A DNA stretch of 64,000 nt from Pelomonas aquatica. GTDB taxonomy: Bacteria; Pseudomonadota; Gammaproteobacteria; Burkholderiales; Burkholderiaceae_C. Where the stretch lies: NCBI RefSeq assembly GCF_026712205.1, contig NZ_JAPPUW010000010.1, positions 124,001-188,000 of the forward strand. The letters are read 5' to 3'. Numbering within the stretch: position 1 is the stretch's first letter; each line of letters begins with the position of its first letter. Of the stretch, positions 1-64,000 are shown piece by piece. The position numbers were made by a program, and so were the translations under genes. Below the pieces are notes generated by a model, which was given only the letters and a program-made list of their open reading frames with translations, was not told where the DNA came from and did no database searches.

Positions 1-92
1 CCCCGCGGGGACGGCGATGCTTGCCGGATCGACCGGCAAGTACATCGCCCACCGGGCCGGCTTGGGGCGGCCCGGTGCTCGGCCCGCAGGTT
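1..92 (+). repeat. intergenic repeat element, copy 1 (partial)
   Basis: GC-rich non-coding element cut by the window start. It shares its two blocks with 37552-37600: the block ending GGGGACGGCGATGCTTGC, and the block GGGCCGGCTTGGGGCGGCCC. Between the blocks this copy carries a private hairpin, CTTGCCGG-ATCGA-CCGGCAAG (20-40), extended by GGCGATG/CATCGCC flanks. The function is unknown; it may be a dispersed repeat that doubles as a transcription-stop or structured element in front of the DUF1501 gene. Confidence 0.55.
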
Positions 93-122
93 CACCGCGC
101 GCAACCGCGTGAAAGGTTTTCG

Positions 123-1541
123 ATGTCTCACCACCCACATCAACATTCGGCCTCGCGCCGCCGCCTGCTCGCCGGCGCCCTGGGCCTCGGCGGCCTGGCG
201 GCCCTCGCGCCGCTGCGCCTGGCCCGTGCGGCCGACTTCAAGGCCCTGGTCTGCGTCTTCCTGTACGGCGGCAACGACGGAATGAACACCGTCGTGCCGA
301 TGGACGCCGGCCGCTATGCCGACTACGCCAAGGTGCGCGCCGGCCTGGCCCTGCCCCAGGCCAGCCTGGGCCGCCTGGGCACGAGCGACTTCGGCCTGCA
401 CCCGGCGCTGGCCGCGCTGAACCCGCTGTTCGCCGCCGGCAAGCTGGCCGTGCAATTCAACGTCGGCCCGCTCTACGCGCCGCTGACCAAGGCCCAGTAC
501 CACGCCGACGCCGGCCAGACCGCGCTGACGCCGCCCAGCCTGTTCTCGCACAGCGACCAGCAGGTGCTGTGGGAGTCCGCCAGCACCGACGCGCAGAGCC
601 GCACCGGCTGGGGCGGCCGCAGCGCGGTGGCGCTGGGCCTGGCCAGCCCGGTCGTCAGCGTCGGCGGCAACGGCCACTTCGGCCTGTCGGAGCTGGTCGC
701 GCCGCTGGTGCTGCCCGGCCCGGGCGAGGGCTTCGGCGCCGCCGGCCTGGGCGCCGCCGACATCGGCTGGAAGCCCAACGCCCTCAAGCTCGACGCCGTG
801 AAGGCCCTGGCCGCGCAGGCGGCCGACACCGACCTCGCCGGCGCCTTCCAGAAACAGCAGCAGGCCGCGATGGCCCTGGCCGACCAGCTCGGCCCGCTGA
901 TCCAGCGCAGGCCCGGCGACGCCGGCAGCAACGCCGCCATCGACACCGCCTTCGCGCCGCTGATCGCCAACGGCAACGTGACGACCGGCCTGGGCCAGCA
1001 GCTCTACCAGACCGCCAAGCTGCTCGACGTGCGCGCCACGCTGGGCGGCACGCGGCAGATCTACTTCGCCCAGCTCGGCGGCTTCGACACCCACGGCGGC
1101 CAGGCCGGTGCCAACGTGCTGGCGGGCACGCATGCCGCACTGCTCAAGCAGCTGGGCGACGCGCTGGCCTGCTTCCAGGCCGCGCTGACGGCCCTGGGCC
1201 TGGCCGACTCGGTCACGACCTTCACGCAGAGCGACTTCGGCCGCACCTTCCTGCCCAACAACAGCGGCGGCACCGACCACGCCTGGGGCAACCACCACCT
1301 CGTCTTCGGCGGCGCGGTCAAGGGCGGCCTCTACGGCGCCTACCCGACGCTGGCCCTGGGCGGGCCGGACGATGTCGGCGTCGACAGCTGGGAGCAGCAG
1401 GGCCGCTGGATCCCGACCAGCTCGGTGGACCAGTACGCGGCGACGCTGCTGGGCTGGATGGGCGCGAGCGACAGCCAGCTCAACAGCGTGCTGCCCAATC
1501 TGCCCAACTTCGGCAGCGCCAGGAACCTAGGTTTCGTCTAG
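123..1541 (+). CDS. DUF1501 domain protein, Tat-exported
   Basis: Protein of 472 residues. The start at 123 was chosen because it opens directly onto a twin-arginine signal (SRRRLLAGALGLGGLAAL, about residues 10-27) ending near LARA-ADF; the longer reading from 21 has a proline-rich non-signal N-terminus. The mature part begins KALVCVFLYGGNDGMN, typical of the DUF1501 (alkaline-phosphatase-like fold) family, and has GGFDTHGGQ and GTDHAWGNHH blocks that probably bind metal. Family members are usually paired with a DUF1800 protein, which would lie left of the window. The substrate is unknown. Its stop codon interlocks with that of the convergent peptidase gene through a shared CTAG. Confidence 0.85.
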   Translation: MSHHPHQHSASRRRLLAGALGLGGLAALAPLRLARAADFKALVCVFLYGGNDGMNTVVPMDAGRYADYAKVRAGLALPQASLGRLGTSDFGLHPALAALNPLFAAGKLAVQFNVGPLYAPLTKAQYHADAGQTALTPPSLFSHSDQQVLWESASTDAQSRTGWGGRSAVALGLASPVVSVGGNGHFGLSELVAPLVLPGPGEGFGAAGLGAADIGWKPNALKLDAVKALAAQAADTDLAGAFQKQQQAAMALADQLGPLIQRRPGDAGSNAAIDTAFAPLIANGNVTTGLGQQLYQTAKLLDVRATLGGTRQIYFAQLGGFDTHGGQAGANVLAGTHAALLKQLGDALACFQAALTALGLADSVTTFTQSDFGRTFLPNNSGGTDHAWGNHHLVFGGAVKGGLYGAYPTLALGGPDDVGVDSWEQQGRWIPTSSVDQYAATLLGWMGASDSQLNSVLPNLPNFGSARNLGFV

Positions 1542-2956
1542 CGTTTCGGCAGCGGGAAGCTCGCCAGGCTGGCGAACCCCTTACGCGACACGGCCTGCAC
1601 GCCGAAGACGACGTTGTCCTTGCTGACCGGCAGCGTCACGCGCGTCGCCAGGCCGACGTCGCTGGACTGCTGCCAGGTGGCCGAATCGGTGTCGCGCCAG
1701 ACGATGCGGTAGCCGGTCACCTCGGGGTCGGCGCTGGCGGTCCACTCCAGCGTCGAGTCGTTGCTCAGGCCGCCGGCGTCCAGCCTCACGCCCTTCGGCG
1801 GCGCCGGCGCCCAGGCCAGCGTGGCCAGGCCGGCGAGGTTGGCGCGCGCCACGTCGGCCACGTAGCCGAAGTCGACGAACTCGGGCAGGTCGCCGTAGAC
1901 GACGCCGTTCTCGGTCCTGGGGTTCTGGTGCTGGTGGGCGAAGTTCTCGAAGGGCTCGCTGAAGCGCACCGCCGCATAGCCGCGCTCGAGGAAGGGGATG
2001 TGGTCGCCGCCGCGCAGATAGCGGTCGCGGCGCTGGATCAGCTGCACGGTGAAGCCGGGCATGACCGCTTCGGCGGCGGCCTTCAGGTGGCGGCCGAGCT
2101 GCTGGGTGGGCAGGTCCTCGGCGCCGCCGGCCTGCAGCAGCGGCAGCAGCTCGGCCTGCATCGCGGCCACGGCCTTCTGGTCGGCCGGGCTGGCGGGGCG
2201 GTTGGCATTGGCGGCCGTCAGCAGGCGCACCAGCGGGTCCAGGCCGTCGGCGAACAGACGCAGCCGCTTGGCGTCGTACTGCCCGGCATCGCCGCGCGGG
2301 CTGCCGACGATGTCGTTGGTGATCATGGCCTCGACGTTGAGCCCTTCGGCCCGCGCGTCGCGCGCCCACTGCGCGGCGCCCAGCAGCCCCTGCTCCTCGC
2401 CCGGCACGGTCATGAAGACCAGCGTGGCGTCGAACTGGTGCCTGGCCATCACGCAGGCCAGCTCCATGACGGCGGCCGTGCCGGAGGCATCGTCGTTGGC
2501 GCCGGGGGATTCGCCGAGCGCGTCCATCACGTCGCTGTTGCGCGAGTCGTAGTGGCCGCTGACGACCAGCAGGCGGCCCTTGCCCGCGCCGCGGCCGGGC
2601 AGCGTCGCGACGATGTTCATGAGTTCCGTGGGCTGGCCGACGCGCTGGCCGGCCGGCTCGACGAAGCTCTGCTCCTCGACCTTCAGCCGCCCGCCGGACG
2701 CCTTGGCGCAGGCCGTCATCTCGCTGGTGATCCAGCGCCGCGCGGCGCCGATGCCACGGGTGTCGGAGCCGATGTCCGACAGCGTGTGCCGCGTGCCGAA
2801 GCCGACGAGCTTGCGGACGCGGGCCTCGATGCGCTCGGCACTGACCTCGGCCAGCATGGCCTTGAGCTCGTCCGCAGGCGCGGCCTGGGGCAGGGGCTGG
2901 GCCTGGGCGGACACCGCCAGCAGGGCCAGGACGAGGGCGCTGAGTCGTGCTTGCAT
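1538..2956 (-). CDS. M28-family zinc aminopeptidase, secreted
   Basis: Protein of 472 residues with a signal peptide (MQARLSALVLALLAVSAQAQ). The M28 zinc-ligand blocks appear in order: VVSGHYDSRN (His), PGANDDASGTA (Asp), TVPGEEQGLLG (catalytic and ligand Glu), TNDIVGSPRG (Asp) and RGGDHIPFLERG (His). The last 90 or so residues (PPKGVRLDAGG onward) look like a fibronectin-III-like module, common at the end of secreted M28 peptidases. It probably acts in the periplasm or outside the cell, releasing N-terminal amino acids. It converges on the DUF1501 gene with a 4-bp overlap and is divergent from the EF-G-like gene. Confidence 0.88.
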   Translation of the reverse strand: MQARLSALVLALLAVSAQAQPLPQAAPADELKAMLAEVSAERIEARVRKLVGFGTRHTLSDIGSDTRGIGAARRWITSEMTACAKASGGRLKVEEQSFVEPAGQRVGQPTELMNIVATLPGRGAGKGRLLVVSGHYDSRNSDVMDALGESPGANDDASGTAAVMELACVMARHQFDATLVFMTVPGEEQGLLGAAQWARDARAEGLNVEAMITNDIVGSPRGDAGQYDAKRLRLFADGLDPLVRLLTAANANRPASPADQKAVAAMQAELLPLLQAGGAEDLPTQQLGRHLKAAAEAVMPGFTVQLIQRRDRYLRGGDHIPFLERGYAAVRFSEPFENFAHQHQNPRTENGVVYGDLPEFVDFGYVADVARANLAGLATLAWAPAPPKGVRLDAGGLSNDSTLEWTASADPEVTGYRIVWRDTDSATWQQSSDVGLATRVTLPVSKDNVVFGVQAVSRKGFASLASFPLPKR

Positions 2957-3025
2957 GCGGATGATTCTGCCCTTGCCGGCACCGCCGGCTTCTTCTACGC
3001 TGGCCGGGCCGCCGAGGAGGTTCCG

Positions 3026-5107
3026 ATGAGCGATACAGGCCCTGATCCTAGAGTGAGCGCCATCCGCACGGTCGCGCTGGTCGGGCCGGCCGCGGCCGGC
3101 AAGACCCTGCTGCTGGACGCGCTGCTGGCCCATGCCGGCGCGATCGCGCAGGCCGGCAGCATCGAGCGCGGCAGCACGGTGTCCGACCACGACCCGCTCG
3201 AAAAACGCCTGGGCCATTCGCTGCAGTCCAGCCTCGCCCACTTCACGCACGGCGGCATTCGCGTGCACGCCATCGACACGCCCGGCGCGCCCGATTTCGT
3301 CGGCCAGGCCCTGCCGGCGCTGGAGGCGGCGGACACGGCCATCGTCGTCATCAACGCGCAGAACGGCATCGAGCTGATGGCCCAGCGCATGCTGACCGCG
3401 GCCGGCGAGCGCGGCGTCACCCGCCTCGTCGTCGTCAACAAGATCGACTGCCCGGACATCGACCTGCCCGGGCTGCTCGGCCAGATCCGCGAGGTCTTCG
3501 GCAAGGAGTGCCTGCCATTGAACCTGCCGGCCGGCGGCGCAAAATGCGTCGTCGACTGCTTCTTCGCGGCCTCTTCTCCCCTCGGACCAGAGGCCGATTT
3601 TTCGTCCATCGCCGACGCGCACCGCGCGCTGGTGGAGCAGGTCGTCGAGGTCGACTCGGCCTTCGTCGACCGCTACCTGACCGACGGCGACGTTGACCCG
3701 CGCGAGCTGCACGCACCGCTGGAGCAGGCGCTGCGCGAGGGCCATCTGATCCCGGTCTGCTTCTGCTCGGCCAGGACGGGCGCCGGCATCGCCGAGCTGC
3801 TGGCCGTCATCGAGGCGCTGATGCCCAACCCGGCCGAGGGCAACCCGCCGCCCTTCCTGGAAGGCAAGGGCACCGAGCCGGCCCCCTACCCGGCCGCGCC
3901 CGACCCCGCGGCCCATGTGCTGGCCCATGTGTTCAAGATCGTCGCCGACCCCTATCTCGGCAAGATGGGCGTGCTGCGCGTGCACCAGGGCCGCGTCGCC
4001 AAGGGCGGGCTGCTGTTCGTCGGCCATGCGCGCAAGCCGATACGCGTCGGCCACCTCTTCATGCTGCAGGGCGCCAGGCATGTCGACATCGACGAAGCCC
4101 TGCCCGGCGACCTCTGCGCCGTCGCCAAGGTCGACGACATCGCCTTCGACGCGGTGCTGCACGACGCCCAGGAGGACGAGCACATCTTCCTTCAAGCCCT
4201 GGATTTCCCGACGCCGGTGCACGGCCTGGCCATCAGCCCGGCGCGGCGCGGCGACGAGCAGAAGCTCTGGGAGGTGCTGGCGCGGCTGGTGGACGAAGAC
4301 CCCTGCCTGCGCATCGAGCAGGCCGGCCATGATGGGACGTACGGCCACCAGACCCTGGTCTACGGCCTGGGCGAGTTGCACCTGCGCCTGCTGCTGGAGC
4401 GGGTGCGCGAGCTCTACAAGGGCGAGGTCGTCACCGAGCCGCCGCGCATCGCCTACCGCGAGACCATCTCGGCACCGGCCGAGGGCCATTACCGCCACAA
4501 GAAGCAGAGCGGCGGCGCCGGCCAGTTCGGCGAGGTCTATCTGCGCATCGAACCGCTGGAGCGCGGCGCGGGCTTCGAGTTCGTCGACGCGGTCAAGGGC
4601 GGCACCATTCCCGGCCAGTTCATGCCGGCCGTCGAGAAGGGCGTGCGCTCGGCGCTGGCCAGCGGCGTCATCGCCGGCTACCCGCTGGTGGACCTGCGCG
4701 TCGTCGTCTACGACGGCAAGCACCACTCGGTGGACAGCAAGGAGATCGCCTTCGTCACGGCCGGCCGCCGGGCCATGATGGAAGCCGTGCGCGAGGCCCG
4801 GCCGCTGGTGCTGGAACCCATCGTGCAGGTCGAGATCACGGCGCCCGACCCCAGCATCGGCGACATCACCGGCGACCTGGCCTCGCGCCGCGGCCAGGTC
4901 AACGGCACCCGCGCCGCGGTGCCCGGCAGCCTCATCGTGCAGGGCCTGGCTCCGCTGGCCGAGCTGACGAGCTACCAGACGCGGCTGAACGCGATGACGG
5001 CCGGCCAAGGGCGCTACACGCTGCTGCTGTCGCACTACGAGGCCGTGCCGCCGAACACGCAGGCGACGCTGGTGGGGGCCTACAAGGCGGGCGACGAAGT
5101 GGAGTGA
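3026..5107 (+). CDS. fusA2: elongation factor G-like translational GTPase (FusA2 type)
   Basis: Protein of 693 residues. The GTPase motifs are a P-loop GPAAAGKT (20-27), DTPGAPDF (G3), NKIDC (G4) and CSARTGAG (G5), followed by EF-G domains II to V, including HKKQSGGAGQFGEV and the C-terminal VPGSLIVQGLAPLAELTSYQTRLNAMTAGQG. The start is supported by GAGGAGG at 3014-3020. The P-loop has three alanines and the protein is divergent, so this looks like the accessory EF-G-like paralogue rather than the housekeeping fusA, which normally sits with rpsL/rpsG/tuf. Its cellular role is uncertain. It is monocistronic and divergent from the M28 peptidase. Confidence 0.85.
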   Translation: MSDTGPDPRVSAIRTVALVGPAAAGKTLLLDALLAHAGAIAQAGSIERGSTVSDHDPLEKRLGHSLQSSLAHFTHGGIRVHAIDTPGAPDFVGQALPALEAADTAIVVINAQNGIELMAQRMLTAAGERGVTRLVVVNKIDCPDIDLPGLLGQIREVFGKECLPLNLPAGGAKCVVDCFFAASSPLGPEADFSSIADAHRALVEQVVEVDSAFVDRYLTDGDVDPRELHAPLEQALREGHLIPVCFCSARTGAGIAELLAVIEALMPNPAEGNPPPFLEGKGTEPAPYPAAPDPAAHVLAHVFKIVADPYLGKMGVLRVHQGRVAKGGLLFVGHARKPIRVGHLFMLQGARHVDIDEALPGDLCAVAKVDDIAFDAVLHDAQEDEHIFLQALDFPTPVHGLAISPARRGDEQKLWEVLARLVDEDPCLRIEQAGHDGTYGHQTLVYGLGELHLRLLLERVRELYKGEVVTEPPRIAYRETISAPAEGHYRHKKQSGGAGQFGEVYLRIEPLERGAGFEFVDAVKGGTIPGQFMPAVEKGVRSALASGVIAGYPLVDLRVVVYDGKHHSVDSKEIAFVTAGRRAMMEAVREARPLVLEPIVQVEITAPDPSIGDITGDLASRRGQVNGTRAAVPGSLIVQGLAPLAELTSYQTRLNAMTAGQGRYTLLLSHYEAVPPNTQATLVGAYKAGDEVE

Positions 5108-5130
5108 GCACCGCGCCCCGGGCATGAGGG

Positions 5131-5152
5131 CAACGCTCATTTATCATTGCGC
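5131..5152 (+). promoter_or_regulatory. probable promoter/operator of the HTH-like gene
   Basis: CAACGCTCATTTATCATTGCGC lies 4 bp before the ATG at 5156. It holds a plausible -10 hexamer TATCAT (5143-5148), so the mRNA would have almost no leader. Nearly the same string recurs at 5882-5904 downstream of the same gene (CAACG, then TTTATCATTTGCGC), which suggests one protein reads both sites. No good -35 hexamer is visible here. Confidence 0.4.
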
Positions 5153-5155
5153 CCC

Positions 5156-5728
5156 ATGCCCAGCGCCCCCCGCGACGTCGCGCAGATCCGACTGGACAAC
5201 GCGATGCGGCTGTTCGAAGAGTTCGTCAGCGCCACCGTCAAACACCCCGATGCCGCCACGCTGCGTGGCCTGGAGCGGCGCTTTGCCGAGAAGCTGCAGA
5301 TCCAGCCCAGCTACTGGAGCCAGATCAAGGGCCGCGCCCGCCAGATCGGCGAGCGGCTGGCGCGCCAGTTCGAGCAGCTCTGCCACAAGCCGCCCGGCTG
5401 GATGGACCTGGAACATGGCCCGACGGCGAAGGCGCCCGCGACGGGCATGGCCGCCGCGCTGGCCCCGATCGCGGCCCCGGTCGCCGACTCGCCCAGCACG
5501 CCGCAGGACGACGACGAGCGCTTCATCATCGGCCTCGTGCTGACCTACTACCGCCGCCACCCGCAGCGCGCCCGCACGCGGCTGCTGGACCTGCTCGGCG
5601 AGGTGCTGACGCCCGAACCCGCACCGCCACCGCCGCCCAAGGCCGCCGCGCCCAGCCCGCAGGCAGAGTTGGACGAGTGGCGCAAGCTGCAGTCCGGCGT
5701 CGCGCCGCTGAAGTCCAAGAAACGCTGA
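5156..5728 (+). CDS. putative helix-turn-helix DNA-binding protein, function unknown
   Basis: Protein of 190 residues. Residues 10-85 are helical, with the stretch LQIQPSYWSQIKGRARQIG followed by ARQFEQLCHKPPGWMDLEHG. This resembles the lambda-repressor-like (XRE/CI) fold, in which a short 'KPPGWMD' turn closes the domain. The middle and C-terminal part are Ala/Pro-rich linkers around a second helical segment (DDERFIIGLVLTYYRRHPQRARTRLLDLLGEVL). ATG 5156 is preferred to TTG 5147. I recognise no named family. Candidate operator copies lie on both sides of the gene (5131-5152 and 5882-5904), so autoregulation is plausible but inferred. Confidence 0.7.
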   Translation: MPSAPRDVAQIRLDNAMRLFEEFVSATVKHPDAATLRGLERRFAEKLQIQPSYWSQIKGRARQIGERLARQFEQLCHKPPGWMDLEHGPTAKAPATGMAAALAPIAAPVADSPSTPQDDDERFIIGLVLTYYRRHPQRARTRLLDLLGEVLTPEPAPPPPPKAAAPSPQAELDEWRKLQSGVAPLKSKKR

Positions 5729-5770
5729 GTCCGGCGTCGGACAGTGCCTGAGCACTGTCCGACGCCGGAC
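5729..5770. terminator. perfect 19-bp hairpin right after the stop codon
   Basis: GTCCGGCGTCGGACAGTGC, loop CTGA, then the exact reverse complement; the left arm starts at the base after the TGA. No T-tract follows, so it is either a non-canonical terminator/mRNA 3' stabiliser or a mobile hairpin. The apex CAGTG-CCTGA-GCACTG resembles the apex of the hairpin at 53090-53108 (CAGTGCTTGAGCAC). Confidence 0.6.
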
Positions 5771-5870
5771 GAAGGCCTGTCGGCCTGCAAGCCGGCGGGC
5801 ATAGTCGTTCATCGCATCCGTCATTGGACGGCCCGCATCCCCCACGTTAGGGATGTTGGATAAAAACCGC

Positions 5871-5906
5871 TTGCGCAAGATCAACGTTTGTTTATCATTT
5901 GCGCAA
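5871..5906 (+). promoter_or_regulatory. candidate promoter with duplicated TTGCGCAA palindrome
   Basis: TTGCGCAA occurs at 5871-5878 and again at 5899-5906, 28 bp apart. TTGCGC (5871) and TATCAT (5893-5898) are spaced 16 bp apart like -35 and -10 elements. The interval contains the motif shared with the HTH-like gene's promoter. It would drive the small genes at 6090 and 6349. The rest of the 5771-6089 gap shows no coding sequence I can support. Confidence 0.4.
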
Positions 5907-6089
5907 GTCGTGCCGCTGCAGTCCCCAGGCGTCAAGGCGAGGTCGCACTCCCAGAGCCCCTGACCGCCCGGCCCGTTCGCCTCGAGCGCGAGCCCCGGGC
6001 AACCCAACCATCGCCGCAAACGCAGGCCCTGCCCGGGTCGAGCCGCTGCATTGCCCGCCGCCCGAGCGCGGCGCCCACCGGAGCACGCC

Positions 6090-6281
6090 ATGCCCCAGTT
6101 CACCTCTCCCCGCCCCCTGCAGCTGAGCCTGCGCAAACCGCGCAATCCGCTCGTCGCGCCGGCCCTGAAACGCCAGGCCGGCCGGCACCAGAGCCCGAAC
6201 GACGCCCGCGCCCAGCGCCAGCAGGCCCGCCTGGACCTGCGCCACCTGCTGCGCGAGCGCTTCCCCGACGACAGCCCCTGA
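6090..6281 (+). CDS. small basic conserved protein, unknown function
   Basis: Protein of 63 residues rich in Arg/Lys/Pro, with a block RKPRNPLVAPALKRQAGRH (residues 13-31) followed by a charged helix RAQRQQARLDLRHLLRERF. Similar 'KPRNPLV...AG.H' mini-proteins are, as far as I recall, common in Burkholderiales and have no known role. There is no signal peptide or membrane segment; a nucleic-acid or ribosome association would fit the charge but is speculation. It precedes another small basic gene on the same strand by 67 bp. Confidence 0.55.
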   Translation: MPQFTSPRPLQLSLRKPRNPLVAPALKRQAGRHQSPNDARAQRQQARLDLRHLLRERFPDDSP

Positions 6282-6348
6282 ATCGCGCGCGCCGCCCGAC
6301 CTCATGATCCATGTCATGAGGGCCGGCCCGGCGCCCACGGAGACCCTC

Positions 6349-6558
6349 ATGAGATTGATCGAATTGCGCGGCCCCGACGCCGCCGAAACCCACGCCGCCT
6401 GGGCCCGCCGCTGGATCCGCATCAAGCGCGCGGCGCGCGCGATGCGGCTGGTGTTCTCGCCGGCCTGGCGCAGGCGCCGCCGCGCCGGCAGCCCGCTGGA
6501 GTTCTATGCCGAGGCCAGCGCGCCCGAAGGCGCCTTCCATGCCGACGGGCGCGGCTGA
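6349..6558 (+). CDS. small arginine-rich hypothetical protein
   Basis: Protein of 69 residues: MRLIELRGPDAAETHAAWAR, then a strongly basic core (RRWIRIKRAARAMRLVF, WRRRRRAGS) and an acidic tail. GGAG at 6338-6341 gives good ribosome-binding spacing to ATG 6349, so I prefer it to ATG 6304. No family was recognised. It sits between the basic mini-protein at 6090 and the HDOD gene and may share the promoter near 5871. Confidence 0.45.
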   Translation: MRLIELRGPDAAETHAAWARRWIRIKRAARAMRLVFSPAWRRRRRAGSPLEFYAEASAPEGAFHADGRG

Positions 6559-6646
6559 AAGGCGCGCGCAGGCCGTGAACTGAGCCGCAAAACGGGGTCG
6601 CCTGCAGTGAGCGGGCGGCCCCGCGTCGGCCTAGCATCCGGCCATC

Positions 6647-7489
6647 ATGCCCGACCGCCTGCGCCTGACCGACCCGCTGTCCAGTCTCGATGCCTGGGTG
6701 GATGCCTTCGCCCGGGCCGAGATTCCGGTGCTGGCCGAGACGGCCGAGGCGCTGGAACAGATGCGCGCGACCGAGGACGACGTGGACGCCCACGGCCTGG
6801 GCGAGCTGATCGCGACCGACCCGCTGATGACGCTGAAGGTGCTGGCCCATGCCAACGAGCTGAAGCGCGGCCGCAGCGCCGGCCTCATGGCCGACCCCGA
6901 GACGGTGACGGCCGCCCTGGTGCTGATGGGCATCACCCCCTTCTTCCGCGACTTCGGGCCGCAGCCGACGCTGGAGGCCGTGCTGGCCGACCACGAGGAG
7001 GCGCAACTGGGCCTGTCGCGCGTCATGCAGCGCGCCGAGCGTGCATCGCGCTTTGCGCTGGGCTTCGCGGCGCATCGGGCCGACCCCGACGCCGCCGTCA
7101 TCCACAGCGCCGCCCTGCTGCACGATTTCGCCGAGATGCTGCTGTGGGTGCATGCGCCCGACCTGGCCTTGCAGGTGGCCGCGCTGCAGGACGCCGACCG
7201 CAGCCTGCGCAGCGCCGTCGCACAGCGCCAGGTGCTGGGCGTCACGCTGACCGAGCTGGAGCAGGCGCTGATGAAGCGCTGGCATCTGCCCGAACTGCTG
7301 ACCCGCATCACCGGCGACAAGCACGAGCGCGACCCGCAGGTGCGCTGCGTGCACCTGGCCGTGCGCCTGGCGCGGCACACGGCCCGGGGCTGGGACGACG
7401 CGGCCGTGCCGGACGACCTGCACGACATCGCCGAGCTGCTCAACCTCGGCGAAGCCCACGCCCTGAAGCTGCTGCACGAGTTTGATTGA
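6647..7489 (+). CDS. HDOD-domain signalling protein
   Basis: Protein of 280 residues. IPVLAETAEALEQM (about 26-39), IATDPLMTLKVLAHANE and the later block AAVIHSAALLHDFAEMLLW match the HDOD fold, an HD-related domain that lacks phosphodiesterase activity in most members. HDOD proteins act in bacterial signalling, often near GGDEF/EAL or kinase partners; none is adjacent here, so the pathway is unknown. It is cytoplasmic, without membrane segments. It is followed by a hairpin-bearing repeat and the convergent Lrp-type gene. Confidence 0.8.
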   Translation: MPDRLRLTDPLSSLDAWVDAFARAEIPVLAETAEALEQMRATEDDVDAHGLGELIATDPLMTLKVLAHANELKRGRSAGLMADPETVTAALVLMGITPFFRDFGPQPTLEAVLADHEEAQLGLSRVMQRAERASRFALGFAAHRADPDAAVIHSAALLHDFAEMLLWVHAPDLALQVAALQDADRSLRSAVAQRQVLGVTLTELEQALMKRWHLPELLTRITGDKHERDPQVRCVHLAVRLARHTARGWDDAAVPDDLHDIAELLNLGEAHALKLLHEFD

Positions 7490-7500
7490 CCCACCCCGTA

Positions 7501-7583
7501 CCGGCTTCGCCGGCCCCCTCAAGGGGGCTGAGCCCAGACACAAACTGTCCTGAGGACTGTTTGTGCCTGGCGAAGCCAGATCC
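7501..7583 (-). repeat. intergenic repeat element, copy 2 (reverse orientation), with two hairpins
   Basis: Read on the minus strand it matches 37501-37560: CTTCGCCAGGC, a private hairpin, GTGTCTGGGCTCAGCCCCC, then a GAGGGGG block. The private hairpin here is CACAAACTGTCC-TGA-GGACTGTTTGTG (7539-7565, one mismatch), where copy 3 has CGCGCCC-ACC-GGGCGCG. A second stem is GCCCCC-TCAA-GGGGGC (7513-7528). Lying between two convergent genes, it probably acts as a bidirectional terminator. Confidence 0.6.
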
Positions 7584-7628
7584 ATGGCAGCCGCTGGAGG
7601 GGCGGCGGCGCTGCGCGCGCCTTTCAAT

Positions 7629-8111
7629 TCATACCGGTACAGCCGTGGTGTTTTTCAGCCGTTCCAGCACGAAGCTGGTCTTGCAGTCCTGCACGCTCGG
7701 GTGCTTGAGCAGCGTGTCGCTGATGAAGCGGGCGTAGTGCTGCATGTCCTGCACCAGCACGCGCAGCAGGTAGTCCATCTCGCCGGTCAGGGCCGCGCAC
7801 TCCACCACCTCGGGCCAGGTCTGCACGGCGGCGCGGAACAGGTCGCGCGGGTTGCGCAGCGGGTTGTCGGTCTGCTTCTCCAGCCGCACGTTCAGGTAGG
7901 CCGTCAGCCCCAGGCCCACGCGCTCGGGCGGCACCAGGGCGACATAGCCGCCGATGACACCCGCCTCCTCCAGCCGGCGCACGCGGCGCAGCACGGCAGA
8001 CGAGGACAGGCCGACCTCGCCGGCCAGCGCGTCGTAGGTGACGCGGCCGTCCTGCTGCAGCGCGCGCAGGATGCGGCGGTCGATGGCGTCGAGCTCGATG
8101 GGGGCGTCCAT
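7629..8111 (-). CDS. Lrp/AsnC-family transcriptional regulator
   Basis: Protein of 160 residues from ATG 8111 (MDAPIELDAIDRRILRALQQ). The N-terminal winged HTH runs through VTYDALAGEVGLSSSAVLRRVRRLEEAGVI (about 22-51), and the C-terminal RAM/AsnC ligand-binding domain includes VVECAALTGEMDYLLRVLV. It is divergent from the solute-binding gene at 8165, and hpd lies 0.9 kb further on. AsnC-type regulators commonly control amino-acid or aromatic amino-acid catabolism, so tyrosine/hydroxyphenylpyruvate metabolism is the likeliest target (inference from context). Confidence 0.85.
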   Translation of the reverse strand: MDAPIELDAIDRRILRALQQDGRVTYDALAGEVGLSSSAVLRRVRRLEEAGVIGGYVALVPPERVGLGLTAYLNVRLEKQTDNPLRNPRDLFRAAVQTWPEVVECAALTGEMDYLLRVLVQDMQHYARFISDTLLKHPSVQDCKTSFVLERLKNTTAVPV

Positions 8112-8164
8112 GCGAGAAATTGTGCAACCTTCCTGCGTCGCCGCCACCCTACAGTGGCGACGCC

Positions 8165-8932
8165 GTGAAAGCCCCGATCCTGCTGAGCCTGCTGCTCGCC
8201 TGCGCCACCCCGGCGCGGGCGGACGAGATCGTGCTCGCCTCGCCGGACTACTGGTGCCCCTTCAGCTGCAAGGCGGGCGCGGCGCAGGAAGGCTTCACGG
8301 TCGACATCGTGCGCGAGATCTTCGCGGCGGCCGGGCACCGAGTGCGCCTCGTCAACGAGAACTACAGCCGGGCGCTGATCGACGTGCGCGCCGGCACCTA
8401 CACGGCCACGCCATCCACCTTTCACGAGGAAGCGCCCGACTTCGTCTTTCCCGCACAGCCGATCTCGCGCAACCGCTACTGCGTCTACGTCGCCGCCGGC
8501 AGCCGCTGGAGCTACCGCGGCGCGGCCAGCCTCGCGGAGCTGGCGCAGGTCGGCGTCATCCGCGACTATTCCTACGGCGCGGCCCTGGACGCTGCGATCA
8601 AGGCCGCCCCGCAGCGCTTCGAGGTCCACACCGGCGACGGCCTGACCGAGCGCATGCTGCGCCGCCTGCAGCTGGGCCGCATGGACGCCTTCATCGAGGA
8701 GGAGAACCTCGTCGCCTACACGCTCAAGCAGCATCCCGGGCTGGCCGCCCGCAACGCCGGCTGCGAGGCTCCGAGCTATGCCTACATGGCGATCTCGCCA
8801 CGCCACCCCAGGGCGCAGGACTATGCGCGGACATTCAGCCAGGGCATGCAGAAGCTGCGCAGGAGCGGGCGGCTCAAGGCCATCCTGGCCGGCTACGGCC
8901 TGGCCGAATGGCCGGCGCCTCAATCGCATTGA
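8165..8932 (+). CDS. periplasmic solute-binding protein family 3 (amino-acid-type)
   Basis: Protein of 255 residues, GTG start at 8165 giving a clean signal peptide (VKAPILLSLLLACATPARA-DE). The mature sequence has the SBP_bac_3 layout: GFTVDIVREIFAAAGHRVRLV, a conserved Arg/Asp ligand region, and a closing GRMDAFIEEENLVAYTL block. Orphan proteins of this kind, with no permease or ATPase next door as here, often act as sensory or auxiliary binding proteins. A hairpin GCGTCGCC...GGCGACGC (8135-8163) lies in its leader. The ligand is unknown. Confidence 0.75.
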   Translation: MKAPILLSLLLACATPARADEIVLASPDYWCPFSCKAGAAQEGFTVDIVREIFAAAGHRVRLVNENYSRALIDVRAGTYTATPSTFHEEAPDFVFPAQPISRNRYCVYVAAGSRWSYRGAASLAELAQVGVIRDYSYGAALDAAIKAAPQRFEVHTGDGLTERMLRRLQLGRMDAFIEEENLVAYTLKQHPGLAARNAGCEAPSYAYMAISPRHPRAQDYARTFSQGMQKLRRSGRLKAILAGYGLAEWPAPQSH

Positions 8933-9000
8933 ACGCACGAATCCTGTGTTTCGATTGAAGACTGCGCCTGGATTTGCATGAAAACTGCGAGCCTTGCGCC

Positions 9001-9014
9001 GCAGAATTTTCAGC
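9001..9014. promoter_or_regulatory. possible Lrp/AsnC-type operator before hpd
   Basis: GCAGAATTTTCAGC is a near-palindrome with an AT-rich centre in otherwise GC-rich DNA, 29 bp before the hpd start. Lrp-family proteins favour such sites. The link to the nearby regulator (7629-8111) is inference only. Confidence 0.25.
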
Positions 9015-9042
9015 TTCGACGACATCACCACGCGAGGCAGAA

Positions 9043-10191
9043 ATGGCCAAGTTCACGCCCTGGGACAACCCGATGGGCACCAACGGTTTCGAGTTCATCG
9101 AGTTCGCCGCGCCCGACCCGGCCGCGCTCGGCGCACTGTTCGAGACGATGGGCTTCAAGGCCGTGGCCCGCCACCGCCACAAGAACGTGACGCTCTACCG
9201 CCAGGGCGGCGTCAACTTCATCATCAACGCGGAGACGGATTCCTTCGCCCAGCGCTTTGCCCGCCTGCACGGTCCGTCCATCTGCGCCATCGCCCTACGC
9301 GTGCAGGACGCCGCCCACGCCTACCAGCGCGCGCTGGAGCTGGGCGCCTGGGGCTTCGACAACAAGGCCGGCCCGATGGAGCTGAACATCCCGGCCATCA
9401 AGGGCATCGGCGACTCGCTGATCTACTTCGTCGACCGCTGGCAGGGCAAGGGCGGCGCCAAGGCCGGCGCCATCGGCAACATCTCCATCTACGACGTCGA
9501 CTTCGTGCCCATGCTGGACGAGGCCGGCCAGCCGGTCGACGCCAACCCCGCGGGCCACGGCCTGACCGAGATCGACCACCTGACGCACAACGTCTTCCGC
9601 GGCCGAATGAAGGAGTGGTCGGAGTTCTACGAGCGCTTCTTCAACTTCCGCGAGGTGCGCTACTTCGACATCGAGGGCAAGCTGACCGGCCTGAAGTCCA
9701 AGGCCATGACCAGCCCCTGTGGCAAGATCCGCATCCCGATCAACGAGAGCTCCGACGACAAGAGCCAGATCGCCGAATACCTGGACCTGTATCACGGCGA
9801 GGGCATCCAGCACGTCGCGCTGGGCACGACCGATATCTACGGCACGGTCGAGGGCATGAGGAACGGCGGCGTGGTGTTCCAGGACACCATCGACACCTAT
9901 TTCGACCTGATCGACAAGCGCCTGCCCGGCCACGGCGAGAAGGTGGACGAGCTGCGCCGCCTGCGCATCCTGATCGACGGCGCCACCCACCTCGGCGTGG
10001 ACAACGAGCTGCTGCTGCAGATCTTCACGAAGGAAGTGATCGGTCCGATCTTCTTCGAGCTGATCCAGCGCAAGGGCAACGAGGGCTTCGGCGAGGGCAA
10101 CTTCAAGGCCCTGTTCGAGAGCATCGAGCTGGATCAGATCCGCCGCGGCGTGTTGACCGATCCCAAGGACGAGCCGGCCAAGGCGGTCTGA
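9043..10191 (+). CDS. hpd: 4-hydroxyphenylpyruvate dioxygenase
   Basis: Protein of 382 residues. It converts 4-hydroxyphenylpyruvate to homogentisate in tyrosine catabolism, using Fe(II) in the cytoplasm. The iron ligands are visible as His179 (IDHLTHNVF), His257 (IQHVALGT) and Glu339 (GPIFFELIQRKG), with the family C-terminus NEGFGEGNFKALFESIE. The start at 9043 follows a GAGG-type site and begins MAKFTPWDNPMGTNGFEFIE. No homogentisate dioxygenase is in the window. Its 3' end overlaps the convergent hydrolase by 58 bp. Confidence 0.95.
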   Translation: MAKFTPWDNPMGTNGFEFIEFAAPDPAALGALFETMGFKAVARHRHKNVTLYRQGGVNFIINAETDSFAQRFARLHGPSICAIALRVQDAAHAYQRALELGAWGFDNKAGPMELNIPAIKGIGDSLIYFVDRWQGKGGAKAGAIGNISIYDVDFVPMLDEAGQPVDANPAGHGLTEIDHLTHNVFRGRMKEWSEFYERFFNFREVRYFDIEGKLTGLKSKAMTSPCGKIRIPINESSDDKSQIAEYLDLYHGEGIQHVALGTTDIYGTVEGMRNGGVVFQDTIDTYFDLIDKRLPGHGEKVDELRRLRILIDGATHLGVDNELLLQIFTKEVIGPIFFELIQRKGNEGFGEGNFKALFESIELDQIRRGVLTDPKDEPAKAV

Positions 10192-11006
10192 AGGCAATGC
10201 CAGGCCGCGTCCGTGTGGACGAGGCCCATATGCCCGACGCCATCCACCCGGTGCGCGCGCGCGCCGCCCAGGATGGCCGTCTCGGCCGGGTTGACGACCT
10301 GGTCGCAGGGCGTCCAGAAGCAGTCCGCGTCGGGCAGGCCCGGCAACTCGGCCAGCCAGGCGCTGCCGCGGCGCATCTGCGCCGCGTTGACGCCGGCGCC
10401 CAGCACCGCCATGCGCGTGCCCCGATGGGGCGAACCCAGCGTGATCGCCCGCGGCGCTGCATGGCCCGCGCCGTATCTGCGCCACCAGGCCCGCAGCGCC
10501 AGGCCGCCCATGCTGTGGGCGCACAGCAGCGGCATGCGCCCGGTGACGGCCTTGAGCCTCTGCACGCCGGCCTCGATCTCGTCGGCATAGGCGTCGATGC
10601 TGCCGAAGGCCGGCTCCAGCGACGGCGCGACGAAGGCCACGCCCTGCGCCCGCAGCCGCTTCATCCAGCCGTTCCAGCGCCCGCGGTTGCAGGAAAAGCC
10701 GTGCACCAGCAGCACGCCGGCCGTCGCGCCGGCCGGCAGGTGGTCGGGCTCGGCCCATTCGCGCCAGGGCTGGCGCCAGGAGAAGGCCAGCTCGCTGGCC
10801 AGCACCTCGCCGGCCCAGGCCCGCAGCAGCTGGCCCCAGGTCGGCGCCGGCCGGTTCACCCAGTGCAGCTGCAGGAACCCGGCCGCCAGCACGGCGGCCG
10901 GCAGGCCCAGCGTCGGCAGGCCCCAGGCCCAGCCGAAGCGCCAGCCGACGAACAGCGCCGCGGCCAGCCGCAGCAGCACCCAGATCCTTTGCAGTCGCGC
11001 ATTCAT
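10134..11006 (-). CDS. alpha/beta-hydrolase (lipase-like), membrane-anchored
   Basis: Protein of 290 residues. Two hydrophobic segments at residues 8-45 (VLLRLAAALFVGWRFGWAWG, LPAAVLAAGFLQL) look like a membrane anchor. The hydrolase core shows LLVHGFSCNRGRWNGW (oxyanion region), the nucleophile elbow CAHSMGGLAL and a late His in GVGHMGLVH, with Asp candidates before it. It is probably an esterase or lipase; the substrate is unknown. The final 19 codons run antisense into the end of hpd, an uncommon convergent overlap. Confidence 0.75.
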   Translation of the reverse strand: MNARLQRIWVLLRLAAALFVGWRFGWAWGLPTLGLPAAVLAAGFLQLHWVNRPAPTWGQLLRAWAGEVLASELAFSWRQPWREWAEPDHLPAGATAGVLLVHGFSCNRGRWNGWMKRLRAQGVAFVAPSLEPAFGSIDAYADEIEAGVQRLKAVTGRMPLLCAHSMGGLALRAWWRRYGAGHAAPRAITLGSPHRGTRMAVLGAGVNAAQMRRGSAWLAELPGLPDADCFWTPCDQVVNPAETAILGGARAHRVDGVGHMGLVHTDAAWHCLQTALAGSSLGSVNTPRRI

Positions 11007-11043
11007 GGCCGCAGTGTAGGAAGGCAGAATTCCACCCCGACCC

Positions 11044-11745
11044 ATGGATGAGCTGAGCGCCGAATCCCTGCTGAACGAACTGCACGCCGTCGATGCCGAA
11101 CGCGCCCGCCGCGCCGCCGATCCCGCGCTCGAAGCCCGCGTCCAGGCCGTCAAGACCTACCAGCAGCGCCGCTTCGCCCACACCTACGCCGACCTGCTCG
11201 CCCACCCGCGCTACGAGGCGGCTACGCGCTTCTTCCTGCACGAGCTCTACGGCCCCGACGACTACCGCCAGCGCGATGCACAGTTCGCCCGCGTGATCCC
11301 GACGCTGACCCGCCTCTTCCCCGCCGAGGTCGTCGACACGGTGGCACGGCTGGCGCGCCTGCATGCGCTGTCCGAGCGGCTGGACACGCGCATGGCCGAA
11401 CTCCTGCGCTCGCCCGACATCACGGCCCAGGGCTATGCCGACGCCTGGCGGGCCTGCGGCGAACCGGCCTCGCGCCGGCAGCAGATCGAGCTGACCATGG
11501 CCGTCGGCGAATCGCTGGACCGCCTCACCCGCAAGCCGCTGCTGCGCCAGACGCTGAAGCTGATGCGCGGCCCCGCGCAGATGGCGGGCCTGGGCGCGCT
11601 GCAGGCCTTCCTGGAAAGCGGCTTCGACACCTTCCGCGCGATGCGCGGCGCGGCCGAGTTCCTGTCCACCGTGCGACAGCGCGAGGACACAATTGCAGGC
11701 GGCCTGTTTCGCGCGGATGCATCGACCCTAGGGCAACTCCCCTAG
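11044..11745 (+). CDS. FFLEELY-motif protein, unknown function
   Basis: Protein of 233 residues, almost entirely alpha-helical and highly charged, carrying the signature FFLHELYG (63-70) within YEAATRFFLHELYGPDDYRQRD. The family is defined by this motif in Proteobacteria, and I know of no assigned function. It has no signal peptide or membrane helix. It starts 37 bp from the divergent hydrolase start and is followed 64 bp later by the acyl-CoA ligase gene on the same strand, so co-transcription is likely. Confidence 0.75.
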   Translation: MDELSAESLLNELHAVDAERARRAADPALEARVQAVKTYQQRRFAHTYADLLAHPRYEAATRFFLHELYGPDDYRQRDAQFARVIPTLTRLFPAEVVDTVARLARLHALSERLDTRMAELLRSPDITAQGYADAWRACGEPASRRQQIELTMAVGESLDRLTRKPLLRQTLKLMRGPAQMAGLGALQAFLESGFDTFRAMRGAAEFLSTVRQREDTIAGGLFRADASTLGQLP

Positions 11746-11809
11746 CTTGAAGTCGGCGGCGGAACCACCATCGACAGCTTCACGCGAAGCACGCCAGAAG
11801 GGCCCGCCG

Positions 11810-13555
11810 ATGACCGCCGTCCTTGCCGAAGAAGCCGCCGCCGTCCCGCAGGCGACATCGCGCTCCAAGCCCTGGCTGGCCAGCTATCCGGCCGGCGTGC
11901 CGGCCGAGATCGACACCGGCACCTACGGCTCGCTGGTGGACCTGCTGAACGAGGCCTTCCGCAAGCATGCGCAGCGCGACGCGGCCATCTGCATGGGCCA
12001 GCGCATGAGCTTCGCCGAGATCGACCAGCTGTCGATCCGGCTCGGCGCCTGGCTGCAGGCCCAGGGGCTGAAGACCGGCGACCGCGTCGCCATCATGATG
12101 CCCAATCTGCTGCAGTACGGCGTGGCCATCGCGGCCATCCTGCGCGCGGGCTTCGTCGTCGTGAACGTGAACCCGCTGTACACGCCGCGCGAGCTGGAGC
12201 ACCAGCTCAAGGACTCGGGCGCCCGCGCCATCATCGTGCTGGAGAACTTCGCGCACACGCTGGCCGAGGTCATAACCGCGACCGACGTGCACCACGTCGT
12301 GCTCGCCTCGATGGGCGACCTGCTGAACTGGTGGAAGGGCCCGCTGGTCAACTTCGCGGTGCGCCACCTGAAGAAGATGGTGCCGGAGTTCCGCCTCGCC
12401 GTCGGCGAAGGCCGCACCGTCGTGCGCTTCAACGAGGCCCTGCGCCACGGCGAGCGCCTGCCGCTGAAGAAGCCCGAGCTCGGCCCCGACGACGTCGCCT
12501 TCCTGCAGTACACCGGCGGCACGACCGGCCTGTCCAAGGGTGCGACGCTGCTGCACCGGAACATCGTCGCCAACATCCTGCAGGTCGAGGCCTGGTTCCA
12601 GCCCATGCTGGCCCGGCTGCCCGACCAGCACATGCAGTTCACCAATGTCTGCGCGCTGCCGCTGTATCACATCTTCGCGCTGACGGCCTGCTTCATGCTC
12701 GGTGCGCGCATGGGCCAGCTCAACATCCTGGTGCCCAATCCGCGCGACATCCCCGGCCTCATCGACACGCTGCGCGGCCACAGGATCCACCTCTTCCCGG
12801 CCGTCAACACGCTGTTCAACGCGCTGGCCAACGAGCCCGGCTTCTCGCGGCTGGACTTCTCCGAGCTCGTCATCTCCAACGGCGGCGGCATGGCGGTGCA
12901 GCAGGCCACGGCCGAGAAATGGCTGAAGGTCACGGGCTGCCCTGTTGTGGAGGGCTACGGCCTGTCCGAGACCGCACCGGCCGCGACCATCAACCCGCTG
13001 GATCAGCGCGGCTTCAACGGCAGCATCGGCCTGCCCGTGCCGTCCACCGAGATCAGCATCCGCGACGACGAGGGCCGCGACCTGCCCATCGGCGAGCGCG
13101 GCGAGATCTGCATCCGCGGCCCGCAGGTCATGGCCGGCTACTGGAAGCGGCCCGACGAGACGGCCAACGTCATGTGCGCCGACGGCTTCTTCAAGAGCGG
13201 CGACATCGGCATCATGGACGAGCGCGGCTATGTGCGCATCGTCGACCGCAAGAAGGACATGATCCTGGTCAGCGGCTTCAACGTCTACCCGACCGAGATC
13301 GAGCAGGTCGTCAACCTGCACCCCGGCGTGCTGGAGTGCGCCGCCATCGGCGTGCCGGATGCCAAGTCGGGCGAGGCGGTCAAGCTCTTCGTCGTGAAGC
13401 GCGACCCGGCACTGGCCGAGGAAGACCTGGCGGCCTATTGCGCCCAGCAGCTGACCGCCTACAAGCGCCCCAGGTTCATCGAGTTCCGCGACGACCTGCC
13501 CAAGAGCAACGTCGGCAAGATCCTGCGCCGCGAGCTGCGCACGGCAGCCGCTTGA
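11810..13555 (+). CDS. fadD: long-chain fatty-acid--CoA ligase
   Basis: Protein of 581 residues. ANL-superfamily motifs are present: the AMP-binding loop YTGGTTGLSKGA, EGYGLSETAPA, FKSGDIGIMDERGYVRIVDRKKD and the C-terminal catalytic lysine region KSNVGKILRRELR. Length and order fit FadD-type ligases, which activate fatty acids to acyl-CoA with ATP. The start at 11810 follows AGAAGGGC. Substrate chain length cannot be read from sequence; a ligase for another carboxylic acid is possible. It ends 21 bp from the convergent GDSL lipoprotein gene. Confidence 0.88.
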   Translation: MTAVLAEEAAAVPQATSRSKPWLASYPAGVPAEIDTGTYGSLVDLLNEAFRKHAQRDAAICMGQRMSFAEIDQLSIRLGAWLQAQGLKTGDRVAIMMPNLLQYGVAIAAILRAGFVVVNVNPLYTPRELEHQLKDSGARAIIVLENFAHTLAEVITATDVHHVVLASMGDLLNWWKGPLVNFAVRHLKKMVPEFRLAVGEGRTVVRFNEALRHGERLPLKKPELGPDDVAFLQYTGGTTGLSKGATLLHRNIVANILQVEAWFQPMLARLPDQHMQFTNVCALPLYHIFALTACFMLGARMGQLNILVPNPRDIPGLIDTLRGHRIHLFPAVNTLFNALANEPGFSRLDFSELVISNGGGMAVQQATAEKWLKVTGCPVVEGYGLSETAPAATINPLDQRGFNGSIGLPVPSTEISIRDDEGRDLPIGERGEICIRGPQVMAGYWKRPDETANVMCADGFFKSGDIGIMDERGYVRIVDRKKDMILVSGFNVYPTEIEQVVNLHPGVLECAAIGVPDAKSGEAVKLFVVKRDPALAEEDLAAYCAQQLTAYKRPRFIEFRDDLPKSNVGKILRRELRTAAA

Positions 13556-13576
13556 GAGCGGCCGCCTGCGGCGACC

Positions 13577-14530
13577 TCAGAACGGGTTGTTGCGGGCGCG
13601 GGTCAGCGCCAGCGTGCCGATGCGCTGCTGCGCGCCCGGCGCCAGCAGCGTGCTGCCCGCCCACAGCCAGGTCGTCGCGCTCGCGCCGGGCTGCAGGGTG
13701 TCGGTGGTGCATTCCTGCGCCGCGACGTCGGTGCGGCAGGCGGCCTGCGTCACGTTCGTGTAGCCGAAGGCGGTCGGGTAGCGCGCGATCTGCTGGATGG
13801 TCTCGTCCGTCAGCACCAGGCCGATCAGGCGGCCGTCGTTCAGCAGGTTCAGGCGCAGCGCGGTGTTGAAGGCCGAGCTCAGGTCGTTCAGAAAGACGGC
13901 GCGGTCGGTGTCGGTCTGCTGCTGCCTCTCGTTCTGGCCGAAGGGCGTCAGGCCGACGTCGAAGATGGTGCTGACCAGCACGCGACCGTTGGCGTTGGCG
14001 ATGCGGTTGGCCTGCTGCGCCAGCAGCTTGCCACGCGCCTTGGCCTCGTTGATCAGCGAGTCGCTGCTGACGGCCGGGAACTGCCGGTAGAGCTCCAGGA
14101 TGTCGTTGACGCCGACGAACAGGGCCACCAGGTCCTTGGGGCCGAAGCCGTCGTTGGACAGGTGCTGGTCGATCTTGGCCTGCACATCGGCGACCTTGTC
14201 GCCGGCCGCCGCGTACATGATGCCCTGGGGCAGCGCGACGTAATCGGTGTTGCACTGCGGGTAGACCATGCCGAAGCCATAGGCCAGCACCTGGCTCCAG
14301 ACGGGGTTGAGCTTGCAGTCGATCAGCTTGGTGTCGGCGTTCAGGCCGTTGATCGTGTATTTCTTGCCGCTCTGCAGGATGGCGCCGCTCTCGTCGCCGA
14401 AGGCGACGATGCGCGTCGGCTTGAACGGGTCGATCTGCGAGGTGCCCCCGCCGCCGCAGCCGGCAACGAGCGCGGCTGCCGCCACCGCGGCCAGGCCGCG
14501 CTTGATTTTCTGGGACACAACACGTTGCAT
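13577..14530 (-). CDS. SGNH/GDSL-like lipoprotein with degenerate active site
   Basis: Protein of 317 residues. A lipoprotein signal (KRGLAAVAAAALVAGCGGGG) places it in the envelope. The GDSL block I is FGDESG, the block III analogue is GVNDILELY, and the end (WAGSTLLAPGAQQRIGTLAL) aligns with the usual 'D..H.S..GH' block V but lacks the Asp and His. It may therefore be a non-catalytic binding protein or a divergent esterase. It is the last gene of the purE-purK-sua5 run, 24 bp after sua5. An alternative TTG start lies at 14539. Confidence 0.72.
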   Translation of the reverse strand: MQRVVSQKIKRGLAAVAAAALVAGCGGGGTSQIDPFKPTRIVAFGDESGAILQSGKKYTINGLNADTKLIDCKLNPVWSQVLAYGFGMVYPQCNTDYVALPQGIMYAAAGDKVADVQAKIDQHLSNDGFGPKDLVALFVGVNDILELYRQFPAVSSDSLINEAKARGKLLAQQANRIANANGRVLVSTIFDVGLTPFGQNERQQQTDTDRAVFLNDLSSAFNTALRLNLLNDGRLIGLVLTDETIQQIARYPTAFGYTNVTQAACRTDVAAQECTTDTLQPGASATTWLWAGSTLLAPGAQQRIGTLALTRARNNPF

Positions 14531-14554
14531 GACGATCAACTCAGGGACAGGAAC

Positions 14555-15559
14555 TCAATCGGTGAAGGCGGCGGCGGCCCGGCTGAGCCGGTCTCGCACG
14601 CCATCCCAGGCCGGGTCGCGCGGAGGCGCCTCGACCCAGATCTCGCGGGCGCCGGCCGCATCCAGGGCCCGCAGCACCGCGAACAACTCGTGCGCCGCCG
14701 CCGCCGGGTCGGCCGGCAGGGCCTGCCATTTCCAGGCCAGCCCGCCGGGCGGTTGGGCGCGTGAATATACCGCCACCCCTTCCAGGCTCGCGCCGGCCGC
14801 CGCCGCGGCCAAACGTAAAGCCAGGCGCTCGGCGTCGAGCAGCCGCACTCGGGCCGCGGGCGCATAGTGGGCGGCCAGCGTGCCCGAGGCCCTGGGTGCC
14901 TGGGCATCCGGCGCGGCCAGCGCCACGCCGAGCACGGCCTCGATGCGCGCAGCGCCGATCAGGCCGGGGCGCAGCAGCGCCGGCCGATGGGTATCGCTTC
15001 GGCTGCAGTCCACGATGCTGGATTCGATGCCCACCTCGCAGGCGCCGCCGTCCAGCACCATCAGCCCGGGGCCGAACTCCTCGACGACATGGCGGGCCAG
15101 CGTCGGGCTGACGCGGCCGAAGCGGTTGGCGCTGGGCGCGGCCACGCCCTGCACACCCAATTCACGCGCCGCGGCCAGCACGGCGCGGGCGACCGGGTGG
15201 GCCGGCGAGCGCAGCGCCACGGTGGCCTGGCCGCCCGCCGCCGCCTCGGCCACGCCCAGCCGGCGCGGCACGATGACGGTCAGCGGGCCCGGCCAGAAGG
15301 CGTCCATCAGCCGGCGCGCCGTGGCGGGCAGGTGGTCGGCGAAGGGCTCGGCGCCGGCGGCGTCCAGCACATGGACGATCAGCGGGTGGTCGCTGGGTCG
15401 GCCCTTGGCCGCGAAGATCCTGGCGACCGCCGCGTCGCGGTCGGCGCGCGCGGCCAGGCCGTAGACGGTCTCGGTCGGCAGGCCCAGCAGTTCGCCATCG
15501 GCCAGGCGCCGTGCGGCGGCCTGGACAGCGGCGGGATCGTTGCCGGGCAACAGCAGCAT
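14555..15559 (-). CDS. sua5: L-threonylcarbamoyladenylate synthase (Sua5/YwlC long form)
   Basis: Protein of 334 residues. The N-terminal YrdC domain shows GLPTETVYGLAA, AAKGRPSDHPLIVHV, FWPGPLTVIVPR and APSANRFGRVSPT; the C-terminal Sua5 extension follows ASGTLAAHYAPAARVRLL. The enzyme makes threonylcarbamoyl-AMP for the t6A modification of ANN-decoding tRNAs. Its ATG shares one base with the purK stop (TGATG), indicating translational coupling. Confidence 0.9.
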   Translation of the reverse strand: MLLLPGNDPAAVQAAARRLADGELLGLPTETVYGLAARADRDAAVARIFAAKGRPSDHPLIVHVLDAAGAEPFADHLPATARRLMDAFWPGPLTVIVPRRLGVAEAAAGGQATVALRSPAHPVARAVLAAARELGVQGVAAPSANRFGRVSPTLARHVVEEFGPGLMVLDGGACEVGIESSIVDCSRSDTHRPALLRPGLIGAARIEAVLGVALAAPDAQAPRASGTLAAHYAPAARVRLLDAERLALRLAAAAAGASLEGVAVYSRAQPPGGLAWKWQALPADPAAAAHELFAVLRALDAAGAREIWVEAPPRDPAWDGVRDRLSRAAAAFTD

Positions 15560-16734
15560 CAGAAATCGGCGGGCAGGCCCAGGATGGCAGCCGCCTGCAG
15601 GGCCACGGCATGGGCCGCCTCGGGCGTTTCGGCCGTGATGTTCAGATGGCCCATCTTGCGGCCATGGCGCGCCTCGGCCTTGCCGTAGAGATGCAGATGG
15701 GTGCCGGGCAGGGCCAGCACGCGGTCCCAGGCCGGCGGCGTCGGGCCGCCGGCCTCGGTGAACCACAGGTCGCCCAGCAGATTCAGCATGACGGAAGCCG
15801 AATGCCGGCGCGGCTCGGGCAGCGGCAGGCCGGCGAGCGCCCTCACCTGCAGCTCGAACTGCGACACGTCGCAGCCGTCCATCGTCCAGTGGCCGGAGTT
15901 GTGCGGGCGCGGCGCCATCTCGTTGACGACCAGGCGGCCGTCTTCCAGCCAGAAGAACTCCACGCACAGCACGCCGACATAGGCCAGCGCCGCGGCGACC
16001 TGGCGGGCCGCGGCGATGGCGCGCTGCTGCACGTCGGCAGGCAGGCCGGGCGCGGGCACCTCGGTGACGGCCAGGATGCCGCCGCGGTGCAGGTTCTGCT
16101 GGGCAGGGTAGTGGACGATCTGCCCGTCCGCGCCGCGCGCGACCAGCACGCTGAGCTCGGCCTTCAGCGGCAGCATCTGCTCCAGCACGCAGGGCTCGCG
16201 CTTGAGCTCGTCCCAGGCCGCGGCCAGTTCGGCCGGTGTGGACACGCGCAGCTGGCCCTTGCCGTCATAGCCCATGCGGCTGGTCTTCAGGATGCCGGGC
16301 AGCAGGGCCGGGTCGATGGCGGCCAGCTCGATGGCGTTGCTGATGACGGCATGCGGCGCCGGATACACGCCCGACTGCGCGGCTGCCGCCTCGAAATGCG
16401 CCTTCTCGACGGCGCGGTCCTGGCAGACGGCCACGGCCGCCGCGGCGGGCGCGACGACGCGCATGCCGGCCAGGGTCTGCAGCGCCAGCGCCGGCACGTT
16501 CTCGAACTCGGTCGTGATCGCGTCGCAGTCGCGCGCCAGCTGGGCCAGGCCGACGGGGTCGAGGTAGTCGGCCTCGATGTGGGTCTCGGCCACGGCGCCG
16601 GCCGGGCTGATGGCGTCCGGGTCCAGCACGATGCAGCGGTAGCCCAGGGCCTGGGCCGCGTGCACGAACATGCGGCCGAGCTGGCCGCCACCGAGCACGC
16701 CGAGCGTCGCGGCGCCGGGAAGCAGCGCGCTCAA
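15559..16734 (-). CDS. purK: N5-carboxyaminoimidazole ribonucleotide synthase
   Basis: Protein of 391 residues, an ATP-grasp enzyme of purine synthesis converting AIR, bicarbonate and ATP to N5-CAIR. Family blocks are [13 protein letters not shown] (ATP-grasp N-domain), [18 protein letters not shown], and the metal-binding [15 protein letters not shown]. The start codon is TTG at 16734, overlapping the purE stop as TTGA, so it probably depends on coupling to purE translation. Confidence 0.93.
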
Positions 16735-17237
16735 CGCAGTTCCTCGCTCATCGCCTGCGCAACGGCCGTCTGGCGCGCGCGGAAGGCGTTCAACTTGTCC
16801 AGCAGGCCGGCATCGCCGGTGGCCAGCATCGCCACGGTGAACAGCGCCGCATTGGCCGCGCCGGCATTGCCGATGGCGAAGGTCGCGACCGGGATGCCCT
16901 TGGGCATCTGCACGATGGAATGCAGGGAGTCGACGCCCTGCAGATGGCGGCTGGCGACCGGCACGCCCAGCACCGGCACCGTCGTCTTGGCGGCCAGCAT
17001 GCCCGGCAGATGGGCCGCGCCGCCGGCGCCGGCGATGATGGCCCTCAGGCCGCGGCCCGAGGCGGCCTCGGCGTAGGCGAACATCTCGTCGGGCATGCGG
17101 TGGGCCGACACGACCCGCGCCTCGAAGGCGATGCCGAACTCGGTCAGAATCTCGGCCGCCAGCTTCATCGTCTCCCAGTCGCTGCTGGAGCCCATGACGA
17201 TGCCGACGACGGCGTCCGGGTTCGTAGGGGCTGACAT
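16731..17237 (-). CDS. purE: N5-CAIR mutase
   Basis: Protein of 168 residues starting at ATG 17237. It converts N5-CAIR to CAIR, downstream of PurK. Class I PurE motifs are [26 protein letters not shown] (catalytic His), [14 protein letters not shown] and [24 protein letters not shown]. It heads the purE-purK-sua5-GDSL run. The 5' side (17238-17572, 335 bp) holds only nested inverted repeats and presumably the promoter. Confidence 0.94.
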
Positions 17238-17294
17238 AGACAAGGGCGCGCTCCGAGGCTCAGAAAAGCCTTGAATTGTAGGTGGCGCCCCCAG

Positions 17295-17562
17295 GTAGCC
17301 TGCTGGCGCTGCGGGAGTCGGATGCGTTGACACTCAAAAGCCCGCGAGCAAGGCGCGAAGTCGAAGCTGGGGTCGTCCCCAGCGAGGCTTCGCAACGCCG
17401 CGCGCGGGCTTTTGAGTGACAACCCTTCGGGAGAGGGGCTGCGCGGGCGCATGGCGTCGTTGCGCGCCTTGCCCGGGCACCCAGCCCGGGCTTCAGCGCG
17501 GCGCCTAGCCCTGCACCCGCGCAGCCCCTCTCGCACCGACTCCCGCAGCGCCAGCAGGCTAC
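17295..17562. repeat. nested inverted-repeat element (27-bp perfect outer arms)
   Basis: The outer arms 17295-17321 and 17536-17562 are perfect 27-bp reverse complements (outer half CTGCTGGCGCTGCGGGAGTC). Inside lie two independent hairpins. The first is 17326-17423, with 21-bp arms. The second is 17431-17532, with perfect 17-bp arms (GAGAGGGGCTGCGCGGG) and an inner GCCCGGGC-ACCCA-GCCCGGGC stem (17471-17491). Together they can fold as a three-way junction or cruciform. It fills the gap between purE and the thioredoxin gene and has no coding potential. A MITE-like element or a structured RNA are both possible. Confidence 0.8.
17326..17423. repeat. long hairpin, 'AAGGCGCGAAG' family member A
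   Basis: The arms 17326-17346 and 17403-17423 are complementary at 20 of 21 positions and contain CACTCAAAAGCCCGCG. The interior holds CAAGGCGCGAAGTCGAAG, a small GCTGGGG-TCGT-CCCCAGC stem, and GCAACGC. The same interior landmarks occur at 53049-53153, where the arms are a different sequence but are again self-complementary. Confidence 0.65.
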
Positions 17563-17572
17563 TCATTCCGCC

Positions 17573-18526
17573 ATGATCGACATCACCCTCCAGAACTTCG
17601 AAGCCGAACTCATCGTCGCGTCCCAGCAGCGCCCCGTGCTGCTGGACATCTGGGCGCCGTGGTGCGGCCCCTGCCGCACGCTCGGCCCCATCCTGGAGAA
17701 GCTGGAAGAGGCTTACGCCGGCCGCTTCACGCTGGCCAAGCTCAACAGCGACGAGGTGCCCGAGATCGCGACCCAGCTGAGCCAGATGTTCGGCGTGCGC
17801 TCCATCCCCTTCTGCGTGATGTTCGCCGGCGGCCAGCCGGTGGACGGCTTCGTCGGCGCGCTGCCCGAGGCCCAGATCCGCGAATTCCTGGACAAGCATG
17901 TGCCGGCCGGCGAGGAGCTGGAGGCCGAGGCCGACGTGGCCGCCGCCGAGGACCTGATGGCCGACGGCGACCTGGAGGCCGCGCTGGCCAGGCTGGCGCA
18001 TGCGGTGCAGACCGACCCGGCCAACGACGTCGCCCGCTTCGACTACGTGAAGGCACTGCTGGAGCTGGGCCTGGTGGCCGAGGCGCGCGCCGCCTTCGAG
18101 CCCGTGGCCGCCAAGGCCGCCGACACGCTGGTGCCCGCGCCGCGCTTGGCCGCGCTGGCCACCTGGCTGGCCGCCTGCGAGGCCGCCGCGCACGCCGACC
18201 CGGCCGCGCTGCAGGCCGCCATCGCCGCGAACAAGCGCGACTTCGATGCGCGCTTCGCGCTCGCGCAGACGCATCTGGCCGGCCAGCGCTTCACCGCGGC
18301 GATGGACGAGCTGCTGGAGATCATCATGCGCGACAAGGCCTGGAACCTTGATGCCGCGCGCAAGGCCTATGTGGCCATCCTGGAACTGCTGGCCAAGCCG
18401 GCGCCGAAGCCGGCCGCCGAGGCCAAGACCGGCGGCACGCTGGAGATCACCGGCAAGGCCGCCGTCGTGCACAGCGACCCGCTGATCGACCAGTACCGCC
18501 GCAAGCTGTCGATGGCGCTGTTCTGA
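17573..18526 (+). CDS. cnoX: thioredoxin-TPR fusion (CnoX/YbbN family)
   Basis: Protein of 317 residues. The N-terminal thioredoxin domain has the classical active site WAPWCGPC (Cys31 and Cys34) and a cis-proline segment SIPFCVMF. The C-terminal 190 residues are TPR-like helices (AAAEDLMADGDLEAALARL...). E. coli CnoX is a holdase that works with GroEL and has lost one active-site cysteine; here both are present, so redox activity is likely as in other bacterial homologues. It starts 10 bp after the nested inverted repeat. Confidence 0.88.
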   Translation: MIDITLQNFEAELIVASQQRPVLLDIWAPWCGPCRTLGPILEKLEEAYAGRFTLAKLNSDEVPEIATQLSQMFGVRSIPFCVMFAGGQPVDGFVGALPEAQIREFLDKHVPAGEELEAEADVAAAEDLMADGDLEAALARLAHAVQTDPANDVARFDYVKALLELGLVAEARAAFEPVAAKAADTLVPAPRLAALATWLAACEAAAHADPAALQAAIAANKRDFDARFALAQTHLAGQRFTAAMDELLEIIMRDKAWNLDAARKAYVAILELLAKPAPKPAAEAKTGGTLEITGKAAVVHSDPLIDQYRRKLSMALF

Positions 18527-18542
18527 CGCGCGGCCCCGCGCC

Positions 18543-20270
18543 TCAGGGCGCGCGCTGGCTGTTGCGGATCTCGCGCAGCTTCACGCACTCCGGGTGGTTC
18601 TGGAACACCGGCCGCTCGCACTGGCGGTCGATGCACCAGGCCAGCGCCAGCAGCACGCGCCGGCCGCAGGCTTCGGTCGGGCTGCGCGCCTCGGGGTCGG
18701 CGGCGGCGCTGGCACCGGCCGTCGCCGCCGACCCCGGCCTGGCCGTGGCCGCCGGGCTGGCGGCCACCGGCTCGGGCGCCGCGAAGACGGGGCTGCGCGG
18801 CATGGCGTGCGGCTCCGCGGTCTTTTCGGGCGCGACGGGCCTGAGCGCGCCGTCGCGGCGCGGCGGCGCCGTCGCGGCCGAGGCGCGGCCGGCGACGCTC
18901 GCCGCCGGCGTGGCCTTGGCCACCGCCACATCCGCCACCACCGACGGGGCCGGGGGCGCGCTGGCCACCGCCGCCACCGATGCTGCCGGCTCGGCCCGCG
19001 CGACGGTGGCGGATGCGGCCGCGGCCGCGGCGTCTGCGGCCTGCGCCGCCGACTGGGCCGGATGGCTGCGCAACTGCATCACGAAGAGGCCGAGCAGCAG
19101 CAGCGCGACGACAGCGGCGGCCGCGAACAGCGGCGCCCTGGAGCGCCGGGCCGCAGCCGCCGGCACGGGCGCGCTCGGCGCGGCGGGCGGGCGCGGCGTC
19201 GCGGCCTTGGCCGGTTGCTGCGGCTGCGGCGCCTGGGGTGCGGTACGCGATGCCGGCACGACGATGGTTTCCTCCGACTCCGGAGGCTGCGCCTGCACGG
19301 TGTCAGCGAACTCGACGTCCAGCGCCGCCTCGGGCGTCGATGCGGCACGCGGCGGCGCGGGCTGGGCGGCCGGCACGCCGGCGCGGCCTTCCAGCACCTC
19401 GCGCCAGGCGGCGGCGCTTTGCGGGCGCTGGTGGGGCGGCACGCGCAGCGCCCAGTCCAGCGCCGCGAGGAAGGCGGGCGAATAGCCCGGCACGGCCAGC
19501 GGCGCCAGTTCGTCGCCCATCGCGCGCGCCGTGCAGGGCGGCGGCGGGCGGCCGGTCAGCAGATCGTGCATGGCCGCGGCCAGCGCATAGAAATCCGTCC
19601 ACGGGCCCTGCTTCAGGCTGGTGGCCTCGGCGTACTGCTCGATGGGCGCATAGCTGGGCTTGAGGATGGCCGTGAAGACCTGGGTATGGTCGCCGATGGC
19701 CTGGCGGGCGGCGCCGAAGTCCAGCAGGATAGGCGGGCCGCCGTCGGCCGGCAGGAAGATGTTGTCGGGCGCGACGTCACGGTGCCAGACATGCTGGGCA
19801 TGCAGCACGGCCAGGCCGCCCAGCACGGCGTCGAAGATGCGCCGCGTCCAGGCCTCGGGCGGCGGCATGGGCTGGGCCTTGCGCGCCTCGCGCAGGTTCT
19901 GGCCCACCAGGCGCGGCATGGCCATATAGGCCGTGCCGTTGGCTTCCCAGAAGCGGTAGACCTTGAGCAGCGAGGGGTGGTCGAAGCGGGCCAGCAGCCG
20001 GGCCTCGTTGACGAAGCTGCGCCGGCCCAGCTCGAAGGTCTCGCGCATCGACATCGAGCGCACCGACACCTGGGACTGGCCGTCGCGCTGCGCGAACTGG
20101 CTGGGCATGTACTCCTTGATCGCGACCTCGCGCTCCAGCGAGTGGTCGCGCGCGAGGTAGACGATGCCGAAGCCGCCCACGCCGAGGGTGCCCAGGATCT
20201 CCAGCTCGCCGAAGCGCGTGCCGGCCGGCAGGGCATTGATGCTGTCGTCGTCGCGGGCGTCGGCGGTCAT
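18543..20270 (-). CDS. membrane-anchored Hanks-type Ser/Thr protein kinase
   Basis: Protein of 575 residues. The kinase domain spans about residues 20-295: glycine loop GVGGFG (30-35), AIK lysine 52, catalytic loop HRDVAPDN (163-170) and DFG (184-186). An Ala/Pro-rich linker is followed by one membrane helix (LFAAAAVVALLLLGLFVMQL, about 380-400). A long low-complexity Ala/Pro region leads to a short C-terminal segment with four cysteines (EACGRRVLLALAWCIDRQCE, then HPEC), presumably periplasmic. Substrates are unknown. No phosphatase or FHA partner is adjacent. Confidence 0.87.
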   Translation of the reverse strand: MTADARDDDSINALPAGTRFGELEILGTLGVGGFGIVYLARDHSLEREVAIKEYMPSQFAQRDGQSQVSVRSMSMRETFELGRRSFVNEARLLARFDHPSLLKVYRFWEANGTAYMAMPRLVGQNLREARKAQPMPPPEAWTRRIFDAVLGGLAVLHAQHVWHRDVAPDNIFLPADGGPPILLDFGAARQAIGDHTQVFTAILKPSYAPIEQYAEATSLKQGPWTDFYALAAAMHDLLTGRPPPPCTARAMGDELAPLAVPGYSPAFLAALDWALRVPPHQRPQSAAAWREVLEGRAGVPAAQPAPPRAASTPEAALDVEFADTVQAQPPESEETIVVPASRTAPQAPQPQQPAKAATPRPPAAPSAPVPAAAARRSRAPLFAAAAVVALLLLGLFVMQLRSHPAQSAAQAADAAAAAASATVARAEPAASVAAVASAPPAPSVVADVAVAKATPAASVAGRASAATAPPRRDGALRPVAPEKTAEPHAMPRSPVFAAPEPVAASPAATARPGSAATAGASAAADPEARSPTEACGRRVLLALAWCIDRQCERPVFQNHPECVKLREIRNSQRAP

Positions 20271-20334
20271 AGGCCGGCGAGGGTAACCCAGCCGGCCCCG
20301 CCAGCCCCCCTCGCATAAGCCCTTAAGAAAGGAT

Positions 20335-21468
20335 TCAGCGTGGCGGATGCCCCAAGCCGGCGCGGTTCAGGCGCTCGCACCAGTCGCGGCGCTGGGCCGC
20401 GTCTTCGGCCCAGGCGGCGGCCGCCGCATCGGCCTGGGCCGCGGCCAGCCTGTCCTCGTGCAGCCTGGCGTAGACCTGGGCCAGGCGGGCGTGCAGCGCG
20501 GCGCGCTCGTCGATGTCGCAGCTGGGCTGGTCCTCGGCCAGCACCTCCAGCGCGGCCTGGTCGGCCAGTGCGCGGGCGCGCAGCGCGTCGCCGCTGTTGG
20601 CCCAGCACCAGGCCAGGTCGGCCAGCAGGCTGCCGCCCAGACGCGCCAGGCCGGCGGCCATCGCGGCCGGCAGCTGGGCCTCCAGCAGCGCGGCCGCCTC
20701 GGCGTAGTCGCCCTGCACGACCATCAGCTGGGCGCGCAGCAGCGGCATCAGGTCGCCGCGGGCGGAGCCGCCGACCGCGTCGTCGAAGTGGCCGACGGAC
20801 TCGACGCCGAGCAGCACGGCCGGCGCCTCGCCCGGCTCGCCGGCCAGCGCGGCATGGCGGATGCGCAGCGCGCGCATCTGCGTCTGGTTGTAGAGCAGGG
20901 CCGCCATGCCGGCGTCGTCGCCCTCGGCGATGGCGTGCTGGCGCGCCCAGGCATACCAGGGCGAGGCCGCGGCCTCGCCGCCGGCCAGGCTCCAGGCCGA
21001 GGCCAGCGCCGTCGCGACGCGGTAGGCGGCGCCGTGGTCGTCGGGCGTCAGCGCGGCCAGCGTGGCCTGGGCATGGGCGATGAGGCCGTCGATGTCGCGG
21101 CCGACGAAATCCATCTGCGCCAGCCAGGCGTCGGCCAGGGTCCGCAGCGGCACGAGGCCGGCGGCGTCGGCGATCACGCGGGCGCGGCGCACGCGCTCGC
21201 GCGCACCGCCGCCGAAGCCCGAGAACGCGCCGAAATAGGCCATCAGGCCCTGGGCCAGGTGCAGCCAGGCGGCCAGCTCGGCGCGCGGATGCACGAGGGC
21301 GAGGGCATGCAGCCGGTCCAGCGCCTCGCGGGCCTCGGCGTCGCGGCCGTGGCGCAGCCACAGGATGGCGCGCTGGACCTGCAGCACGGCCGCGCGCGCC
21401 GGCATCGCGGCCACGGCGGCGATTTCGCCGTCGAGCCGCTGGGCGAGCCGGCTGCGCAGCTTCACCAT
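20335..21468 (-). CDS. helical-repeat (TPR-like) protein, unknown function
   Basis: Protein of 377 residues made almost wholly of Ala/Leu-rich helix pairs typical of TPR solenoids (for example WLRHGRDAEAREALDRLHAL, MVVQGDYAEAAALLEAQL, RALADQAALEVLAEDQPSC). There is no signal peptide or catalytic motif. ATG 21468 overlaps the purC stop (TGATG); a GTG one codon earlier is possible. Coupling to purC suggests co-expression, but no purine role can be read from the protein. It could be a scaffold or an adaptor domain of a lost larger regulator. Confidence 0.65.
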   Translation of the reverse strand: MVKLRSRLAQRLDGEIAAVAAMPARAAVLQVQRAILWLRHGRDAEAREALDRLHALALVHPRAELAAWLHLAQGLMAYFGAFSGFGGGARERVRRARVIADAAGLVPLRTLADAWLAQMDFVGRDIDGLIAHAQATLAALTPDDHGAAYRVATALASAWSLAGGEAAASPWYAWARQHAIAEGDDAGMAALLYNQTQMRALRIRHAALAGEPGEAPAVLLGVESVGHFDDAVGGSARGDLMPLLRAQLMVVQGDYAEAAALLEAQLPAAMAAGLARLGGSLLADLAWCWANSGDALRARALADQAALEVLAEDQPSCDIDERAALHARLAQVYARLHEDRLAAAQADAAAAAWAEDAAQRRDWCERLNRAGLGHPPR

Positions 21469-22367
21469 CACGCGGTCAGGCGCTGCAGGGCCTCTTCGTA
21501 CTTCTGCACCGTGTTGGCGATGACCTCGGCCGGCAGGGCTGGCGCGGGCGCCTTCTTGCCCCAGGGCTGGCCGTCGATGCGCACGGCCTCCAGCCAGTCG
21601 CGCACGAACTGCTTGTCGTAGCTCGGCGGGTTGCGGCCCGGCGCATAGCTCTCGACCGGCCAGTAGCGCGAGGAGTCGGGCGTCAGCACCTCGTCCATCA
21701 GCGTCAGCGTGCCGTCGGCGTCCAGCCCGAACTCGAACTTGGTGTCGGCAATGATGATGCCCTTGGTCAGCGCGAAGTCGGCCGCGCGCCGGTAGAGCTG
21801 GATGGAGATGTCGCGCACGCGGGCGGCGAGGTCGGCGCCGATGATGGCGGCGGCCTGCTCGAACGAGATGTTCTCGTCGTGGTCGCCCATCTCGGCCTTG
21901 GTGGCAGGCGTGAAAATGGGCGCGGGCAGCTTGTCGGCATTGCGCAGGCCGGCCGGCAGCGCGACGCCGCAGACGTTCTGCGTCTTCTGGTATTCGGCCC
22001 AGCCGCTGCCGGCCAGGTAGCCGCGCACGACGGCCTCGATGGGCAGGGGCTTGAGGCGCTTGACCAGCATCGCGCGGTCGCGGATCTGCGCGCGCTCGGC
22101 CTCCGTCTGCACGGCGGACAGCGGGTCGTCGCCGGTCAGGTGGTTGGGGACGATGCCCTGCAGCTTGTCGAACCAGAACAGCGCCATCCGCGTCAGCAGC
22201 GCGCCCTTGCCCGGGATGGGCTCGCCCATGATGACGTCGAAGGCCGACAGCCGGTCGCTGGCCACCATCAGGATGCGGTCCGCGCCGACGGCATAGTTCT
22301 CGCGCACCTTGCCGCGGCCGAGCAGCGGCAGGGAGGTCAGGCTGGATTCGTAGAGCGCTTGGGGCAT
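21468..22367 (-). CDS. purC: phosphoribosylaminoimidazole-succinocarboxamide synthase
   Basis: Protein of 299 residues. It ligates aspartate to CAIR with ATP, the step following PurE/PurK. SAICAR synthase signatures: [49 protein letters not shown] and [14 protein letters not shown]. The length fits the single-domain bacterial enzyme. It is the first gene of a two-gene unit with the TPR-like gene and is divergent from the efflux operon at 22494. Confidence 0.95.
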
Positions 22368-22444
22368 GACGGCGGGCGAAAGGACGAGGCGGCGGATTTT
22401 AGGTGTTGGGTGAGGCCAGGCGCCCGAATTGAACCGCCGGCGCC

Positions 22445-22484
22445 GAGCACGCGCTGCAGCGCGCGCTCAAGCGCCTCCTAGAAT
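22445..22484 (+). promoter_or_regulatory. palindrome and -10 element before the RND efflux operon
   Basis: GAGCACGCGCTG-CAGCGCGCGCTC (22445-22468) is a 24-bp near-perfect palindrome (11 of 12 pairs) centred on CTGCAG. A TAGAAT hexamer follows at 22479-22484, 10 bp before the first ATG. The arrangement fits a repressor or MerR-type operator overlapping a promoter; no regulator gene is adjacent. Confidence 0.4.
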
Positions 22485-22493
22485 CGTCCGGCC

Positions 22494-22829
22494 ATGGCCG
22501 TCTTCCTGCGCCCGCTCTTCCTGCGCCTGCTCCTGTTGTGCGTCATGCTCAACCTGGGAGACGCGCCCTATGTGGACGAGCTGATGGCCGAGGTGGGCCA
22601 GGAGCAGGCCATCGCCGGGCCTGCCAAGGCCTCGGCGGAACAGGCCGGCCTGCACAAGCACTCCGTCTACGAGGAGCTGATCGCCCTCGTGGCCATGCCG
22701 ATGCCGCCGGCGCCGGCGCCGAGCTTCGATGAGCCCGGCCAGCGCCTGCCGGCCACGGTGCGCTGGCTGCCGCTGTCGGCGCGTGCCTCGCCCATCGAGA
22801 GACCTCCGAGGTTCGTGGCAGCGGCCTGA
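22494..22829 (+). CDS. small exported protein preceding RND genes (CzcI-like position)
   Basis: Protein of 111 residues with a hydrophobic N-terminal signal (FLRPLFLRLLLLCVMLNLG) and a proline-rich tail (AMPMPPAPAPSFDEPGQ). I recognise no domain. Its place at the head of a czc-like outer-membrane/adaptor/RND operon is that of CzcI, a small periplasmic protein affecting CzcCBA expression, but sequence resemblance is weak, so the name is not assigned. The next gene starts 63 bp later. Confidence 0.5.
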   Translation: MAVFLRPLFLRLLLLCVMLNLGDAPYVDELMAEVGQEQAIAGPAKASAEQAGLHKHSVYEELIALVAMPMPPAPAPSFDEPGQRLPATVRWLPLSARASPIERPPRFVAAA

Positions 22830-22892
22830 CCGCCCATCGAGCCGGCGCGCGCCCGCTGCCGCGCCGCCCGTCCGCCCACCCTCCGGAGTTCC

Positions 22893-24215
22893 ATGAACAC
22901 GCCCTTCGCCGCCCTCGCGGCCGTCGCCGGCGCCTGCGCGGCCCTCGCCGGCTGCGCGGGCTACCAGCCCCGCCCCCTCGACCCGCAGGCCGAGGCCGCC
23001 GCCTTCGAGGCGCGCGCCATCGGCCCCGGCCCCTGGCGCCTCGCCGCCCTGCAGGACGAAGCCGCCCACCGCCACCCCGAGGCCGCGCTCGCGGCCGCCC
23101 GGCTTCAGGCCGCCGACGCGGCCGCGCGAGCGGCGGGCGCGCGCCCCAACCCGGCGCTCTCGGCCTCGGCGCAGCAGAACCGCAGCGCCGCGCCCGGCAC
23201 GCCGGCGTGGACCTATGGCCTGGGCCTGGACCTGCCGATGGAGACGGCCGGCAAGCGCGAGCTGCGCGCCGCGCGCGCGGCCTGGCTGGCCCGCGCGGCG
23301 CAGCAGGCCCAGGCCGAGGCCCTGTGGCACATCCGCTCGCGCACGCGGGAGGCCTATCTGGCCGCCTATCCGCTGGAGCGCGAGACGCTGGAACGCGCGG
23401 CCCTCCAGCAGGCCCTGGCCGATGACAGCGAGCGCCGCCTGGCAGCCGGCATGATCGGCAGCGGCGAGGCCCTGCAGGCGCGCCTGGCTGCCCGCCAGGC
23501 CCAGCTGGCGGCCCAGGAGGCCTTGCGCCGCCGCGACGAGGGCCGGCGCCGGCTGGCCGCCTCGCTCGGCCTGCCCGCGCAGGCCCTGGACGCGGCCCGG
23601 CTGCCCTTCGACGACCTGGGCCCCACGGCCCTGCCCGAGCCCGCCGCCCTCGCGACGGCCGCCCGGGGCGCGTTGCAGACCCGCCCCGATGTGCTGGCGG
23701 CGCTGGCCGACTACGAGGCCTCGCAGGCGGCGCTGCAGATCGAGATCGCGCGCCAGTACCCGGATCTCGCCATCGGCCCCGGCTACAGCTGGGACGCCGG
23801 CGCGCTGAAATGGTCGCTCGGCCTCGCGCTGAGCCTGCCGGTCTTCGACCGCAACCAGGGCCCCATCGCCGAGGCCAAGGCGCGTCGCGAAGAGGCGGCG
23901 GCCGCCTTTCGCGGCGTGCAGGAGCAGGCCATGGCCGAGATCGCCGACTCGCAGGCGGCCTACGGCCAGGCCCGCCGGCAGCTGGACCTGGCCGCGCGCA
24001 TCGCCGCGGACCAGGGCGCCCGGCTGCATGCCGCAACGGCGGCCTTCGAGGCCGGCGCCATCGACAGGCCGGCCCTGCTGGCCGCCCGGCTGGAGGCCTC
24101 CGCGGCCGACGCCGCCCTGACCGAATCCACGCTCGACGCCCACCGGGCGGCCGGCCGCGTCGAAGACGCGCTGCGCCGCCCGCTGCCGAGCGCTCCGACG
24201 AAAGCCCAGCCATGA
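22893..24215 (+). CDS. TolC-family outer-membrane efflux lipoprotein (CzcC/CusC-like)
   Basis: Protein of 440 residues with a lipobox (ACAALAGCAGYQP). Two repeats of the outer-membrane efflux fold are visible: the first around ARPNPALSASAQQNRSAAP with DLPMETAGKRELR, the second around IARQYPDLAIGPGYSWDAG and SLGLALSLPVFDRNQGPIAEAKARREEAA. Long coiled-coil helices lie between them. It forms the outer-membrane duct of the tripartite pump encoded by the next two genes; its stop overlaps the adaptor start (ATGA). Confidence 0.87.
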   Translation: MNTPFAALAAVAGACAALAGCAGYQPRPLDPQAEAAAFEARAIGPGPWRLAALQDEAAHRHPEAALAAARLQAADAAARAAGARPNPALSASAQQNRSAAPGTPAWTYGLGLDLPMETAGKRELRAARAAWLARAAQQAQAEALWHIRSRTREAYLAAYPLERETLERAALQQALADDSERRLAAGMIGSGEALQARLAARQAQLAAQEALRRRDEGRRRLAASLGLPAQALDAARLPFDDLGPTALPEPAALATAARGALQTRPDVLAALADYEASQAALQIEIARQYPDLAIGPGYSWDAGALKWSLGLALSLPVFDRNQGPIAEAKARREEAAAAFRGVQEQAMAEIADSQAAYGQARRQLDLAARIAADQGARLHAATAAFEAGAIDRPALLAARLEASAADAALTESTLDAHRAAGRVEDALRRPLPSAPTKAQP

Positions 24216-25248
24216 AGCGCAAGCACACCCTCGGCGCCGCCGCGACGGCAACCCTTCTCGCAGTCCTTGCCGGCCTCGCCGGCTTGTCGGCCTGGCGCGC
24301 GCATTCCGAAGCCGCCCCGCCTGCGGCCGCGGGCGAGGCCGCCCGCGCGCACGAGACCGACACCGAGCCCGGCGTGTCGCTCGACCAGGAAGCCCGTGAG
24401 CGCGCAGGCATCGAGACCGCCGACGCACGCGCCAGCGAGGCACAAGCCCCGACCCTCGCGATCGCGACGGTCCTGCCGATGCAGGAGCTGATCGACGCTG
24501 CAGCGTCCATCGCCAATGCGCGTGCCCAGGCCGAACGCGCGGACGCCGCGCTCGAGGCCTCGCGCCGCGACCACGAGCGCGTCAAAGGCCTGCACGCGCT
24601 GGAGCGCAATGCGTCCGACCGCGCCCTCGAGAGCGCCGAGGCCGCCTGGCGCGCCGACGCGGCGGGTGCCCAAGCTGCTGGCGCCGCATTGCAGGCCGCG
24701 CAGGCGTCCGCCCGAGCGCGCTGGGGCGCCGCGCTCACCCAGTCGATGGTGACGCGCGGCGGGCTCTGGTTGGACCTCGAGGCGGGCCGGCAGCTCCTGC
24801 TTCGCGTCACGGCCGCATCCGGCCCGGCGCCGGTCGTCATGCCCGCGTCGATGGACGTCGAGCTCGCTTCCGAAAGCCATCGTCGGGCGCGGCTGATCGC
24901 GCAGTCCCCGACTTCGGATCCGCGCGTCCAAGGGCCGGCCTACTTCTATGCGATGGACGGCCTAGGTGCCGCCGTCGGTCAAACGCTGCAGGCGCACATC
25001 GCATCCGGCGCCAAGCAGTCCGGCGCGTGGCTGCCCGCGGGGGCCCTGCTGTGGTGGCAGGGCCGGCAATGGGCCTATGTGGAAGAGGCGCCGGGGCGCT
25101 TCGAGCGGCGCGAGGCCGCCGACGCCCGCCGCGTCGAGGGCGGCTGGTTCGTGCCCGGCTTCAAGCCCGCCCGGGTCGCGTCGCGCGGCGCTCAGTCGCT
25201 GCTCTCGCAGGAGCTGCGCGCGGCCATCAAGCTCGGCGAGGACGACAA

Positions 25249-25252
<4 letters not shown>
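24212..25252 (+). CDS. periplasmic adaptor (membrane-fusion) protein of RND pump
   Basis: Protein of 346 residues with an N-terminal hydrophobic signal/anchor (TLLAVLAGLAGLSAW). A coiled-coil hairpin (ANARAQAERADAALEASRRD to QAAQASARARWG, about 100-180) is typical of adaptors. The flanking lipoyl and beta-barrel parts are short and divergent; only fragments such as LPAGALLWWQGRQWAYVEE and VASRGAQSLLSQELRAAI match CusB/CzcB-like proteins. No His/Met-rich metal-binding N-terminus is present. It overlaps both neighbours by ATGA. Confidence 0.78.
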
Positions 25253-28371
<3,119 letters not shown>

Positions 28372-28479
28372 GGCGAGCTCCATGTCCCGGCCGGACCGGG
28401 GCGGGCGGCGGGGCCGTTCCCATGGTAGGGTGCGGCGATCGCTTCGCGGGAAATTCCGCCCACGCTCCGAGGTGACGCG

Positions 28480-29637
28480 ATGACAGGCTTCGAGGGCATT
28501 TCCGCAGCCGAGCTTTCCGACCTGATCGGCGCGATCTACGACTGCTCGCTCGATCCCCAGCGCTGGGTCGCGACGTCGCGAAGGATCGCCGAATGCTGCG
28601 ACAGCGGTGCGGGCGGCATCTGCGTGCATGACCTGCGCCATCGCCAGAACGACCAGCTGTTCGTGTTCGGCTACGCGCCCGAGTTCCTGCGGACGCTGGC
28701 CGCCCGCTACGCCGACAGCCCCATGGCCGTGGCGGACATCGTCGCCAACGTCGGCGACGTGAGCGCGCTGTCGATGGAGCGCTTCCAGCCGCACGACAGC
28801 CGCTTCCACGGCGAGGTTCTGCAACCCTATGGCATCCGGGACCTGATGTGGTTTCCGGCGCTGCGCACCGGCGGGCGCGCGGCATCGCTGCATGTGTCGC
28901 GCGGCGACGCCGCGGCGCACTACCAGCCGCGCGACCTCGGCCTGTTCGGACTGCTGGCCCCGCATGTCTGCCGAGCCCTGGCGATTTCCGATGCGCTCGA
29001 CATCCGGGTGCTGAAGTCGGAGCTGCTCGAGCGCACGCTCGACGGCCTGGCGGCCGGCGTGTTTCTCGCGGCGCGGGATCGACGCATCGTCTACATGAAC
29101 ACCTCCGCCGAGCGCCAGGTGAGGGCGGGCCGGTCGATTCGCCTGGTCAACGACCGGCTGGCCGCCATCGATCCGGCCGCACACCATGCGCTGGACCTGG
29201 CCATCGAGGCCTGCGGCCACGCCGGTGCCGTCATTGACGCGCAGAACCCGTCCATCGGCCTCCCCGACGGGCGCGGCGGGGGCACCGTCGCCACCCTGCT
29301 GCCGGTCGCCGACGGCCAGCGCAGCGGGGTTCTCGCGCCCTTCGCGGCCAGCGTCGCGATATTCATCCAGTATCCCGCCCATGTGCCGCTCATGCCCGGC
29401 GAGGCCTTTGCGCGCCTGCACGGACTCACGGGCAGCGAGCTGCGCGTGCTGATGGCGCTGTCGCAGGGCCTCGGCGGCGTCCAGACCGCCGACATGCTCG
29501 GCGTCGGAGAGCCCACGGTTCGGACCCATCTGCAGCGGATCTATGCCAAGACCGGCACCTCCAAGCAGGGCGATCTGCTGCGTCTGCTGCACTGCTCGAC
29601 GCCGCCGACGCGGCTCCCGCTGCGCCTTGCCGACTGA
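28480..29637 (+). CDS. LuxR-family transcriptional regulator
   Basis: Protein of 385 residues. The last 65 residues form a LuxR HTH (LTGSELRVLMALSQGLGGVQTADMLGVGEPTVRTHLQRIYAKTG; broken here by a 'GLGGVQTA' variant of the usual 'G.s.keIA'). The N-terminal 300 residues are a sensor region with PAS-like parts (VFLAARDRRIVYMNTSAERQV). There is no receiver domain. It lies 2.0 kb from the end of the DUF1302/DUF1329 operon; such operons often have a LuxR-type neighbour, so a regulatory link is possible but unproven. Its effector is unknown. Confidence 0.8.
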   Translation: MTGFEGISAAELSDLIGAIYDCSLDPQRWVATSRRIAECCDSGAGGICVHDLRHRQNDQLFVFGYAPEFLRTLAARYADSPMAVADIVANVGDVSALSMERFQPHDSRFHGEVLQPYGIRDLMWFPALRTGGRAASLHVSRGDAAAHYQPRDLGLFGLLAPHVCRALAISDALDIRVLKSELLERTLDGLAAGVFLAARDRRIVYMNTSAERQVRAGRSIRLVNDRLAAIDPAAHHALDLAIEACGHAGAVIDAQNPSIGLPDGRGGGTVATLLPVADGQRSGVLAPFAASVAIFIQYPAHVPLMPGEAFARLHGLTGSELRVLMALSQGLGGVQTADMLGVGEPTVRTHLQRIYAKTGTSKQGDLLRLLHCSTPPTRLPLRLAD

Positions 29638-29846
29638 GCGGCGCAGCCGAGCCCGGCTGACGATCGTCAAACGGAGCGTCAACCGGGGCGCCGCCCCCTG
29701 GCCGAGCGGTTCTTCGACCCGGACATCATCAGCACGGCCGGGGCAGGCCTGTGCCGGCCTCCCCGTCATCGCTTCCGATGACGCGCCGGCCTGGGGGATC
29801 GCCTAGCCTCAGGGTTCGAGCCCATCGAGCACAGAAGGGGAGCCCC

Positions 29847-30137
29847 ATGCGTCTGACTTCCATCGGCGACATTCCGGCGAACGTCCGCGCACTTTTGCCG
29901 CGCCGGATGTCGGCGGCACCCGGCATCGCGGCAGGAATCCTTTTCGCCCTCGGGGCGTCGGGCTGCTCGTCCGATCCGCGCGAGGATTCGGCGAACGAGG
30001 AGATGGCCAGGAGGGCGCATGCAAGTGCCTGGACGCTCAGCCGAGCTCCGGCCGGTCACTACTTGGGCGGCGAATACGCCGGTCGGCAGCAGGACTTGAA
30101 CGGGCGTCCGGCCACCCCTGTCGCCTCGGCCCGCTGA
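29847..30137 (+). CDS. small putative lipoprotein
   Basis: Protein of 96 residues, ATG 29847 after AGAAGGGG. A positively charged start, a hydrophobic stretch (GIAAGILFALGASGC) and a Cys near residue 40 suggest a lipoprotein, though the charged n-region is unusually long and the lipobox (ASGC) is imperfect. The remainder is polar and has no recognised domain. It stands alone, between the LuxR gene and the convergent DUF1329 gene. The flanking gaps (29638-29846 and 30138-30333) show nothing I can name. Confidence 0.45.
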   Translation: MRLTSIGDIPANVRALLPRRMSAAPGIAAGILFALGASGCSSDPREDSANEEMARRAHASAWTLSRAPAGHYLGGEYAGRQQDLNGRPATPVASAR

Positions 30138-30333
30138 AGACCGTCCGAGGCCGGGAGAAGCGCGTCTCCATAGGGGCAACGGCCGATTCCGGTGCCAACC
30201 ATCGGCCCTCGCGGAGAGCGCACCCGGGCCGGCCCTGGCAGCGCCACGACAGGGGCGCTGCCGCCGATTGCAAATCACCGTGCCGAGGCAGGGAGGCGCC
30301 GGCGTCGACCTGCCCCTCCGCCCCGATGCAAGC

Positions 30334-31632
30334 TCAGTTGCCGCCGCGCAGGTTCTGCACCTGGAAGAGCTTGGGCGGGTTCTGCTTCGCGTCCACCTGG
30401 CCCTTGAACTGCCCGGTCGTGCAGTGCTTGGACTGCACGTCGACCATCGAGAACGAGTCGTCGATCGCGATGCCCGTGCCCTTGTTGATCGGCAGGTGGG
30501 CGTCCGGGTGCGACTTGCCGATGGTCCAGCTCTTCCACAGCTCGCCCTTGCGGTCGTAGATCAGCGTGCGGTTGATGTTGTAGACCTGGGCGTCGATGTG
30601 GAAGACGCGCTTGCCGATCGGATGCGCGCCGTTGACGGGCTCGGCCTCCAGCACATAGACCTTGCGCAGCTGCCAGCTGATGTTCGGGAAGCAGCCGCCC
30701 TGGCCGCCGAAGTCGACGAACTTGTAGCCGTCGGCCTGCCTGAACTCGTCCGTCAGCGCCAGCTCGTTATGGTTGTAGTAGGGCATCAGGATGTTCTTCG
30801 TGCCCTTGTAGGTCCACTTCATGTCGGACACGCGGCCGTTGTAGCCCTCGAAGTCCTCGATCATCAGGTCGGAGCCGAGGAAGGCATCGGTCGCCTGGCC
30901 GGTGGCCAGGCGCCGCACGCGGCGCTGGAAGCCCAGGTAGAGGTAGGCGTCGTCGAACTTCAGGTCGTCGTCGTAGCGCTGGATCAGCAGCTGCGTGTTC
31001 TTCAGGTCCTGCGGCTCCTGCACCTGCACATAGATGCCGCGGAACAGCTCCGACGGATTGGGCGTGACCTCGGGCACCGGCGCGTCCTGCACGCGGTGGC
31101 GGAAGTTCAGGAAGTGGAAGTCGAACTTGATCGTGCGCTCGACCTGGCCGCTCGTCATGTTGCGGTACTTCCAATAGAAGGGATCGATGGCGGCGTTGTC
31201 GCCCCAGTTGATGCCGTACTTGAAGTTCCAGGCGATCTTCTCGCCGGCGCGCGGGTCGTCCAGCCGCGGCTCCTCGGGGAAGGGGCGGCCGGCCTCGAAG
31301 CCGCTGATCTCGCCGTTCTTCGCGCCCAGCTTGGTCTTGTTCAGGCCCTTGCGGGTGGCCTCGACATAGGCCTTGTTGAGCGGGAACTGCGTCGTCGGGC
31401 CGACCTTGATCTCGGTCCAGCCGCTCTTCACCGCCAGATACATGCCGGCGTCGAGGGCGTCCTTGAACTGCTCGACATTGGCCTTGCCGATGACGGTGCC
31501 GGCGCTCAGGCCGGGGAAGCTCGGCAGGCCGCCCTTGTAGGGATTGAACGAGGCCTCGACATCGGCCTCGGTGGCGGCCAGCGCGCCGGCCGCCAGGCCC
31601 GCGGCGGCAAGGGAAAGGGTCAGTCGCTTCAT
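30334..31632 (-). CDS. DUF1329 family envelope protein
   Basis: Protein of 432 residues with a signal peptide (MKRLTLSLAAAGLAAGALA-AT). DUF1329 features are NPYKGGLPSFPG near the N-terminus, WKYRNMTSGQVERT, MPYYNHNELALTDEFRQADGYKFVDFGG and RVFHIDAQVYNINRTLIYD. The fold is predicted to be LolA/LolB-like, able to bind lipids or other hydrophobic molecules. It lies 14 bp after the DUF1302 gene; the two are regular partners. As the last gene of a sigma54-promoted operon it probably handles a hydrophobic compound across the periplasm (inference). Confidence 0.88.
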   Translation of the reverse strand: MKRLTLSLAAAGLAAGALAATEADVEASFNPYKGGLPSFPGLSAGTVIGKANVEQFKDALDAGMYLAVKSGWTEIKVGPTTQFPLNKAYVEATRKGLNKTKLGAKNGEISGFEAGRPFPEEPRLDDPRAGEKIAWNFKYGINWGDNAAIDPFYWKYRNMTSGQVERTIKFDFHFLNFRHRVQDAPVPEVTPNPSELFRGIYVQVQEPQDLKNTQLLIQRYDDDLKFDDAYLYLGFQRRVRRLATGQATDAFLGSDLMIEDFEGYNGRVSDMKWTYKGTKNILMPYYNHNELALTDEFRQADGYKFVDFGGQGGCFPNISWQLRKVYVLEAEPVNGAHPIGKRVFHIDAQVYNINRTLIYDRKGELWKSWTIGKSHPDAHLPINKGTGIAIDDSFSMVDVQSKHCTTGQFKGQVDAKQNPPKLFQVQNLRGGN

Positions 31633-31646
31633 CGTGGTCTCCTGAT

Positions 31647-33698
31647 TCAGAACTGGTAGCGCGCAGTGAAATAGAGCTCGTTTTCCTTCCAGGCCGAGCC
31701 GATGGGGCCGGCGCGGAAGCGACCCAGCGGCTCCAGGCCGCCGAGGCCGCGCGAGTAGGCGCTCATCGGATCGGCGTCGCCGAAGGGCGCGGTGAACGGG
31801 CCCCAGGGGTTGCACGAGCGGCAGTCGTCGAACTTCCAGCGCTCGTCGTTGCTGCGTGCCTTGAAGTTGCCGCCGAAGCTCAGCTTGAACTTGTTGCTGA
31901 CCAGCCAGTCGAGCTGAGGCGACATCACGAGGGCGCGGGCGCGCACGTCGTAGGCCGTGATCAGCTGCGGGCTGACGCGGTCGCCGGCAAGGAAGGCCTT
32001 GATCAACAGCGTGCCGACGACGTTGTCCTTCCAGTCGGGCATGCCGACGGTGCCGAGGGCGGCCTGGCGCCGCTCGTGGTCGAAGATGTGCTGGTAGAAC
32101 AGCTGGGCCGAGATCAGCGTCGTGCGGTTGGGGTTGATGAAGGGGATGAAGGTCGGCCGGTCGATGCCGACCACCGAGCGCCAGACCTTGTTCTTCGAGT
32201 ACAGCTCGGGCCGCGCCGTGTTGGCGAACTCCTCGCCCTGGGTCAGCGCGCCCTCGACGCGCACGGCCGCCTTGGCCGCCTCCCACTGCAGGTCCAGCGA
32301 GCCGCCGATCAGGCTGACGCGCGGGTAGGCGACGTCGAAGGCGATCAGGAAGGGGCAGTGGCCGGTGCCGTCGTTGCAGGGCTGGCCGGTGAAGGCGTTC
32401 TGCGCCGCCTTGCCGCCGTGCAGCGAGGGCAGCTGCGAGCGGTAGCTCAGCGCGTTCAGCGAGAACGACACGCCGCCCTGGGTGACGCCCTCGTACTTGA
32501 CGCCGACCTGGGTGTTCTGCAGGTTCCACTTGGGCAGGTCGACGCTGCGGATGCCGATCTGGCCGGGCCCGAAGTCGGTGGACAGCAGCACGCCGGGGCC
32601 GACGTTGGCGAAGTTGGACACCGTGCCGCCGTTGTCCCACAGGTTCTTCATGCCGCGGAAGAAGCAGCCGGCGTCCAGGATGCTGTTGGCCGTGCCGCAT
32701 TGCCCGAGGTTGTTGGGCCGGAACTTGTCGACGTTCCAGATCAGCTGCAGGTTGCGGTCCTGCATGCTGTCGCTGGAGCCCATGCGCCATTCGGCCTGGG
32801 CGATCCACATCGGGATGCGGATGTCCTGCAGCTCGTCGTAGATGTTGTTGCGCGAGTAGTCGACCGGGTTGATGACGTCGAGCACGCGGAACAGGTCGGT
32901 GCGGCCCCAGACGACCTGCTGGCGGCCGAGCTTCAGGAACAGCTGCTGGCCGGCGTCCAGGTCGACGGACTTGGTCACATAGGCCTCGCGCAGCGCGTCG
33001 GCGCGGTTGTTGAACTCGGGGGCCTCGAGCTGGCTGCGCGTCTTGCTGCCATAACCGCCGAAGTCGACGCAGCCGCGTGAGTCGGTGTCGCAGGGGCGCA
33101 CCGGCACGCCGAACTCCACCCCGCCGCCCATCGTCGAATGCCAGCGGTCGCCCAGCAGGCGCAGGCCCTCGTTGGGGTTGTAGTTCGGCGCGGCCGGGTT
33201 GGTCGAATTGAAGCCGAAGGTGTTGGCCGTGAGGCCGAGGCCGGCGACGACGGCCTTGTTCACCGCACCGCCGCCCTGGGGCAGCGGCGGCGGCCCGCCG
33301 GTGGACTGCAGCAGCACGCCACCGCCGGCGCGCTTGCCGTACTGGTCGTCGTTGAGGCGGTAGACGCCGTCGAAGCTGCCGCGCAGGATGCCGTGGAAGG
33401 ACCAGCCGGCATCGAGCTTCTTGTCGGCCTCGACCTGCAGCGTGTTGCGGAACTTGGACAGGCCGACGCTCTGGCCGGTCGCGTCCCGGCCGCGCACGCG
33501 GGTGTCGTTCTCGTAATAGACGTCGACCTTCCAGGGACTGGGCCCCGACGGTGAGACGACGTCCAGGGTGTCGGCCTCGTGGCTCGCGTCGGCCTTCGAG
33601 GGGGCGGCAGGGGGCTGCTGTGCGGATGCCGGCCCGGCCAGGCCGGCCAGCAGGGTCAGCCCCAGCGGCCAGCGCCGCCACGGGTGGGTGCAGATCAT
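31647..33698 (-). CDS. DUF1302 family outer-membrane protein
   Basis: Protein of 683 residues: a signal peptide (LGLTLLAGLAGPASA-QQ) and beta-strand-rich sequence ending in an aromatic outer-membrane terminus (ENELYFTARYQF). Family blocks include LREAYVTKSVDLDAGQQLFL, LGRQQVVWGRTDLFRVLDVI and NPVDYSRNNIYDELQDIRIP. DUF1302 proteins are predicted beta-barrels. It starts after GAGGAGACATCG, 44 bp behind the MMPL/RND gene. It probably forms the outer-membrane part of a transport route shared with DUF1329 and the RND protein. Confidence 0.88.
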   Translation of the reverse strand: MICTHPWRRWPLGLTLLAGLAGPASAQQPPAAPSKADASHEADTLDVVSPSGPSPWKVDVYYENDTRVRGRDATGQSVGLSKFRNTLQVEADKKLDAGWSFHGILRGSFDGVYRLNDDQYGKRAGGGVLLQSTGGPPPLPQGGGAVNKAVVAGLGLTANTFGFNSTNPAAPNYNPNEGLRLLGDRWHSTMGGGVEFGVPVRPCDTDSRGCVDFGGYGSKTRSQLEAPEFNNRADALREAYVTKSVDLDAGQQLFLKLGRQQVVWGRTDLFRVLDVINPVDYSRNNIYDELQDIRIPMWIAQAEWRMGSSDSMQDRNLQLIWNVDKFRPNNLGQCGTANSILDAGCFFRGMKNLWDNGGTVSNFANVGPGVLLSTDFGPGQIGIRSVDLPKWNLQNTQVGVKYEGVTQGGVSFSLNALSYRSQLPSLHGGKAAQNAFTGQPCNDGTGHCPFLIAFDVAYPRVSLIGGSLDLQWEAAKAAVRVEGALTQGEEFANTARPELYSKNKVWRSVVGIDRPTFIPFINPNRTTLISAQLFYQHIFDHERRQAALGTVGMPDWKDNVVGTLLIKAFLAGDRVSPQLITAYDVRARALVMSPQLDWLVSNKFKLSFGGNFKARSNDERWKFDDCRSCNPWGPFTAPFGDADPMSAYSRGLGGLEPLGRFRAGPIGSAWKENELYFTARYQF

Positions 33699-33742
33699 CG
33701 ATGTCTCCTCGTTGTGGTGAGTGGTTCGGCGCCCTTTTCGGC

Positions 33743-36178
33743 CTAGGCGCTCGCTGCTGCGCGGGCCTCGGTGCGAGGCCTCGCGGTGCTGGGGTCGTCG
33801 TCGCTCACTGCGGCCGCATCCAGCGCGCCGGCGACGACGAAACGGGGCTTGAACACGACGCACCAGGCCGGCACGATCAGGATGGCCGCGATGGCGTTCA
33901 CGACCAGCATGAAGGACAGCAGGGCCGCGGCGTCGGACTGGAAGCGCAGGTCGCTGAGAAAGACCCACAGCACCACGCCCGCGGTCAGCGTCAGCGCCGT
34001 GAAGCTGACGGCATAGCCGGTGGTGCTGACCGCGTTGATCGCGGCCCGGCGCACGTCGCGCACATGCGGCATCTCCTCGCGGATGCGGTCCATGAAATAG
34101 ACCGCGTAGTCGATGCCCACGCCGACGCCGATCATGATGACCGGCACCGTGTTGACGCTGATGCTGATGCCCTTCCAGCCCATGTAGGCATAGGACAGCA
34201 CGGTCGCGAACAGCATCGGCAGCACCATCAGCCAGCCGGCGTGCACGGACTGGTAATAGGCCATCACGACGACGAAGGCCAGCGCCATGACCAGCGGCAC
34301 GAGCAGCAGGTGGTCGGCATGCAGGGCCTCGTTGGCCGCCGCCGTCACGCCGATGATGCCGCCGCCCGGCTCGAAGCTCAGGCCCGGCACGCCGGCCGTC
34401 ACGCGCGCGGCGGCCTCGTGGGCCAGGGCCAGCGCGCGGCTGATGGTCTCGGCCTGGCGGTCCTTGTAATAGAAGACCAGGTCGGCCTCGTTCTCGTCGG
34501 CGTTGACGAACTCCTTCAGCGCGCCGGGGATGGGGCTGGATGCGAGGTAGGCGAACATCAGCCCGCCGACCTCGTCGGCCGAGTCGGGCACCTGGGCCCA
34601 GCGCGGGTCGTCGTTGTGCGTCAGCCGGTTGACGACGCGCACGACCGCCGGCAGCGCCTTGGTGCCGCCGAGATTGGGGTCGGCCAGCATCTCGGCCTGG
34701 AAGGCCTCGATGGCCCGCAGCACCTCGGGCCGCTTGATGCCGCCCTTGTCGCTGGTGCTGGCGACGATGTGCAGTTCCTCCGAGCCCGGGAACAGCCGGT
34801 TGATGGCCTCGGTCGACTGGTTGTAGGCGTGGTCGCGGTGCAGGATGGGCGAGCCGGGCTCGGTCTCGCCGGTCTTCACGCGCGCGGCCAGCTGGCCGCC
34901 GGCCAGCATCAGCAGGCCGGCGACGAGCAGGATGGCCGTCGCGCCGCGCACCGTGCCGCCGCTGCGCGCCATCGCGGCACCGAGGAAGGCGCGCACCGCC
35001 TGGTTCTTGTTCGCGGTGGCGCGCGGCTCGGGCAGCACGGTCAGCGCCAGCGGCACCATGAAGTGCACGGTGAAGATCACCGAGAAGGCCCAGAAGCCCG
35101 CCGAGATGCCCAGCTTCCAGTTGAAGGGCGCGGCGCCGAGGATCATCACGCCGATGCCGATGGCGTCCACCGCGATGGCCAGCGAGCCGGGCCGGAACAG
35201 TGCCTCCAGCGCATTGCGCGCCGCGCGCCGGCCGCTGTGCGTGATCGCCAGCTCCTCGTAGTAGCGCGCCACCAGCTGCACGCCGTGCGACATCGCACGC
35301 GCCGCGATCAGGAAGGGGATGGGCATGGACAGCGGCTCCAGGTTGAAGCCCAGCCAGGACATGAAGCCCAGCCCCCAGATCGACGACAGCGCGATGCCCA
35401 GCAGCGGCAGGAAGACGCCGTAGAAGCGCCGGAAATAGGCGATCAGCAGCGCCGCCAGCAGGGCCAGCGTGTAGAACAGGATGGCGACGATCTGGTTCAG
35501 ATAGGTGTAGACATAGCCGGTCAGCACCGGGTTGCCGGTCAGGTGGATGTGGTGGCCCGGCGTCGCCAGCTCGGCCTTCAGCGCCTGCAGCGCGGCGAAG
35601 GTCTTGGCGTAGTCGATCTCGCCCTCGTTGAGCTGGGCCTTGATCAGCGCCGCCTTCAGGTCCGGCGAGACGAGCAGGCCGTAGACCTGCGGGTTGGCCA
35701 TCACCTTGCGGCGCAGCTCGTCGAGCTCCTCGCTCGTGTGGCGCGGCTGCTGCGGGTCGTAATAGGGCTCGGACGCGAAGCTGCCCTCCGCCGTCAGATG
35801 CACATGGCGGGCGGTGCGGTGCGTCAGGCTGGCCACCAGGTTGTGGTTGACGCCGGGCAGGCTGTCGACGCCCTGGGTCGCGCGCTGGATCAGCGCCAGC
35901 GTCGCGTCGTTGAAGAGCGTGCCCCGATCGACCTCGATCGCCATGACGATCTGGTTGGCGCCGCCGAAGTTCTCCTTGATGCGGTTGTAGGTCTGGATGT
36001 AGGGATGCTGCTGCGGCAGCAGGTCGCTGAAGTCGGTGTAGATGCGCAGCCCCGGCAGGCGCGTCGCGAAGGCGAGCGTGACGGCCAGGATCAGGCCCAG
36101 CACGATCTTCGGGTTGGCGAAGATCCATTCCTCGGCGCGCACCAGGGCGCGCAGCAGTTGGCGGGCGGCGGTCTTCAT
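33743..36178 (-). CDS. MMPL/RND-family exporter
   Basis: Protein of 811 residues with about 12 membrane helices in two blocks (for example VLGLILAVTLAFATRLPG, ILFYTLALLAALLIAYF, LSFMLVVNAIAAILIVPAW) and two periplasmic loops (YTDFSDLLPQQHPYIQTYNRI; the later HRDHAYNQSTEAINRLFPGSEELHI). This is the shorter MMPL/HpnN-like RND class that moves lipids or hydrophobic compounds, not the AcrB class. Its ATG overlaps the stop of the upstream Ycf48-like gene (ATGA). In this operon it is the energised transporter. Confidence 0.88.
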   Translation of the reverse strand: MKTAARQLLRALVRAEEWIFANPKIVLGLILAVTLAFATRLPGLRIYTDFSDLLPQQHPYIQTYNRIKENFGGANQIVMAIEVDRGTLFNDATLALIQRATQGVDSLPGVNHNLVASLTHRTARHVHLTAEGSFASEPYYDPQQPRHTSEELDELRRKVMANPQVYGLLVSPDLKAALIKAQLNEGEIDYAKTFAALQALKAELATPGHHIHLTGNPVLTGYVYTYLNQIVAILFYTLALLAALLIAYFRRFYGVFLPLLGIALSSIWGLGFMSWLGFNLEPLSMPIPFLIAARAMSHGVQLVARYYEELAITHSGRRAARNALEALFRPGSLAIAVDAIGIGVMILGAAPFNWKLGISAGFWAFSVIFTVHFMVPLALTVLPEPRATANKNQAVRAFLGAAMARSGGTVRGATAILLVAGLLMLAGGQLAARVKTGETEPGSPILHRDHAYNQSTEAINRLFPGSEELHIVASTSDKGGIKRPEVLRAIEAFQAEMLADPNLGGTKALPAVVRVVNRLTHNDDPRWAQVPDSADEVGGLMFAYLASSPIPGALKEFVNADENEADLVFYYKDRQAETISRALALAHEAAARVTAGVPGLSFEPGGGIIGVTAAANEALHADHLLLVPLVMALAFVVVMAYYQSVHAGWLMVLPMLFATVLSYAYMGWKGISISVNTVPVIMIGVGVGIDYAVYFMDRIREEMPHVRDVRRAAINAVSTTGYAVSFTALTLTAGVVLWVFLSDLRFQSDAAALLSFMLVVNAIAAILIVPAWCVVFKPRFVVAGALDAAAVSDDDPSTARPRTEARAAASA

Positions 36179-37179
36179 CGCGCTTCCTTGCTGTCGGTGG
36201 GGGCCTGCGCGACCTGGGTCGGCAGGTGGATGACGTTCAGCGCGCCGGCGGCGCCGGCGACCAGCATCGAGCGCGCGTCGAGGGCGACGCCGGCCGCCAG
36301 ATAGGCCGGGATGGCCTGGCCATGCTCGAAGGCCTGCCACTGCTCGCCCTGCAGCCTGACCATGCGGCCGCCGGCGCCCAGGCCGTAGAGCTCGTCGGCG
36401 ACGCGCAGCAGCGCATACATCGGCACGCCGGAGGGGTTGGCCTGGGTCGCCCAGGTGCGGCCGCCGTCGCGGGTGCGCTTGATGACGCCGGCCAGGCCCG
36501 AGACCCAGCCGTTGGCGGCGTCGGTGAACAGCGCCGCATAGGGATAGAAGTCGCCCTCGATCTTGGGCTGGGGCTGCCAGCTGGCGCCGCCGTCCGCGCT
36601 GGTCAGCACGGCGCCGAATTCGCCGGTGATGACGGCGCGCTTCTCGTCGACGAACTGCACGGTGGTCAGGATGGCGTCGTCGCCCAGGTCGCGGACCTGC
36701 CAGCTGCCGCCCTTGTCGGCGCTCGACAGGATGCTGGTGCGCGCGCCGACCGCCCACAGGCGGTTGCGCGGGTCGCAGGTCAGGGCCAGCAGGTCGCTGC
36801 GGGTCGGCAGCTGGCGCATCGCCCATTCGCCGCCGCCGGCCGCGAGCACCCAGACCTTCTTGTAGAAGTCCAGCGCCGCGAAGCTGCCGTCCGGGCAGGC
36901 CGCCACCGCCAGCACCGACGAGGGCTGGGCCAGCGCATGCCGCGCCCAGTGCGCGCCGCCGTCGGTCGAGGTCAGGATGACGCCGCCGGCCGCGCCGGCG
37001 ACGACGCGGCTGCCGTGGCTGGCCAGGGCCTGGAAGGTGTCGTAGCGCTGCACGGGCTTGCCGCGTTCGGCCTGCACGCCGGCCCAGTCGGGCGCAGGCA
37101 CGCAGCCCGTCAGCATGGTCAGTGAGGCGCACAGCCACGCGATGCGCGCGGCCCGCCCCCCCGTCGATCTCGGTCCCAT
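36175..37179 (-). CDS. Ycf48-like beta-propeller lipoprotein
   Basis: Protein of 334 residues with a lipobox (LCASLTMLTGC) and repeated BNR/sialidase-type units: ILTSTDGGAHWARHAL, SILSSADKGGSWQVRDLG, AVLTSADGGASWQPQPKI and IKRTRDGGRTWATQ. This matches the Ycf48/HCF136 propeller family. In photosynthetic organisms the family assists photosystem II; heterotrophs carry it beside RND/DUF1302/DUF1329 genes, where it presumably assembles or scaffolds the transporter. It is first in the operon, about 100 nt behind the predicted sigma54 start. Confidence 0.85.
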   Translation of the reverse strand: MGPRSTGGRAARIAWLCASLTMLTGCVPAPDWAGVQAERGKPVQRYDTFQALASHGSRVVAGAAGGVILTSTDGGAHWARHALAQPSSVLAVAACPDGSFAALDFYKKVWVLAAGGGEWAMRQLPTRSDLLALTCDPRNRLWAVGARTSILSSADKGGSWQVRDLGDDAILTTVQFVDEKRAVITGEFGAVLTSADGGASWQPQPKIEGDFYPYAALFTDAANGWVSGLAGVIKRTRDGGRTWATQANPSGVPMYALLRVADELYGLGAGGRMVRLQGEQWQAFEHGQAIPAYLAAGVALDARSMLVAGAAGALNVIHLPTQVAQAPTDSKEAR

Positions 37180-37291
37180 CGTTGTCCCCTCTGCGCGGGC
37201 ACGGCGGCGGCCGGCCCGGGGTGGCGCTTGGCGCCACGCTTGTCCATTTCGTCAACCTGCGGGCGCCGTCTTCCGCGCCCACCAGGAAAGG

Positions 37292-37307
37292 GGCAAAGCC
37301 CATGCCA
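37292..37307 (-). promoter_or_regulatory. sigma54 (-24/-12) promoter of the DUF1302/DUF1329/RND operon
   Basis: On the minus strand TGGCAT-N5-TTGCC gives the GG-N10-GC signature. It lies 112 bp upstream of the Ycf48-like gene. An IHF site 8 bp away and the activator site 79 bp away have exactly the same spacing as at the phenol hydroxylase promoter (52883-53012). Confidence 0.82.
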
Positions 37308-37314
37308 GCGCCGC

Positions 37315-37327
37315 CAAGTGCTTGATT
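37315..37327 (-). promoter_or_regulatory. IHF site
   Basis: AATCAAGCACTTG on the minus strand fits the IHF consensus WATCAANNNNTTR fully. It lies between the sigma54 element and the upstream activator site, where a bend would bring activator and polymerase together, as known for DmpR/XylR promoters. Confidence 0.72.
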
Positions 37328-37382
37328 CGTATCGACCCGGCCTCGCGGCCCGCGCCGCCCCCCGGGGACTCCCGCATACCGA

Positions 37383-37424
37383 CCTGAGCATTTGCTGCAC
37401 TGCCGCTTGATCAAATGGTGAGGT
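37383..37424 (-). promoter_or_regulatory. DmpR-type upstream activating sequence
   Basis: The 36-bp core 37386-37421 is identical at 30 of 36 positions to 52977-53012 upstream of dmpK. It contains TTGCTGCAC and the palindrome TTGATCAA (37407-37414). Flanking arms CCTGAGCATTTG and CAAATGGTGAGG form an imperfect inverted repeat, as expected for the dimer sites of DmpR/XylR-class activators. Confidence 0.8.
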
Positions 37425-37437
37425 CAGCCCCTCGCCC

Positions 37438-37600
37438 GGTCTTGCGGCGCAGTACGCGCGCAAGACCAGTCTGGGACCGCGCAGCGGCCTGAGCCGCAGC
37501 GCTTCGCCAGGCTCACCGCGCCCACCGGGCGCGCTGTGTCCGGGCTCAGCCCCCGAGGGGACGGCGATGCTTGCGGGCCGGCTTGGGGCGGCCCGGCGCC
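37438..37600 (+). repeat. intergenic repeat element, copy 3, with hairpins
   Basis: It begins with a 9-bp stem GGTCTTGCG/CGCAAGACC (37438-37467). From 37501 it carries the repeat family: GCTTCGCCAGGC, a private hairpin CGCGCCC-ACC-GGGCGCG (37517-37533), GTGTCCGGGCTCAGCCCC, GAGGGGACGGCGATGCTTGC and GGGCCGGCTTGGGGCGGCCC. The first half matches 7501-7583 (reverse) and the second half matches 1-92. It separates the phenol operon's 3' end from the activator site of the DUF operon. Confidence 0.62.
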
Positions 37601-37643
37601 GGTCCGCGGCTTCATGCGGCGCGGGTGTGGGAAGCTGAAAGCA

Positions 37644-37682
37644 GCAGGCCCGCCGGCTGCGCGAGGCAGCGGGCGGGCCTGC
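37644..37682 (-). terminator. terminator of the phenol/meta operon
   Basis: GCAGGCCCGCCGGCTGC, loop GCGAG, GCAGCGGGCGGGCCTGC: a 17-bp stem with one mismatch, starting 24 bp beyond the dmpI stop. A short T-rich tail (TGCTTTC on the minus strand) follows. Confidence 0.75.
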
Positions 37683-37705
37683 AGGGGCCGCTGGAATGGC
37701 GGGAA

Positions 37706-37897
37706 CTAGCGGCCGAGATCCTGGGCGCTGACGCCGGCGATGCCCCAGTTCTCCTTGGGCACCTCGGTGATCCAGACGCGCACGTTCTCCTTGGGCGCGC
37801 CGACCGCCTCGGTCAGCGCCTGCGTGACCTTCTCGATCACGGCGCGTTTCTGCTCGGTCGTGCGACCTTCGATCATGTAGATCTGGGCAAAGGGCAT
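37706..37897 (-). CDS. dmpI: 4-oxalocrotonate tautomerase
   Basis: Protein of 63 residues including Met1; after its removal Pro1 is the general base (MPFAQIYMIEGRTTEQKRAV). Conserved RVWITEVPKENWGIAG near the C-terminus carries the active-site Arg and the Trp/Phe-type pocket. It converts 2-hydroxymuconate to 2-oxo-3-hexenedioate in the oxalocrotonate branch of the meta pathway, upstream of DmpH. It is the last gene of the operon and is followed by a strong hairpin terminator. Confidence 0.93.
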   Translation of the reverse strand: MPFAQIYMIEGRTTEQKRAVIEKVTQALTEAVGAPKENVRVWITEVPKENWGIAGVSAQDLGR

Positions 37898-37922
37898 GGG
37901 AGTCTCCTTGGGGGTGCGCGCC

Positions 37923-38963
37923 TCAGGCGGCCGCCTTCTGGGGGGCCGCGGCGCGCGTGCGCGCCAGCGTCATCGCGGTGTCCTCGATCATGTCCTCCTG
38001 GCCGCCGACCATGCCGCGGCGGCCCATCTCCACGAGGATGTCGCGCGCCGGCACGCCGTATTTCTGCTCGGCGCGCTTGGCGAACAGCAGGAAGCTGCCG
38101 TAGACGCCGGCATAGCCCAGCGTCAGCGCGTCGCGGTCGATGCGGATGGGGAAGTCCATGATGGGCACGACCAGGTCCTCGGCCACGTCCTGGATCCTGA
38201 ACACGTCCACGCCGGTCGTGATGGCCATCAGGTCGCAGACCGCCACCAGCACCTCCATCGGCGTGTTGCCGGCGCCGGCGCCCAGGCCCGCCGCCGCCGC
38301 GTCGATGCGGTTGGCGCCGGCCTCGATGGCGGCGATGGAGTTGGCCACGCCCATGGCGAGGTTGTGGTGGCCGTGGAAGCCCAGCTCGGTCTCGGGCCGG
38401 AGCGCCGCGCGCACCGCGCCGACGCGGGCCTTGACCGTCTCGGGCAGCAGGTGGCCGGCCGAGTCGGTCACGTAGATGCAGTTGGCGCCATAGCTCTCCA
38501 TCAGCTTGGCCTGCTTGACCAGGCCCTCGGGGCTGTTCATGTGGGCCATCATCAGGAAGCCGACCGTGTCCATGCCGAGCTTGCGCGCATGGCTGATGTG
38601 CTGCTCGCTGACATCGGCCTCGGTGCAGTGCGTGGCCACGCGGATGGTGTGCACGCCCAGCTCGTGGGCCATCTGCAGGTGGTCGACGGTGCCGATGCCC
38701 GGCAGCAGCAGGGCCGACACCTTGGCCTGCTTCATCAGCGGGATGACGGCGCCCAGGTACTCCTCGTCGGTGTGGGCCGGGAAGCCGTAGTTGACGCTGC
38801 TGCCGCCCAGGCCGTCGCCGTGCGTGACCTCGATCAGCGGGATGCCGGCGGCGTCCAGGCCGCAGGCGATGGTTTCCATCTGCTCCAGGCTCATCAGGTG
38901 GCGCTTCGGGTGCATGCCGTCGCGCAGCGTCATGTCGTGCAGGGTGATTTTCTTGTCGCTCAT
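37923..38963 (-). CDS. dmpG: 4-hydroxy-2-oxovalerate aldolase
   Basis: Protein of 346 residues. The HMG-CoA-lyase-like TIM barrel carries the metal and active-site blocks [44 protein letters not shown] and [15 protein letters not shown]. It cleaves 4-hydroxy-2-oxovalerate to pyruvate and acetaldehyde and channels the aldehyde to DmpF, whose gene is 11 bp upstream. It starts at ATG 38963. Confidence 0.96.
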
Positions 38964-38974
38964 GGTGTTCTCCT

Positions 38975-39889
38975 TCAGGCGGGCACGGCGTCGAGGGTCA
39001 GCTTGCCGGCCAGCATCTCCTCGGCAAACATCTCGGCGGTGCGCGCGGCGGCGGCGGTCATGATGTCGAGGTTGCCGGCGTACTTGGGCAGGTAGTCGCC
39101 CAGGCCCTCGACCTCCATGAAGACCGAGACGCGCTGGCCGTCGAAGACCGGGCCGTTGACCAGCTGGTAGCCCGGCACGTACTTCTGCACTTCCTTGATC
39201 ATGGCGTGGATGGATGCGGTGATGGCCGCGCGGTCGGGCTCGCCTTCGACCAGGCAGTGCACGGTGTCGCGCATGATCAGCGGCGGCTCGGCCGGGTTGA
39301 TGATGATGATGGCCTTGCCCTTCTTGGCGCCGCCCACGCGCTCGACGGCGCCGGCCGTGGTGCGGGTGAACTCGTCGATGTTCTTGCGCGTGCCCGGGCC
39401 CACCGAGCGGCTGGAGACGGTGGCGACGATCTCGCCGTAGGCCACCGGCTGCACGCGCGAGACGGCCGCCACCATCGGGATGGTCGCCTGGCCGCCGCAG
39501 GTGACCATGTTGACGTTCATCTCCCGCTTGCCGACATGCTCCCTGAGGTTGACGGGCGGCACGCAATAGGGCCCGATGGCCGCCGGCGTCAGGTCGATCA
39601 TCAGCGCGCCGCAGGCATTGACCTTGCGCGAGTTCTCGGCGTGCACATAGGCCGAGGTGGCGTCGAAGACGATCTGGATGCCGTCGGACCGCATATGCGG
39701 GATCAGGCCGTCGACGCCCTCGGCGGTGGTCTTCAGCCCCAGCTCGCGGGCCTTCTTCAGGCCGTCGCTCTCGGGGTCGATGCCGACCATCCAGACCGGT
39801 TCCAGCACCGCGCTGCGGCGCAGCTTGGCGAGCAGGTCGGTGCCGATATTGCCCGGCCCGATCAGCGCGCACTTGATTTTCTTGCTCAT
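38975..39889 (-). CDS. dmpF: acetaldehyde dehydrogenase (acylating)
   Basis: Protein of 304 residues. Rossmann motif [13 protein letters not shown], catalytic Cys in [14 protein letters not shown] and dimer segment [17 protein letters not shown]. It oxidises acetaldehyde from DmpG to acetyl-CoA with NAD and CoA in a channelling complex. The length matches the family. It precedes dmpG by 11 bp, the usual order. Confidence 0.96.
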
Positions 39890-39923
39890 CAGTTTTGCTC
39901 CATGAAGTTGAAATCTCTCCGGC

Positions 39924-40766
39924 TCAGGCGCCATCCCCTTCGGCGAGGAAGTCGGCGACCAGGCAGTTGAAGCGGGCGGCATGTTCGATCTGCGTCCAGT
40001 GGCCGCAGTGGCCGAACACATGCAGCTGGCTGTTCGGGATCCAGTCGGCCAGCGTCAGCGAGGTGGCCAGCGGGATGATTCGGTCCTCGCGGCCATGCAG
40101 CACCAGGGTCTCGTGCGGCACCGCGCGGATCGCGGCCTCGGGGCTGGCCATCGCGTCCACCCAGCGCTGGCGGGGCGCCGGGAACATGGCGGCGAAGGCC
40201 TCCTGGTAGCCCGGCTGGATGCTGGCCTCGTAGCGCAGCCGGGCCAGTTCGTCGTTGACGCGCGAGCGGTCGTGGGCGAACAGGTCCAGCAGGCTGCGCA
40301 TGGTGGCGATCGAGGGCTGGTAGCCCCAGACGGCATCCAGGCCCGGCGTGATGGCGAAGGGCACGCCGACGCTGCCCATCAGCACCAGGCGGCGCACGCG
40401 CTGCGGCGCGCGCAGGGTCAGCGCCAGGGCCAGGGCTCCGCCGAAGGAGTTGCCGACCAGGTCGACCTGCGGCAGATCGAGCGCGTCGAGCAGGTCCAGC
40501 GCCTGCTGCACCCAGCCGTCCATCGTGTAGCGGACGCCAGCCGGGCGCTCGGTGTCGCCGAAGCCGGCCAGGTCGGGCGCCAGCACCCGCCGCTGCTGCG
40601 ACAGCACGGGCAGGGACAGCCGCCAGTTGGCCCAGGCGCTGACGCCGGGGCCCGAACCGTGCAGCATCAGCAGCGGCGGCTGGCCGGGCCGGCCGCTGCC
40701 GAGGTCGTGACAGAGGGTCTGGAAGGCGCCGGTGGCGATGCGGTGGGGTGTGGACAGGTTACTCAT
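39924..40766 (-). CDS. dmpD: 2-hydroxymuconic semialdehyde hydrolase
   Basis: Protein of 280 residues, alpha/beta hydrolase with [15 protein letters not shown] (oxyanion), nucleophile [14 protein letters not shown], and late Asp/His in [11 protein letters not shown] and [11 protein letters not shown]. It hydrolyses the meta ring-fission product (or its methyl ketone analogues) to 2-hydroxypenta-2,4-dienoate plus formate or a carboxylic acid. Its ATG overlaps the stop of the FGE gene by 4 bp (ATGA), tying the sulfatase-activating gene into the operon. Confidence 0.9.
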
Positions 40767-41836
40767 TGCGTAGCGTTCATGACGGTGCGAAACCCGATGT
40801 GCGAGGTGCCCAGGCCGGGCTCCGCGGGCTGCCGGGCCGAGGGGCGGTAGCGCATGCAGTAGTTCGGCGAGCACAGGTGCGAGCCGCCCTTGATCACGCG
40901 TGCCGGGCCGGTGGCGCCGCGGCGCGGGTCCACGCCCTCGACGGCATCCGGCCCGTTGGGGTTGAGCTCGACGCCGGCGATATGCCGCGGCCTGTACACC
41001 GTCCGCGTCCATTGCCAGACATTGCCGGCCATGTCGTACAGGCCGAAGGCGTTGGCGGGAAAACAGCCCACCGGCGAGGTGCCGGCATAGCCGTCGCTGC
41101 CCTCGTCGACCAGCGGAAACGGTCCCTGCCAGGTGTTGGCCATCGGCTTGCCCTCGGGCATGAAACGATCGCCCCACGCATAGGGCTTGGCCAGCAGGGC
41201 GCCGCGGGCGGCGTACTCCCATTGCGCCTCGGTGGGCAGCTCGCGCCCGAGCCAGTGGGCATAGGCCAGTGCATCCTCGTAGGCGATCTGCACGACGGGG
41301 TGGTTGGCCTGAGCCTCGATGTCGCTGGACGGGCCGAGCGGATGGCGCCAGTTGGCACCGGGCATGAAGCGCCATTCGCCGGCATGCCCCTGTTGCGGCC
41401 GCACGAAGACGGCCGACCCGGGCACCCGTTGCGCGGGCGGCAGTCGTTGCGCCTCATGCGCTGCCGGTGCGCGCTCGGCCACGGTGACATAGCCGGTGGC
41501 GGCGACGAAGCGGGCGAACTGCGCATTGGTCACGTCGGTGCGGTCGATCCAGAAGCCGCCGACCTGCACCTCGTGCTGCACGGCTTCCTCGGCGTAGTGG
41601 TCGTTGTCCCCCATCTGGAAGCGCCCTCCCGGCACGCTCACCATGCCGGCGTGAGGCCCGTTGCCATCGGGCAACCCGCCATAGCGGCCGCACAGGCCGT
41701 CGTCGGCCGGCGTGGCGGCCTGGGTTCCCGCTTCCCACAGGAGGCCGCCGAGCCAGAGCGCCAGCGCGCACAGGCTCAGCATCGGCAGGGCCTGCCGGGC
41801 TGTGCGTCGAATGAAGGGCATGCGAAGACTCGGCAT
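40763..41836 (-). CDS. formylglycine-generating enzyme (sulfatase-activating), exported
   Basis: Protein of 357 residues. An N-terminal hydrophobic segment (LPMLSLCALALWLGGLLWEA) marks export or membrane anchoring. The FGE-sulfatase domain runs from VSVPGGRFQMGDNDHYAEE through LPTEAQWEYAARGALLAKPYAWG to the end. Both copper/thiol active-site cysteines are present as Cys322 and Cys327 in GGSHLCSPNYCMRYRPSAR, the spacing of aerobic FGE. It would convert Cys98 of the adjacent sulfatase to formylglycine. It lies 18 bp after the sulfatase gene and overlaps dmpD, so all three are co-translated or coupled. Other SUMF1-fold proteins lack these cysteines. Confidence 0.9.
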   Translation of the reverse strand: MPSLRMPFIRRTARQALPMLSLCALALWLGGLLWEAGTQAATPADDGLCGRYGGLPDGNGPHAGMVSVPGGRFQMGDNDHYAEEAVQHEVQVGGFWIDRTDVTNAQFARFVAATGYVTVAERAPAAHEAQRLPPAQRVPGSAVFVRPQQGHAGEWRFMPGANWRHPLGPSSDIEAQANHPVVQIAYEDALAYAHWLGRELPTEAQWEYAARGALLAKPYAWGDRFMPEGKPMANTWQGPFPLVDEGSDGYAGTSPVGCFPANAFGLYDMAGNVWQWTRTVYRPRHIAGVELNPNGPDAVEGVDPRRGATGPARVIKGGSHLCSPNYCMRYRPSARQPAEPGLGTSHIGFRTVMNATQ

Positions 41837-41854
41837 GGTGTCGTCCGGATGAGG

Positions 41855-43666
41855 CTATCGGGCCTTCGGCTTCATGACCGCCTCGATGGCAAGGTCCTCG
41901 TAGTACCGCGCCGCATTGCTGTAGCCCGGTCGGTCGGCCAGGCCGGGGATTTCGATCACGCCGTTCTCGGCGACGTAGCGCTTCCAGTCCTCCACCAGTT
42001 CGGCGAGCTTGGCCGGCCGGCGGTCGGCCAGGTCCTGCAGTTCGGTGCGGTCATTGGCCAGGTCGTAAAGCTCCCAGCGGCCCTTGCCCCAGGGCTGGTT
42101 GGCATAGACGATCTTCCAGTCGCCCTTGCGCAGTGCCTTGCGGCCGCCGAGTTCCCAGCCGATGGCGTCGTTCGGTCCATAGGCCGATGCCTGCTGGCCA
42201 CGCAGATAGGCCACCAGCGAGCGGCCCTTGACCGGCAGGATCTCCCTGCCGCCGTTGTTGGAAGGCCCGGGATGAGGAGCGCCCGCCAGTTCGTACAGCG
42301 TCGGGGCGATGTCCATCACATGCCCGAAGCCCTTGCGCTGGCCCTTGACCAGGCCCGCGCCCGGCGCCCAGACGATGGCCGGCACGCTGATGCCGCCTTC
42401 GTACATAAAGGACTTGTACATGGTCAGCGGAGTCATCCCAACCTGCGCCCAGCCCGGGCCGTACTCGATGAACGAGCCAGGCCTGCCCATGTTGTCGATC
42501 GAGTTGTCCTTGTCGTGGTGGATCCATTCGCGGGTCCGGCCCACGTCGTAGACGGAATTGCCGTCGGCACCGTTGTCGGACAGGAAGATCACCACCGTGT
42601 TGTCGAGTTCGCCGCTGCCTTCGAGGTGCTGGAGCAGGCGGCCGATCTGGCGGTCCATGTGGTCGACCATCGCGGCATAGACCGCCATGCGGCGCTCCTC
42701 GGAACGCTTCTCGACCGGGCTGAGTGCGTCCCACTTGGGCCAGACCCGGTTGCCTTCGTAGAGCCCTGAATTCGCCGGCAGGAGGCCGAGTTTCTTCATA
42801 CGCTCGAAGCGCTGCTCACGGATGCGGTCGTAGCCTCCGGCGTAGTGCGAGGCGTACTTGGCCACGTCGGCATCCGGCGCCTGCAACGGCCAGTGCGGTG
42901 CGGTGTAGGCCAGGTAGGCGAAGAAGGGCTTGCTGCCATCACCCCGGGTTTCTTCGAGGTAGTCGATGATGCGCGAGGTGAAGGCGTCGGTTGAATAGAA
43001 GCCCTCGCGGGGAATCTGGATCGACTTGCCGTTCTCGCGATAGATCGCCACGGGTGGCTTCTGCGGGTCCAGGGCCACGATGCCGGACTGGTCGCCATAG
43101 TGGCTGGCGCCGCCCATCGTCATCGCATAGGAGCGGTCGAAGCCGCGCGCGGCAGGGCTCTGGTCTTCGGTGTTGCCCAGGTGCCATTTGCCCGCCATCA
43201 CCGTGCGGTAGCCCGCGTCGTGCAGCACCTCGGGCAGCGCCTTCACGCGCCGGTTGAGGAAGCCTTCGTAGCCCGGCTTGCCGCGCTGCTCGGCGGTGAT
43301 CAGCTCGGCCATGTCGCCCAGCCCGGCCAGGTGGTTGTCGGTGCCCGACATCAGCATCGCACGCGTGGGCGAGCAGAACGGCGAGGCATGGAAGTTGGTC
43401 AGCTGCACGCCGTCGGCAGCCAGCCGGTCCAGGGTCGGCGTGGAGATCTCGCCGCCGAAAGCGCCCAGATCGGCGTAGCCCAGGTCGTCCGCCACGATCA
43501 ACAGGATGTTGGGGCGCTTGGCCGTGCCGGCTTGGGCGGCAGTCTGCGGGGCCGCAGAGCTGGCGCAGGGGCCCAGTGCGGCCCACGCGACGCTGCCGAT
43601 CATCAGCGCGGCGCGCAGCCGGGCGCGCACCGTGGCAGCGGGCCTGGGGATGCAAGCGGATTTCAT
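41855..43666 (-). CDS. arylsulfatase (type I, AtsA-like), exported
   Basis: Protein of 603 residues: a signal region (RLRAALMIGSVAWAALGPCASSAA), metal-binding ILLIVADDLGYADLGAFGGE (Asp60/61), formylglycine motif Cys98-Ser-Pro-Thr-Arg102 in ASPFCSPTRAML, TVMAGKWHLGNTEDQSP and VVIFLSDNGADGNS. The overall layout closely resembles Pseudomonas AtsA arylsulfatase, with an extra signal peptide. It would release sulfate and a phenol from aryl sulfates in the periplasm. It lies between dmpH and the FGE gene, 25 and 18 bp apart, within the phenol operon. Alkyl or carbohydrate sulfate substrates cannot be excluded. Confidence 0.9.
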   Translation of the reverse strand: MKSACIPRPAATVRARLRAALMIGSVAWAALGPCASSAAPQTAAQAGTAKRPNILLIVADDLGYADLGAFGGEISTPTLDRLAADGVQLTNFHASPFCSPTRAMLMSGTDNHLAGLGDMAELITAEQRGKPGYEGFLNRRVKALPEVLHDAGYRTVMAGKWHLGNTEDQSPAARGFDRSYAMTMGGASHYGDQSGIVALDPQKPPVAIYRENGKSIQIPREGFYSTDAFTSRIIDYLEETRGDGSKPFFAYLAYTAPHWPLQAPDADVAKYASHYAGGYDRIREQRFERMKKLGLLPANSGLYEGNRVWPKWDALSPVEKRSEERRMAVYAAMVDHMDRQIGRLLQHLEGSGELDNTVVIFLSDNGADGNSVYDVGRTREWIHHDKDNSIDNMGRPGSFIEYGPGWAQVGMTPLTMYKSFMYEGGISVPAIVWAPGAGLVKGQRKGFGHVMDIAPTLYELAGAPHPGPSNNGGREILPVKGRSLVAYLRGQQASAYGPNDAIGWELGGRKALRKGDWKIVYANQPWGKGRWELYDLANDRTELQDLADRRPAKLAELVEDWKRYVAENGVIEIPGLADRPGYSNAARYYEDLAIEAVMKPKAR

Positions 43667-43691
43667 GGGCGATGCCTCGTCGTTGTCTGGC

Positions 43692-44480
43692 TCAGGCGAA
43701 GCGCATCGACACCGTGCCCAGGTCCTGGAAGCGCACCGCCACCTGGTCGCCGGCCTGCACGGCGATGGCCTCCGTGACACCGCCGGTCATGATGAAGCTG
43801 CCGGCCGGGATCTCCTGGCCGCGTGCGCCCAGGTGGTTGGCCAGCATGGCCACGGCGGCGGCCGGGTGGCCCAGCACGGCGGCGCCCGCGGCCATGGCGA
43901 CGATGCGGCCGTTCTTCTCCATCACGACGCCAAGCGTGCGCAGGTCCAGCCCCTCGACGTTGCGTGGCCGGCCGCCGACGACGAAGCGGGCGGCCGAGGT
44001 GTTGTCGGCGATCACGCTCTTGAGGTCGAACCTGAAGTCGCGGTAGCGGCTGTCGATGATCTCGACGCCGGGCAGCACGAAGTCGATGGCCGCCAGCACG
44101 GCGCCCACATGGCAGCCGGGGCCGCGCAGCGGCGCCTTGGTGACGATGCAGATCTCGGCCTCGACCTTGGGGTGGATGAGCCTGGCGGTGTCGATGTCGC
44201 TGCCTTCGGCGCAGCTCATGTAGTCGCTGACGAAGCCGAAGCAGGGCACCTCGACGCCCATCTGCTTCATCTTGGCGCGCGAGGTCAGGCCGCACTTCAG
44301 GCCCACGGTCTTGTGGCCGCGGGCCTCCTTGCGGGCACGGATGGCGTCCTGGATGGCGTAGGCGTCGTCCCAGCTCATGGCCGGGTATTCGTCGGTGATC
44401 TTGGTGATGTCGCGTGCGTTCAGCTCGGCCGCTTCGACGTGCTCGGCGAGCTGGGCGATGGTGGCTGCGTCAAGTGCCAT
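43692..44480 (-). CDS. dmpH: 4-oxalocrotonate decarboxylase
   Basis: Protein of 262 residues of the hydratase/decarboxylase family. GLKCGLTSRAKMKQMGVEVPCFGF, IHPKVEAEICIVTKAPLRGPGC, VEIIDSRYRDFRFDLKSVIADNTSAARFV and LGVVMEKNGRIV align with DmpH rather than DmpE. It decarboxylates 2-oxo-3-hexenedioate to 2-hydroxypentadienoate in complex with DmpE, whose gene is 10 bp upstream. In Pseudomonas dmp operons H stands near the end, so its place directly behind E is a rearranged order. Confidence 0.92.
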   Translation of the reverse strand: MALDAATIAQLAEHVEAAELNARDITKITDEYPAMSWDDAYAIQDAIRARKEARGHKTVGLKCGLTSRAKMKQMGVEVPCFGFVSDYMSCAEGSDIDTARLIHPKVEAEICIVTKAPLRGPGCHVGAVLAAIDFVLPGVEIIDSRYRDFRFDLKSVIADNTSAARFVVGGRPRNVEGLDLRTLGVVMEKNGRIVAMAAGAAVLGHPAAAVAMLANHLGARGQEIPAGSFIMTGGVTEAIAVQAGDQVAVRFQDLGTVSMRFA

Positions 44481-44490
44481 GTCGGCCTCC

Positions 44491-45273
44491 TCAGATGAAA
44501 CGCACGGAAGTGCTGCCCAGTCCGCCGACGTGGCAGTACAGGCTGTCGCCCGGCCGCACCGGCACCAGCGGCGACTGCGATCCGGAGAGGATCACGTCGC
44601 CGGCCTTCAGCGTGATGCCCAGCCGGCCCAGGGTGTTGGCCAGCCAGGCCACGGCGTTCACCGGCGAGCCCTGCACCGAGGCGCCGCAGGAGGTGCTGAC
44701 GACCTCGCCGTTCTTCTCCAGCACCATGCCGGCCAGCGCCAGGTCGAGGTCGCGCGGGCTGCGGCGCGTGCCGCCCAGCGTCAGCACGCCACAGCTGGCG
44801 TTGTCGGCCACGGTGTCCTGGATCTTGATCTTCCAATCCCGGATGCGCGAGTCGACGATCTCGAAGCAGGGCATCACGCAGTCGGTGGCGCGCAGCACGT
44901 CGGCGGCGGTGACGCCGGGGCCGGTCAGGTCGCGCGCCAGGATGAAGGCCACCTCGGCCTCGGCCCTGGGGGCGATCAGCCTGCCGGTGTCCACCGGCTC
45001 GCCCTCGTTGAAGACCATGCCCGAGAGCAGATGGCCGAAGTCGGGCTGGTTCACGCCCAGCATGTCCATCACCACCTGGCTGGTGACGCCGATCTTCTTG
45101 CCGACGACGGTTTCGCCCGCGTCCAGCCGGCGCTGGATCATGCGCAGCTGGATCTGGTAGGCGTCGTCGAGGGTGATGCCGGGCTCGCGGCTGGTCAGCG
45201 GCTCGACGGGCTGGCGGCTCAACAGCGCGGCATGGAGCTCGTCGCCGTAGTGTTGAATCTTGTCGGGGGTCAT
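44491..45273 (-). CDS. dmpE: 2-oxopent-4-enoate hydratase
   Basis: Protein of 260 residues, paralogous to DmpH. GKKIGVTSQVVMDMLGVNQPDFGHL, APRAEAEVAFILARDLTGPGV and FEIVDSRIRDWKIKIQDTVADNASCG are hydratase signatures. It adds water to 2-hydroxypenta-2,4-dienoate, giving the substrate of DmpG. It lies 10 bp after dmpC and 10 bp before dmpH. Confidence 0.94.
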   Translation of the reverse strand: MTPDKIQHYGDELHAALLSRQPVEPLTSREPGITLDDAYQIQLRMIQRRLDAGETVVGKKIGVTSQVVMDMLGVNQPDFGHLLSGMVFNEGEPVDTGRLIAPRAEAEVAFILARDLTGPGVTAADVLRATDCVMPCFEIVDSRIRDWKIKIQDTVADNASCGVLTLGGTRRSPRDLDLALAGMVLEKNGEVVSTSCGASVQGSPVNAVAWLANTLGRLGITLKAGDVILSGSQSPLVPVRPGDSLYCHVGGLGSTSVRFI

Positions 45274-45283
45274 GGCGTGTCCT

Positions 45284-46738
45284 TCAGAGCTTGACCATCA
45301 CGTTGCGCAGTTCGGTGTAGAACTCCAGCGAATGCACGCCGCCCTCGCGGCCGATGCCGCTGGCCTTGGCGCCGCCGAAGGCGGTGCGCAGGTCGCGCAG
45401 GAACCAGCTGTTGATCCAGCACAGGCCGACCTCGATGGCGGCCGCCATGCGGTGGGCCGTGCCCAGGTCCTGCGTCCACACGGTGGTGGCCAGGCCGTAG
45501 TCGGTGGCGTTGGCCAGGGCGATGGCCTCTTCCTCGGTGTCGAAGGGGGCGATGTGGCAGCAGGGGCCGAAGATCTCCTCGCGGATCACCGTCGAGGACT
45601 CGGGCAGGCCGGTCCAGATCGTCGGCTGCACGAAATGGCCTTCGGCGAGCAGGCCCAGCATCGGCGGCTCGCCACCCCCGGTGACGACGGTGGCGCCCTC
45701 TGCCTTGGCCTTGGCGTAGTAGGACAGCACCTTGGCCTTGTGCTCGGCCGAGATCAGCGGCCCCAGGCCCACGCCCGGCGTGTCGGGGCCGCCGATCTTC
45801 AGCGCCTCGGCCTTGCCCTTCAGCGCGGCGACGAAGCGGTCGAAGATGGGCCGCTGCACATAGACGCGCTCGGTGCCCAGGCAGACCTGGCCGCAGTTCT
45901 CGAAGGCGCTGCGGGTGATGCCGGCCACGGCCTTGTCGAAGTCGGCATCGGCAAAGACGATGCCGGCGTTCTTGCCGCCGAGCTCGAAGCTGACCGGCCG
46001 CACGCCCTTGGCCGCGGCGGCCATGATGGCCTCGCCGGTGCGCGTCTCGCCGGTGAAGGTGATGCCGTTGACGCCCGGGTGGCGGGTGATGAACTCGCCG
46101 GCCGAGCCGGGGCCGAAGCCGTGCAGCACCTGGTACACGCCCTTGGGGATGCCCACCGCATTCATCACCTCGCCCAATAGCGTGGCGGTGGCGGGCGTCT
46201 CCTCGCTGGGCTTGACGATGACGGTGTTGCCGCAGGCCAGGGCCGGGCCGACCTTCCATGTCATCAGCAGCAGCGGCAGGTTCCACGGGCAGATCACGCC
46301 GACGACGCCGAGCGGCGAGCGCAGCGCGTAGCTGATGGCCGTGCCGCCGTCGGGCGTGCTCATCTGGAAGCTCTCGGTCGGCACGTTCTTGACGATGTCG
46401 GCAAAGATCTTGAAGTTGGCCGCGCCGCGCGGGATGTCGATGTGGCTGGCCAGCGCATGCGGCTTGCCGGTGTCGGCCAGCTCGGCGGCCAGGAACTCGT
46501 CAAAGCGGCGGTTGATCTCGTCGGCCACGGCGTGCAGCAGCTCGGCGCGCCTGACCACGCTCATGCGGCCCCACTCGCCCTTGAGCGCGGCGCGGGCGGC
46601 CGCCACCGCGGCATCCACCTCGGCCTGGCCGGCCTCGTGCACCTGGCCGATGAGCTGGTTGGTGGCCGGCGCGCGCTTGTCGAAGGTCTTGCCGGTGGCG
46701 ACGAAATCGCCGTCGATGAAGTTCAGGAACTGCTTCAT
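45284..46738 (-). CDS. dmpC: 2-hydroxymuconic semialdehyde dehydrogenase
   Basis: Protein of 484 residues, aldehyde dehydrogenase family. CPWNLPLLLMTWKVGPALA, FELGGKNAGIVFADAD (catalytic Glu), FENCGQVCLGTERVYV (catalytic Cys) and EEIFGPCCHI. NAD-dependent oxidation of the ring-fission product feeds the DmpI/DmpH branch. ATG 46738 was chosen over GTG 46747 because GAGG lies about 8 bases before it. Confidence 0.94.
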   Translation of the reverse strand: MKQFLNFIDGDFVATGKTFDKRAPATNQLIGQVHEAGQAEVDAAVAAARAALKGEWGRMSVVRRAELLHAVADEINRRFDEFLAAELADTGKPHALASHIDIPRGAANFKIFADIVKNVPTESFQMSTPDGGTAISYALRSPLGVVGVICPWNLPLLLMTWKVGPALACGNTVIVKPSEETPATATLLGEVMNAVGIPKGVYQVLHGFGPGSAGEFITRHPGVNGITFTGETRTGEAIMAAAAKGVRPVSFELGGKNAGIVFADADFDKAVAGITRSAFENCGQVCLGTERVYVQRPIFDRFVAALKGKAEALKIGGPDTPGVGLGPLISAEHKAKVLSYYAKAKAEGATVVTGGGEPPMLGLLAEGHFVQPTIWTGLPESSTVIREEIFGPCCHIAPFDTEEEAIALANATDYGLATTVWTQDLGTAHRMAAAIEVGLCWINSWFLRDLRTAFGGAKASGIGREGGVHSLEFYTELRNVMVKL

Positions 46739-46748
46739 GGCTTTCACC

Positions 46749-47681
46749 TCAGGTCAGCACGCTGAGGAAGTTCTCGTTGAGCTTGCGGTCGTGATAGAAG
46801 ATCGCGCGCCCGAGGTCGTCGTCGGTCCAGGTCAGCGTCGGCCGGTCCGGGTAGTGGATGTAGCCGCCCGAGAAGACCTCGTTGCGGTTGCCGCTGGGGT
46901 CGAAGAAGTAGATGGTCTCGCCGCGCGTGATGCCGTGGCGGGTCGGGCCGATGTCCAGCGACACGCGCTTGCGGGTGATGATGTCGGCCGCCTTCAGCAC
47001 CTCGCCCCAGTTGTCGAGGATGAAGGACGCGTGGTGGAACTTGTTCTTCTCCGCGTGGCGAATGAAGGCCACGTCGTGCGGCTTGTTGGAGCAGGTCAGG
47101 AAGGCCGCGATCTGCAGCCGGTCGGGCCCGGCGACGACCTGCTCGGCCAGGCGGAAGCCCAGCACGTCCATGAAGAGCTTGACGGTGCCGTCGAGGTCGT
47201 CGCCGTAGAGCAGGCAGTGGTCGAAGCGCGTCGGCGACATGCCCTTGAGGCCGTCCGGGTAGACCTCGGGGTTCTCCAACGGCATGCCGTTGCCGGTCTT
47301 GTCCTTGTCGGCGAACAGCTCGATCAGGTGGCCGGTCGGCACCGTGAAGCGGAAGCGCTCGCCGGTGCGCAGCATCTCGCCGGCCTCCACCCAGTGCAGG
47401 TCGGTGGCCAGGCCGCTGGCCTTGACGTCCTCGGCCAGCTTCTTCAGCGTGGCGGATGAGTCGACGCGAAAGCCCAGGAAGTCCATGCCGGCGGTGTCTG
47501 CCTCGCGCAGCACGATGCTGTGGTGGTCGTGCTCGTCCCAGGCCTTGAAGTAGACGCGGCCCTGCGGGTCGCGCGCCACCTCCCACAGGCCCAGCACCTC
47601 GCCGTAGTGGCGGACGGCCGCCTCCAGGTCGAGCACGCGCAGCTGCACATGCCCGGGTCTCAGAACACCAGTGAGTGCCAT
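46749..47681 (-). CDS. dmpB: catechol 2,3-dioxygenase (extradiol)
   Basis: Protein of 310 residues with two vicinal-oxygen-chelate modules. Fe(II) ligands by alignment with XylE are His155 (TRFDHCLLYG), His216/217 (KNKFHHASFIL) and Glu268 (GNRNEVFSGG). It opens catechol to 2-hydroxymuconic semialdehyde. It is preceded by the ferredoxin gene dmpQ, whose product re-reduces oxidised iron in this enzyme. Confidence 0.96.
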   Translation of the reverse strand: MALTGVLRPGHVQLRVLDLEAAVRHYGEVLGLWEVARDPQGRVYFKAWDEHDHHSIVLREADTAGMDFLGFRVDSSATLKKLAEDVKASGLATDLHWVEAGEMLRTGERFRFTVPTGHLIELFADKDKTGNGMPLENPEVYPDGLKGMSPTRFDHCLLYGDDLDGTVKLFMDVLGFRLAEQVVAGPDRLQIAAFLTCSNKPHDVAFIRHAEKNKFHHASFILDNWGEVLKAADIITRKRVSLDIGPTRHGITRGETIYFFDPSGNRNEVFSGGYIHYPDRPTLTWTDDDLGRAIFYHDRKLNENFLSVLT

Positions 47682-47699
47682 GGTGAGTCTCCTCGTTGT

Positions 47700-48068
47700 C
47701 TATCGGTTGGGGTCGGAAGGGCTGCCCGTGGCCAGGGCAGCCTGAAGGAAATCGGTCCCGGCGCGGCCGCGTTCGATGCAGCGCGCCAGCTTGTCGACCG
47801 CGCTCAGGCGCAGGTCGCTGCAGGGGTAGGCGCGGCAGGCCAGCACATAGCCGGCGGCCTCGTCGGCGGCGCTGATGTGGCACTGGCTCATCTTGTCGGT
47901 GCGCACGTGGCCGGCCTCGATGCGCACCTTGCAGACGCCGCAGCCGCCGCCGCGACAGCCGACCGGGATGCCGCGACGGGCCAGCGCCTCCATGCCGGCC
48001 AGCAGCGTGGCGGTGTCGGCGCAGGCATAGCGCTCCTCGGTGTTGGCGATGTCGACCTGGTAGGGCAT
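47700..48068 (-). CDS. dmpQ: plant-type [2Fe-2S] ferredoxin, catechol dioxygenase reactivator
   Basis: Protein of 122 residues. The cluster ligands are in CRGGGCGVCKVRIEAG and a later LACRAYPCSD. Such XylT/DmpQ ferredoxins restore inactivated extradiol dioxygenase. ATG 48068 (MPYQVDIANTEERY) was chosen because an upstream extension would run into dmpP. It lies 14 bp after dmpP and 18 bp before dmpB. Confidence 0.9.
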   Translation of the reverse strand: MPYQVDIANTEERYACADTATLLAGMEALARRGIPVGCRGGGCGVCKVRIEAGHVRTDKMSQCHISAADEAAGYVLACRAYPCSDLRLSAVDKLARCIERGRAGTDFLQAALATGSPSDPNR

Positions 48069-48082
48069 GGCCGGGGCTCGCG

Positions 48083-49150
48083 TCAGAGGCTGCGAAACAG
48101 CGGGCTGCGCGGCGCCGCGCCGGCCGCGTCCGAGGCGGTGAAGAACTTCTCGGCGTAGATGTCGCGCTCGAACAGCCGGCCCTGCATCAGCGTCTTGATG
48201 CAGGCCTCGATCATGGGCGGCGGGCCGCACAGATAGGCCTTGTGGCCGCGGAAGTCGCCGGCGAACTGCGCCTTCAGCGCCTCGTGGGCATAGCCGCGCG
48301 CGCCGGCCCAGGCGCTGCCCTCAGCTGAGTCAGGCAGGTCGGACAGCACCGGCACGTAGGCGAAGTTGGGATGCTGCTCGGCGAGGGTCTCGAAGAGCTC
48401 GCGGAAGTACAGCTCCTCGACATTGCGGGCGCCCTGCACCAGCGTGATGGGCAGGCGGCAGCCCTCGGCGAGCAGGTCCAGGATCATGGACTTGGGGCTC
48501 GACAGGCCGGAGCCGCCGGCGACGAAGATCAGCGGCAGCCGGGCCGACTTGCGCACGAAGAAGCGGCCGCTGGGCGCCGTGAACTGCAGGGTCTGGCCGA
48601 CCTGCAGTTCGTCGTGCAGCCAGCCGGTGGCCCGGCCGCCGGGCACGCGGCGGATGTGCAGCTCGATCAACGCCTCGCCCGGCGCATTGGCCACCGAGAA
48701 GGCGCGCGCGCCGTCAACACCTGGCACCTGCAGCATCAGGTACTGACCGGCCTGGAAGGGCACGGCGCGATCCGGCCGCAGCCACAGGCCGCGGATGGTC
48801 GGCGTCAGCAGGCGCGCCTCGACCAGCTCGGCGCTGAAGTCCGCCAGCGGCAGGAACTGCGCGTCCGGGTCCTCGTCGATCTCGGCCTCGATGACGAGGT
48901 CGGTGCGCGCCGTCGCGCAGCAGGCCAGGATGCGGCCCTCGTCGCGCTCGAAGTCCATCAGCGCAAAATTGGACGCATCGCCATGCTCGTACTCGCCCTC
49001 GAGGACCTGCACCTTGCAGGTGCCGCAGACGCCGTGGCCGCAGGCATGCGGCAGCCAGACGCCGGCGCGCAGGCAGGCGTCCAGCACCGTCTGGCCGTCG
49101 CGCGCCGCGACGGCCTGGCCCAGCGGCTCGATGGTGATGTGCGTGCTCAT
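48083..49150 (-). CDS. dmpP: phenol hydroxylase reductase component P5
   Basis: Protein of 355 residues. An N-terminal [2Fe-2S] domain (PHACGHGVCGTCKVQVLEGEY, later LACCATA) is followed by the FAD domain (ARAFSVANAP is the RxFS-type FAD motif; QYLMLQVPG) and the NAD domain (FVAGGSGLSSPKSMI, YLCGPPPMIEACI). It passes electrons from NADH to the hydroxylase. The length equals the family standard. Confidence 0.96.
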   Translation of the reverse strand: MSTHITIEPLGQAVAARDGQTVLDACLRAGVWLPHACGHGVCGTCKVQVLEGEYEHGDASNFALMDFERDEGRILACCATARTDLVIEAEIDEDPDAQFLPLADFSAELVEARLLTPTIRGLWLRPDRAVPFQAGQYLMLQVPGVDGARAFSVANAPGEALIELHIRRVPGGRATGWLHDELQVGQTLQFTAPSGRFFVRKSARLPLIFVAGGSGLSSPKSMILDLLAEGCRLPITLVQGARNVEELYFRELFETLAEQHPNFAYVPVLSDLPDSAEGSAWAGARGYAHEALKAQFAGDFRGHKAYLCGPPPMIEACIKTLMQGRLFERDIYAEKFFTASDAAGAAPRSPLFRSL

Positions 49151-49168
49151 GTCAACCTCCGGCGACCT

Positions 49169-49531
49169 TCAGCTGCGCGAGCCCCGGATGCCGTGCAGGC
49201 CGGGCGTGCGAAAGCGCAGCACGGACTTGTGCACCAGGCCGTTGTCGGCCAGCGACTTGGCCGCATCGGGCTTGAAGGGCTTGCCGGACTCGGTCCACAG
49301 CGCCTGGGTCCAGTCGATGCGGGCGAAGTCGGGGTGGCTGCCGTAGACGCCGGGCAGCACCTCGCTCAGCAGCGCGCCGAAGGGCATGGCCGGCGGCAGC
49401 GGCAGCGCCACCGGCGCGCAGAACAGCAGATGCTCGTCCCAGCAGACGTAGAGCAGGCGGTTGCCGTGGAACTTGTCCTCGGTGTCCTGCACGGGGCCGG
49501 CATAGCCGGGCTTGAGGGCGACGACGGGCAT
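49169..49531 (-). CDS. dmpO: phenol hydroxylase component P4 (small oxygenase subunit)
   Basis: Protein of 120 residues matching the gamma-type subunit of phenol hydroxylase: ALKPGYAGPVQDTEDKFHGN, YVCWDEHLLFCAPVALPLPP, then a compact C-terminal domain. It completes the (LNO)2 oxygenase. It lies 42 bp after dmpN. Confidence 0.92.
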   Translation of the reverse strand: MPVVALKPGYAGPVQDTEDKFHGNRLLYVCWDEHLLFCAPVALPLPPAMPFGALLSEVLPGVYGSHPDFARIDWTQALWTESGKPFKPDAAKSLADNGLVHKSVLRFRTPGLHGIRGSRS

Positions 49532-49573
49532 GAGCGTCTCCTAAATGTGGGGTGATGGAGAAATGCGGCAGGG

Positions 49574-51151
49574 TCAGGCGGCCTTGGCCGCGGCAGGCGT
49601 CAGCTGCTGGCCGGTCCAATGCTCCCAATTGCTGCGGTCAGGCGAGCTGTTGAAGTCGCCGCTGTCGGCACCGGGGGCGAGGTGGTAGTACTCCAGCACC
49701 TTGGCCAGCGGGTTGAAGCCGGGCACGGTCGGGTCGGTGCCTTCGGGGAAGCAATTGCCCTGGTAGATCTGGTGCACCGGCAGCCAGCTCTGCACGTATT
49801 TCTCCGGCTCCTGCTCGAAGATGTCCCGGCAGCCATCCGAGCAGAAGTGGTACTTCATGCCGTGGTAGCTGGTCTCGCGCAGGCTGATGCGGGTCGGGTC
49901 CGAGACCTCCGTGAAGATGCAGGGCACCTGGCAGGTCTGGCACAGCATGGGCAGCGTGTCGTTGCGCCACATGGCGCCGTTGTGCGCCTCCTGCTCGGCC
50001 ATCCATTCGAAGCGCGGGCGGTAGATGCGGTCGAAGCTCTCGGGGTATTTCTGGCTCAGCCAGTCGAGCTCGTCGGGCTGCGGCACCCAGGTGTTGAAGT
50101 CCGCCGCGTGGCCGTAGTTGTTGAAGGTGGCCCAGGCGATGTGGGAGAGGTGCTGCTTCTCGGCCTGGGCGACCTCGTGGTACTTGGGCAGGCGGATGCC
50201 GTAGCGGCCCAGGTCCTCGAACAGCGCGCCGCCGTTCTTCTCGAAATACATCTCCCAGGCCTCGGCCCAGCTCATCACGCGCTTGGGCAGCATGTAGTCC
50301 ATCATCATGGCCACCAGCGTCAGCAGGCGGTAGCCGCGCCAGAACCACTTGTCGATCCAGCGCTGGATGATGGGCACGTTGTCCGGGTCCTGCTCGAGCA
50401 TGAACTTGACGACCTCCAGGCCCAGCGTCATGTGGCGCGACTCGTCGCTCTGCGCCGAGAAGCCGAAGGTGACGGTGGCCATGTCGCCGTTGAAGGCGGC
50501 GCCGCTCATGAAGGGCATGAACAGCAGATTGGTCAGCACGTATTCGAAGGAGAAGGAGATCGCGGTGATGAACTCGAAGGGCCCGGCCGTCATCGCGTCC
50601 TCGAAGTAGGACTTGGGCACCGACAGGTACCAGATGCGGTCGTGCATGTACTGCGGGTCGTGCAGCCCGTTGAAGTACTTGTTGAAGTGGCTCATCGTGT
50701 GGAACTGCGTCTGCGCATGACGGAGTTCGTCGATGGACTGCATCTGCGCCGCGACACGCGCGCCGACGCCGCGGAAGGAGCGCCCGGCCATCGCATAGCC
50801 GCGGTGGGCGGCGTATTCCAGCGGCGACACGCCGGTCAGGAAGAGCTTGAGCGTGTTCAGGTAGCGCGGGTCGCTGATGTTGAACTGGCCCTGGTTCTGC
50901 TGGAAGGCGTCGATGATGGCGTAGAGCTTCTTCTCCTTCTCGCCCTGGAACTTCCAGTAGGCGTCCATCGTCAGGCGGAAGGGGTCCTCCCACTTGTCCC
51001 AGTCGTGGATCTTGATGCCCTCGAACTTGTCGTAGGGGAAGACGTCGTCCATCGCCTGGTAGCTGGTCTCCCAGCCCAGGCCGCGGGTCATCATGGCGTA
51101 GCGCTCCTTGATGCCGAGGCGCTTGGCGGTCTTGGTGGCGGTCTGGCTCAT
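49574..51151 (-). CDS. dmpN: phenol hydroxylase component P3 (large di-iron oxygenase subunit)
   Basis: Protein of 525 residues. The carboxylate-bridged di-iron site is built from the two D/E-E-x-R-H motifs IDELRHAQTQF and QSDESRHMTLGLE plus neighbouring Glu residues. The C-terminal zinc-type segment CQTCQVPCIFTEV and FCSDGCRDIFEQEP is characteristic of phenol hydroxylases. It hydroxylates phenol (and methylphenols) to catechols with O2. Confidence 0.97.
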   Translation of the reverse strand: MSQTATKTAKRLGIKERYAMMTRGLGWETSYQAMDDVFPYDKFEGIKIHDWDKWEDPFRLTMDAYWKFQGEKEKKLYAIIDAFQQNQGQFNISDPRYLNTLKLFLTGVSPLEYAAHRGYAMAGRSFRGVGARVAAQMQSIDELRHAQTQFHTMSHFNKYFNGLHDPQYMHDRIWYLSVPKSYFEDAMTAGPFEFITAISFSFEYVLTNLLFMPFMSGAAFNGDMATVTFGFSAQSDESRHMTLGLEVVKFMLEQDPDNVPIIQRWIDKWFWRGYRLLTLVAMMMDYMLPKRVMSWAEAWEMYFEKNGGALFEDLGRYGIRLPKYHEVAQAEKQHLSHIAWATFNNYGHAADFNTWVPQPDELDWLSQKYPESFDRIYRPRFEWMAEQEAHNGAMWRNDTLPMLCQTCQVPCIFTEVSDPTRISLRETSYHGMKYHFCSDGCRDIFEQEPEKYVQSWLPVHQIYQGNCFPEGTDPTVPGFNPLAKVLEYYHLAPGADSGDFNSSPDRSNWEHWTGQQLTPAAAKAA

Positions 51152-51192
51152 CGCTTATCTCCGGTGGTCTGGTGTGTGTCGTGCGGGCGGGG

Positions 51193-51498
51193 TCAGGCGC
51201 GGCGGCCCCATTGCAGCGAGAACTCGTCGTCGGTTTCTTCGATGCTTCCGGACAGCGAGATCAGGCTCAGGTGCAGTTCCTGCACGTCCCAGCGGCGGCC
51301 GAGGCGCTCCTCGACCGAGTCGCGGCGGATGACGAGGCGCCCGGGCGCGTCGACCTTGACCATGGCCGGGAACTCCGCGACGCTGGCTTCGGGGTTGTCG
51401 GCGACGATGGCCTCGACGATGCAGCGCGACACGTCGTTGGTCAGCAGCGAGATGAAGACCGGGGCGCGCGAGGCGGCGGGGGCGGTGGTGGTGCTCAT
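51193..51498 (-). CDS. dmpM: phenol hydroxylase coupling protein P2
   Basis: Protein of 101 residues of the MmoB/DmpM effector family: PVFISLLTNDVSRCIVEAIVADNP, then RLVIRRDSVEERLGRRWDVQEL. It has no cofactor; it binds the oxygenase and is required for turnover. Confidence 0.95.
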   Translation of the reverse strand: MSTTTAPAASRAPVFISLLTNDVSRCIVEAIVADNPEASVAEFPAMVKVDAPGRLVIRRDSVEERLGRRWDVQELHLSLISLSGSIEETDDEFSLQWGRRA

Positions 51499-51513
51499 GG
51501 ACGGGCTCCGGGT

Positions 51514-52512
51514 TCAGGCCTGCAGGCCCAGGCGTTGGATGCGGGTGTCGAAGTCGGCGCGCACGGCAGCCAGCGCGGCGGCGGCCTGCTCGCCGAGGGC
51601 CAGGCGGGCCAGCGGCTCCAGCGCCCGCTGCATCTCGTCGCGCCAGCCGCCGATCCAGCCGATCAGCCGGTCCTTGTTCGCGGGCGATTCGTCGGCAGCC
51701 GTCTTGACGGTGGCGTCCACCCAGCGGGCCGTCTCCGCATGCCAGTCACCCATGAACTCGGTCAGCATGGCCAGCGCGTTGCCGGTGCGCGGGCTGAGTG
51801 CGTCGACGTAGTGGCGATAGACCAGCGGGTAGAGCAGTCCGTCGAACACCAGGTTCTGCGCGACGAAGAGCTCGAACCAGTCATGCGTGACGAAGAGGTT
51901 CTCCATCACGCGGCGCACGCCCTGCCAGGCCGGCGCCTCCATCCAGGCCTGCTTGCCGGCATCCAGCGCGACGCCCTGGTTGCCGTCCAGCAGCAGGCCG
52001 ATACGCGACAGGTATTGCGCGATGCCCAGGCGGTCCATGGCCGCGAAGTTGCAGGCCTGGGTGATCGCCGTGCCGTAGCCATAGCCGCAGCAGTAGGTGT
52101 TGTTCATGTTGCCGCCCCACTCGTAGTGGCGCAGCGGCACCAGCACCTGGGTCAGCGACTCGCGCGTCGCCACGTCCACGGCACCCAGCAGGTTGCGCTT
52201 CTCGGCGAATTCGAACTGGCGGTCGGCGCCCTCCTGCTGCTTGGCGCGCGTCATCGTGTAGACGCCGTAGTAGAAGTGGCGCGGGTCCTTGAAGGCATAC
52301 CAGTCGGCCATCACGAGGGTGGTGCGGCGCGGGTCGAACACGTGGCGCTCGGGCTCCCACAGCGGCCGGTAGTGCCAGTTGGTCGTCGGCTGCATGTCGA
52401 AGGTGGCCTCCTGGTAGCGCGAGGCCGCCTTGTCGGCGCCGAGCCGCCGCGCGATGTGCGAGAAGGTCTGGCGGATGGGCTGGATGTCGGTGGTCTTGAT
52501 GTCGACTTGCAC
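51514..52512 (-). CDS. dmpL: phenol hydroxylase component P1 (beta oxygenase subunit)
   Basis: Protein of 332 residues with the ferritin-like fold of the non-catalytic subunit: IRQTFSHIARRLGADKAASRYQE, WHYRPLWEPERHVFDPRRT, WYAFKDPRHFYYGVYTMTRAKQQE. It pairs with DmpN and lacks a complete iron site. It lies 39 bp after dmpK. Confidence 0.95.
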   Translation of the reverse strand: MQVDIKTTDIQPIRQTFSHIARRLGADKAASRYQEATFDMQPTTNWHYRPLWEPERHVFDPRRTTLVMADWYAFKDPRHFYYGVYTMTRAKQQEGADRQFEFAEKRNLLGAVDVATRESLTQVLVPLRHYEWGGNMNNTYCCGYGYGTAITQACNFAAMDRLGIAQYLSRIGLLLDGNQGVALDAGKQAWMEAPAWQGVRRVMENLFVTHDWFELFVAQNLVFDGLLYPLVYRHYVDALSPRTGNALAMLTEFMGDWHAETARWVDATVKTAADESPANKDRLIGWIGGWRDEMQRALEPLARLALGEQAAAALAAVRADFDTRIQRLGLQA

Positions 52513-52551
52513 GGGGGTCTCCTGCTGGGTTCTGGGGCGGCCGCTCGCGGC

Positions 52552-52830
52552 TCAGTGGTCCAGGCCCGGCTCGCCGTAGCGCCACTTCATGCGCTCGTAG
52601 TCGAGTCGGGCGCCCTCGTCGGCGCTGAGATGGGTGACGCCGTGGGTGGCGCAGAACTGGCTGAACTGCTCGAAGCTCAGCACCAGCTCGACGGCCAGCT
52701 CGGGGTCGCCGATGGCGAACTCGAACTCCACGAAGCGGGCGTCGCGCGTGCCGGTCACGCGCACATAGCAGGGCTGGCCGGTCAGGTCGGCCGCCGAGGC
52801 GGAGCGTGGGTTGGCGGGGCGCGGGCTCAC
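52552..52830 (-). CDS. dmpK: phenol hydroxylase assembly subunit P0
   Basis: Protein of 92 residues. CYVRVTGTRDARFVEFEFAIGDP and LSFEQFSQFCATHGVTHLSADE fit the DmpK family, which assists iron incorporation or assembly of the oxygenase. The start is GTG 52830; an in-frame stop lies just upstream and no internal ATG suits. It is the first gene of the operon, about 40 nt behind the predicted sigma54 start site. Confidence 0.92.
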   Translation of the reverse strand: MSPRPANPRSASAADLTGQPCYVRVTGTRDARFVEFEFAIGDPELAVELVLSFEQFSQFCATHGVTHLSADEGARLDYERMKWRYGEPGLDH

Positions 52831-52882
52831 TTGTTCAATCCATCAAGTTGCAGACGACGGGGCTGTCGTCCACCCTGAAGAT

Positions 52883-52898
52883 CGCAACCGGCGTGCCA
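52883..52898 (-). promoter_or_regulatory. sigma54 (-24/-12) promoter of the phenol hydroxylase operon
   Basis: TGGCAC-N5-TTGCG on the minus strand, a full GG-N10-GC element close to the TGGCACN5TTGCW consensus, 53 bp upstream of the dmpK start. Confidence 0.88.
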
Positions 52899-52905
52899 GC
52901 CCGGC

Positions 52906-52918
52906 TAAGTGATTGATT
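52906..52918 (-). promoter_or_regulatory. IHF site
   Basis: AATCAATCACTTA on the minus strand is a full match to WATCAANNNNTTR, 8 bp from the sigma54 element, the same spacing as at 37315-37327. Confidence 0.75.
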
Positions 52919-52973
52919 TGCCTGGCCCCGAGGGGCTTGACGGCCCGGAACCCGGGGAAGTCCCGGATGCCCA

Positions 52974-53014
52974 GTCGATCAGTTGCTGCACCGCAGCTTG
53001 ATGAAATGATGAAG
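52974..53014 (-). promoter_or_regulatory. DmpR-type upstream activating sequence
   Basis: The core 52977-53012 contains GTTGCTGCACCGCAGCTTGA followed by TGAAATGATGA, matching 37386-37421 at 30 of 36 positions and starting 79 bp from the -24 element in both promoters. The activator gene starts 1.8 kb further upstream. The rest of the 52831-53152 gap holds only promoter parts and the inverted repeat at 53049. Confidence 0.82.
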
Positions 53015-53048
53015 CGGGAGCGGCCCCGGCGCTCCCGCGCCAGGGCTC

Positions 53049-53153
53049 ATACGGGTTTGCAATCGAAGTGATCACAAGGCGCGAAGCCGCAGACAGTGCT
53101 TGAGCACGGCAAGGCGAAGCAACGCAGTGAGCGCTTTGATTGCGAAGCCGTAT
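53049..53153. repeat. long hairpin, 'AAGGCGCGAAG' family member B
   Basis: Arms 53049-53075 and 53127-53153 pair at 22 of 27 positions (ATACGG...GCAATC...AAG.G..CAC). The inside carries AAGGCGCGAAGCCGCAG, an apex CAGTGCTTGAGCAC and GCAACGC, landmarks shared with 17347-17402. It touches the stop codon of the regulator gene and probably terminates it. Confidence 0.65.
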
Positions 53154-54805
53154 CAGGCGGCCGGCAGGCCTTCCTTCTTGAGCCGGTAGGCCAGCTGCGG
53201 CCGCGTGATGCCGAGCAGGCGCGCGGCCTGGGACAGATTGCCCTTGGCGCGCTGCATGGCCATCTGCATCAGCCGCTGTTCGAGCGAGGCCATGTCGATC
53301 TTCTGCTGCAGCACCTGGTCGCACAGGCCGTCGAGCTCGGCCGCCTCGCCGCTGCCCACATGGCCCAGCGCATCGAGCTGCTGGTCGGGCTTCAGCCCTG
53401 CCCCCTTGCTCCACAGGTGCACGGATTCGATGGCGCCGCCTTCGGGCGCCAGCAGCACGGCGCGCTCGATCGCGTTCTCCAGCTCGCGGATATTGCCCGG
53501 CCAGGGCTGGTTCAGCACGTCGCGCATCGCCCGGTCGGTCAGCCCGCTGAGCTTCTTGCCGTAAAGGGCGCTGTACTTCTCGAGGAAGCGGTTCACCAGC
53601 GGCGGGATGTCGGCCGTGCGCTCGCGCAGCGGCGGGATCGTGATCGGGAAGGTGTTGAGGCGGTAAAACAGGTCGCTGCGGAACTTGCCGGCCTGCATGG
53701 CCTGCTGCAGGTCCACATTGGTGGCGGCGACGATGCGCACGTTCAGCTTGATCGGCTGCTCGGCGCCCAGGCGCTCGATCTCGCCGGTCTGCAGCACGCG
53801 CAGCAGCTTGACCTGCGTGGCCAGCGGCAGGTCGCCGGCCTCGTCGAGGAAGAGGGTGCCGTTGTTGGCCCGCTCGAAGCGCCCTGCCCGGGCCATGTGG
53901 GCCCCCGTGTAGGCGCCCTTCTCGACGCCGAACAGCTCGGCCTCGATGAGGTCGGCCGGGATGGCGGCGCAGTTGACGGCGATGAAGGGGCCGGCGGCCC
54001 GCGGGCCGTTGTCGTGCAGCCAGCGTGCGAACACCTCCTTGCCGACGCCGGTCTCGCCCAGCAGCAGCGCGGTGATGGCGCTCGGCGCGGCGCGCTTGAG
54101 CAGATCGAAGGCGGCCCGGAACCCCGGGGACACGCCGACGAGGCTGGTGTCGTACTCGCGGCGCGGCTGCACGGCGCGCAGGTGTTCGAGCCCGATGTTG
54201 TAGTCGATCAGCCGCTCGCCGATGCGCTGGGGCCGGAAGTAGTCGACGTACTCGTCGTCACGCCAGTCCTCGGCCGGCTGGCCGACGATGCGGCACTGGC
54301 TGTCGCCCATGCTGTGGCATTCGGTCTCCTTGAAGACGATCAGCCGGCCGAAGAAGGCGCTGGTGTAGCCCGAGGCGTAGCCGATCTGCTGCCAGCACTG
54401 CGGGTCGTCGCCGTAGCCCATGTCCGTCACGTGCGCATCGCACTCCCAGGAGTTGGTCCAGAGGAACTCGCCGAAGAAGTGCTTGGTCTTGAGGTCCAGC
54501 TCCATATAGACCTTCTCCACCTGCACCGCGCCCTCGATGGTGTGCAGCTGCGGCCCCAGCATGAAAGCCTCCTCGCAAGGCATGCCGGCGCGCATTTCCC
54601 TGAGGGCCAGCTCGCCATCGCGCTGGCCCGAGGCAAAGCCCATGCGCACCAGCAGGCCGCGCGCCCGCGCCACACCCAGGGAATCGAACAACTCCCGGCG
54701 CAACCCGGCCAAGGCTCGCGTATGCAACAGCATCATGCGGTGTTCGTTCAGCCAGATATGGCCCGAACCCGCATTGAAGCGGAGCATGGACAACAGTTCG
54801 CCCAC
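53153..54805 (-). CDS. dmpR: phenol-responsive sigma54 activator (DmpR/MopR/PoxR family)
   Basis: Protein of 550 residues: a XylR_N sensory domain, V4R, a linker, an AAA+ domain (GETGVGKE 250-257, sigma54 loop GAYTGA 297-302) and a Fis-type HTH (GNLSQAARLLGITRPQLAYRLKK). Aligned to MopR with an offset of 18, the zinc ligands C155/E178/C181/C189 appear as Cys137/Glu160/Cys163/Cys171, and the phenol-pocket residues H106/W134 as His88/Trp116, so direct phenol sensing is expected. GTG 54805 follows GGAGA; the N-terminus is about 18 residues shorter than MopR. It should bind 52974-53014 and 37383-37424. Confidence 0.94.
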   Translation of the reverse strand: MGELLSMLRFNAGSGHIWLNEHRMMLLHTRALAGLRRELFDSLGVARARGLLVRMGFASGQRDGELALREMRAGMPCEEAFMLGPQLHTIEGAVQVEKVYMELDLKTKHFFGEFLWTNSWECDAHVTDMGYGDDPQCWQQIGYASGYTSAFFGRLIVFKETECHSMGDSQCRIVGQPAEDWRDDEYVDYFRPQRIGERLIDYNIGLEHLRAVQPRREYDTSLVGVSPGFRAAFDLLKRAAPSAITALLLGETGVGKEVFARWLHDNGPRAAGPFIAVNCAAIPADLIEAELFGVEKGAYTGAHMARAGRFERANNGTLFLDEAGDLPLATQVKLLRVLQTGEIERLGAEQPIKLNVRIVAATNVDLQQAMQAGKFRSDLFYRLNTFPITIPPLRERTADIPPLVNRFLEKYSALYGKKLSGLTDRAMRDVLNQPWPGNIRELENAIERAVLLAPEGGAIESVHLWSKGAGLKPDQQLDALGHVGSGEAAELDGLCDQVLQQKIDMASLEQRLMQMAMQRAKGNLSQAARLLGITRPQLAYRLKKEGLPAA

Positions 54806-54868
54806 GTCTTGTCTCCAAATCAGTGTCCCGGAAAGGTCTTCGCCTCCCTTCTTCGGATGCTACAGGAG

Positions 54869-54915
54869 TGACGCGTCTTGCTCCGGTTGCGTCCGCTGCG
54901 TCAGGTGTGACGCAG
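54869..54915. promoter_or_regulatory. TGACGC palindromes upstream of the activator gene
   Basis: CTGCGTCA-GGTG-TGACGCAG (54896-54915) is a perfect 8-bp inverted repeat, and a further TGACGCGTC lies at 54869-54877. Three copies of one half-site at 60-110 bp before the gene suggest an operator, or a CRE-like site for an unknown regulator. The remaining 54916-55098 shows nothing I can name. Confidence 0.4.
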
Positions 54916-55098
54916 CCGCACCGGCGCGCAGCGGGAGCGCTACGCCAACTTCACCCCACCAAGGAAATTCGATGTCCTGACTTGCGGGGCTTGCGTGCCT
55001 AGGGAAGGCCAGCAGACGCAGAATGCCATCGGGCTGTTCAACAGGCATGGCCGGGGAAGGTCAATGTCTTCTCCGGGTTGCGCAGTCTCTGCTGGCGT

Positions 55099-55333
55099 TC
55101 AAAGCCGTCCCAGTAGTTCTGCCATCGCTTCTCTTAACCAGCCGTTAGCAGGGTCGGCGTGAAAGCGCTGATGCCAATGCTGCTTAACCGCAAACGCCGG
55201 CAGCGTCACTGGCGGCTCAAGCAACTGCACCCTCTCCTGCTGTGCCAGTGTCTCCCCGAGCCGACGGGGCACGATGACAAGCAGTTCCGTCTGTGCCACC
55301 AGGCGTGCTACGCAAGCGCACGGTGAACCCATC
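55099..55333 (-). pseudogene. truncated LysR-family regulator (C-terminal remnant)
   Basis: About 77 codons matching only the end of a LysR effector-binding domain: ARLVAQTELLVIVPRRLGET, then LPAFAVKQHWHQRFHADPAN and a terminal WLREAMAELL. No HTH or first half is present. The reading frame breaks at 55334, exactly where an IS66-like end begins, so the gene was disrupted by insertion. It reads in the direction of the phenol module. Confidence 0.7.
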
Positions 55334-55670
55334 GTAAGCAGCCAGGGAACACATGTTGACCGACGCAGAGCGTTCAGTCAGATGACCGGTACCCGGTGAT
55401 GAGGCAGCAATTCGCCGACGTCGCAGGCCCGCTGTGTCGGCAGCCATTGCAGGACGTCCTTCAAGTAGGCATACGGGTCATGCCCGTTGAGCTTGGCTGA
55501 CTGGATCAGACTCATGATGGCCGCGGCACGCTGCCCGGCCAGCAGCGTTCCCGCGAACAGCCAGTTCTTGCGCCCCGTCGCCCAGGGACGGATTTGCTGC
55601 TCGTCGTGGTTGTTGTCGATGGGCAGCGCCGGGTCATCCTCGATGCGCGTTCGAAACTGCAACCGCTGCA
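55334..55670 (-). mobile_element. IS66-family transposase remnant with one IS end
   Basis: The coding part 55378-55662 gives the C-terminal end of an IS66 TnpC: ALPIDNNHDEQQIRPWATGR, then NWLFAGTLLAGQRAAAIMSL and LNGHDPYAYLKDVLQWLPTQ. The first 400 or so residues are missing. GTAAGCAGCCAGGG at 55334-55347 resembles the GTAAGC terminus of IS66 elements and abuts the broken LysR gene; no second end is seen. It is a decayed, immobile copy at the boundary between the phenol and benzoate modules. Confidence 0.7.
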
Positions 55671-55746
55671 GCTAGCCGTCAGGACCGCAAGCGAAAGGGC
55701 TACTGCACCACCCCGTCGAAGTGACGACGGCGCATGATGGGACGCC

Positions 55747-57090
55747 TCAGGCCAGCGCCGAACTGACGGTCAGCGGCCGCTCGGGCTGACGTGAGCCGGT
55801 CCAGGCGAAAGCGAGCATCGCAAAGCACGCGACCAACCCGGGCGCCGCAAACGCCAGGAAGTTGGCGCTGAGCGGCACGCCCAGGCTCATCAACGCGCCG
55901 CCCAGCACGGGGCCGACGATGGCGCCGTTGCGCCCGATGCCCGAGGCCCAGCCCAGGCCGGTGGAGCGGATGGCCAGGCCGTAGAACTGCGCGCCGCAGG
56001 CGTAGAGCAGTATCTGCGAGCCGATAGTGGTAGCACCCGCCACGGCGATCAGGCTGTAGAGCACCCAGCTCGGACTGTTGAAGCCCAGCAGCCCGATGGA
56101 CAGGGCCGCCAGCGCGAAGAACACCGCCAGCACCCGCGGCAGGTTGAAGCGGTCGCCCAGCCTGCCACCACCCACCGCGCCGAAGATGGCGCCGAAGTTC
56201 AGCACCAGCAGGAAACTCAGCGACGAGCCCAGCCCGTAGCCGGCCTTGCTCATCAGCTTGGGCAACCAGGAATTCAGCGCGTAGACCATCAGCAGGCAGC
56301 AGAAGAAGGCCAACCACAGCATCAGCGTGCGCAGCGCGCGGCCGTCGCGGAAGAGCTCCAGCACCGGCGCGCTGTCAGCCTTCAACGCTGGCATCTTGAG
56401 CATCTGGCCCCGCTGCGGGCGGTGGCTGGGTTCCACCCGTTGCAGCATGTGCTGCGCCTCGTCGATGCGGCCCTGGCGGATCAGGAAGCCGACCGACTCC
56501 GGCAGGAACTTCATGATGATGGGCAGCAGCAGCAGGGGCACGCCGGCGACGAAGAACACCGACTGCCAGCCCCACGTCGGCAACAGTACCATGCCCAGGC
56601 CGGCGGAGAGCATGCCGCCAACCGAGTAGCCGCTGAACATGATGGCCACCAGCGTGCTGCGGATCTTGCGCGGCGCGTACTCGCTCATCAGCGCGACGAC
56701 GTTGGGCATCACGCCCCCGATGCCCAGCCCGGCGATGAAGCGGCACAGGCCGAACTCGGTCGGGTTGCGCGCAAAGCCGTTGAGCACCGTGAAGCCGCTG
56801 AACAGCACGACGCAGATCGTGATGGCCTTTTTGCGGCCGATCTTGTCGGACAGCGGCCCGAACACCAGGGCGCCCGCCATCATGCCGAAGAGGGCATAGC
56901 TGCCCAGCGCGCCGGCTTGCAGCGGCGACAGCGCCCATTCCTTCATCAGCACCGGCAGCACCACGCCGTAGATGACGAGGTCGTAACCGTCGAAAATGAT
57001 GATGAGCGCGCACCAGAACAGCACCATCCAGTGGAAGCGGTTGAAGCGGGCGTCGTCGATGAGCCTCGACACGTCGATCTCGCGGGTCAT
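55747..57090 (-). CDS. benK: benzoate/aromatic-acid MFS transporter (AAHS family)
   Basis: Protein of 447 residues with 12 membrane segments. The AAHS motif near TM1 is FDGYDLVIYGVVLPVLMKEW, and the loop 2-3 motif is GPLSDKIGRKKA. It resembles BenK/PcaK/VanK proton symporters. As last gene of the ben-cat operon, 48 bp after benD, benzoate is the probable substrate. Other aromatic acids are possible. Confidence 0.9.
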   Translation of the reverse strand: MTREIDVSRLIDDARFNRFHWMVLFWCALIIIFDGYDLVIYGVVLPVLMKEWALSPLQAGALGSYALFGMMAGALVFGPLSDKIGRKKAITICVVLFSGFTVLNGFARNPTEFGLCRFIAGLGIGGVMPNVVALMSEYAPRKIRSTLVAIMFSGYSVGGMLSAGLGMVLLPTWGWQSVFFVAGVPLLLLPIIMKFLPESVGFLIRQGRIDEAQHMLQRVEPSHRPQRGQMLKMPALKADSAPVLELFRDGRALRTLMLWLAFFCCLLMVYALNSWLPKLMSKAGYGLGSSLSFLLVLNFGAIFGAVGGGRLGDRFNLPRVLAVFFALAALSIGLLGFNSPSWVLYSLIAVAGATTIGSQILLYACGAQFYGLAIRSTGLGWASGIGRNGAIVGPVLGGALMSLGVPLSANFLAFAAPGLVACFAMLAFAWTGSRQPERPLTVSSALA

Positions 57091-57138
57091 GGGGTTGTCT
57101 CCGTTTGGGGTTGTGGGCTGGGCCGTGCCGCCCCGGGC

Positions 57139-57918
57139 TCAGCCGAGGTCGCCACCGCCCACCGGCAGCGTGACGCCGGTGATGTAGGCCGCCTCGTCCG
57201 AGGCCAGAAAGAGGATGGCGCCGACCTGTTCGTCGACCGTTCCGTAGCGCTTCATCAGCGAGGACTCGATGGTTTGATCGACGATCTGCTGGTACCAGGC
57301 CTTCTCCTGCTCGCTCTGCGGCGCGGTGTTGCGCGGGATGCGGCGCGGGGGGGCCTCGGTGCCACCGGGCGCCGTGGCATTGACGCGCACGCCGCGCTGC
57401 GCCGTCTCGAAGGCCAGGCAGGCCGTCAGCGCGTTCACGCCGCCCTTGGCCGCACCGTAGGGCACGCGGTTCACGCCGCGGGTGGCGATGGACGAGACGT
57501 TGACGATCGCGCCACGCCCCTGCTCCAGCATGACCGGCAGCGCAGCGCGGCAGCACCACAGCGTGGGGAAGAGCGAGCGCCGCACCTCGGCCTCGATCTC
57601 GTGCTCGCCGTAGTGCTCGAAGGGCTTGGCCCAGATCGTGCCGCCGACGTTGTTGACGAGCACGTCGATGCGCCCGAAGCGCTCCAGCGTCTCGGCCATG
57701 ACGGCATGGCAGTCGGCGAACTGCTCCAGGTCGGCGGTCAGCGTCAGCACACGACCGGCCGCACCGGGGAGCGCTCGCAGTTCGTGGACCAGCTCGGAGC
57801 GGTCGATGGCCGCGACCTGGGCGCCCTCGTCGAGCAGCCGCTCGACCACCCGTCGGCCGATGCCTTGCGCAGCGCCGGTGACGACCGCCGTGCGGTCCGT
57901 GAATCGTTGTGAACCCAT
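57139..57918 (-). CDS. benD: benzoate cis-diol dehydrogenase
   Basis: Protein of 259 residues, short-chain dehydrogenase: TAVVTGAAQGIGRRV (NAD motif), NNVGGTIWAKP, VNVSSIATRGVNRVPYGAAKGG (Ser...Tyr-x3-Lys catalytic set). It oxidises 1,6-dihydroxycyclohexa-2,4-diene-1-carboxylate to catechol with loss of CO2. ATG 57918 has GAGG 7 bases before it; an alternative ATG 57930 overlaps the benC stop (ATGA). Confidence 0.92.
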   Translation of the reverse strand: MGSQRFTDRTAVVTGAAQGIGRRVVERLLDEGAQVAAIDRSELVHELRALPGAAGRVLTLTADLEQFADCHAVMAETLERFGRIDVLVNNVGGTIWAKPFEHYGEHEIEAEVRRSLFPTLWCCRAALPVMLEQGRGAIVNVSSIATRGVNRVPYGAAKGGVNALTACLAFETAQRGVRVNATAPGGTEAPPRRIPRNTAPQSEQEKAWYQQIVDQTIESSLMKRYGTVDEQVGAILFLASDEAAYITGVTLPVGGGDLG

Positions 57919-57926
57919 GGCCGACC

Positions 57927-58934
57927 TCATGCGCTCGCCGCGAACTTTTCGTAGAAGAAGTTCGCCGGTTGCAGGCCGCGTTCGCGGAGGGTCTGGCTCA
58001 CCGCCTCCACCATCGGCGGCGGGCCGCAGAGGTAGACGTCCACCTCGCCGTCGTGCAGATGCGCCGGCTCCAGATGCTGGGTGACATAGCCCTTCTTCGG
58101 CCAGGCGCTGCTCTCGCTCGCGACGCAGGCGGTGAAGGTGAACTGCGGGATGCGCGCGGCGAAGGCCTCGAGCTTGTCCATCTCCACGAGGTCTGCGTCG
58201 TGCGTCACGCCGTAGATCAGGTGCACCGACTGCGGCGCGCCCTGCTCGGCGATCTTCTCCAGCATCGCGGTGAAGGGCGCCAGGCCCGTGCCGCCGGCCA
58301 GCAGCAGCAGCGGGCGCTTGATGTCGCGCAGGTAGAAGCTGCCCAGCGGGCCGGTCAGCGTCATCGCGTCGCCGGCCTTGGCGAGCTGCGTCAGGAAGCT
58401 GCTCATCAGCCCGCCCGGCACGTTGCGGATCAGGAAGGACACCTCGCCATCGCGCGGCAGCGAGCTGAACGAGTAGGCACGGGTGTGCGCGCTGCCCGGC
58501 ACCTGCAGGTTCACATACTGGCCGGGCAGGAAGGCCAGCCGGTTCAGCGCCTCGCCGCGCAGCGACAGCGAAATGGTGCTGGGCGACAGCTGCTCGACCC
58601 GGCTGATGGCCGCCTCGAAGCGCGCCTGCTGCGTGCGGCACACGGCCGACGTGGCCGGCACGCGCACGACGCAGTCGCTCTGCGCCCGCATCTGGCAGGT
58701 CAGCACGAAGCCGTCACGGGCCTCGGTATCGCTGAGCGCGTCGTCGATGTAGTCGCCCATCTCGTAGCGGCCCGACTCGGCGAAGCATTTGCAGGTGCCG
58801 CAGGCGCCGTCGCGGCAGTCCAGCGGCAGGTTCACGCCCTGCCGGTAGGCGGCATCGGCGACGGTCTCGGTGGCTTTGGCGGCTATGAAGCGGGTGACCC
58901 CGTCCTCGAACTGCAGCGCGATCTGGTGTCCCAT
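57927..58934 (-). CDS. benC: benzoate 1,2-dioxygenase reductase
   Basis: Protein of 335 residues: an N-terminal [2Fe-2S] domain (LDCRDGACGTCKCFAESGRY, VLTCQMRA), an FAD domain (RAYSFSSLP) and an NAD domain (LLAGGTGLAPFTAML, YLCGPPPMVEAV). It transfers electrons from NADH to BenAB. It lies 14 bp after benB. Confidence 0.95.
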   Translation of the reverse strand: MGHQIALQFEDGVTRFIAAKATETVADAAYRQGVNLPLDCRDGACGTCKCFAESGRYEMGDYIDDALSDTEARDGFVLTCQMRAQSDCVVRVPATSAVCRTQQARFEAAISRVEQLSPSTISLSLRGEALNRLAFLPGQYVNLQVPGSAHTRAYSFSSLPRDGEVSFLIRNVPGGLMSSFLTQLAKAGDAMTLTGPLGSFYLRDIKRPLLLLAGGTGLAPFTAMLEKIAEQGAPQSVHLIYGVTHDADLVEMDKLEAFAARIPQFTFTACVASESSAWPKKGYVTQHLEPAHLHDGEVDVYLCGPPPMVEAVSQTLRERGLQPANFFYEKFAASA

Positions 58935-58948
58935 GGCGAGGCTCCGGC

Positions 58949-59440
58949 TCAGACGTGGTAGACGTCCACGACGTGGTGGATGTAGTCGTTCTTCAGCACG
59001 ATGTGCTTGCGCCGGATCAGCGGCTGCGGGCCCGTCGTGTCGAGGGTGTAGTGCGAGGTGCCGAAGTAGCTGTCCGTGGTTTTGTAGCGGTAGCTCAGCG
59101 TGTGCCAGTTGAAGCGCAGCTGCACCTCGCCGTCGGTCTGCGACAGGATCTCGAGGTTGTGCAGGTTGTGGCCGGTGCGCGGCTCCGGCATGCTGGCTGC
59201 CGACCGTTCGGTCTTGATGCGGAAGACGCGGTCCTCCAGCCCGGCACGGCTGGGGTAGTAGATCAGCGAGATCTCGCGCTGCGGGTCGGTGGTGAGCTGG
59301 TCGTCGTCGTCCCAGGACGGCATCCAGAACTCGGCGTCGGGGTGGTAGCAGGCCAGCCAGTCGTCCCACTGGCGGTCGTCCAGCAGGCGGGCTTCGCGGT
59401 ACAGGACGGCCTGCACCTGCTCGAAGGTCATCGTGCTCAT
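58949..59440 (-). CDS. benB: benzoate 1,2-dioxygenase small (beta) subunit
   Basis: Protein of 163 residues with the NTF2-like fold of ring-hydroxylating dioxygenase beta subunits: LYREARLLDDRQWDDWLACY, IYYPSRAGLEDRVFRIKTER, SMPEPRTGHNLHNLEI. It has a structural role in the alpha3beta3 complex. ATG 59440 was chosen over upstream in-frame starts because it fits family length and lies 10 bp behind benA. Confidence 0.94.
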   Translation of the reverse strand: MSTMTFEQVQAVLYREARLLDDRQWDDWLACYHPDAEFWMPSWDDDDQLTTDPQREISLIYYPSRAGLEDRVFRIKTERSAASMPEPRTGHNLHNLEILSQTDGEVQLRFNWHTLSYRYKTTDSYFGTSHYTLDTTGPQPLIRRKHIVLKNDYIHHVVDVYHV

Positions 59441-59450
59441 CGGGGTCTCC

Positions 59451-60857
59451 TCAGGCGCCGTGGTGGCAGTGGTCGCCGTGGCGGTCGCAAGCGTCGGCCG
59501 CCTGCTGTGCACCCTTCTGCAGCGCCTGCCGCAGGCTCTGCTGCCAGTAGCGGTGCTGTTCGGTGTAGAGGCCTTCGTCTTCGGTCTTCACGCCGCTGAG
59601 CACGGGCTTCAGGCCGATCTCCTGCGCCGCCGGGTCGGCGCCCTGCACCCAGTGCGTGGCGCCGCGGCACATGTCGTTCCAGGGCAGCGCGATGCCGGCA
59701 TAGCCCTGCTGGCAGGCGCGGAACTCCTCCAGGTCGTCCGGCGTGGCCATGCCGGTGGCGTTGAAGAAGTCCTCGTACTGGCGGATGCGCCGGGCGCGCG
59801 CCTCGGCCGGCTCACCCTTGGGCGCGATGCAGTAGATGGTGACTTCGGTCTGGTCGACGGCGATGGGCCGCAGCACGCGGATCTGCGAGCTGAACTGGTC
59901 CATCAGATAGACGTTGGGGTAGAGGCAGAGGTTGCGCGAGTGGTTGATCATCCAGTCAGCGCGGGCCTGTCCGCAGCGCTCGACGAGCTCGGCGCGCTGC
60001 TTGAAGGCCGGCCTGTCCTCGGGGTTGGCCCAGCGCGTCCACAGCAGCATGTGGCCGTGCTCGAAGGAGTAGAAGCCGCCGCCCTGCTTGGCCCAGCTGC
60101 CGGCGTCCATGGCCTTGATGTTGTCGCCGGCGGCGGACTGCTTGCGGTGGTTGGTGGTGGCCGCGTAGTTCCAGTGCACCGAGCTGACGTGGTAGCCGTC
60201 CGCGCCGTTCTCGGCCTGCAGCTTCCAGTTGCCGTCGAAGGTGTAGGTGCTGGAGCCGCGCAGTACCTCCAGCCCCTCGGGCGACTGGTCCACGATCATG
60301 TCGATGATCTTGGTGGATTCGCCGAGGAACTCGGTCAGCGGCAGCACGTCGGGATTGAGGCTGCCGAACAGGAAGCCGCGGTAGCTCTCGAAGCGCGCGA
60401 CCTTCTTCAGGTCGTGGCAGCCGTCCTTGTTGAACGACTCGGGGTAGCCCGCCTCGTTCGCGTCCTTCACCTTGAGCAGCTTGCCGCTGTTGTTGAAGGT
60501 CCAGCCGTGGAAGGTGCAGGTGAAGTTGGCCTTGTTGCCCTTCTTGTGCCGGCACAGCGTCGCGCCGCGGTGGGAGCAGGCATTGATGATGGCGTTGAGC
60601 TCGCCGGCCTTGTTGCGCGTGATGACGATGGGCTGGCGGCCGATCTGGGTCGTCAGGTAGTCGTTCACGTTCGGGATCTGGCTCTCGTGGGCGAGGTAGA
60701 TCCAGTTGCCTTCGAAGATGTGCTGCATCTCCAGCTCGAAGAGCTCCGCGTCGGTGAAGGCGGCGCGGTGCAGCTTGTAGACGTGGCGGGTCGGGTCCTC
60801 GACCAGCATGCCGGCCAGGCGCTGCTCGAGGTCCGCGGGGGCGGTGGCGTGGGTCAT
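59451..60857 (-). CDS. benA: benzoate 1,2-dioxygenase large (alpha) subunit
   Basis: Protein of 468 residues. Rieske ligands Cys94, His96, Cys114 and His117 (ACSHRG, CTFHGW); mononuclear iron region [14 protein letters not shown]. It dihydroxylates benzoate to the 1,2-cis-diol. The last residues ([13 protein letters not shown]) form an unusual His/Cys-rich tail. A 91-bp gap separates it from catA, with no promoter motif I can support. Confidence 0.95.
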
Positions 60858-60948
60858 GGGCGTCTCCGGGTTGTGCGCGCAGGGCTCCGCTCGCCCGGCC
60901 GGTCGCGCCGGTGGGCTGGAGCTGCAGCGTTCGTGGGGCGGTGCCGGG

Positions 60949-61863
60949 TCAGGCGGCGGCGCGCGGGCGGGCGAAGTCGGTGGCGGGCGCCTTCACTTCG
61001 TCGGTCAGCAGGTCGAAGTCGAAGCTGATTTCATGGAAGGGCTTGTCCACGCCCAGGGCCTGCATCGCGGCGGGGTCGGCATTGGTGCGCACCGGCGGCA
61101 CGAGGCCCTCGCGGGTGCCGAAGGCGAAGTCGTCCCACAGATGCGGGTCGGACTCGATGTTGATCTGCGTGGTGAGCTTGCGGTGACCCGGGGCACTCAC
61201 GAAGAAGTGGATGTGGGCGGGGCGATGGCCGTGGCGGCCGAGCAGGTTCAGCAGTTGCTCGGTGGAGCCGCCCGGGGGCACGCTGTAGCCCAGCGGCATG
61301 ATGCTGCGGAACTTGTAGCGGCCGTTGGCGTCGGTCACGATGGTGCGGCGCAGGTTGAAGGCGCTCTGCGTCGTGTCGAAGTAGGAGTAGTTGCCCAGGT
61401 GATTGGCATGCCAGGCCTCGACCTTGGCGCCGGCCATGGGCTTGCCGTCCGCGCCGCGCACGACGCCCGACATGACCACCACCTCGCCCGGCAGCATGCC
61501 GTCGTCCATGCGGGCCTCGCCCTGGCAGACCGGCGCGCCAGCGACGTAGAGCGGGCCCTCGATCGTGCGCGGCGTGCCGCCCTTCAGGCCGGCGCGGGCC
61601 TCGGCCTCGTCCATGCGCAGGTCGATGAAATGCTCCAGGCCGATGCCCGGCACGATCAGGCCCAGCTCGCCGCGGGCGCCCGCCTGGCCGAGGTAGTTCA
61701 GGCCGGCCCAGAACTCCTCGGGCTGGATGTCCAGGTCTTCCATCGCGAGCATCAGGTCGCGCAGAAGGCGGCGCACGACGGTCTTGACGCGGGCATGGCC
61801 CGGGCCGGTCACGCCGGTGGTTTCGAAGCGGTCGAGCAGGGCGTCGATCTGTTGGGCATTCAT
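60949..61863 (-). CDS. catA: catechol 1,2-dioxygenase (intradiol)
   Basis: Protein of 304 residues. The N-terminal helical dimer/lipid domain is followed by the intradiol core: [35 protein letters not shown] (Tyr ligand), [12 protein letters not shown] (Tyr ligand) and [20 protein letters not shown] (two His ligands). Fe(III) opening of catechol gives cis,cis-muconate for CatB. It lies 35 bp after catC. Confidence 0.95.
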
Positions 61864-61898
61864 GGCTTGTCTCCTTGTGTCGGTATCAGTGGGTTGAA

Positions 61899-62189
61899 TC
61901 AGCGGTCGTCGTCACGGATGGACGAGGGATGCCGGCACAGCGGCGCCACGTCGATGTCCATGTAGGGGAAGAGCGGCAGGCCCGACAGCAGCTGGTGCAG
62001 TTGCTCGACGCTGTCCACATCGAAGATGCTCACGTTGGCGTAGCGGCCGGCCACGCGCCACAGGTGGCGCCACCTGCCCTGGCGCATCAGGCCCTGGGCG
62101 ACTTCGCGCTCGGTGGTCTTCAGCGCCTCGGCCTCGGCCACGGGCATCGTGGCGGGCAGGCGGACGGTCATCTCGACTTTGAACAGCAT
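61899..62189 (-). CDS. catC: muconolactone delta-isomerase
   Basis: Protein of 96 residues: MLFKVEMTVRLPATMP, GRYANVSIFDVDSVEQLHQL and LPLFPYMDIDVAPLCRHPSS are family signatures. It isomerises muconolactone to 3-oxoadipate enol-lactone. It lies 24 bp after catB. Confidence 0.95.
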   Translation of the reverse strand: MLFKVEMTVRLPATMPVAEAEALKTTEREVAQGLMRQGRWRHLWRVAGRYANVSIFDVDSVEQLHQLLSGLPLFPYMDIDVAPLCRHPSSIRDDDR

Positions 62190-62213
62190 GGTCTGGGTCC
62201 TTGCGGGGAGAGG

Positions 62214-63338
62214 TCAGGCGCGGCGCATGCGGGCCAGGCGCGCGGTGTCCAGCGTGATGCCGAGGCCCGGCGTGGTGGGCAGCTGCAGCGCGAAATCGCG
62301 GTACTGCAGGGGCTCCTGCAGGATTTCCTCGGTCAGCAGCAGCGGGCCGAAGAGTTCGGTCGACCAGGCCAGCTCGCCGAAGGTGCTGAAGAGCTGCGCC
62401 GAGGCCATCGTGCCCACGGCGCCTTCGAGCATCGTGCCGCCGTACAGCGCGATGTTGGCGGCCTCGGCAATGCCGGCCACGCGTGCCGCGCCGCGCAGGC
62501 CGCCGGACTGGTTGATCTTGACCGCGAAGATGTCCGCCGCCTGCGTGGCCGCCACCTCGAACGCATCGCGCGGGCCGTGCAGGGCCTCGTCGGCCATGAT
62601 GGGGATGATGTTGGCGTCGGTCAGGCGCTTCAGGCCCAGCTTGTCGTGCGCGACGATGGGCTGCTCCACCATGTCCACGCCCGCGTCCGCGAGCCCGCGC
62701 ATGCCGTCCAGCGCCTCGGTGACCGACCAGGCCTGGTTGGCATCCACCCGCACGCTGGCGCGGCTGCCCAGTGCGGCCTTGATGGCGGCGACGTGAGCCA
62801 CGTCCTCGCGCACCCCGCGCAGGCCGATCTTGAGCTTGAAGATGTTGTGGCGGCGCAGGTCCAGCATGCGCTCGGCCTCGGCGATGTCGCGGGCGGTGTC
62901 GCCGCTGGCCAGCGTCCAGGCGATGGGCAGGCTGTCGCGCACGCGGCCGCCGAAGAGTTCGCTCAGCGGCACGCCCAGGCGGCGCGCCTGGGCGTCGTAC
63001 AGCGCCGTCTCGATCGCGCACTTGGCGAAGCGGTTGCCCTGCACCTGGCCGGCCACGCGGGCGAGCCGCTGCGCGACGGCGCCGGCATCCTGGCCTTCGA
63101 GCAGCGGCGCGATGTAGGTGTCGATATTGGCCTTGATGCTCTCGGGGCTCTCCTCGCCGTAGGCCAGGCCGCCAATGGTGGTGGCCTCGCCCCAGCCTTC
63201 GATGCCGTCGGAGCATTGAACCCGCACCAGCACCAGCGTCTGGTGATTCATCGTCGCCACCGACAGGCGGTGCGGACGGATCGTCGGCACATCCACCAGC
63301 AGGGTTTCTACGGCTTGGATATGGGGAGTGGACGACAT
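62214..63338 (-). CDS. catB: muconate cycloisomerase
   Basis: Protein of 374 residues, enolase superfamily: FKLKIGLRGVREDVAHV (KxK catalytic lysine), RVDANQAWSV, EQPIVAHDKLGL, MADEALHGPRDAFE and VKINQSGGLRGAARVA. It makes muconolactone from cis,cis-muconate. It is the first gene of the catBCA-benABCDK run. The start is uncertain: ATG 63338 fits homologues, ATG 63353 is also open, and neither has a clear ribosome site. Confidence 0.93.
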   Translation of the reverse strand: MSSTPHIQAVETLLVDVPTIRPHRLSVATMNHQTLVLVRVQCSDGIEGWGEATTIGGLAYGEESPESIKANIDTYIAPLLEGQDAGAVAQRLARVAGQVQGNRFAKCAIETALYDAQARRLGVPLSELFGGRVRDSLPIAWTLASGDTARDIAEAERMLDLRRHNIFKLKIGLRGVREDVAHVAAIKAALGSRASVRVDANQAWSVTEALDGMRGLADAGVDMVEQPIVAHDKLGLKRLTDANIIPIMADEALHGPRDAFEVAATQAADIFAVKINQSGGLRGAARVAGIAEAANIALYGGTMLEGAVGTMASAQLFSTFGELAWSTELFGPLLLTEEILQEPLQYRDFALQLPTTPGLGITLDTARLARMRRA

Positions 63339-63370
63339 GGATGGCGGTGTCATGGGAGGTGAGTGAAGCG

Positions 63371-63400
63371 ATGTTAGGAAGCGCCTTGCTTGCCGTCCAA
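63371..63400 (-). promoter_or_regulatory. sigma70-type promoter of the cat-ben operon
   Basis: TTGGAC (63395-63400) and TAACAT (63371-63376), spaced 18 bp, on the minus strand; the start site would fall near 63364. It lies just downstream of the LysR-type operator. Confidence 0.55.
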
Positions 63401-63420
63401 GACCGTCTTAGACTGCCTCG

Positions 63421-63435
63421 ATACCCAACAGGTAT
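63421..63435. promoter_or_regulatory. CatR/CatM/BenM-type LysR operator
   Basis: ATACCCAACAGGTAT is a perfect ATAC-N7-GTAT dyad, the established CatM/BenM site. It is 20 bp upstream of the catB -35 element and ends 3 bp before the regulator's ATG, so it can activate catB and repress its own gene. Confidence 0.85.
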
Positions 63436-63438
63436 TGA

Positions 63439-64000
63439 ATGGACTTCCGCCACCTCAAGTACTTCGTCGCCGTTGCCGACGAGCAGAACTTCACCCGCGC
63501 CGCTGAGCGGCTGCACATCTCGCAGCCGCCGCTGAGCCGCCAGATCCAGGACCTGGAAGAGGAACTCGGCACGCCGCTGTTCGAGCGTGGCTCGCGGCCG
63601 CTGAAGCTCACCGACGCCGGCCGCTTCTTCTACGGCCACGCCACGCGGCTGCTGGAGCAGGCCGCGCAGGCGGTGCGCTCGACCAAGCGCATCGCGCAGC
63701 TGGAGCGGCGGCTGGTGGTGGGCTTCGTGTCGTCGACGATGTACGGCGCGCTGCCGCTGCTGGTGCGCAAGTTCCGCGCGGCCAACCCGCAGACCGAACT
63801 GGCGCTCACGGAGATGTCCACGGTCGAACAGATCGATGCGCTCAAGATCGGGCGCATCGACGTGGGCTTCGGCCGCGTGCGGCTCGACGACCCGTCCATC
63901 AAGCGCGAGATCCTGCGCGAGGAAAGGCTCGTGGTCGCCATTCCCAGCGAGCACGAACTCGCTCGGGGCGAAGGTGCGCTGACGCTGCGCGACGTGGCCG
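63439..64000 (+). CDS. catR: LysR-family regulator of catechol/benzoate degradation (partial, cut by window end)
   Basis: 187 codons are present and the 3' part lies outside the window. The N-terminal winged HTH reads MDFRHLKYFVAVADEQNFTR, then LHISQPPLSRQIQDLEEELG and LFERGSRPLKLTDAGRFFY, typical of the CatR/CatM/BenM subgroup; the effector domain starts at VVGFVSSTMYGALPLLVR. It is divergent from catB with a shared operator at 63421-63435. The inducer is probably cis,cis-muconate (CatR/CatM) and/or benzoate (BenM); the partial sequence does not decide. Confidence 0.9.
   Translation, partial: MDFRHLKYFVAVADEQNFTRAAERLHISQPPLSRQIQDLEEELGTPLFERGSRPLKLTDAGRFFYGHATRLLEQAAQAVRSTKRIAQLERRLVVGFVSSTMYGALPLLVRKFRAANPQTELALTEMSTVEQIDALKIGRIDVGFGRVRLDDPSIKREILREERLVVAIPSEHELARGEGALTLRDVA

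Follow-up and report, generated by a model that had tools for sequence, protein, structure and literature searches.

The four-gene operon at 30334-37179 of the 64-kb stretch of DNA analysed here (the window) is an AmeABCD-like RND cassette beside a phenol-degradation cluster, and the best explanation of the evidence as a whole is that this ame-like operon is, with high probability, a second target of DmpR-type promoter control besides the phenol hydroxylase genes. Judging from the sequence, the operon is likely to be induced by phenol via DmpR and sigma54, and since a second copy of the phenol-responsive promoter stands in front of it, the pump is probably produced while the cell consumes phenol. 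A single phenol sensor would then govern, by way of near-twin promoters, both degradation and an envelope transporter that is poorly understood. A link between phenol and such pumps was already suspected in related bacteria, and the present operon is a clear new example of it.

Twin promoters in the window

The promoters of the ame-like operon and of dmpK are built from the following elements:

37307-37292, minus strand: sigma54 -24/-12 element TGGCATGGGCTTTGCC of the ame-like operon promoter
37327-37315, minus strand: IHF site AATCAAGCACTTG of the ame-like operon promoter
37360-37377, minus strand: fourth conserved block with the core AT-N-CGGG-N4-CCC, a candidate for a second activator site
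37385-37421, minus strand: upstream activating sequence (UAS), imperfect inverted repeat CATTTG...CAAATG, candidate DmpR site
52883-53012, minus strand: whole dmpK promoter
52898-52883, minus strand: sigma54 element TGGCACGCCGGTTGCG of the dmpK promoter
52918-52906, minus strand: IHF site AATCAATCACTTA of the dmpK promoter
52951-52968, minus strand: fourth block of the dmpK promoter
52977-53012, minus strand: UAS of the dmpK promoter

The strings used for matching were the IHF consensus WATCAANNNNTTR and the sigma54 consensus. In the ame-like promoter, the -24/-12 element fits TGGC-N7-TTGC, the IHF consensus sits between the UAS and -24, and the UAS, an inverted repeat, lies 109 bp upstream, within the ~100-200 bp of XylR/DmpR-type promoters. 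The first-pass annotation had described three parts that recur in the same geometry at both sites, and the parts and their spacing do match: the UAS blocks are identical at 30 of 36 positions, exactly as claimed, for 37386-37421 versus 52977-53012, and the IHF consensus is perfect at both promoters, which hold the only two strict WATCAANNNNTTR matches in the window. Over 133 bp, the two promoters are identical at 87 positions (ungapped). The fourth block (37360-37377 and 52951-52968) is an additional element beyond those three parts. Its centre lies about 34.5 bp from that of the UAS, and XylR/DmpR-type regulators are reported to occupy paired palindromic sites whose centres are spaced by 29-42 nt (PMC6449761; this paper and the others cited by PMC number were available in part). 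Given this distance, the block may be a second activator site, although its sequence is unlike that of the UAS.

Specificity of the composite promoter

Within the window, each UAS finds only its twin at 22/36 or more. With up to 3 mismatches allowed, a 28-mer of the UAS is found at two sites in the 5.12-Mb genome (reversed-pattern control 0), and at 8 places in 6 genomes among 399 sampled genomes of the family (control 0). At all 8 places, a -24/-12 element that scores 14.0 or more of 15.2 is preceded by the IHF site at 19-20 bp and by the UAS at 108-109 bp. The composite pattern, which comprises the columns conserved in the promoter alignment with the left UAS arm left out, matches 11 places in 8 of the 399 genomes (control 0), a count that measures specificity and is no independent discovery, because several of these places were among the sequences from which the pattern was derived. 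Seven of the places precede dmpK, three the ame-like operon and one dmpF-dmpG. At 12 dmpK-promoter loci of relatives, some of which are one genome counted twice, the elements have this same geometry (IHF 20 bp, UAS 108-109 bp). Chance similarity of the two promoters was rejected on the basis of the genome-wide and 399-genome searches, in which the controls were 0.

The four-gene operon

The operon consists of four genes:

36175-37179, minus strand: Ycf48-like BNR protein, AmeC-type
33743-36178, minus strand: MMPL/HAE3-type RND transporter, AmeD-type (PF03176, 9.6e-27)
31647-33698, minus strand: DUF1302 protein, AmeA-type (PF06980, 5.3e-49)
30334-31632, minus strand: DUF1329 LolA-like protein, AmeB-type (PF07044, 3.4e-79; PF17131, 9.1e-17)

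DUF1302, DUF1329, COG4447/Ycf48-like and HAE3-like RND genes thus stand together, as in AmeABCD. The HAE3 label denotes resemblance, since the RND protein matches TIGR00921 (HAE3) at 1.2e-42 with 146 bits, below the curated NCBIfam cut-off of 351.9. The Ycf48-like protein has an LTGC near its N-terminus, which we take to be a lipobox-like motif. In the literature, AmeA-type (DUF1302) proteins are assigned to the outer membrane and AmeB-type (DUF1329) proteins to the periplasm.

The cassette counts given here and below refer to the best 80 of 89 places with relatives of the RND protein. In all 80, the Ycf48-like match precedes the RND match. DUF1302 was matched in 77 of them (missing in L018, L064 and L078) and DUF1329 in 76 (missing in the same three and in L058); all four of these loci end shortly downstream. 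Two further RND/Ycf48-like loci with DUF1329 nearby are present in the window's own genome (L189 on G000:C26 and L190 on G000:C15), and those stretches contain no -24/-12 element at 13.2 or more.

The regulator

The putative regulator is encoded next to dmpK:

53153-54805, minus strand: DmpR/CapR-type phenol-sensing sigma54 activator with XylR_N, V4R, AAA+ and Fis HTH domains
52552-52830, minus strand: dmpK, phenol hydroxylase subunit (PF06099, 4.8e-18)

The genome search found no XylR_N protein besides this DmpR, which matches CapR (6iy8) over residues 3-459 at 1.7e-141, and also the sensor domains of MopR (5kbe) and of the phenol-degradative gene regulator 5fru, presumably PoxR. In the alignment with CapR, the DmpR residues H88, W116, C137, E160, C163 and C171 are matched by identical ones, and we take them to be the pocket and zinc residues for phenol sensing.

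Relatives that carry the promoter

Among the cassette loci, 73 extend at least 400 bp upstream of the start estimated for the Ycf48-like gene, the other 7 of the 80 being shorter. Of the 73, four (L009, L010, L011 and L087) have a -24/-12 element with a score of at least 14.0 within 450 bp, and the best score in the remaining ones is 12.5. L009 and L011 have the same element as the window, scoring 14.0 of 15.2, L010 and L087 keep TGGC-N7-TTGC, and all four loci also carry the UAS and IHF sites. With L009 and L011 identical over the promoter, these loci and the window provide four distinct ame promoter sequences. An own DmpR-type promoter is limited to loci of Roseateles and Aquariibacter (4/73 plus the window).

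The window is assigned to Roseateles because the regulator of G238, a genome of its genus, occupies the same contig and place as that of the R. puraquae genome of L011. Some Ycf48-like match is present in 14 of 20 genomes of the genus, at 86% identity or more in only 4; the next match by E-value is partial, at 41%. These 4 are the genomes of the window and of L009, L010 and L011, the last three having been matched by contig and position, and in 4/4 the close Ycf48-like gene and the composite occur together. The window's genome (G000) and G238 contain two composites each; G421 and G418, judged by contig and position, are the counterparts of the L009 and L010 genomes. In Aquariibacter, a single contig carries both composites, some 14 kb from each other, in G185, which was assigned to the same species as G410 on the basis of a regulator at the same place. 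In G320, a composite stands before dmpF-dmpG (L155 6267-6390; G320:C7 from 80266), and this assembly, rated 100% complete, yielded neither an XylR_N protein nor a DmpR match at 1e-120, so that the composite alone is no proof of DmpR control.

Around relatives of DmpR (30 loci in 16 genomes, L095-L124, with 1.5-kb flanks), the composite is present at 8 loci (L095-L102), whose regulators are 73-97% identical, and was not found, at the thresholds applied, in the 1.5-kb flanks of the other 22 (L103-L124), whose regulators have 66% identity or less. This distribution indicates that this exact promoter type belongs to near relatives only.

One XylR_N protein each was found in 10 of the 20 genus genomes. 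Besides the four genomes described above, this leaves six, of which G156, G030, G366 and G423 (L183-L186) were compared, G425 being split over contigs and G426 left out. In those four, the XylR_N regulator lies ~4.7-6.5 kb from a distant DUF1329/Ycf48/RND set, mostly at 25-30% identity. A -24/-12 element adjoins the regulator on the strand of the operon; its score is 14.7 in G030, G366 and G423 and 13.5 in G156. In none of the four does an IHF match within 200 bp reach 12/13.

Position behind dmpI

Upstream of the ame-like promoter lie two further features:

37706-37897, minus strand: dmpI, 63 aa, just upstream of the promoter region
37644-37682, minus strand: 17-bp hairpin (94% complementary) closely following dmpI; it resembles a terminator, but its T run is weak

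The 63-aa protein is presumably DmpI, a 4-oxalocrotonate tautomerase. The cassette follows dmpI on the same strand within 700 bp in 57 of the 80 loci (the best 80 of 89); the remaining loci have other dmp genes or none upstream, or end early. This placement ties DUF1302 and DUF1329 to aromatic catabolism beyond one genome, and at these 57 loci the cassette, standing at the tail of the meta operon, probably shares the transcript of that operon.

Where the promoter is present, in the window and at the four loci, dmpI and the Ycf48-like gene are 330-532 bp apart; in 53 others among the best 80 of 89, the gap measures 53-279 bp (median 128). All five promoter-bearing gaps contain, within 48 nt, a hairpin of -32.9 to -40.3 kcal/mol; in the non-promoter gaps the median is -25.0 kcal/mol, with some reaching -37.3. 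The terminator scan did not call the hairpin at 37644-37682, and no sigma70-like site was called in 37150-38000. One suggestion would be that the hairpin insulates the ame promoter from the meta operon. Given the weak T run and the hairpins in non-promoter gaps, read-through from that operon could nevertheless occur.

Conservation and origin of the promoters

The alignment comprises 18 promoters (15 distinct sequences) over 126 columns, 43 of which are invariant in all 18, the core of the fourth block included. Between the window and the other Roseateles ame promoters, the four elements are identical at 78-79 of 80 positions, the spacer at 33-43 of 46 and the upstream flank at 9-10 of 23; among themselves, the distinct Roseateles ame promoters share 77-79 of the 80 element positions. 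The corresponding values for the window and the Aquariibacter ame promoter are 65/80 for the elements, 14/46 for the spacer and 6/24 for the flank, with only 9 of 16 bases shared in the -24/-12 element. The IHF site is identical at 13/13 positions in the five ame promoters compared.

A recent copying of the window's own dmpK promoter was rejected as the origin, because the window's ame promoter matches the Roseateles ame promoters at 112-121 of 126 positions and its own dmpK promoter at 83. Four columns set all five ame rows apart from most dmpK rows. The window's ame promoter shares 88/126 positions with the Aquariibacter dmpK promoter versus 79/126 with the Aquariibacter ame promoter. In the promoter tree, the Roseateles ame group has a support of 0.976, and the Aquariibacter ame promoter groups with the G320 dmpFG promoter at 0.658, the joint node having 0.690. 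The ame promoters of Roseateles and Aquariibacter may have a single origin.

Proposed mechanism and alternatives

Starting from the observed elements, spacing, conservation, gene order and single XylR_N protein, we propose the following model. A tetrapartite AmeABCD-like RND envelope transporter would travel with catechol meta-cleavage operons and, in this Roseateles, would be encoded by an operon with its own 130-bp DmpR-type promoter. Phenol-bound DmpR would bind the UAS at ~37385-37421, and perhaps also the block at 37360-37377; IHF would bend the DNA at 37315-37327, and sigma54-RNA polymerase would start from 37292-37307. Phenol hydroxylase and transporter would thereby be switched on together, and the transporter would most likely clear phenol-type or other hydrophobic compounds from the envelope. 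The regulatory part of this model is well supported by sequence because the geometry is that of the dmpK promoters of near relatives, the elements are conserved in Roseateles and in part in Aquariibacter, and a single XylR_N protein was found. Two named strains, Roseateles puraquae CCUG 52769 and R. saccharophilus DSM 654, offer a clean case in which it can be tested.

The operon might instead owe most of its expression to read-through from the dmp meta-cleavage operon, with the DmpR-type promoter acting only as a booster. This is likely in most relatives, in view of the cassettes that follow dmpI on the same strand, 53 of 57 of which (among the best 80 of 89 loci) have no -24/-12 element above 12.5 within 450 bp and have the short gaps described above. 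For the window, we regard it as conceivable but not probable, as the promoter-bearing gaps are long and contain a strong hairpin, and the promoter elements stay conserved. That conservation also bears on whether the composite could be a relic of promoter duplication that no longer works, as the G320 composite with no detected XylR_N protein might suggest: the near-identity of the elements among the Roseateles ame promoters, as opposed to the more divergent spacer and flank, together with the DmpR encoded nearby, makes this highly improbable, even slightly more so than control by a sigma54 activator other than DmpR. In favour of the latter are 4 to 26 DmpR matches in each of the 16 related genomes (a count that covers those genomes and not that of the window), many of them to the AAA+ part only. 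However, the ame and dmpK promoters alone in the genome have the UAS in common, and the genome has one detected XylR_N protein, so that a different activator appears very unlikely.

As for the function of the cassette, uptake or the traffic of lipids or hydrophobic compounds, rather than efflux, seems unlikely to us, given that the cassette of the same families in Castellaniella is reported to lower Nile Red accumulation and to raise monoterpene tolerance (PMC6394551). Returning to the phenol-responsive efflux operon that we favour, a wider reading can be offered as a tentative proposal, to which we give somewhat less than even weight: the RND/DUF1302/DUF1329/Ycf48 conduit would be a standard module at the tail of meta-cleavage operons in Betaproteobacteria and some others, which in Roseateles and Aquariibacter would have been uncoupled from those operons and placed under a copied 130-bp phenol promoter of four elements, the fourth of which would serve as a second, distinct activator site.

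Relation to known systems

The first-pass annotation had read the operon as induced by phenol through the regulator at 53153-54805, and had seen in this a concrete job context for two domains of unknown function. Our analysis lends support to sigma54/DmpR control and co-expression with phenol hydroxylase; the job context, on the other hand, was anticipated by PMC6449761, PMC6394551 and PMC7012976, as far as their available text goes. Suvorova and Gelfand (2019; PMC6449761) predicted COG4447, COG1033, PF07044 and DUF1302 genes to be members of AphS/AphR/AphT regulons, possibly coping with toxic aromatics, with AphR control predicted in Burkholderia sp. 383 and AphT/AphS control in D. aromatica. 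The AphR (XylR/DmpR-type) regulon of Betaproteobacteria thus includes the same four families in other species, but the available text on it contains neither a dmpK/aphK promoter twin with four shared elements nor the position at the tail behind dmpI. The promoter twin itself was not seen in print, which is weak evidence, the partly available literature covered lying mostly outside subscription journals and supplements.

In Castellaniella defragrans, a DUF1302/DUF1329/COG4447/HAE3 cassette is reported to export hydrophobic compounds and to confer monoterpene tolerance; cells lacking ameABCD tolerated monoterpenes less well and, when treated with CCCP, accumulated more Nile Red (PMC6394551). AmeABCD has the same four families and stands beside catabolic genes, a likeness by family and not by direct sequence comparison; its substrates are monoterpenes, and its gene order is A(DUF1302)-B(DUF1329)-C(COG4447)-D(RND), unlike the C-D-A-B found here. 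In Aromatoleum aromaticum EbN1, EtpR is needed for transcripts of a catabolic cluster and of the adjacent putative solvent efflux cluster (PMC4630880). As a predicted sigma54-dependent NtrC-type regulator over both clusters, EtpR resembles the role proposed for DmpR; the system differs in responding to p-ethylphenol and in being anaerobic, and the likeness is one of regulation, not of the protein families of ebA326-ebA335. Putative UASs for an XylR/DmpR-type regulator have been described upstream of phenol hydroxylase genes (PMC3063778), where the likeness to our promoters, shared by the mphK, mopK, dmp and xyl upper promoters, lies in the UAS; here, a second target operon is present in the same genome, and, unlike the ame-like promoter, mphK has no IHF consensus reported in the available text. 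In Zoogloea oleivorans, the listed genes of the phenol hydroxylase cluster include DUF1302 and DUF1329 (PMC7012976); DUF1302/DUF1329 genes are also reported to be needed on Tween20 (PMC10866462), and the proteins occur in Delftia nanopods and in P. aeruginosa, with no phenol link in the available text (PMC3110197, PMC7145413, PMC7603352).

Neighbouring genes

Between dmpH and dmpF, the meta-cleavage run also encodes an FGE-like protein (40763-41836) and a sulfatase (41855-43780) that contains a CSPTR motif; neither has a match in L009-L011. A sulfatase relative precedes the cassette in L013. Aryl sulfate esters possibly feed phenol into the pathway. Upstream of dmpR, a cluster resembling the benzoate/catechol ortho pathway (57139-63353) encodes ring-hydroxylating dioxygenase subunits, a reductase, an SDR, a catechol dioxygenase and an MLE-type enzyme, and is accompanied by an MFS transporter at 55747-57090.
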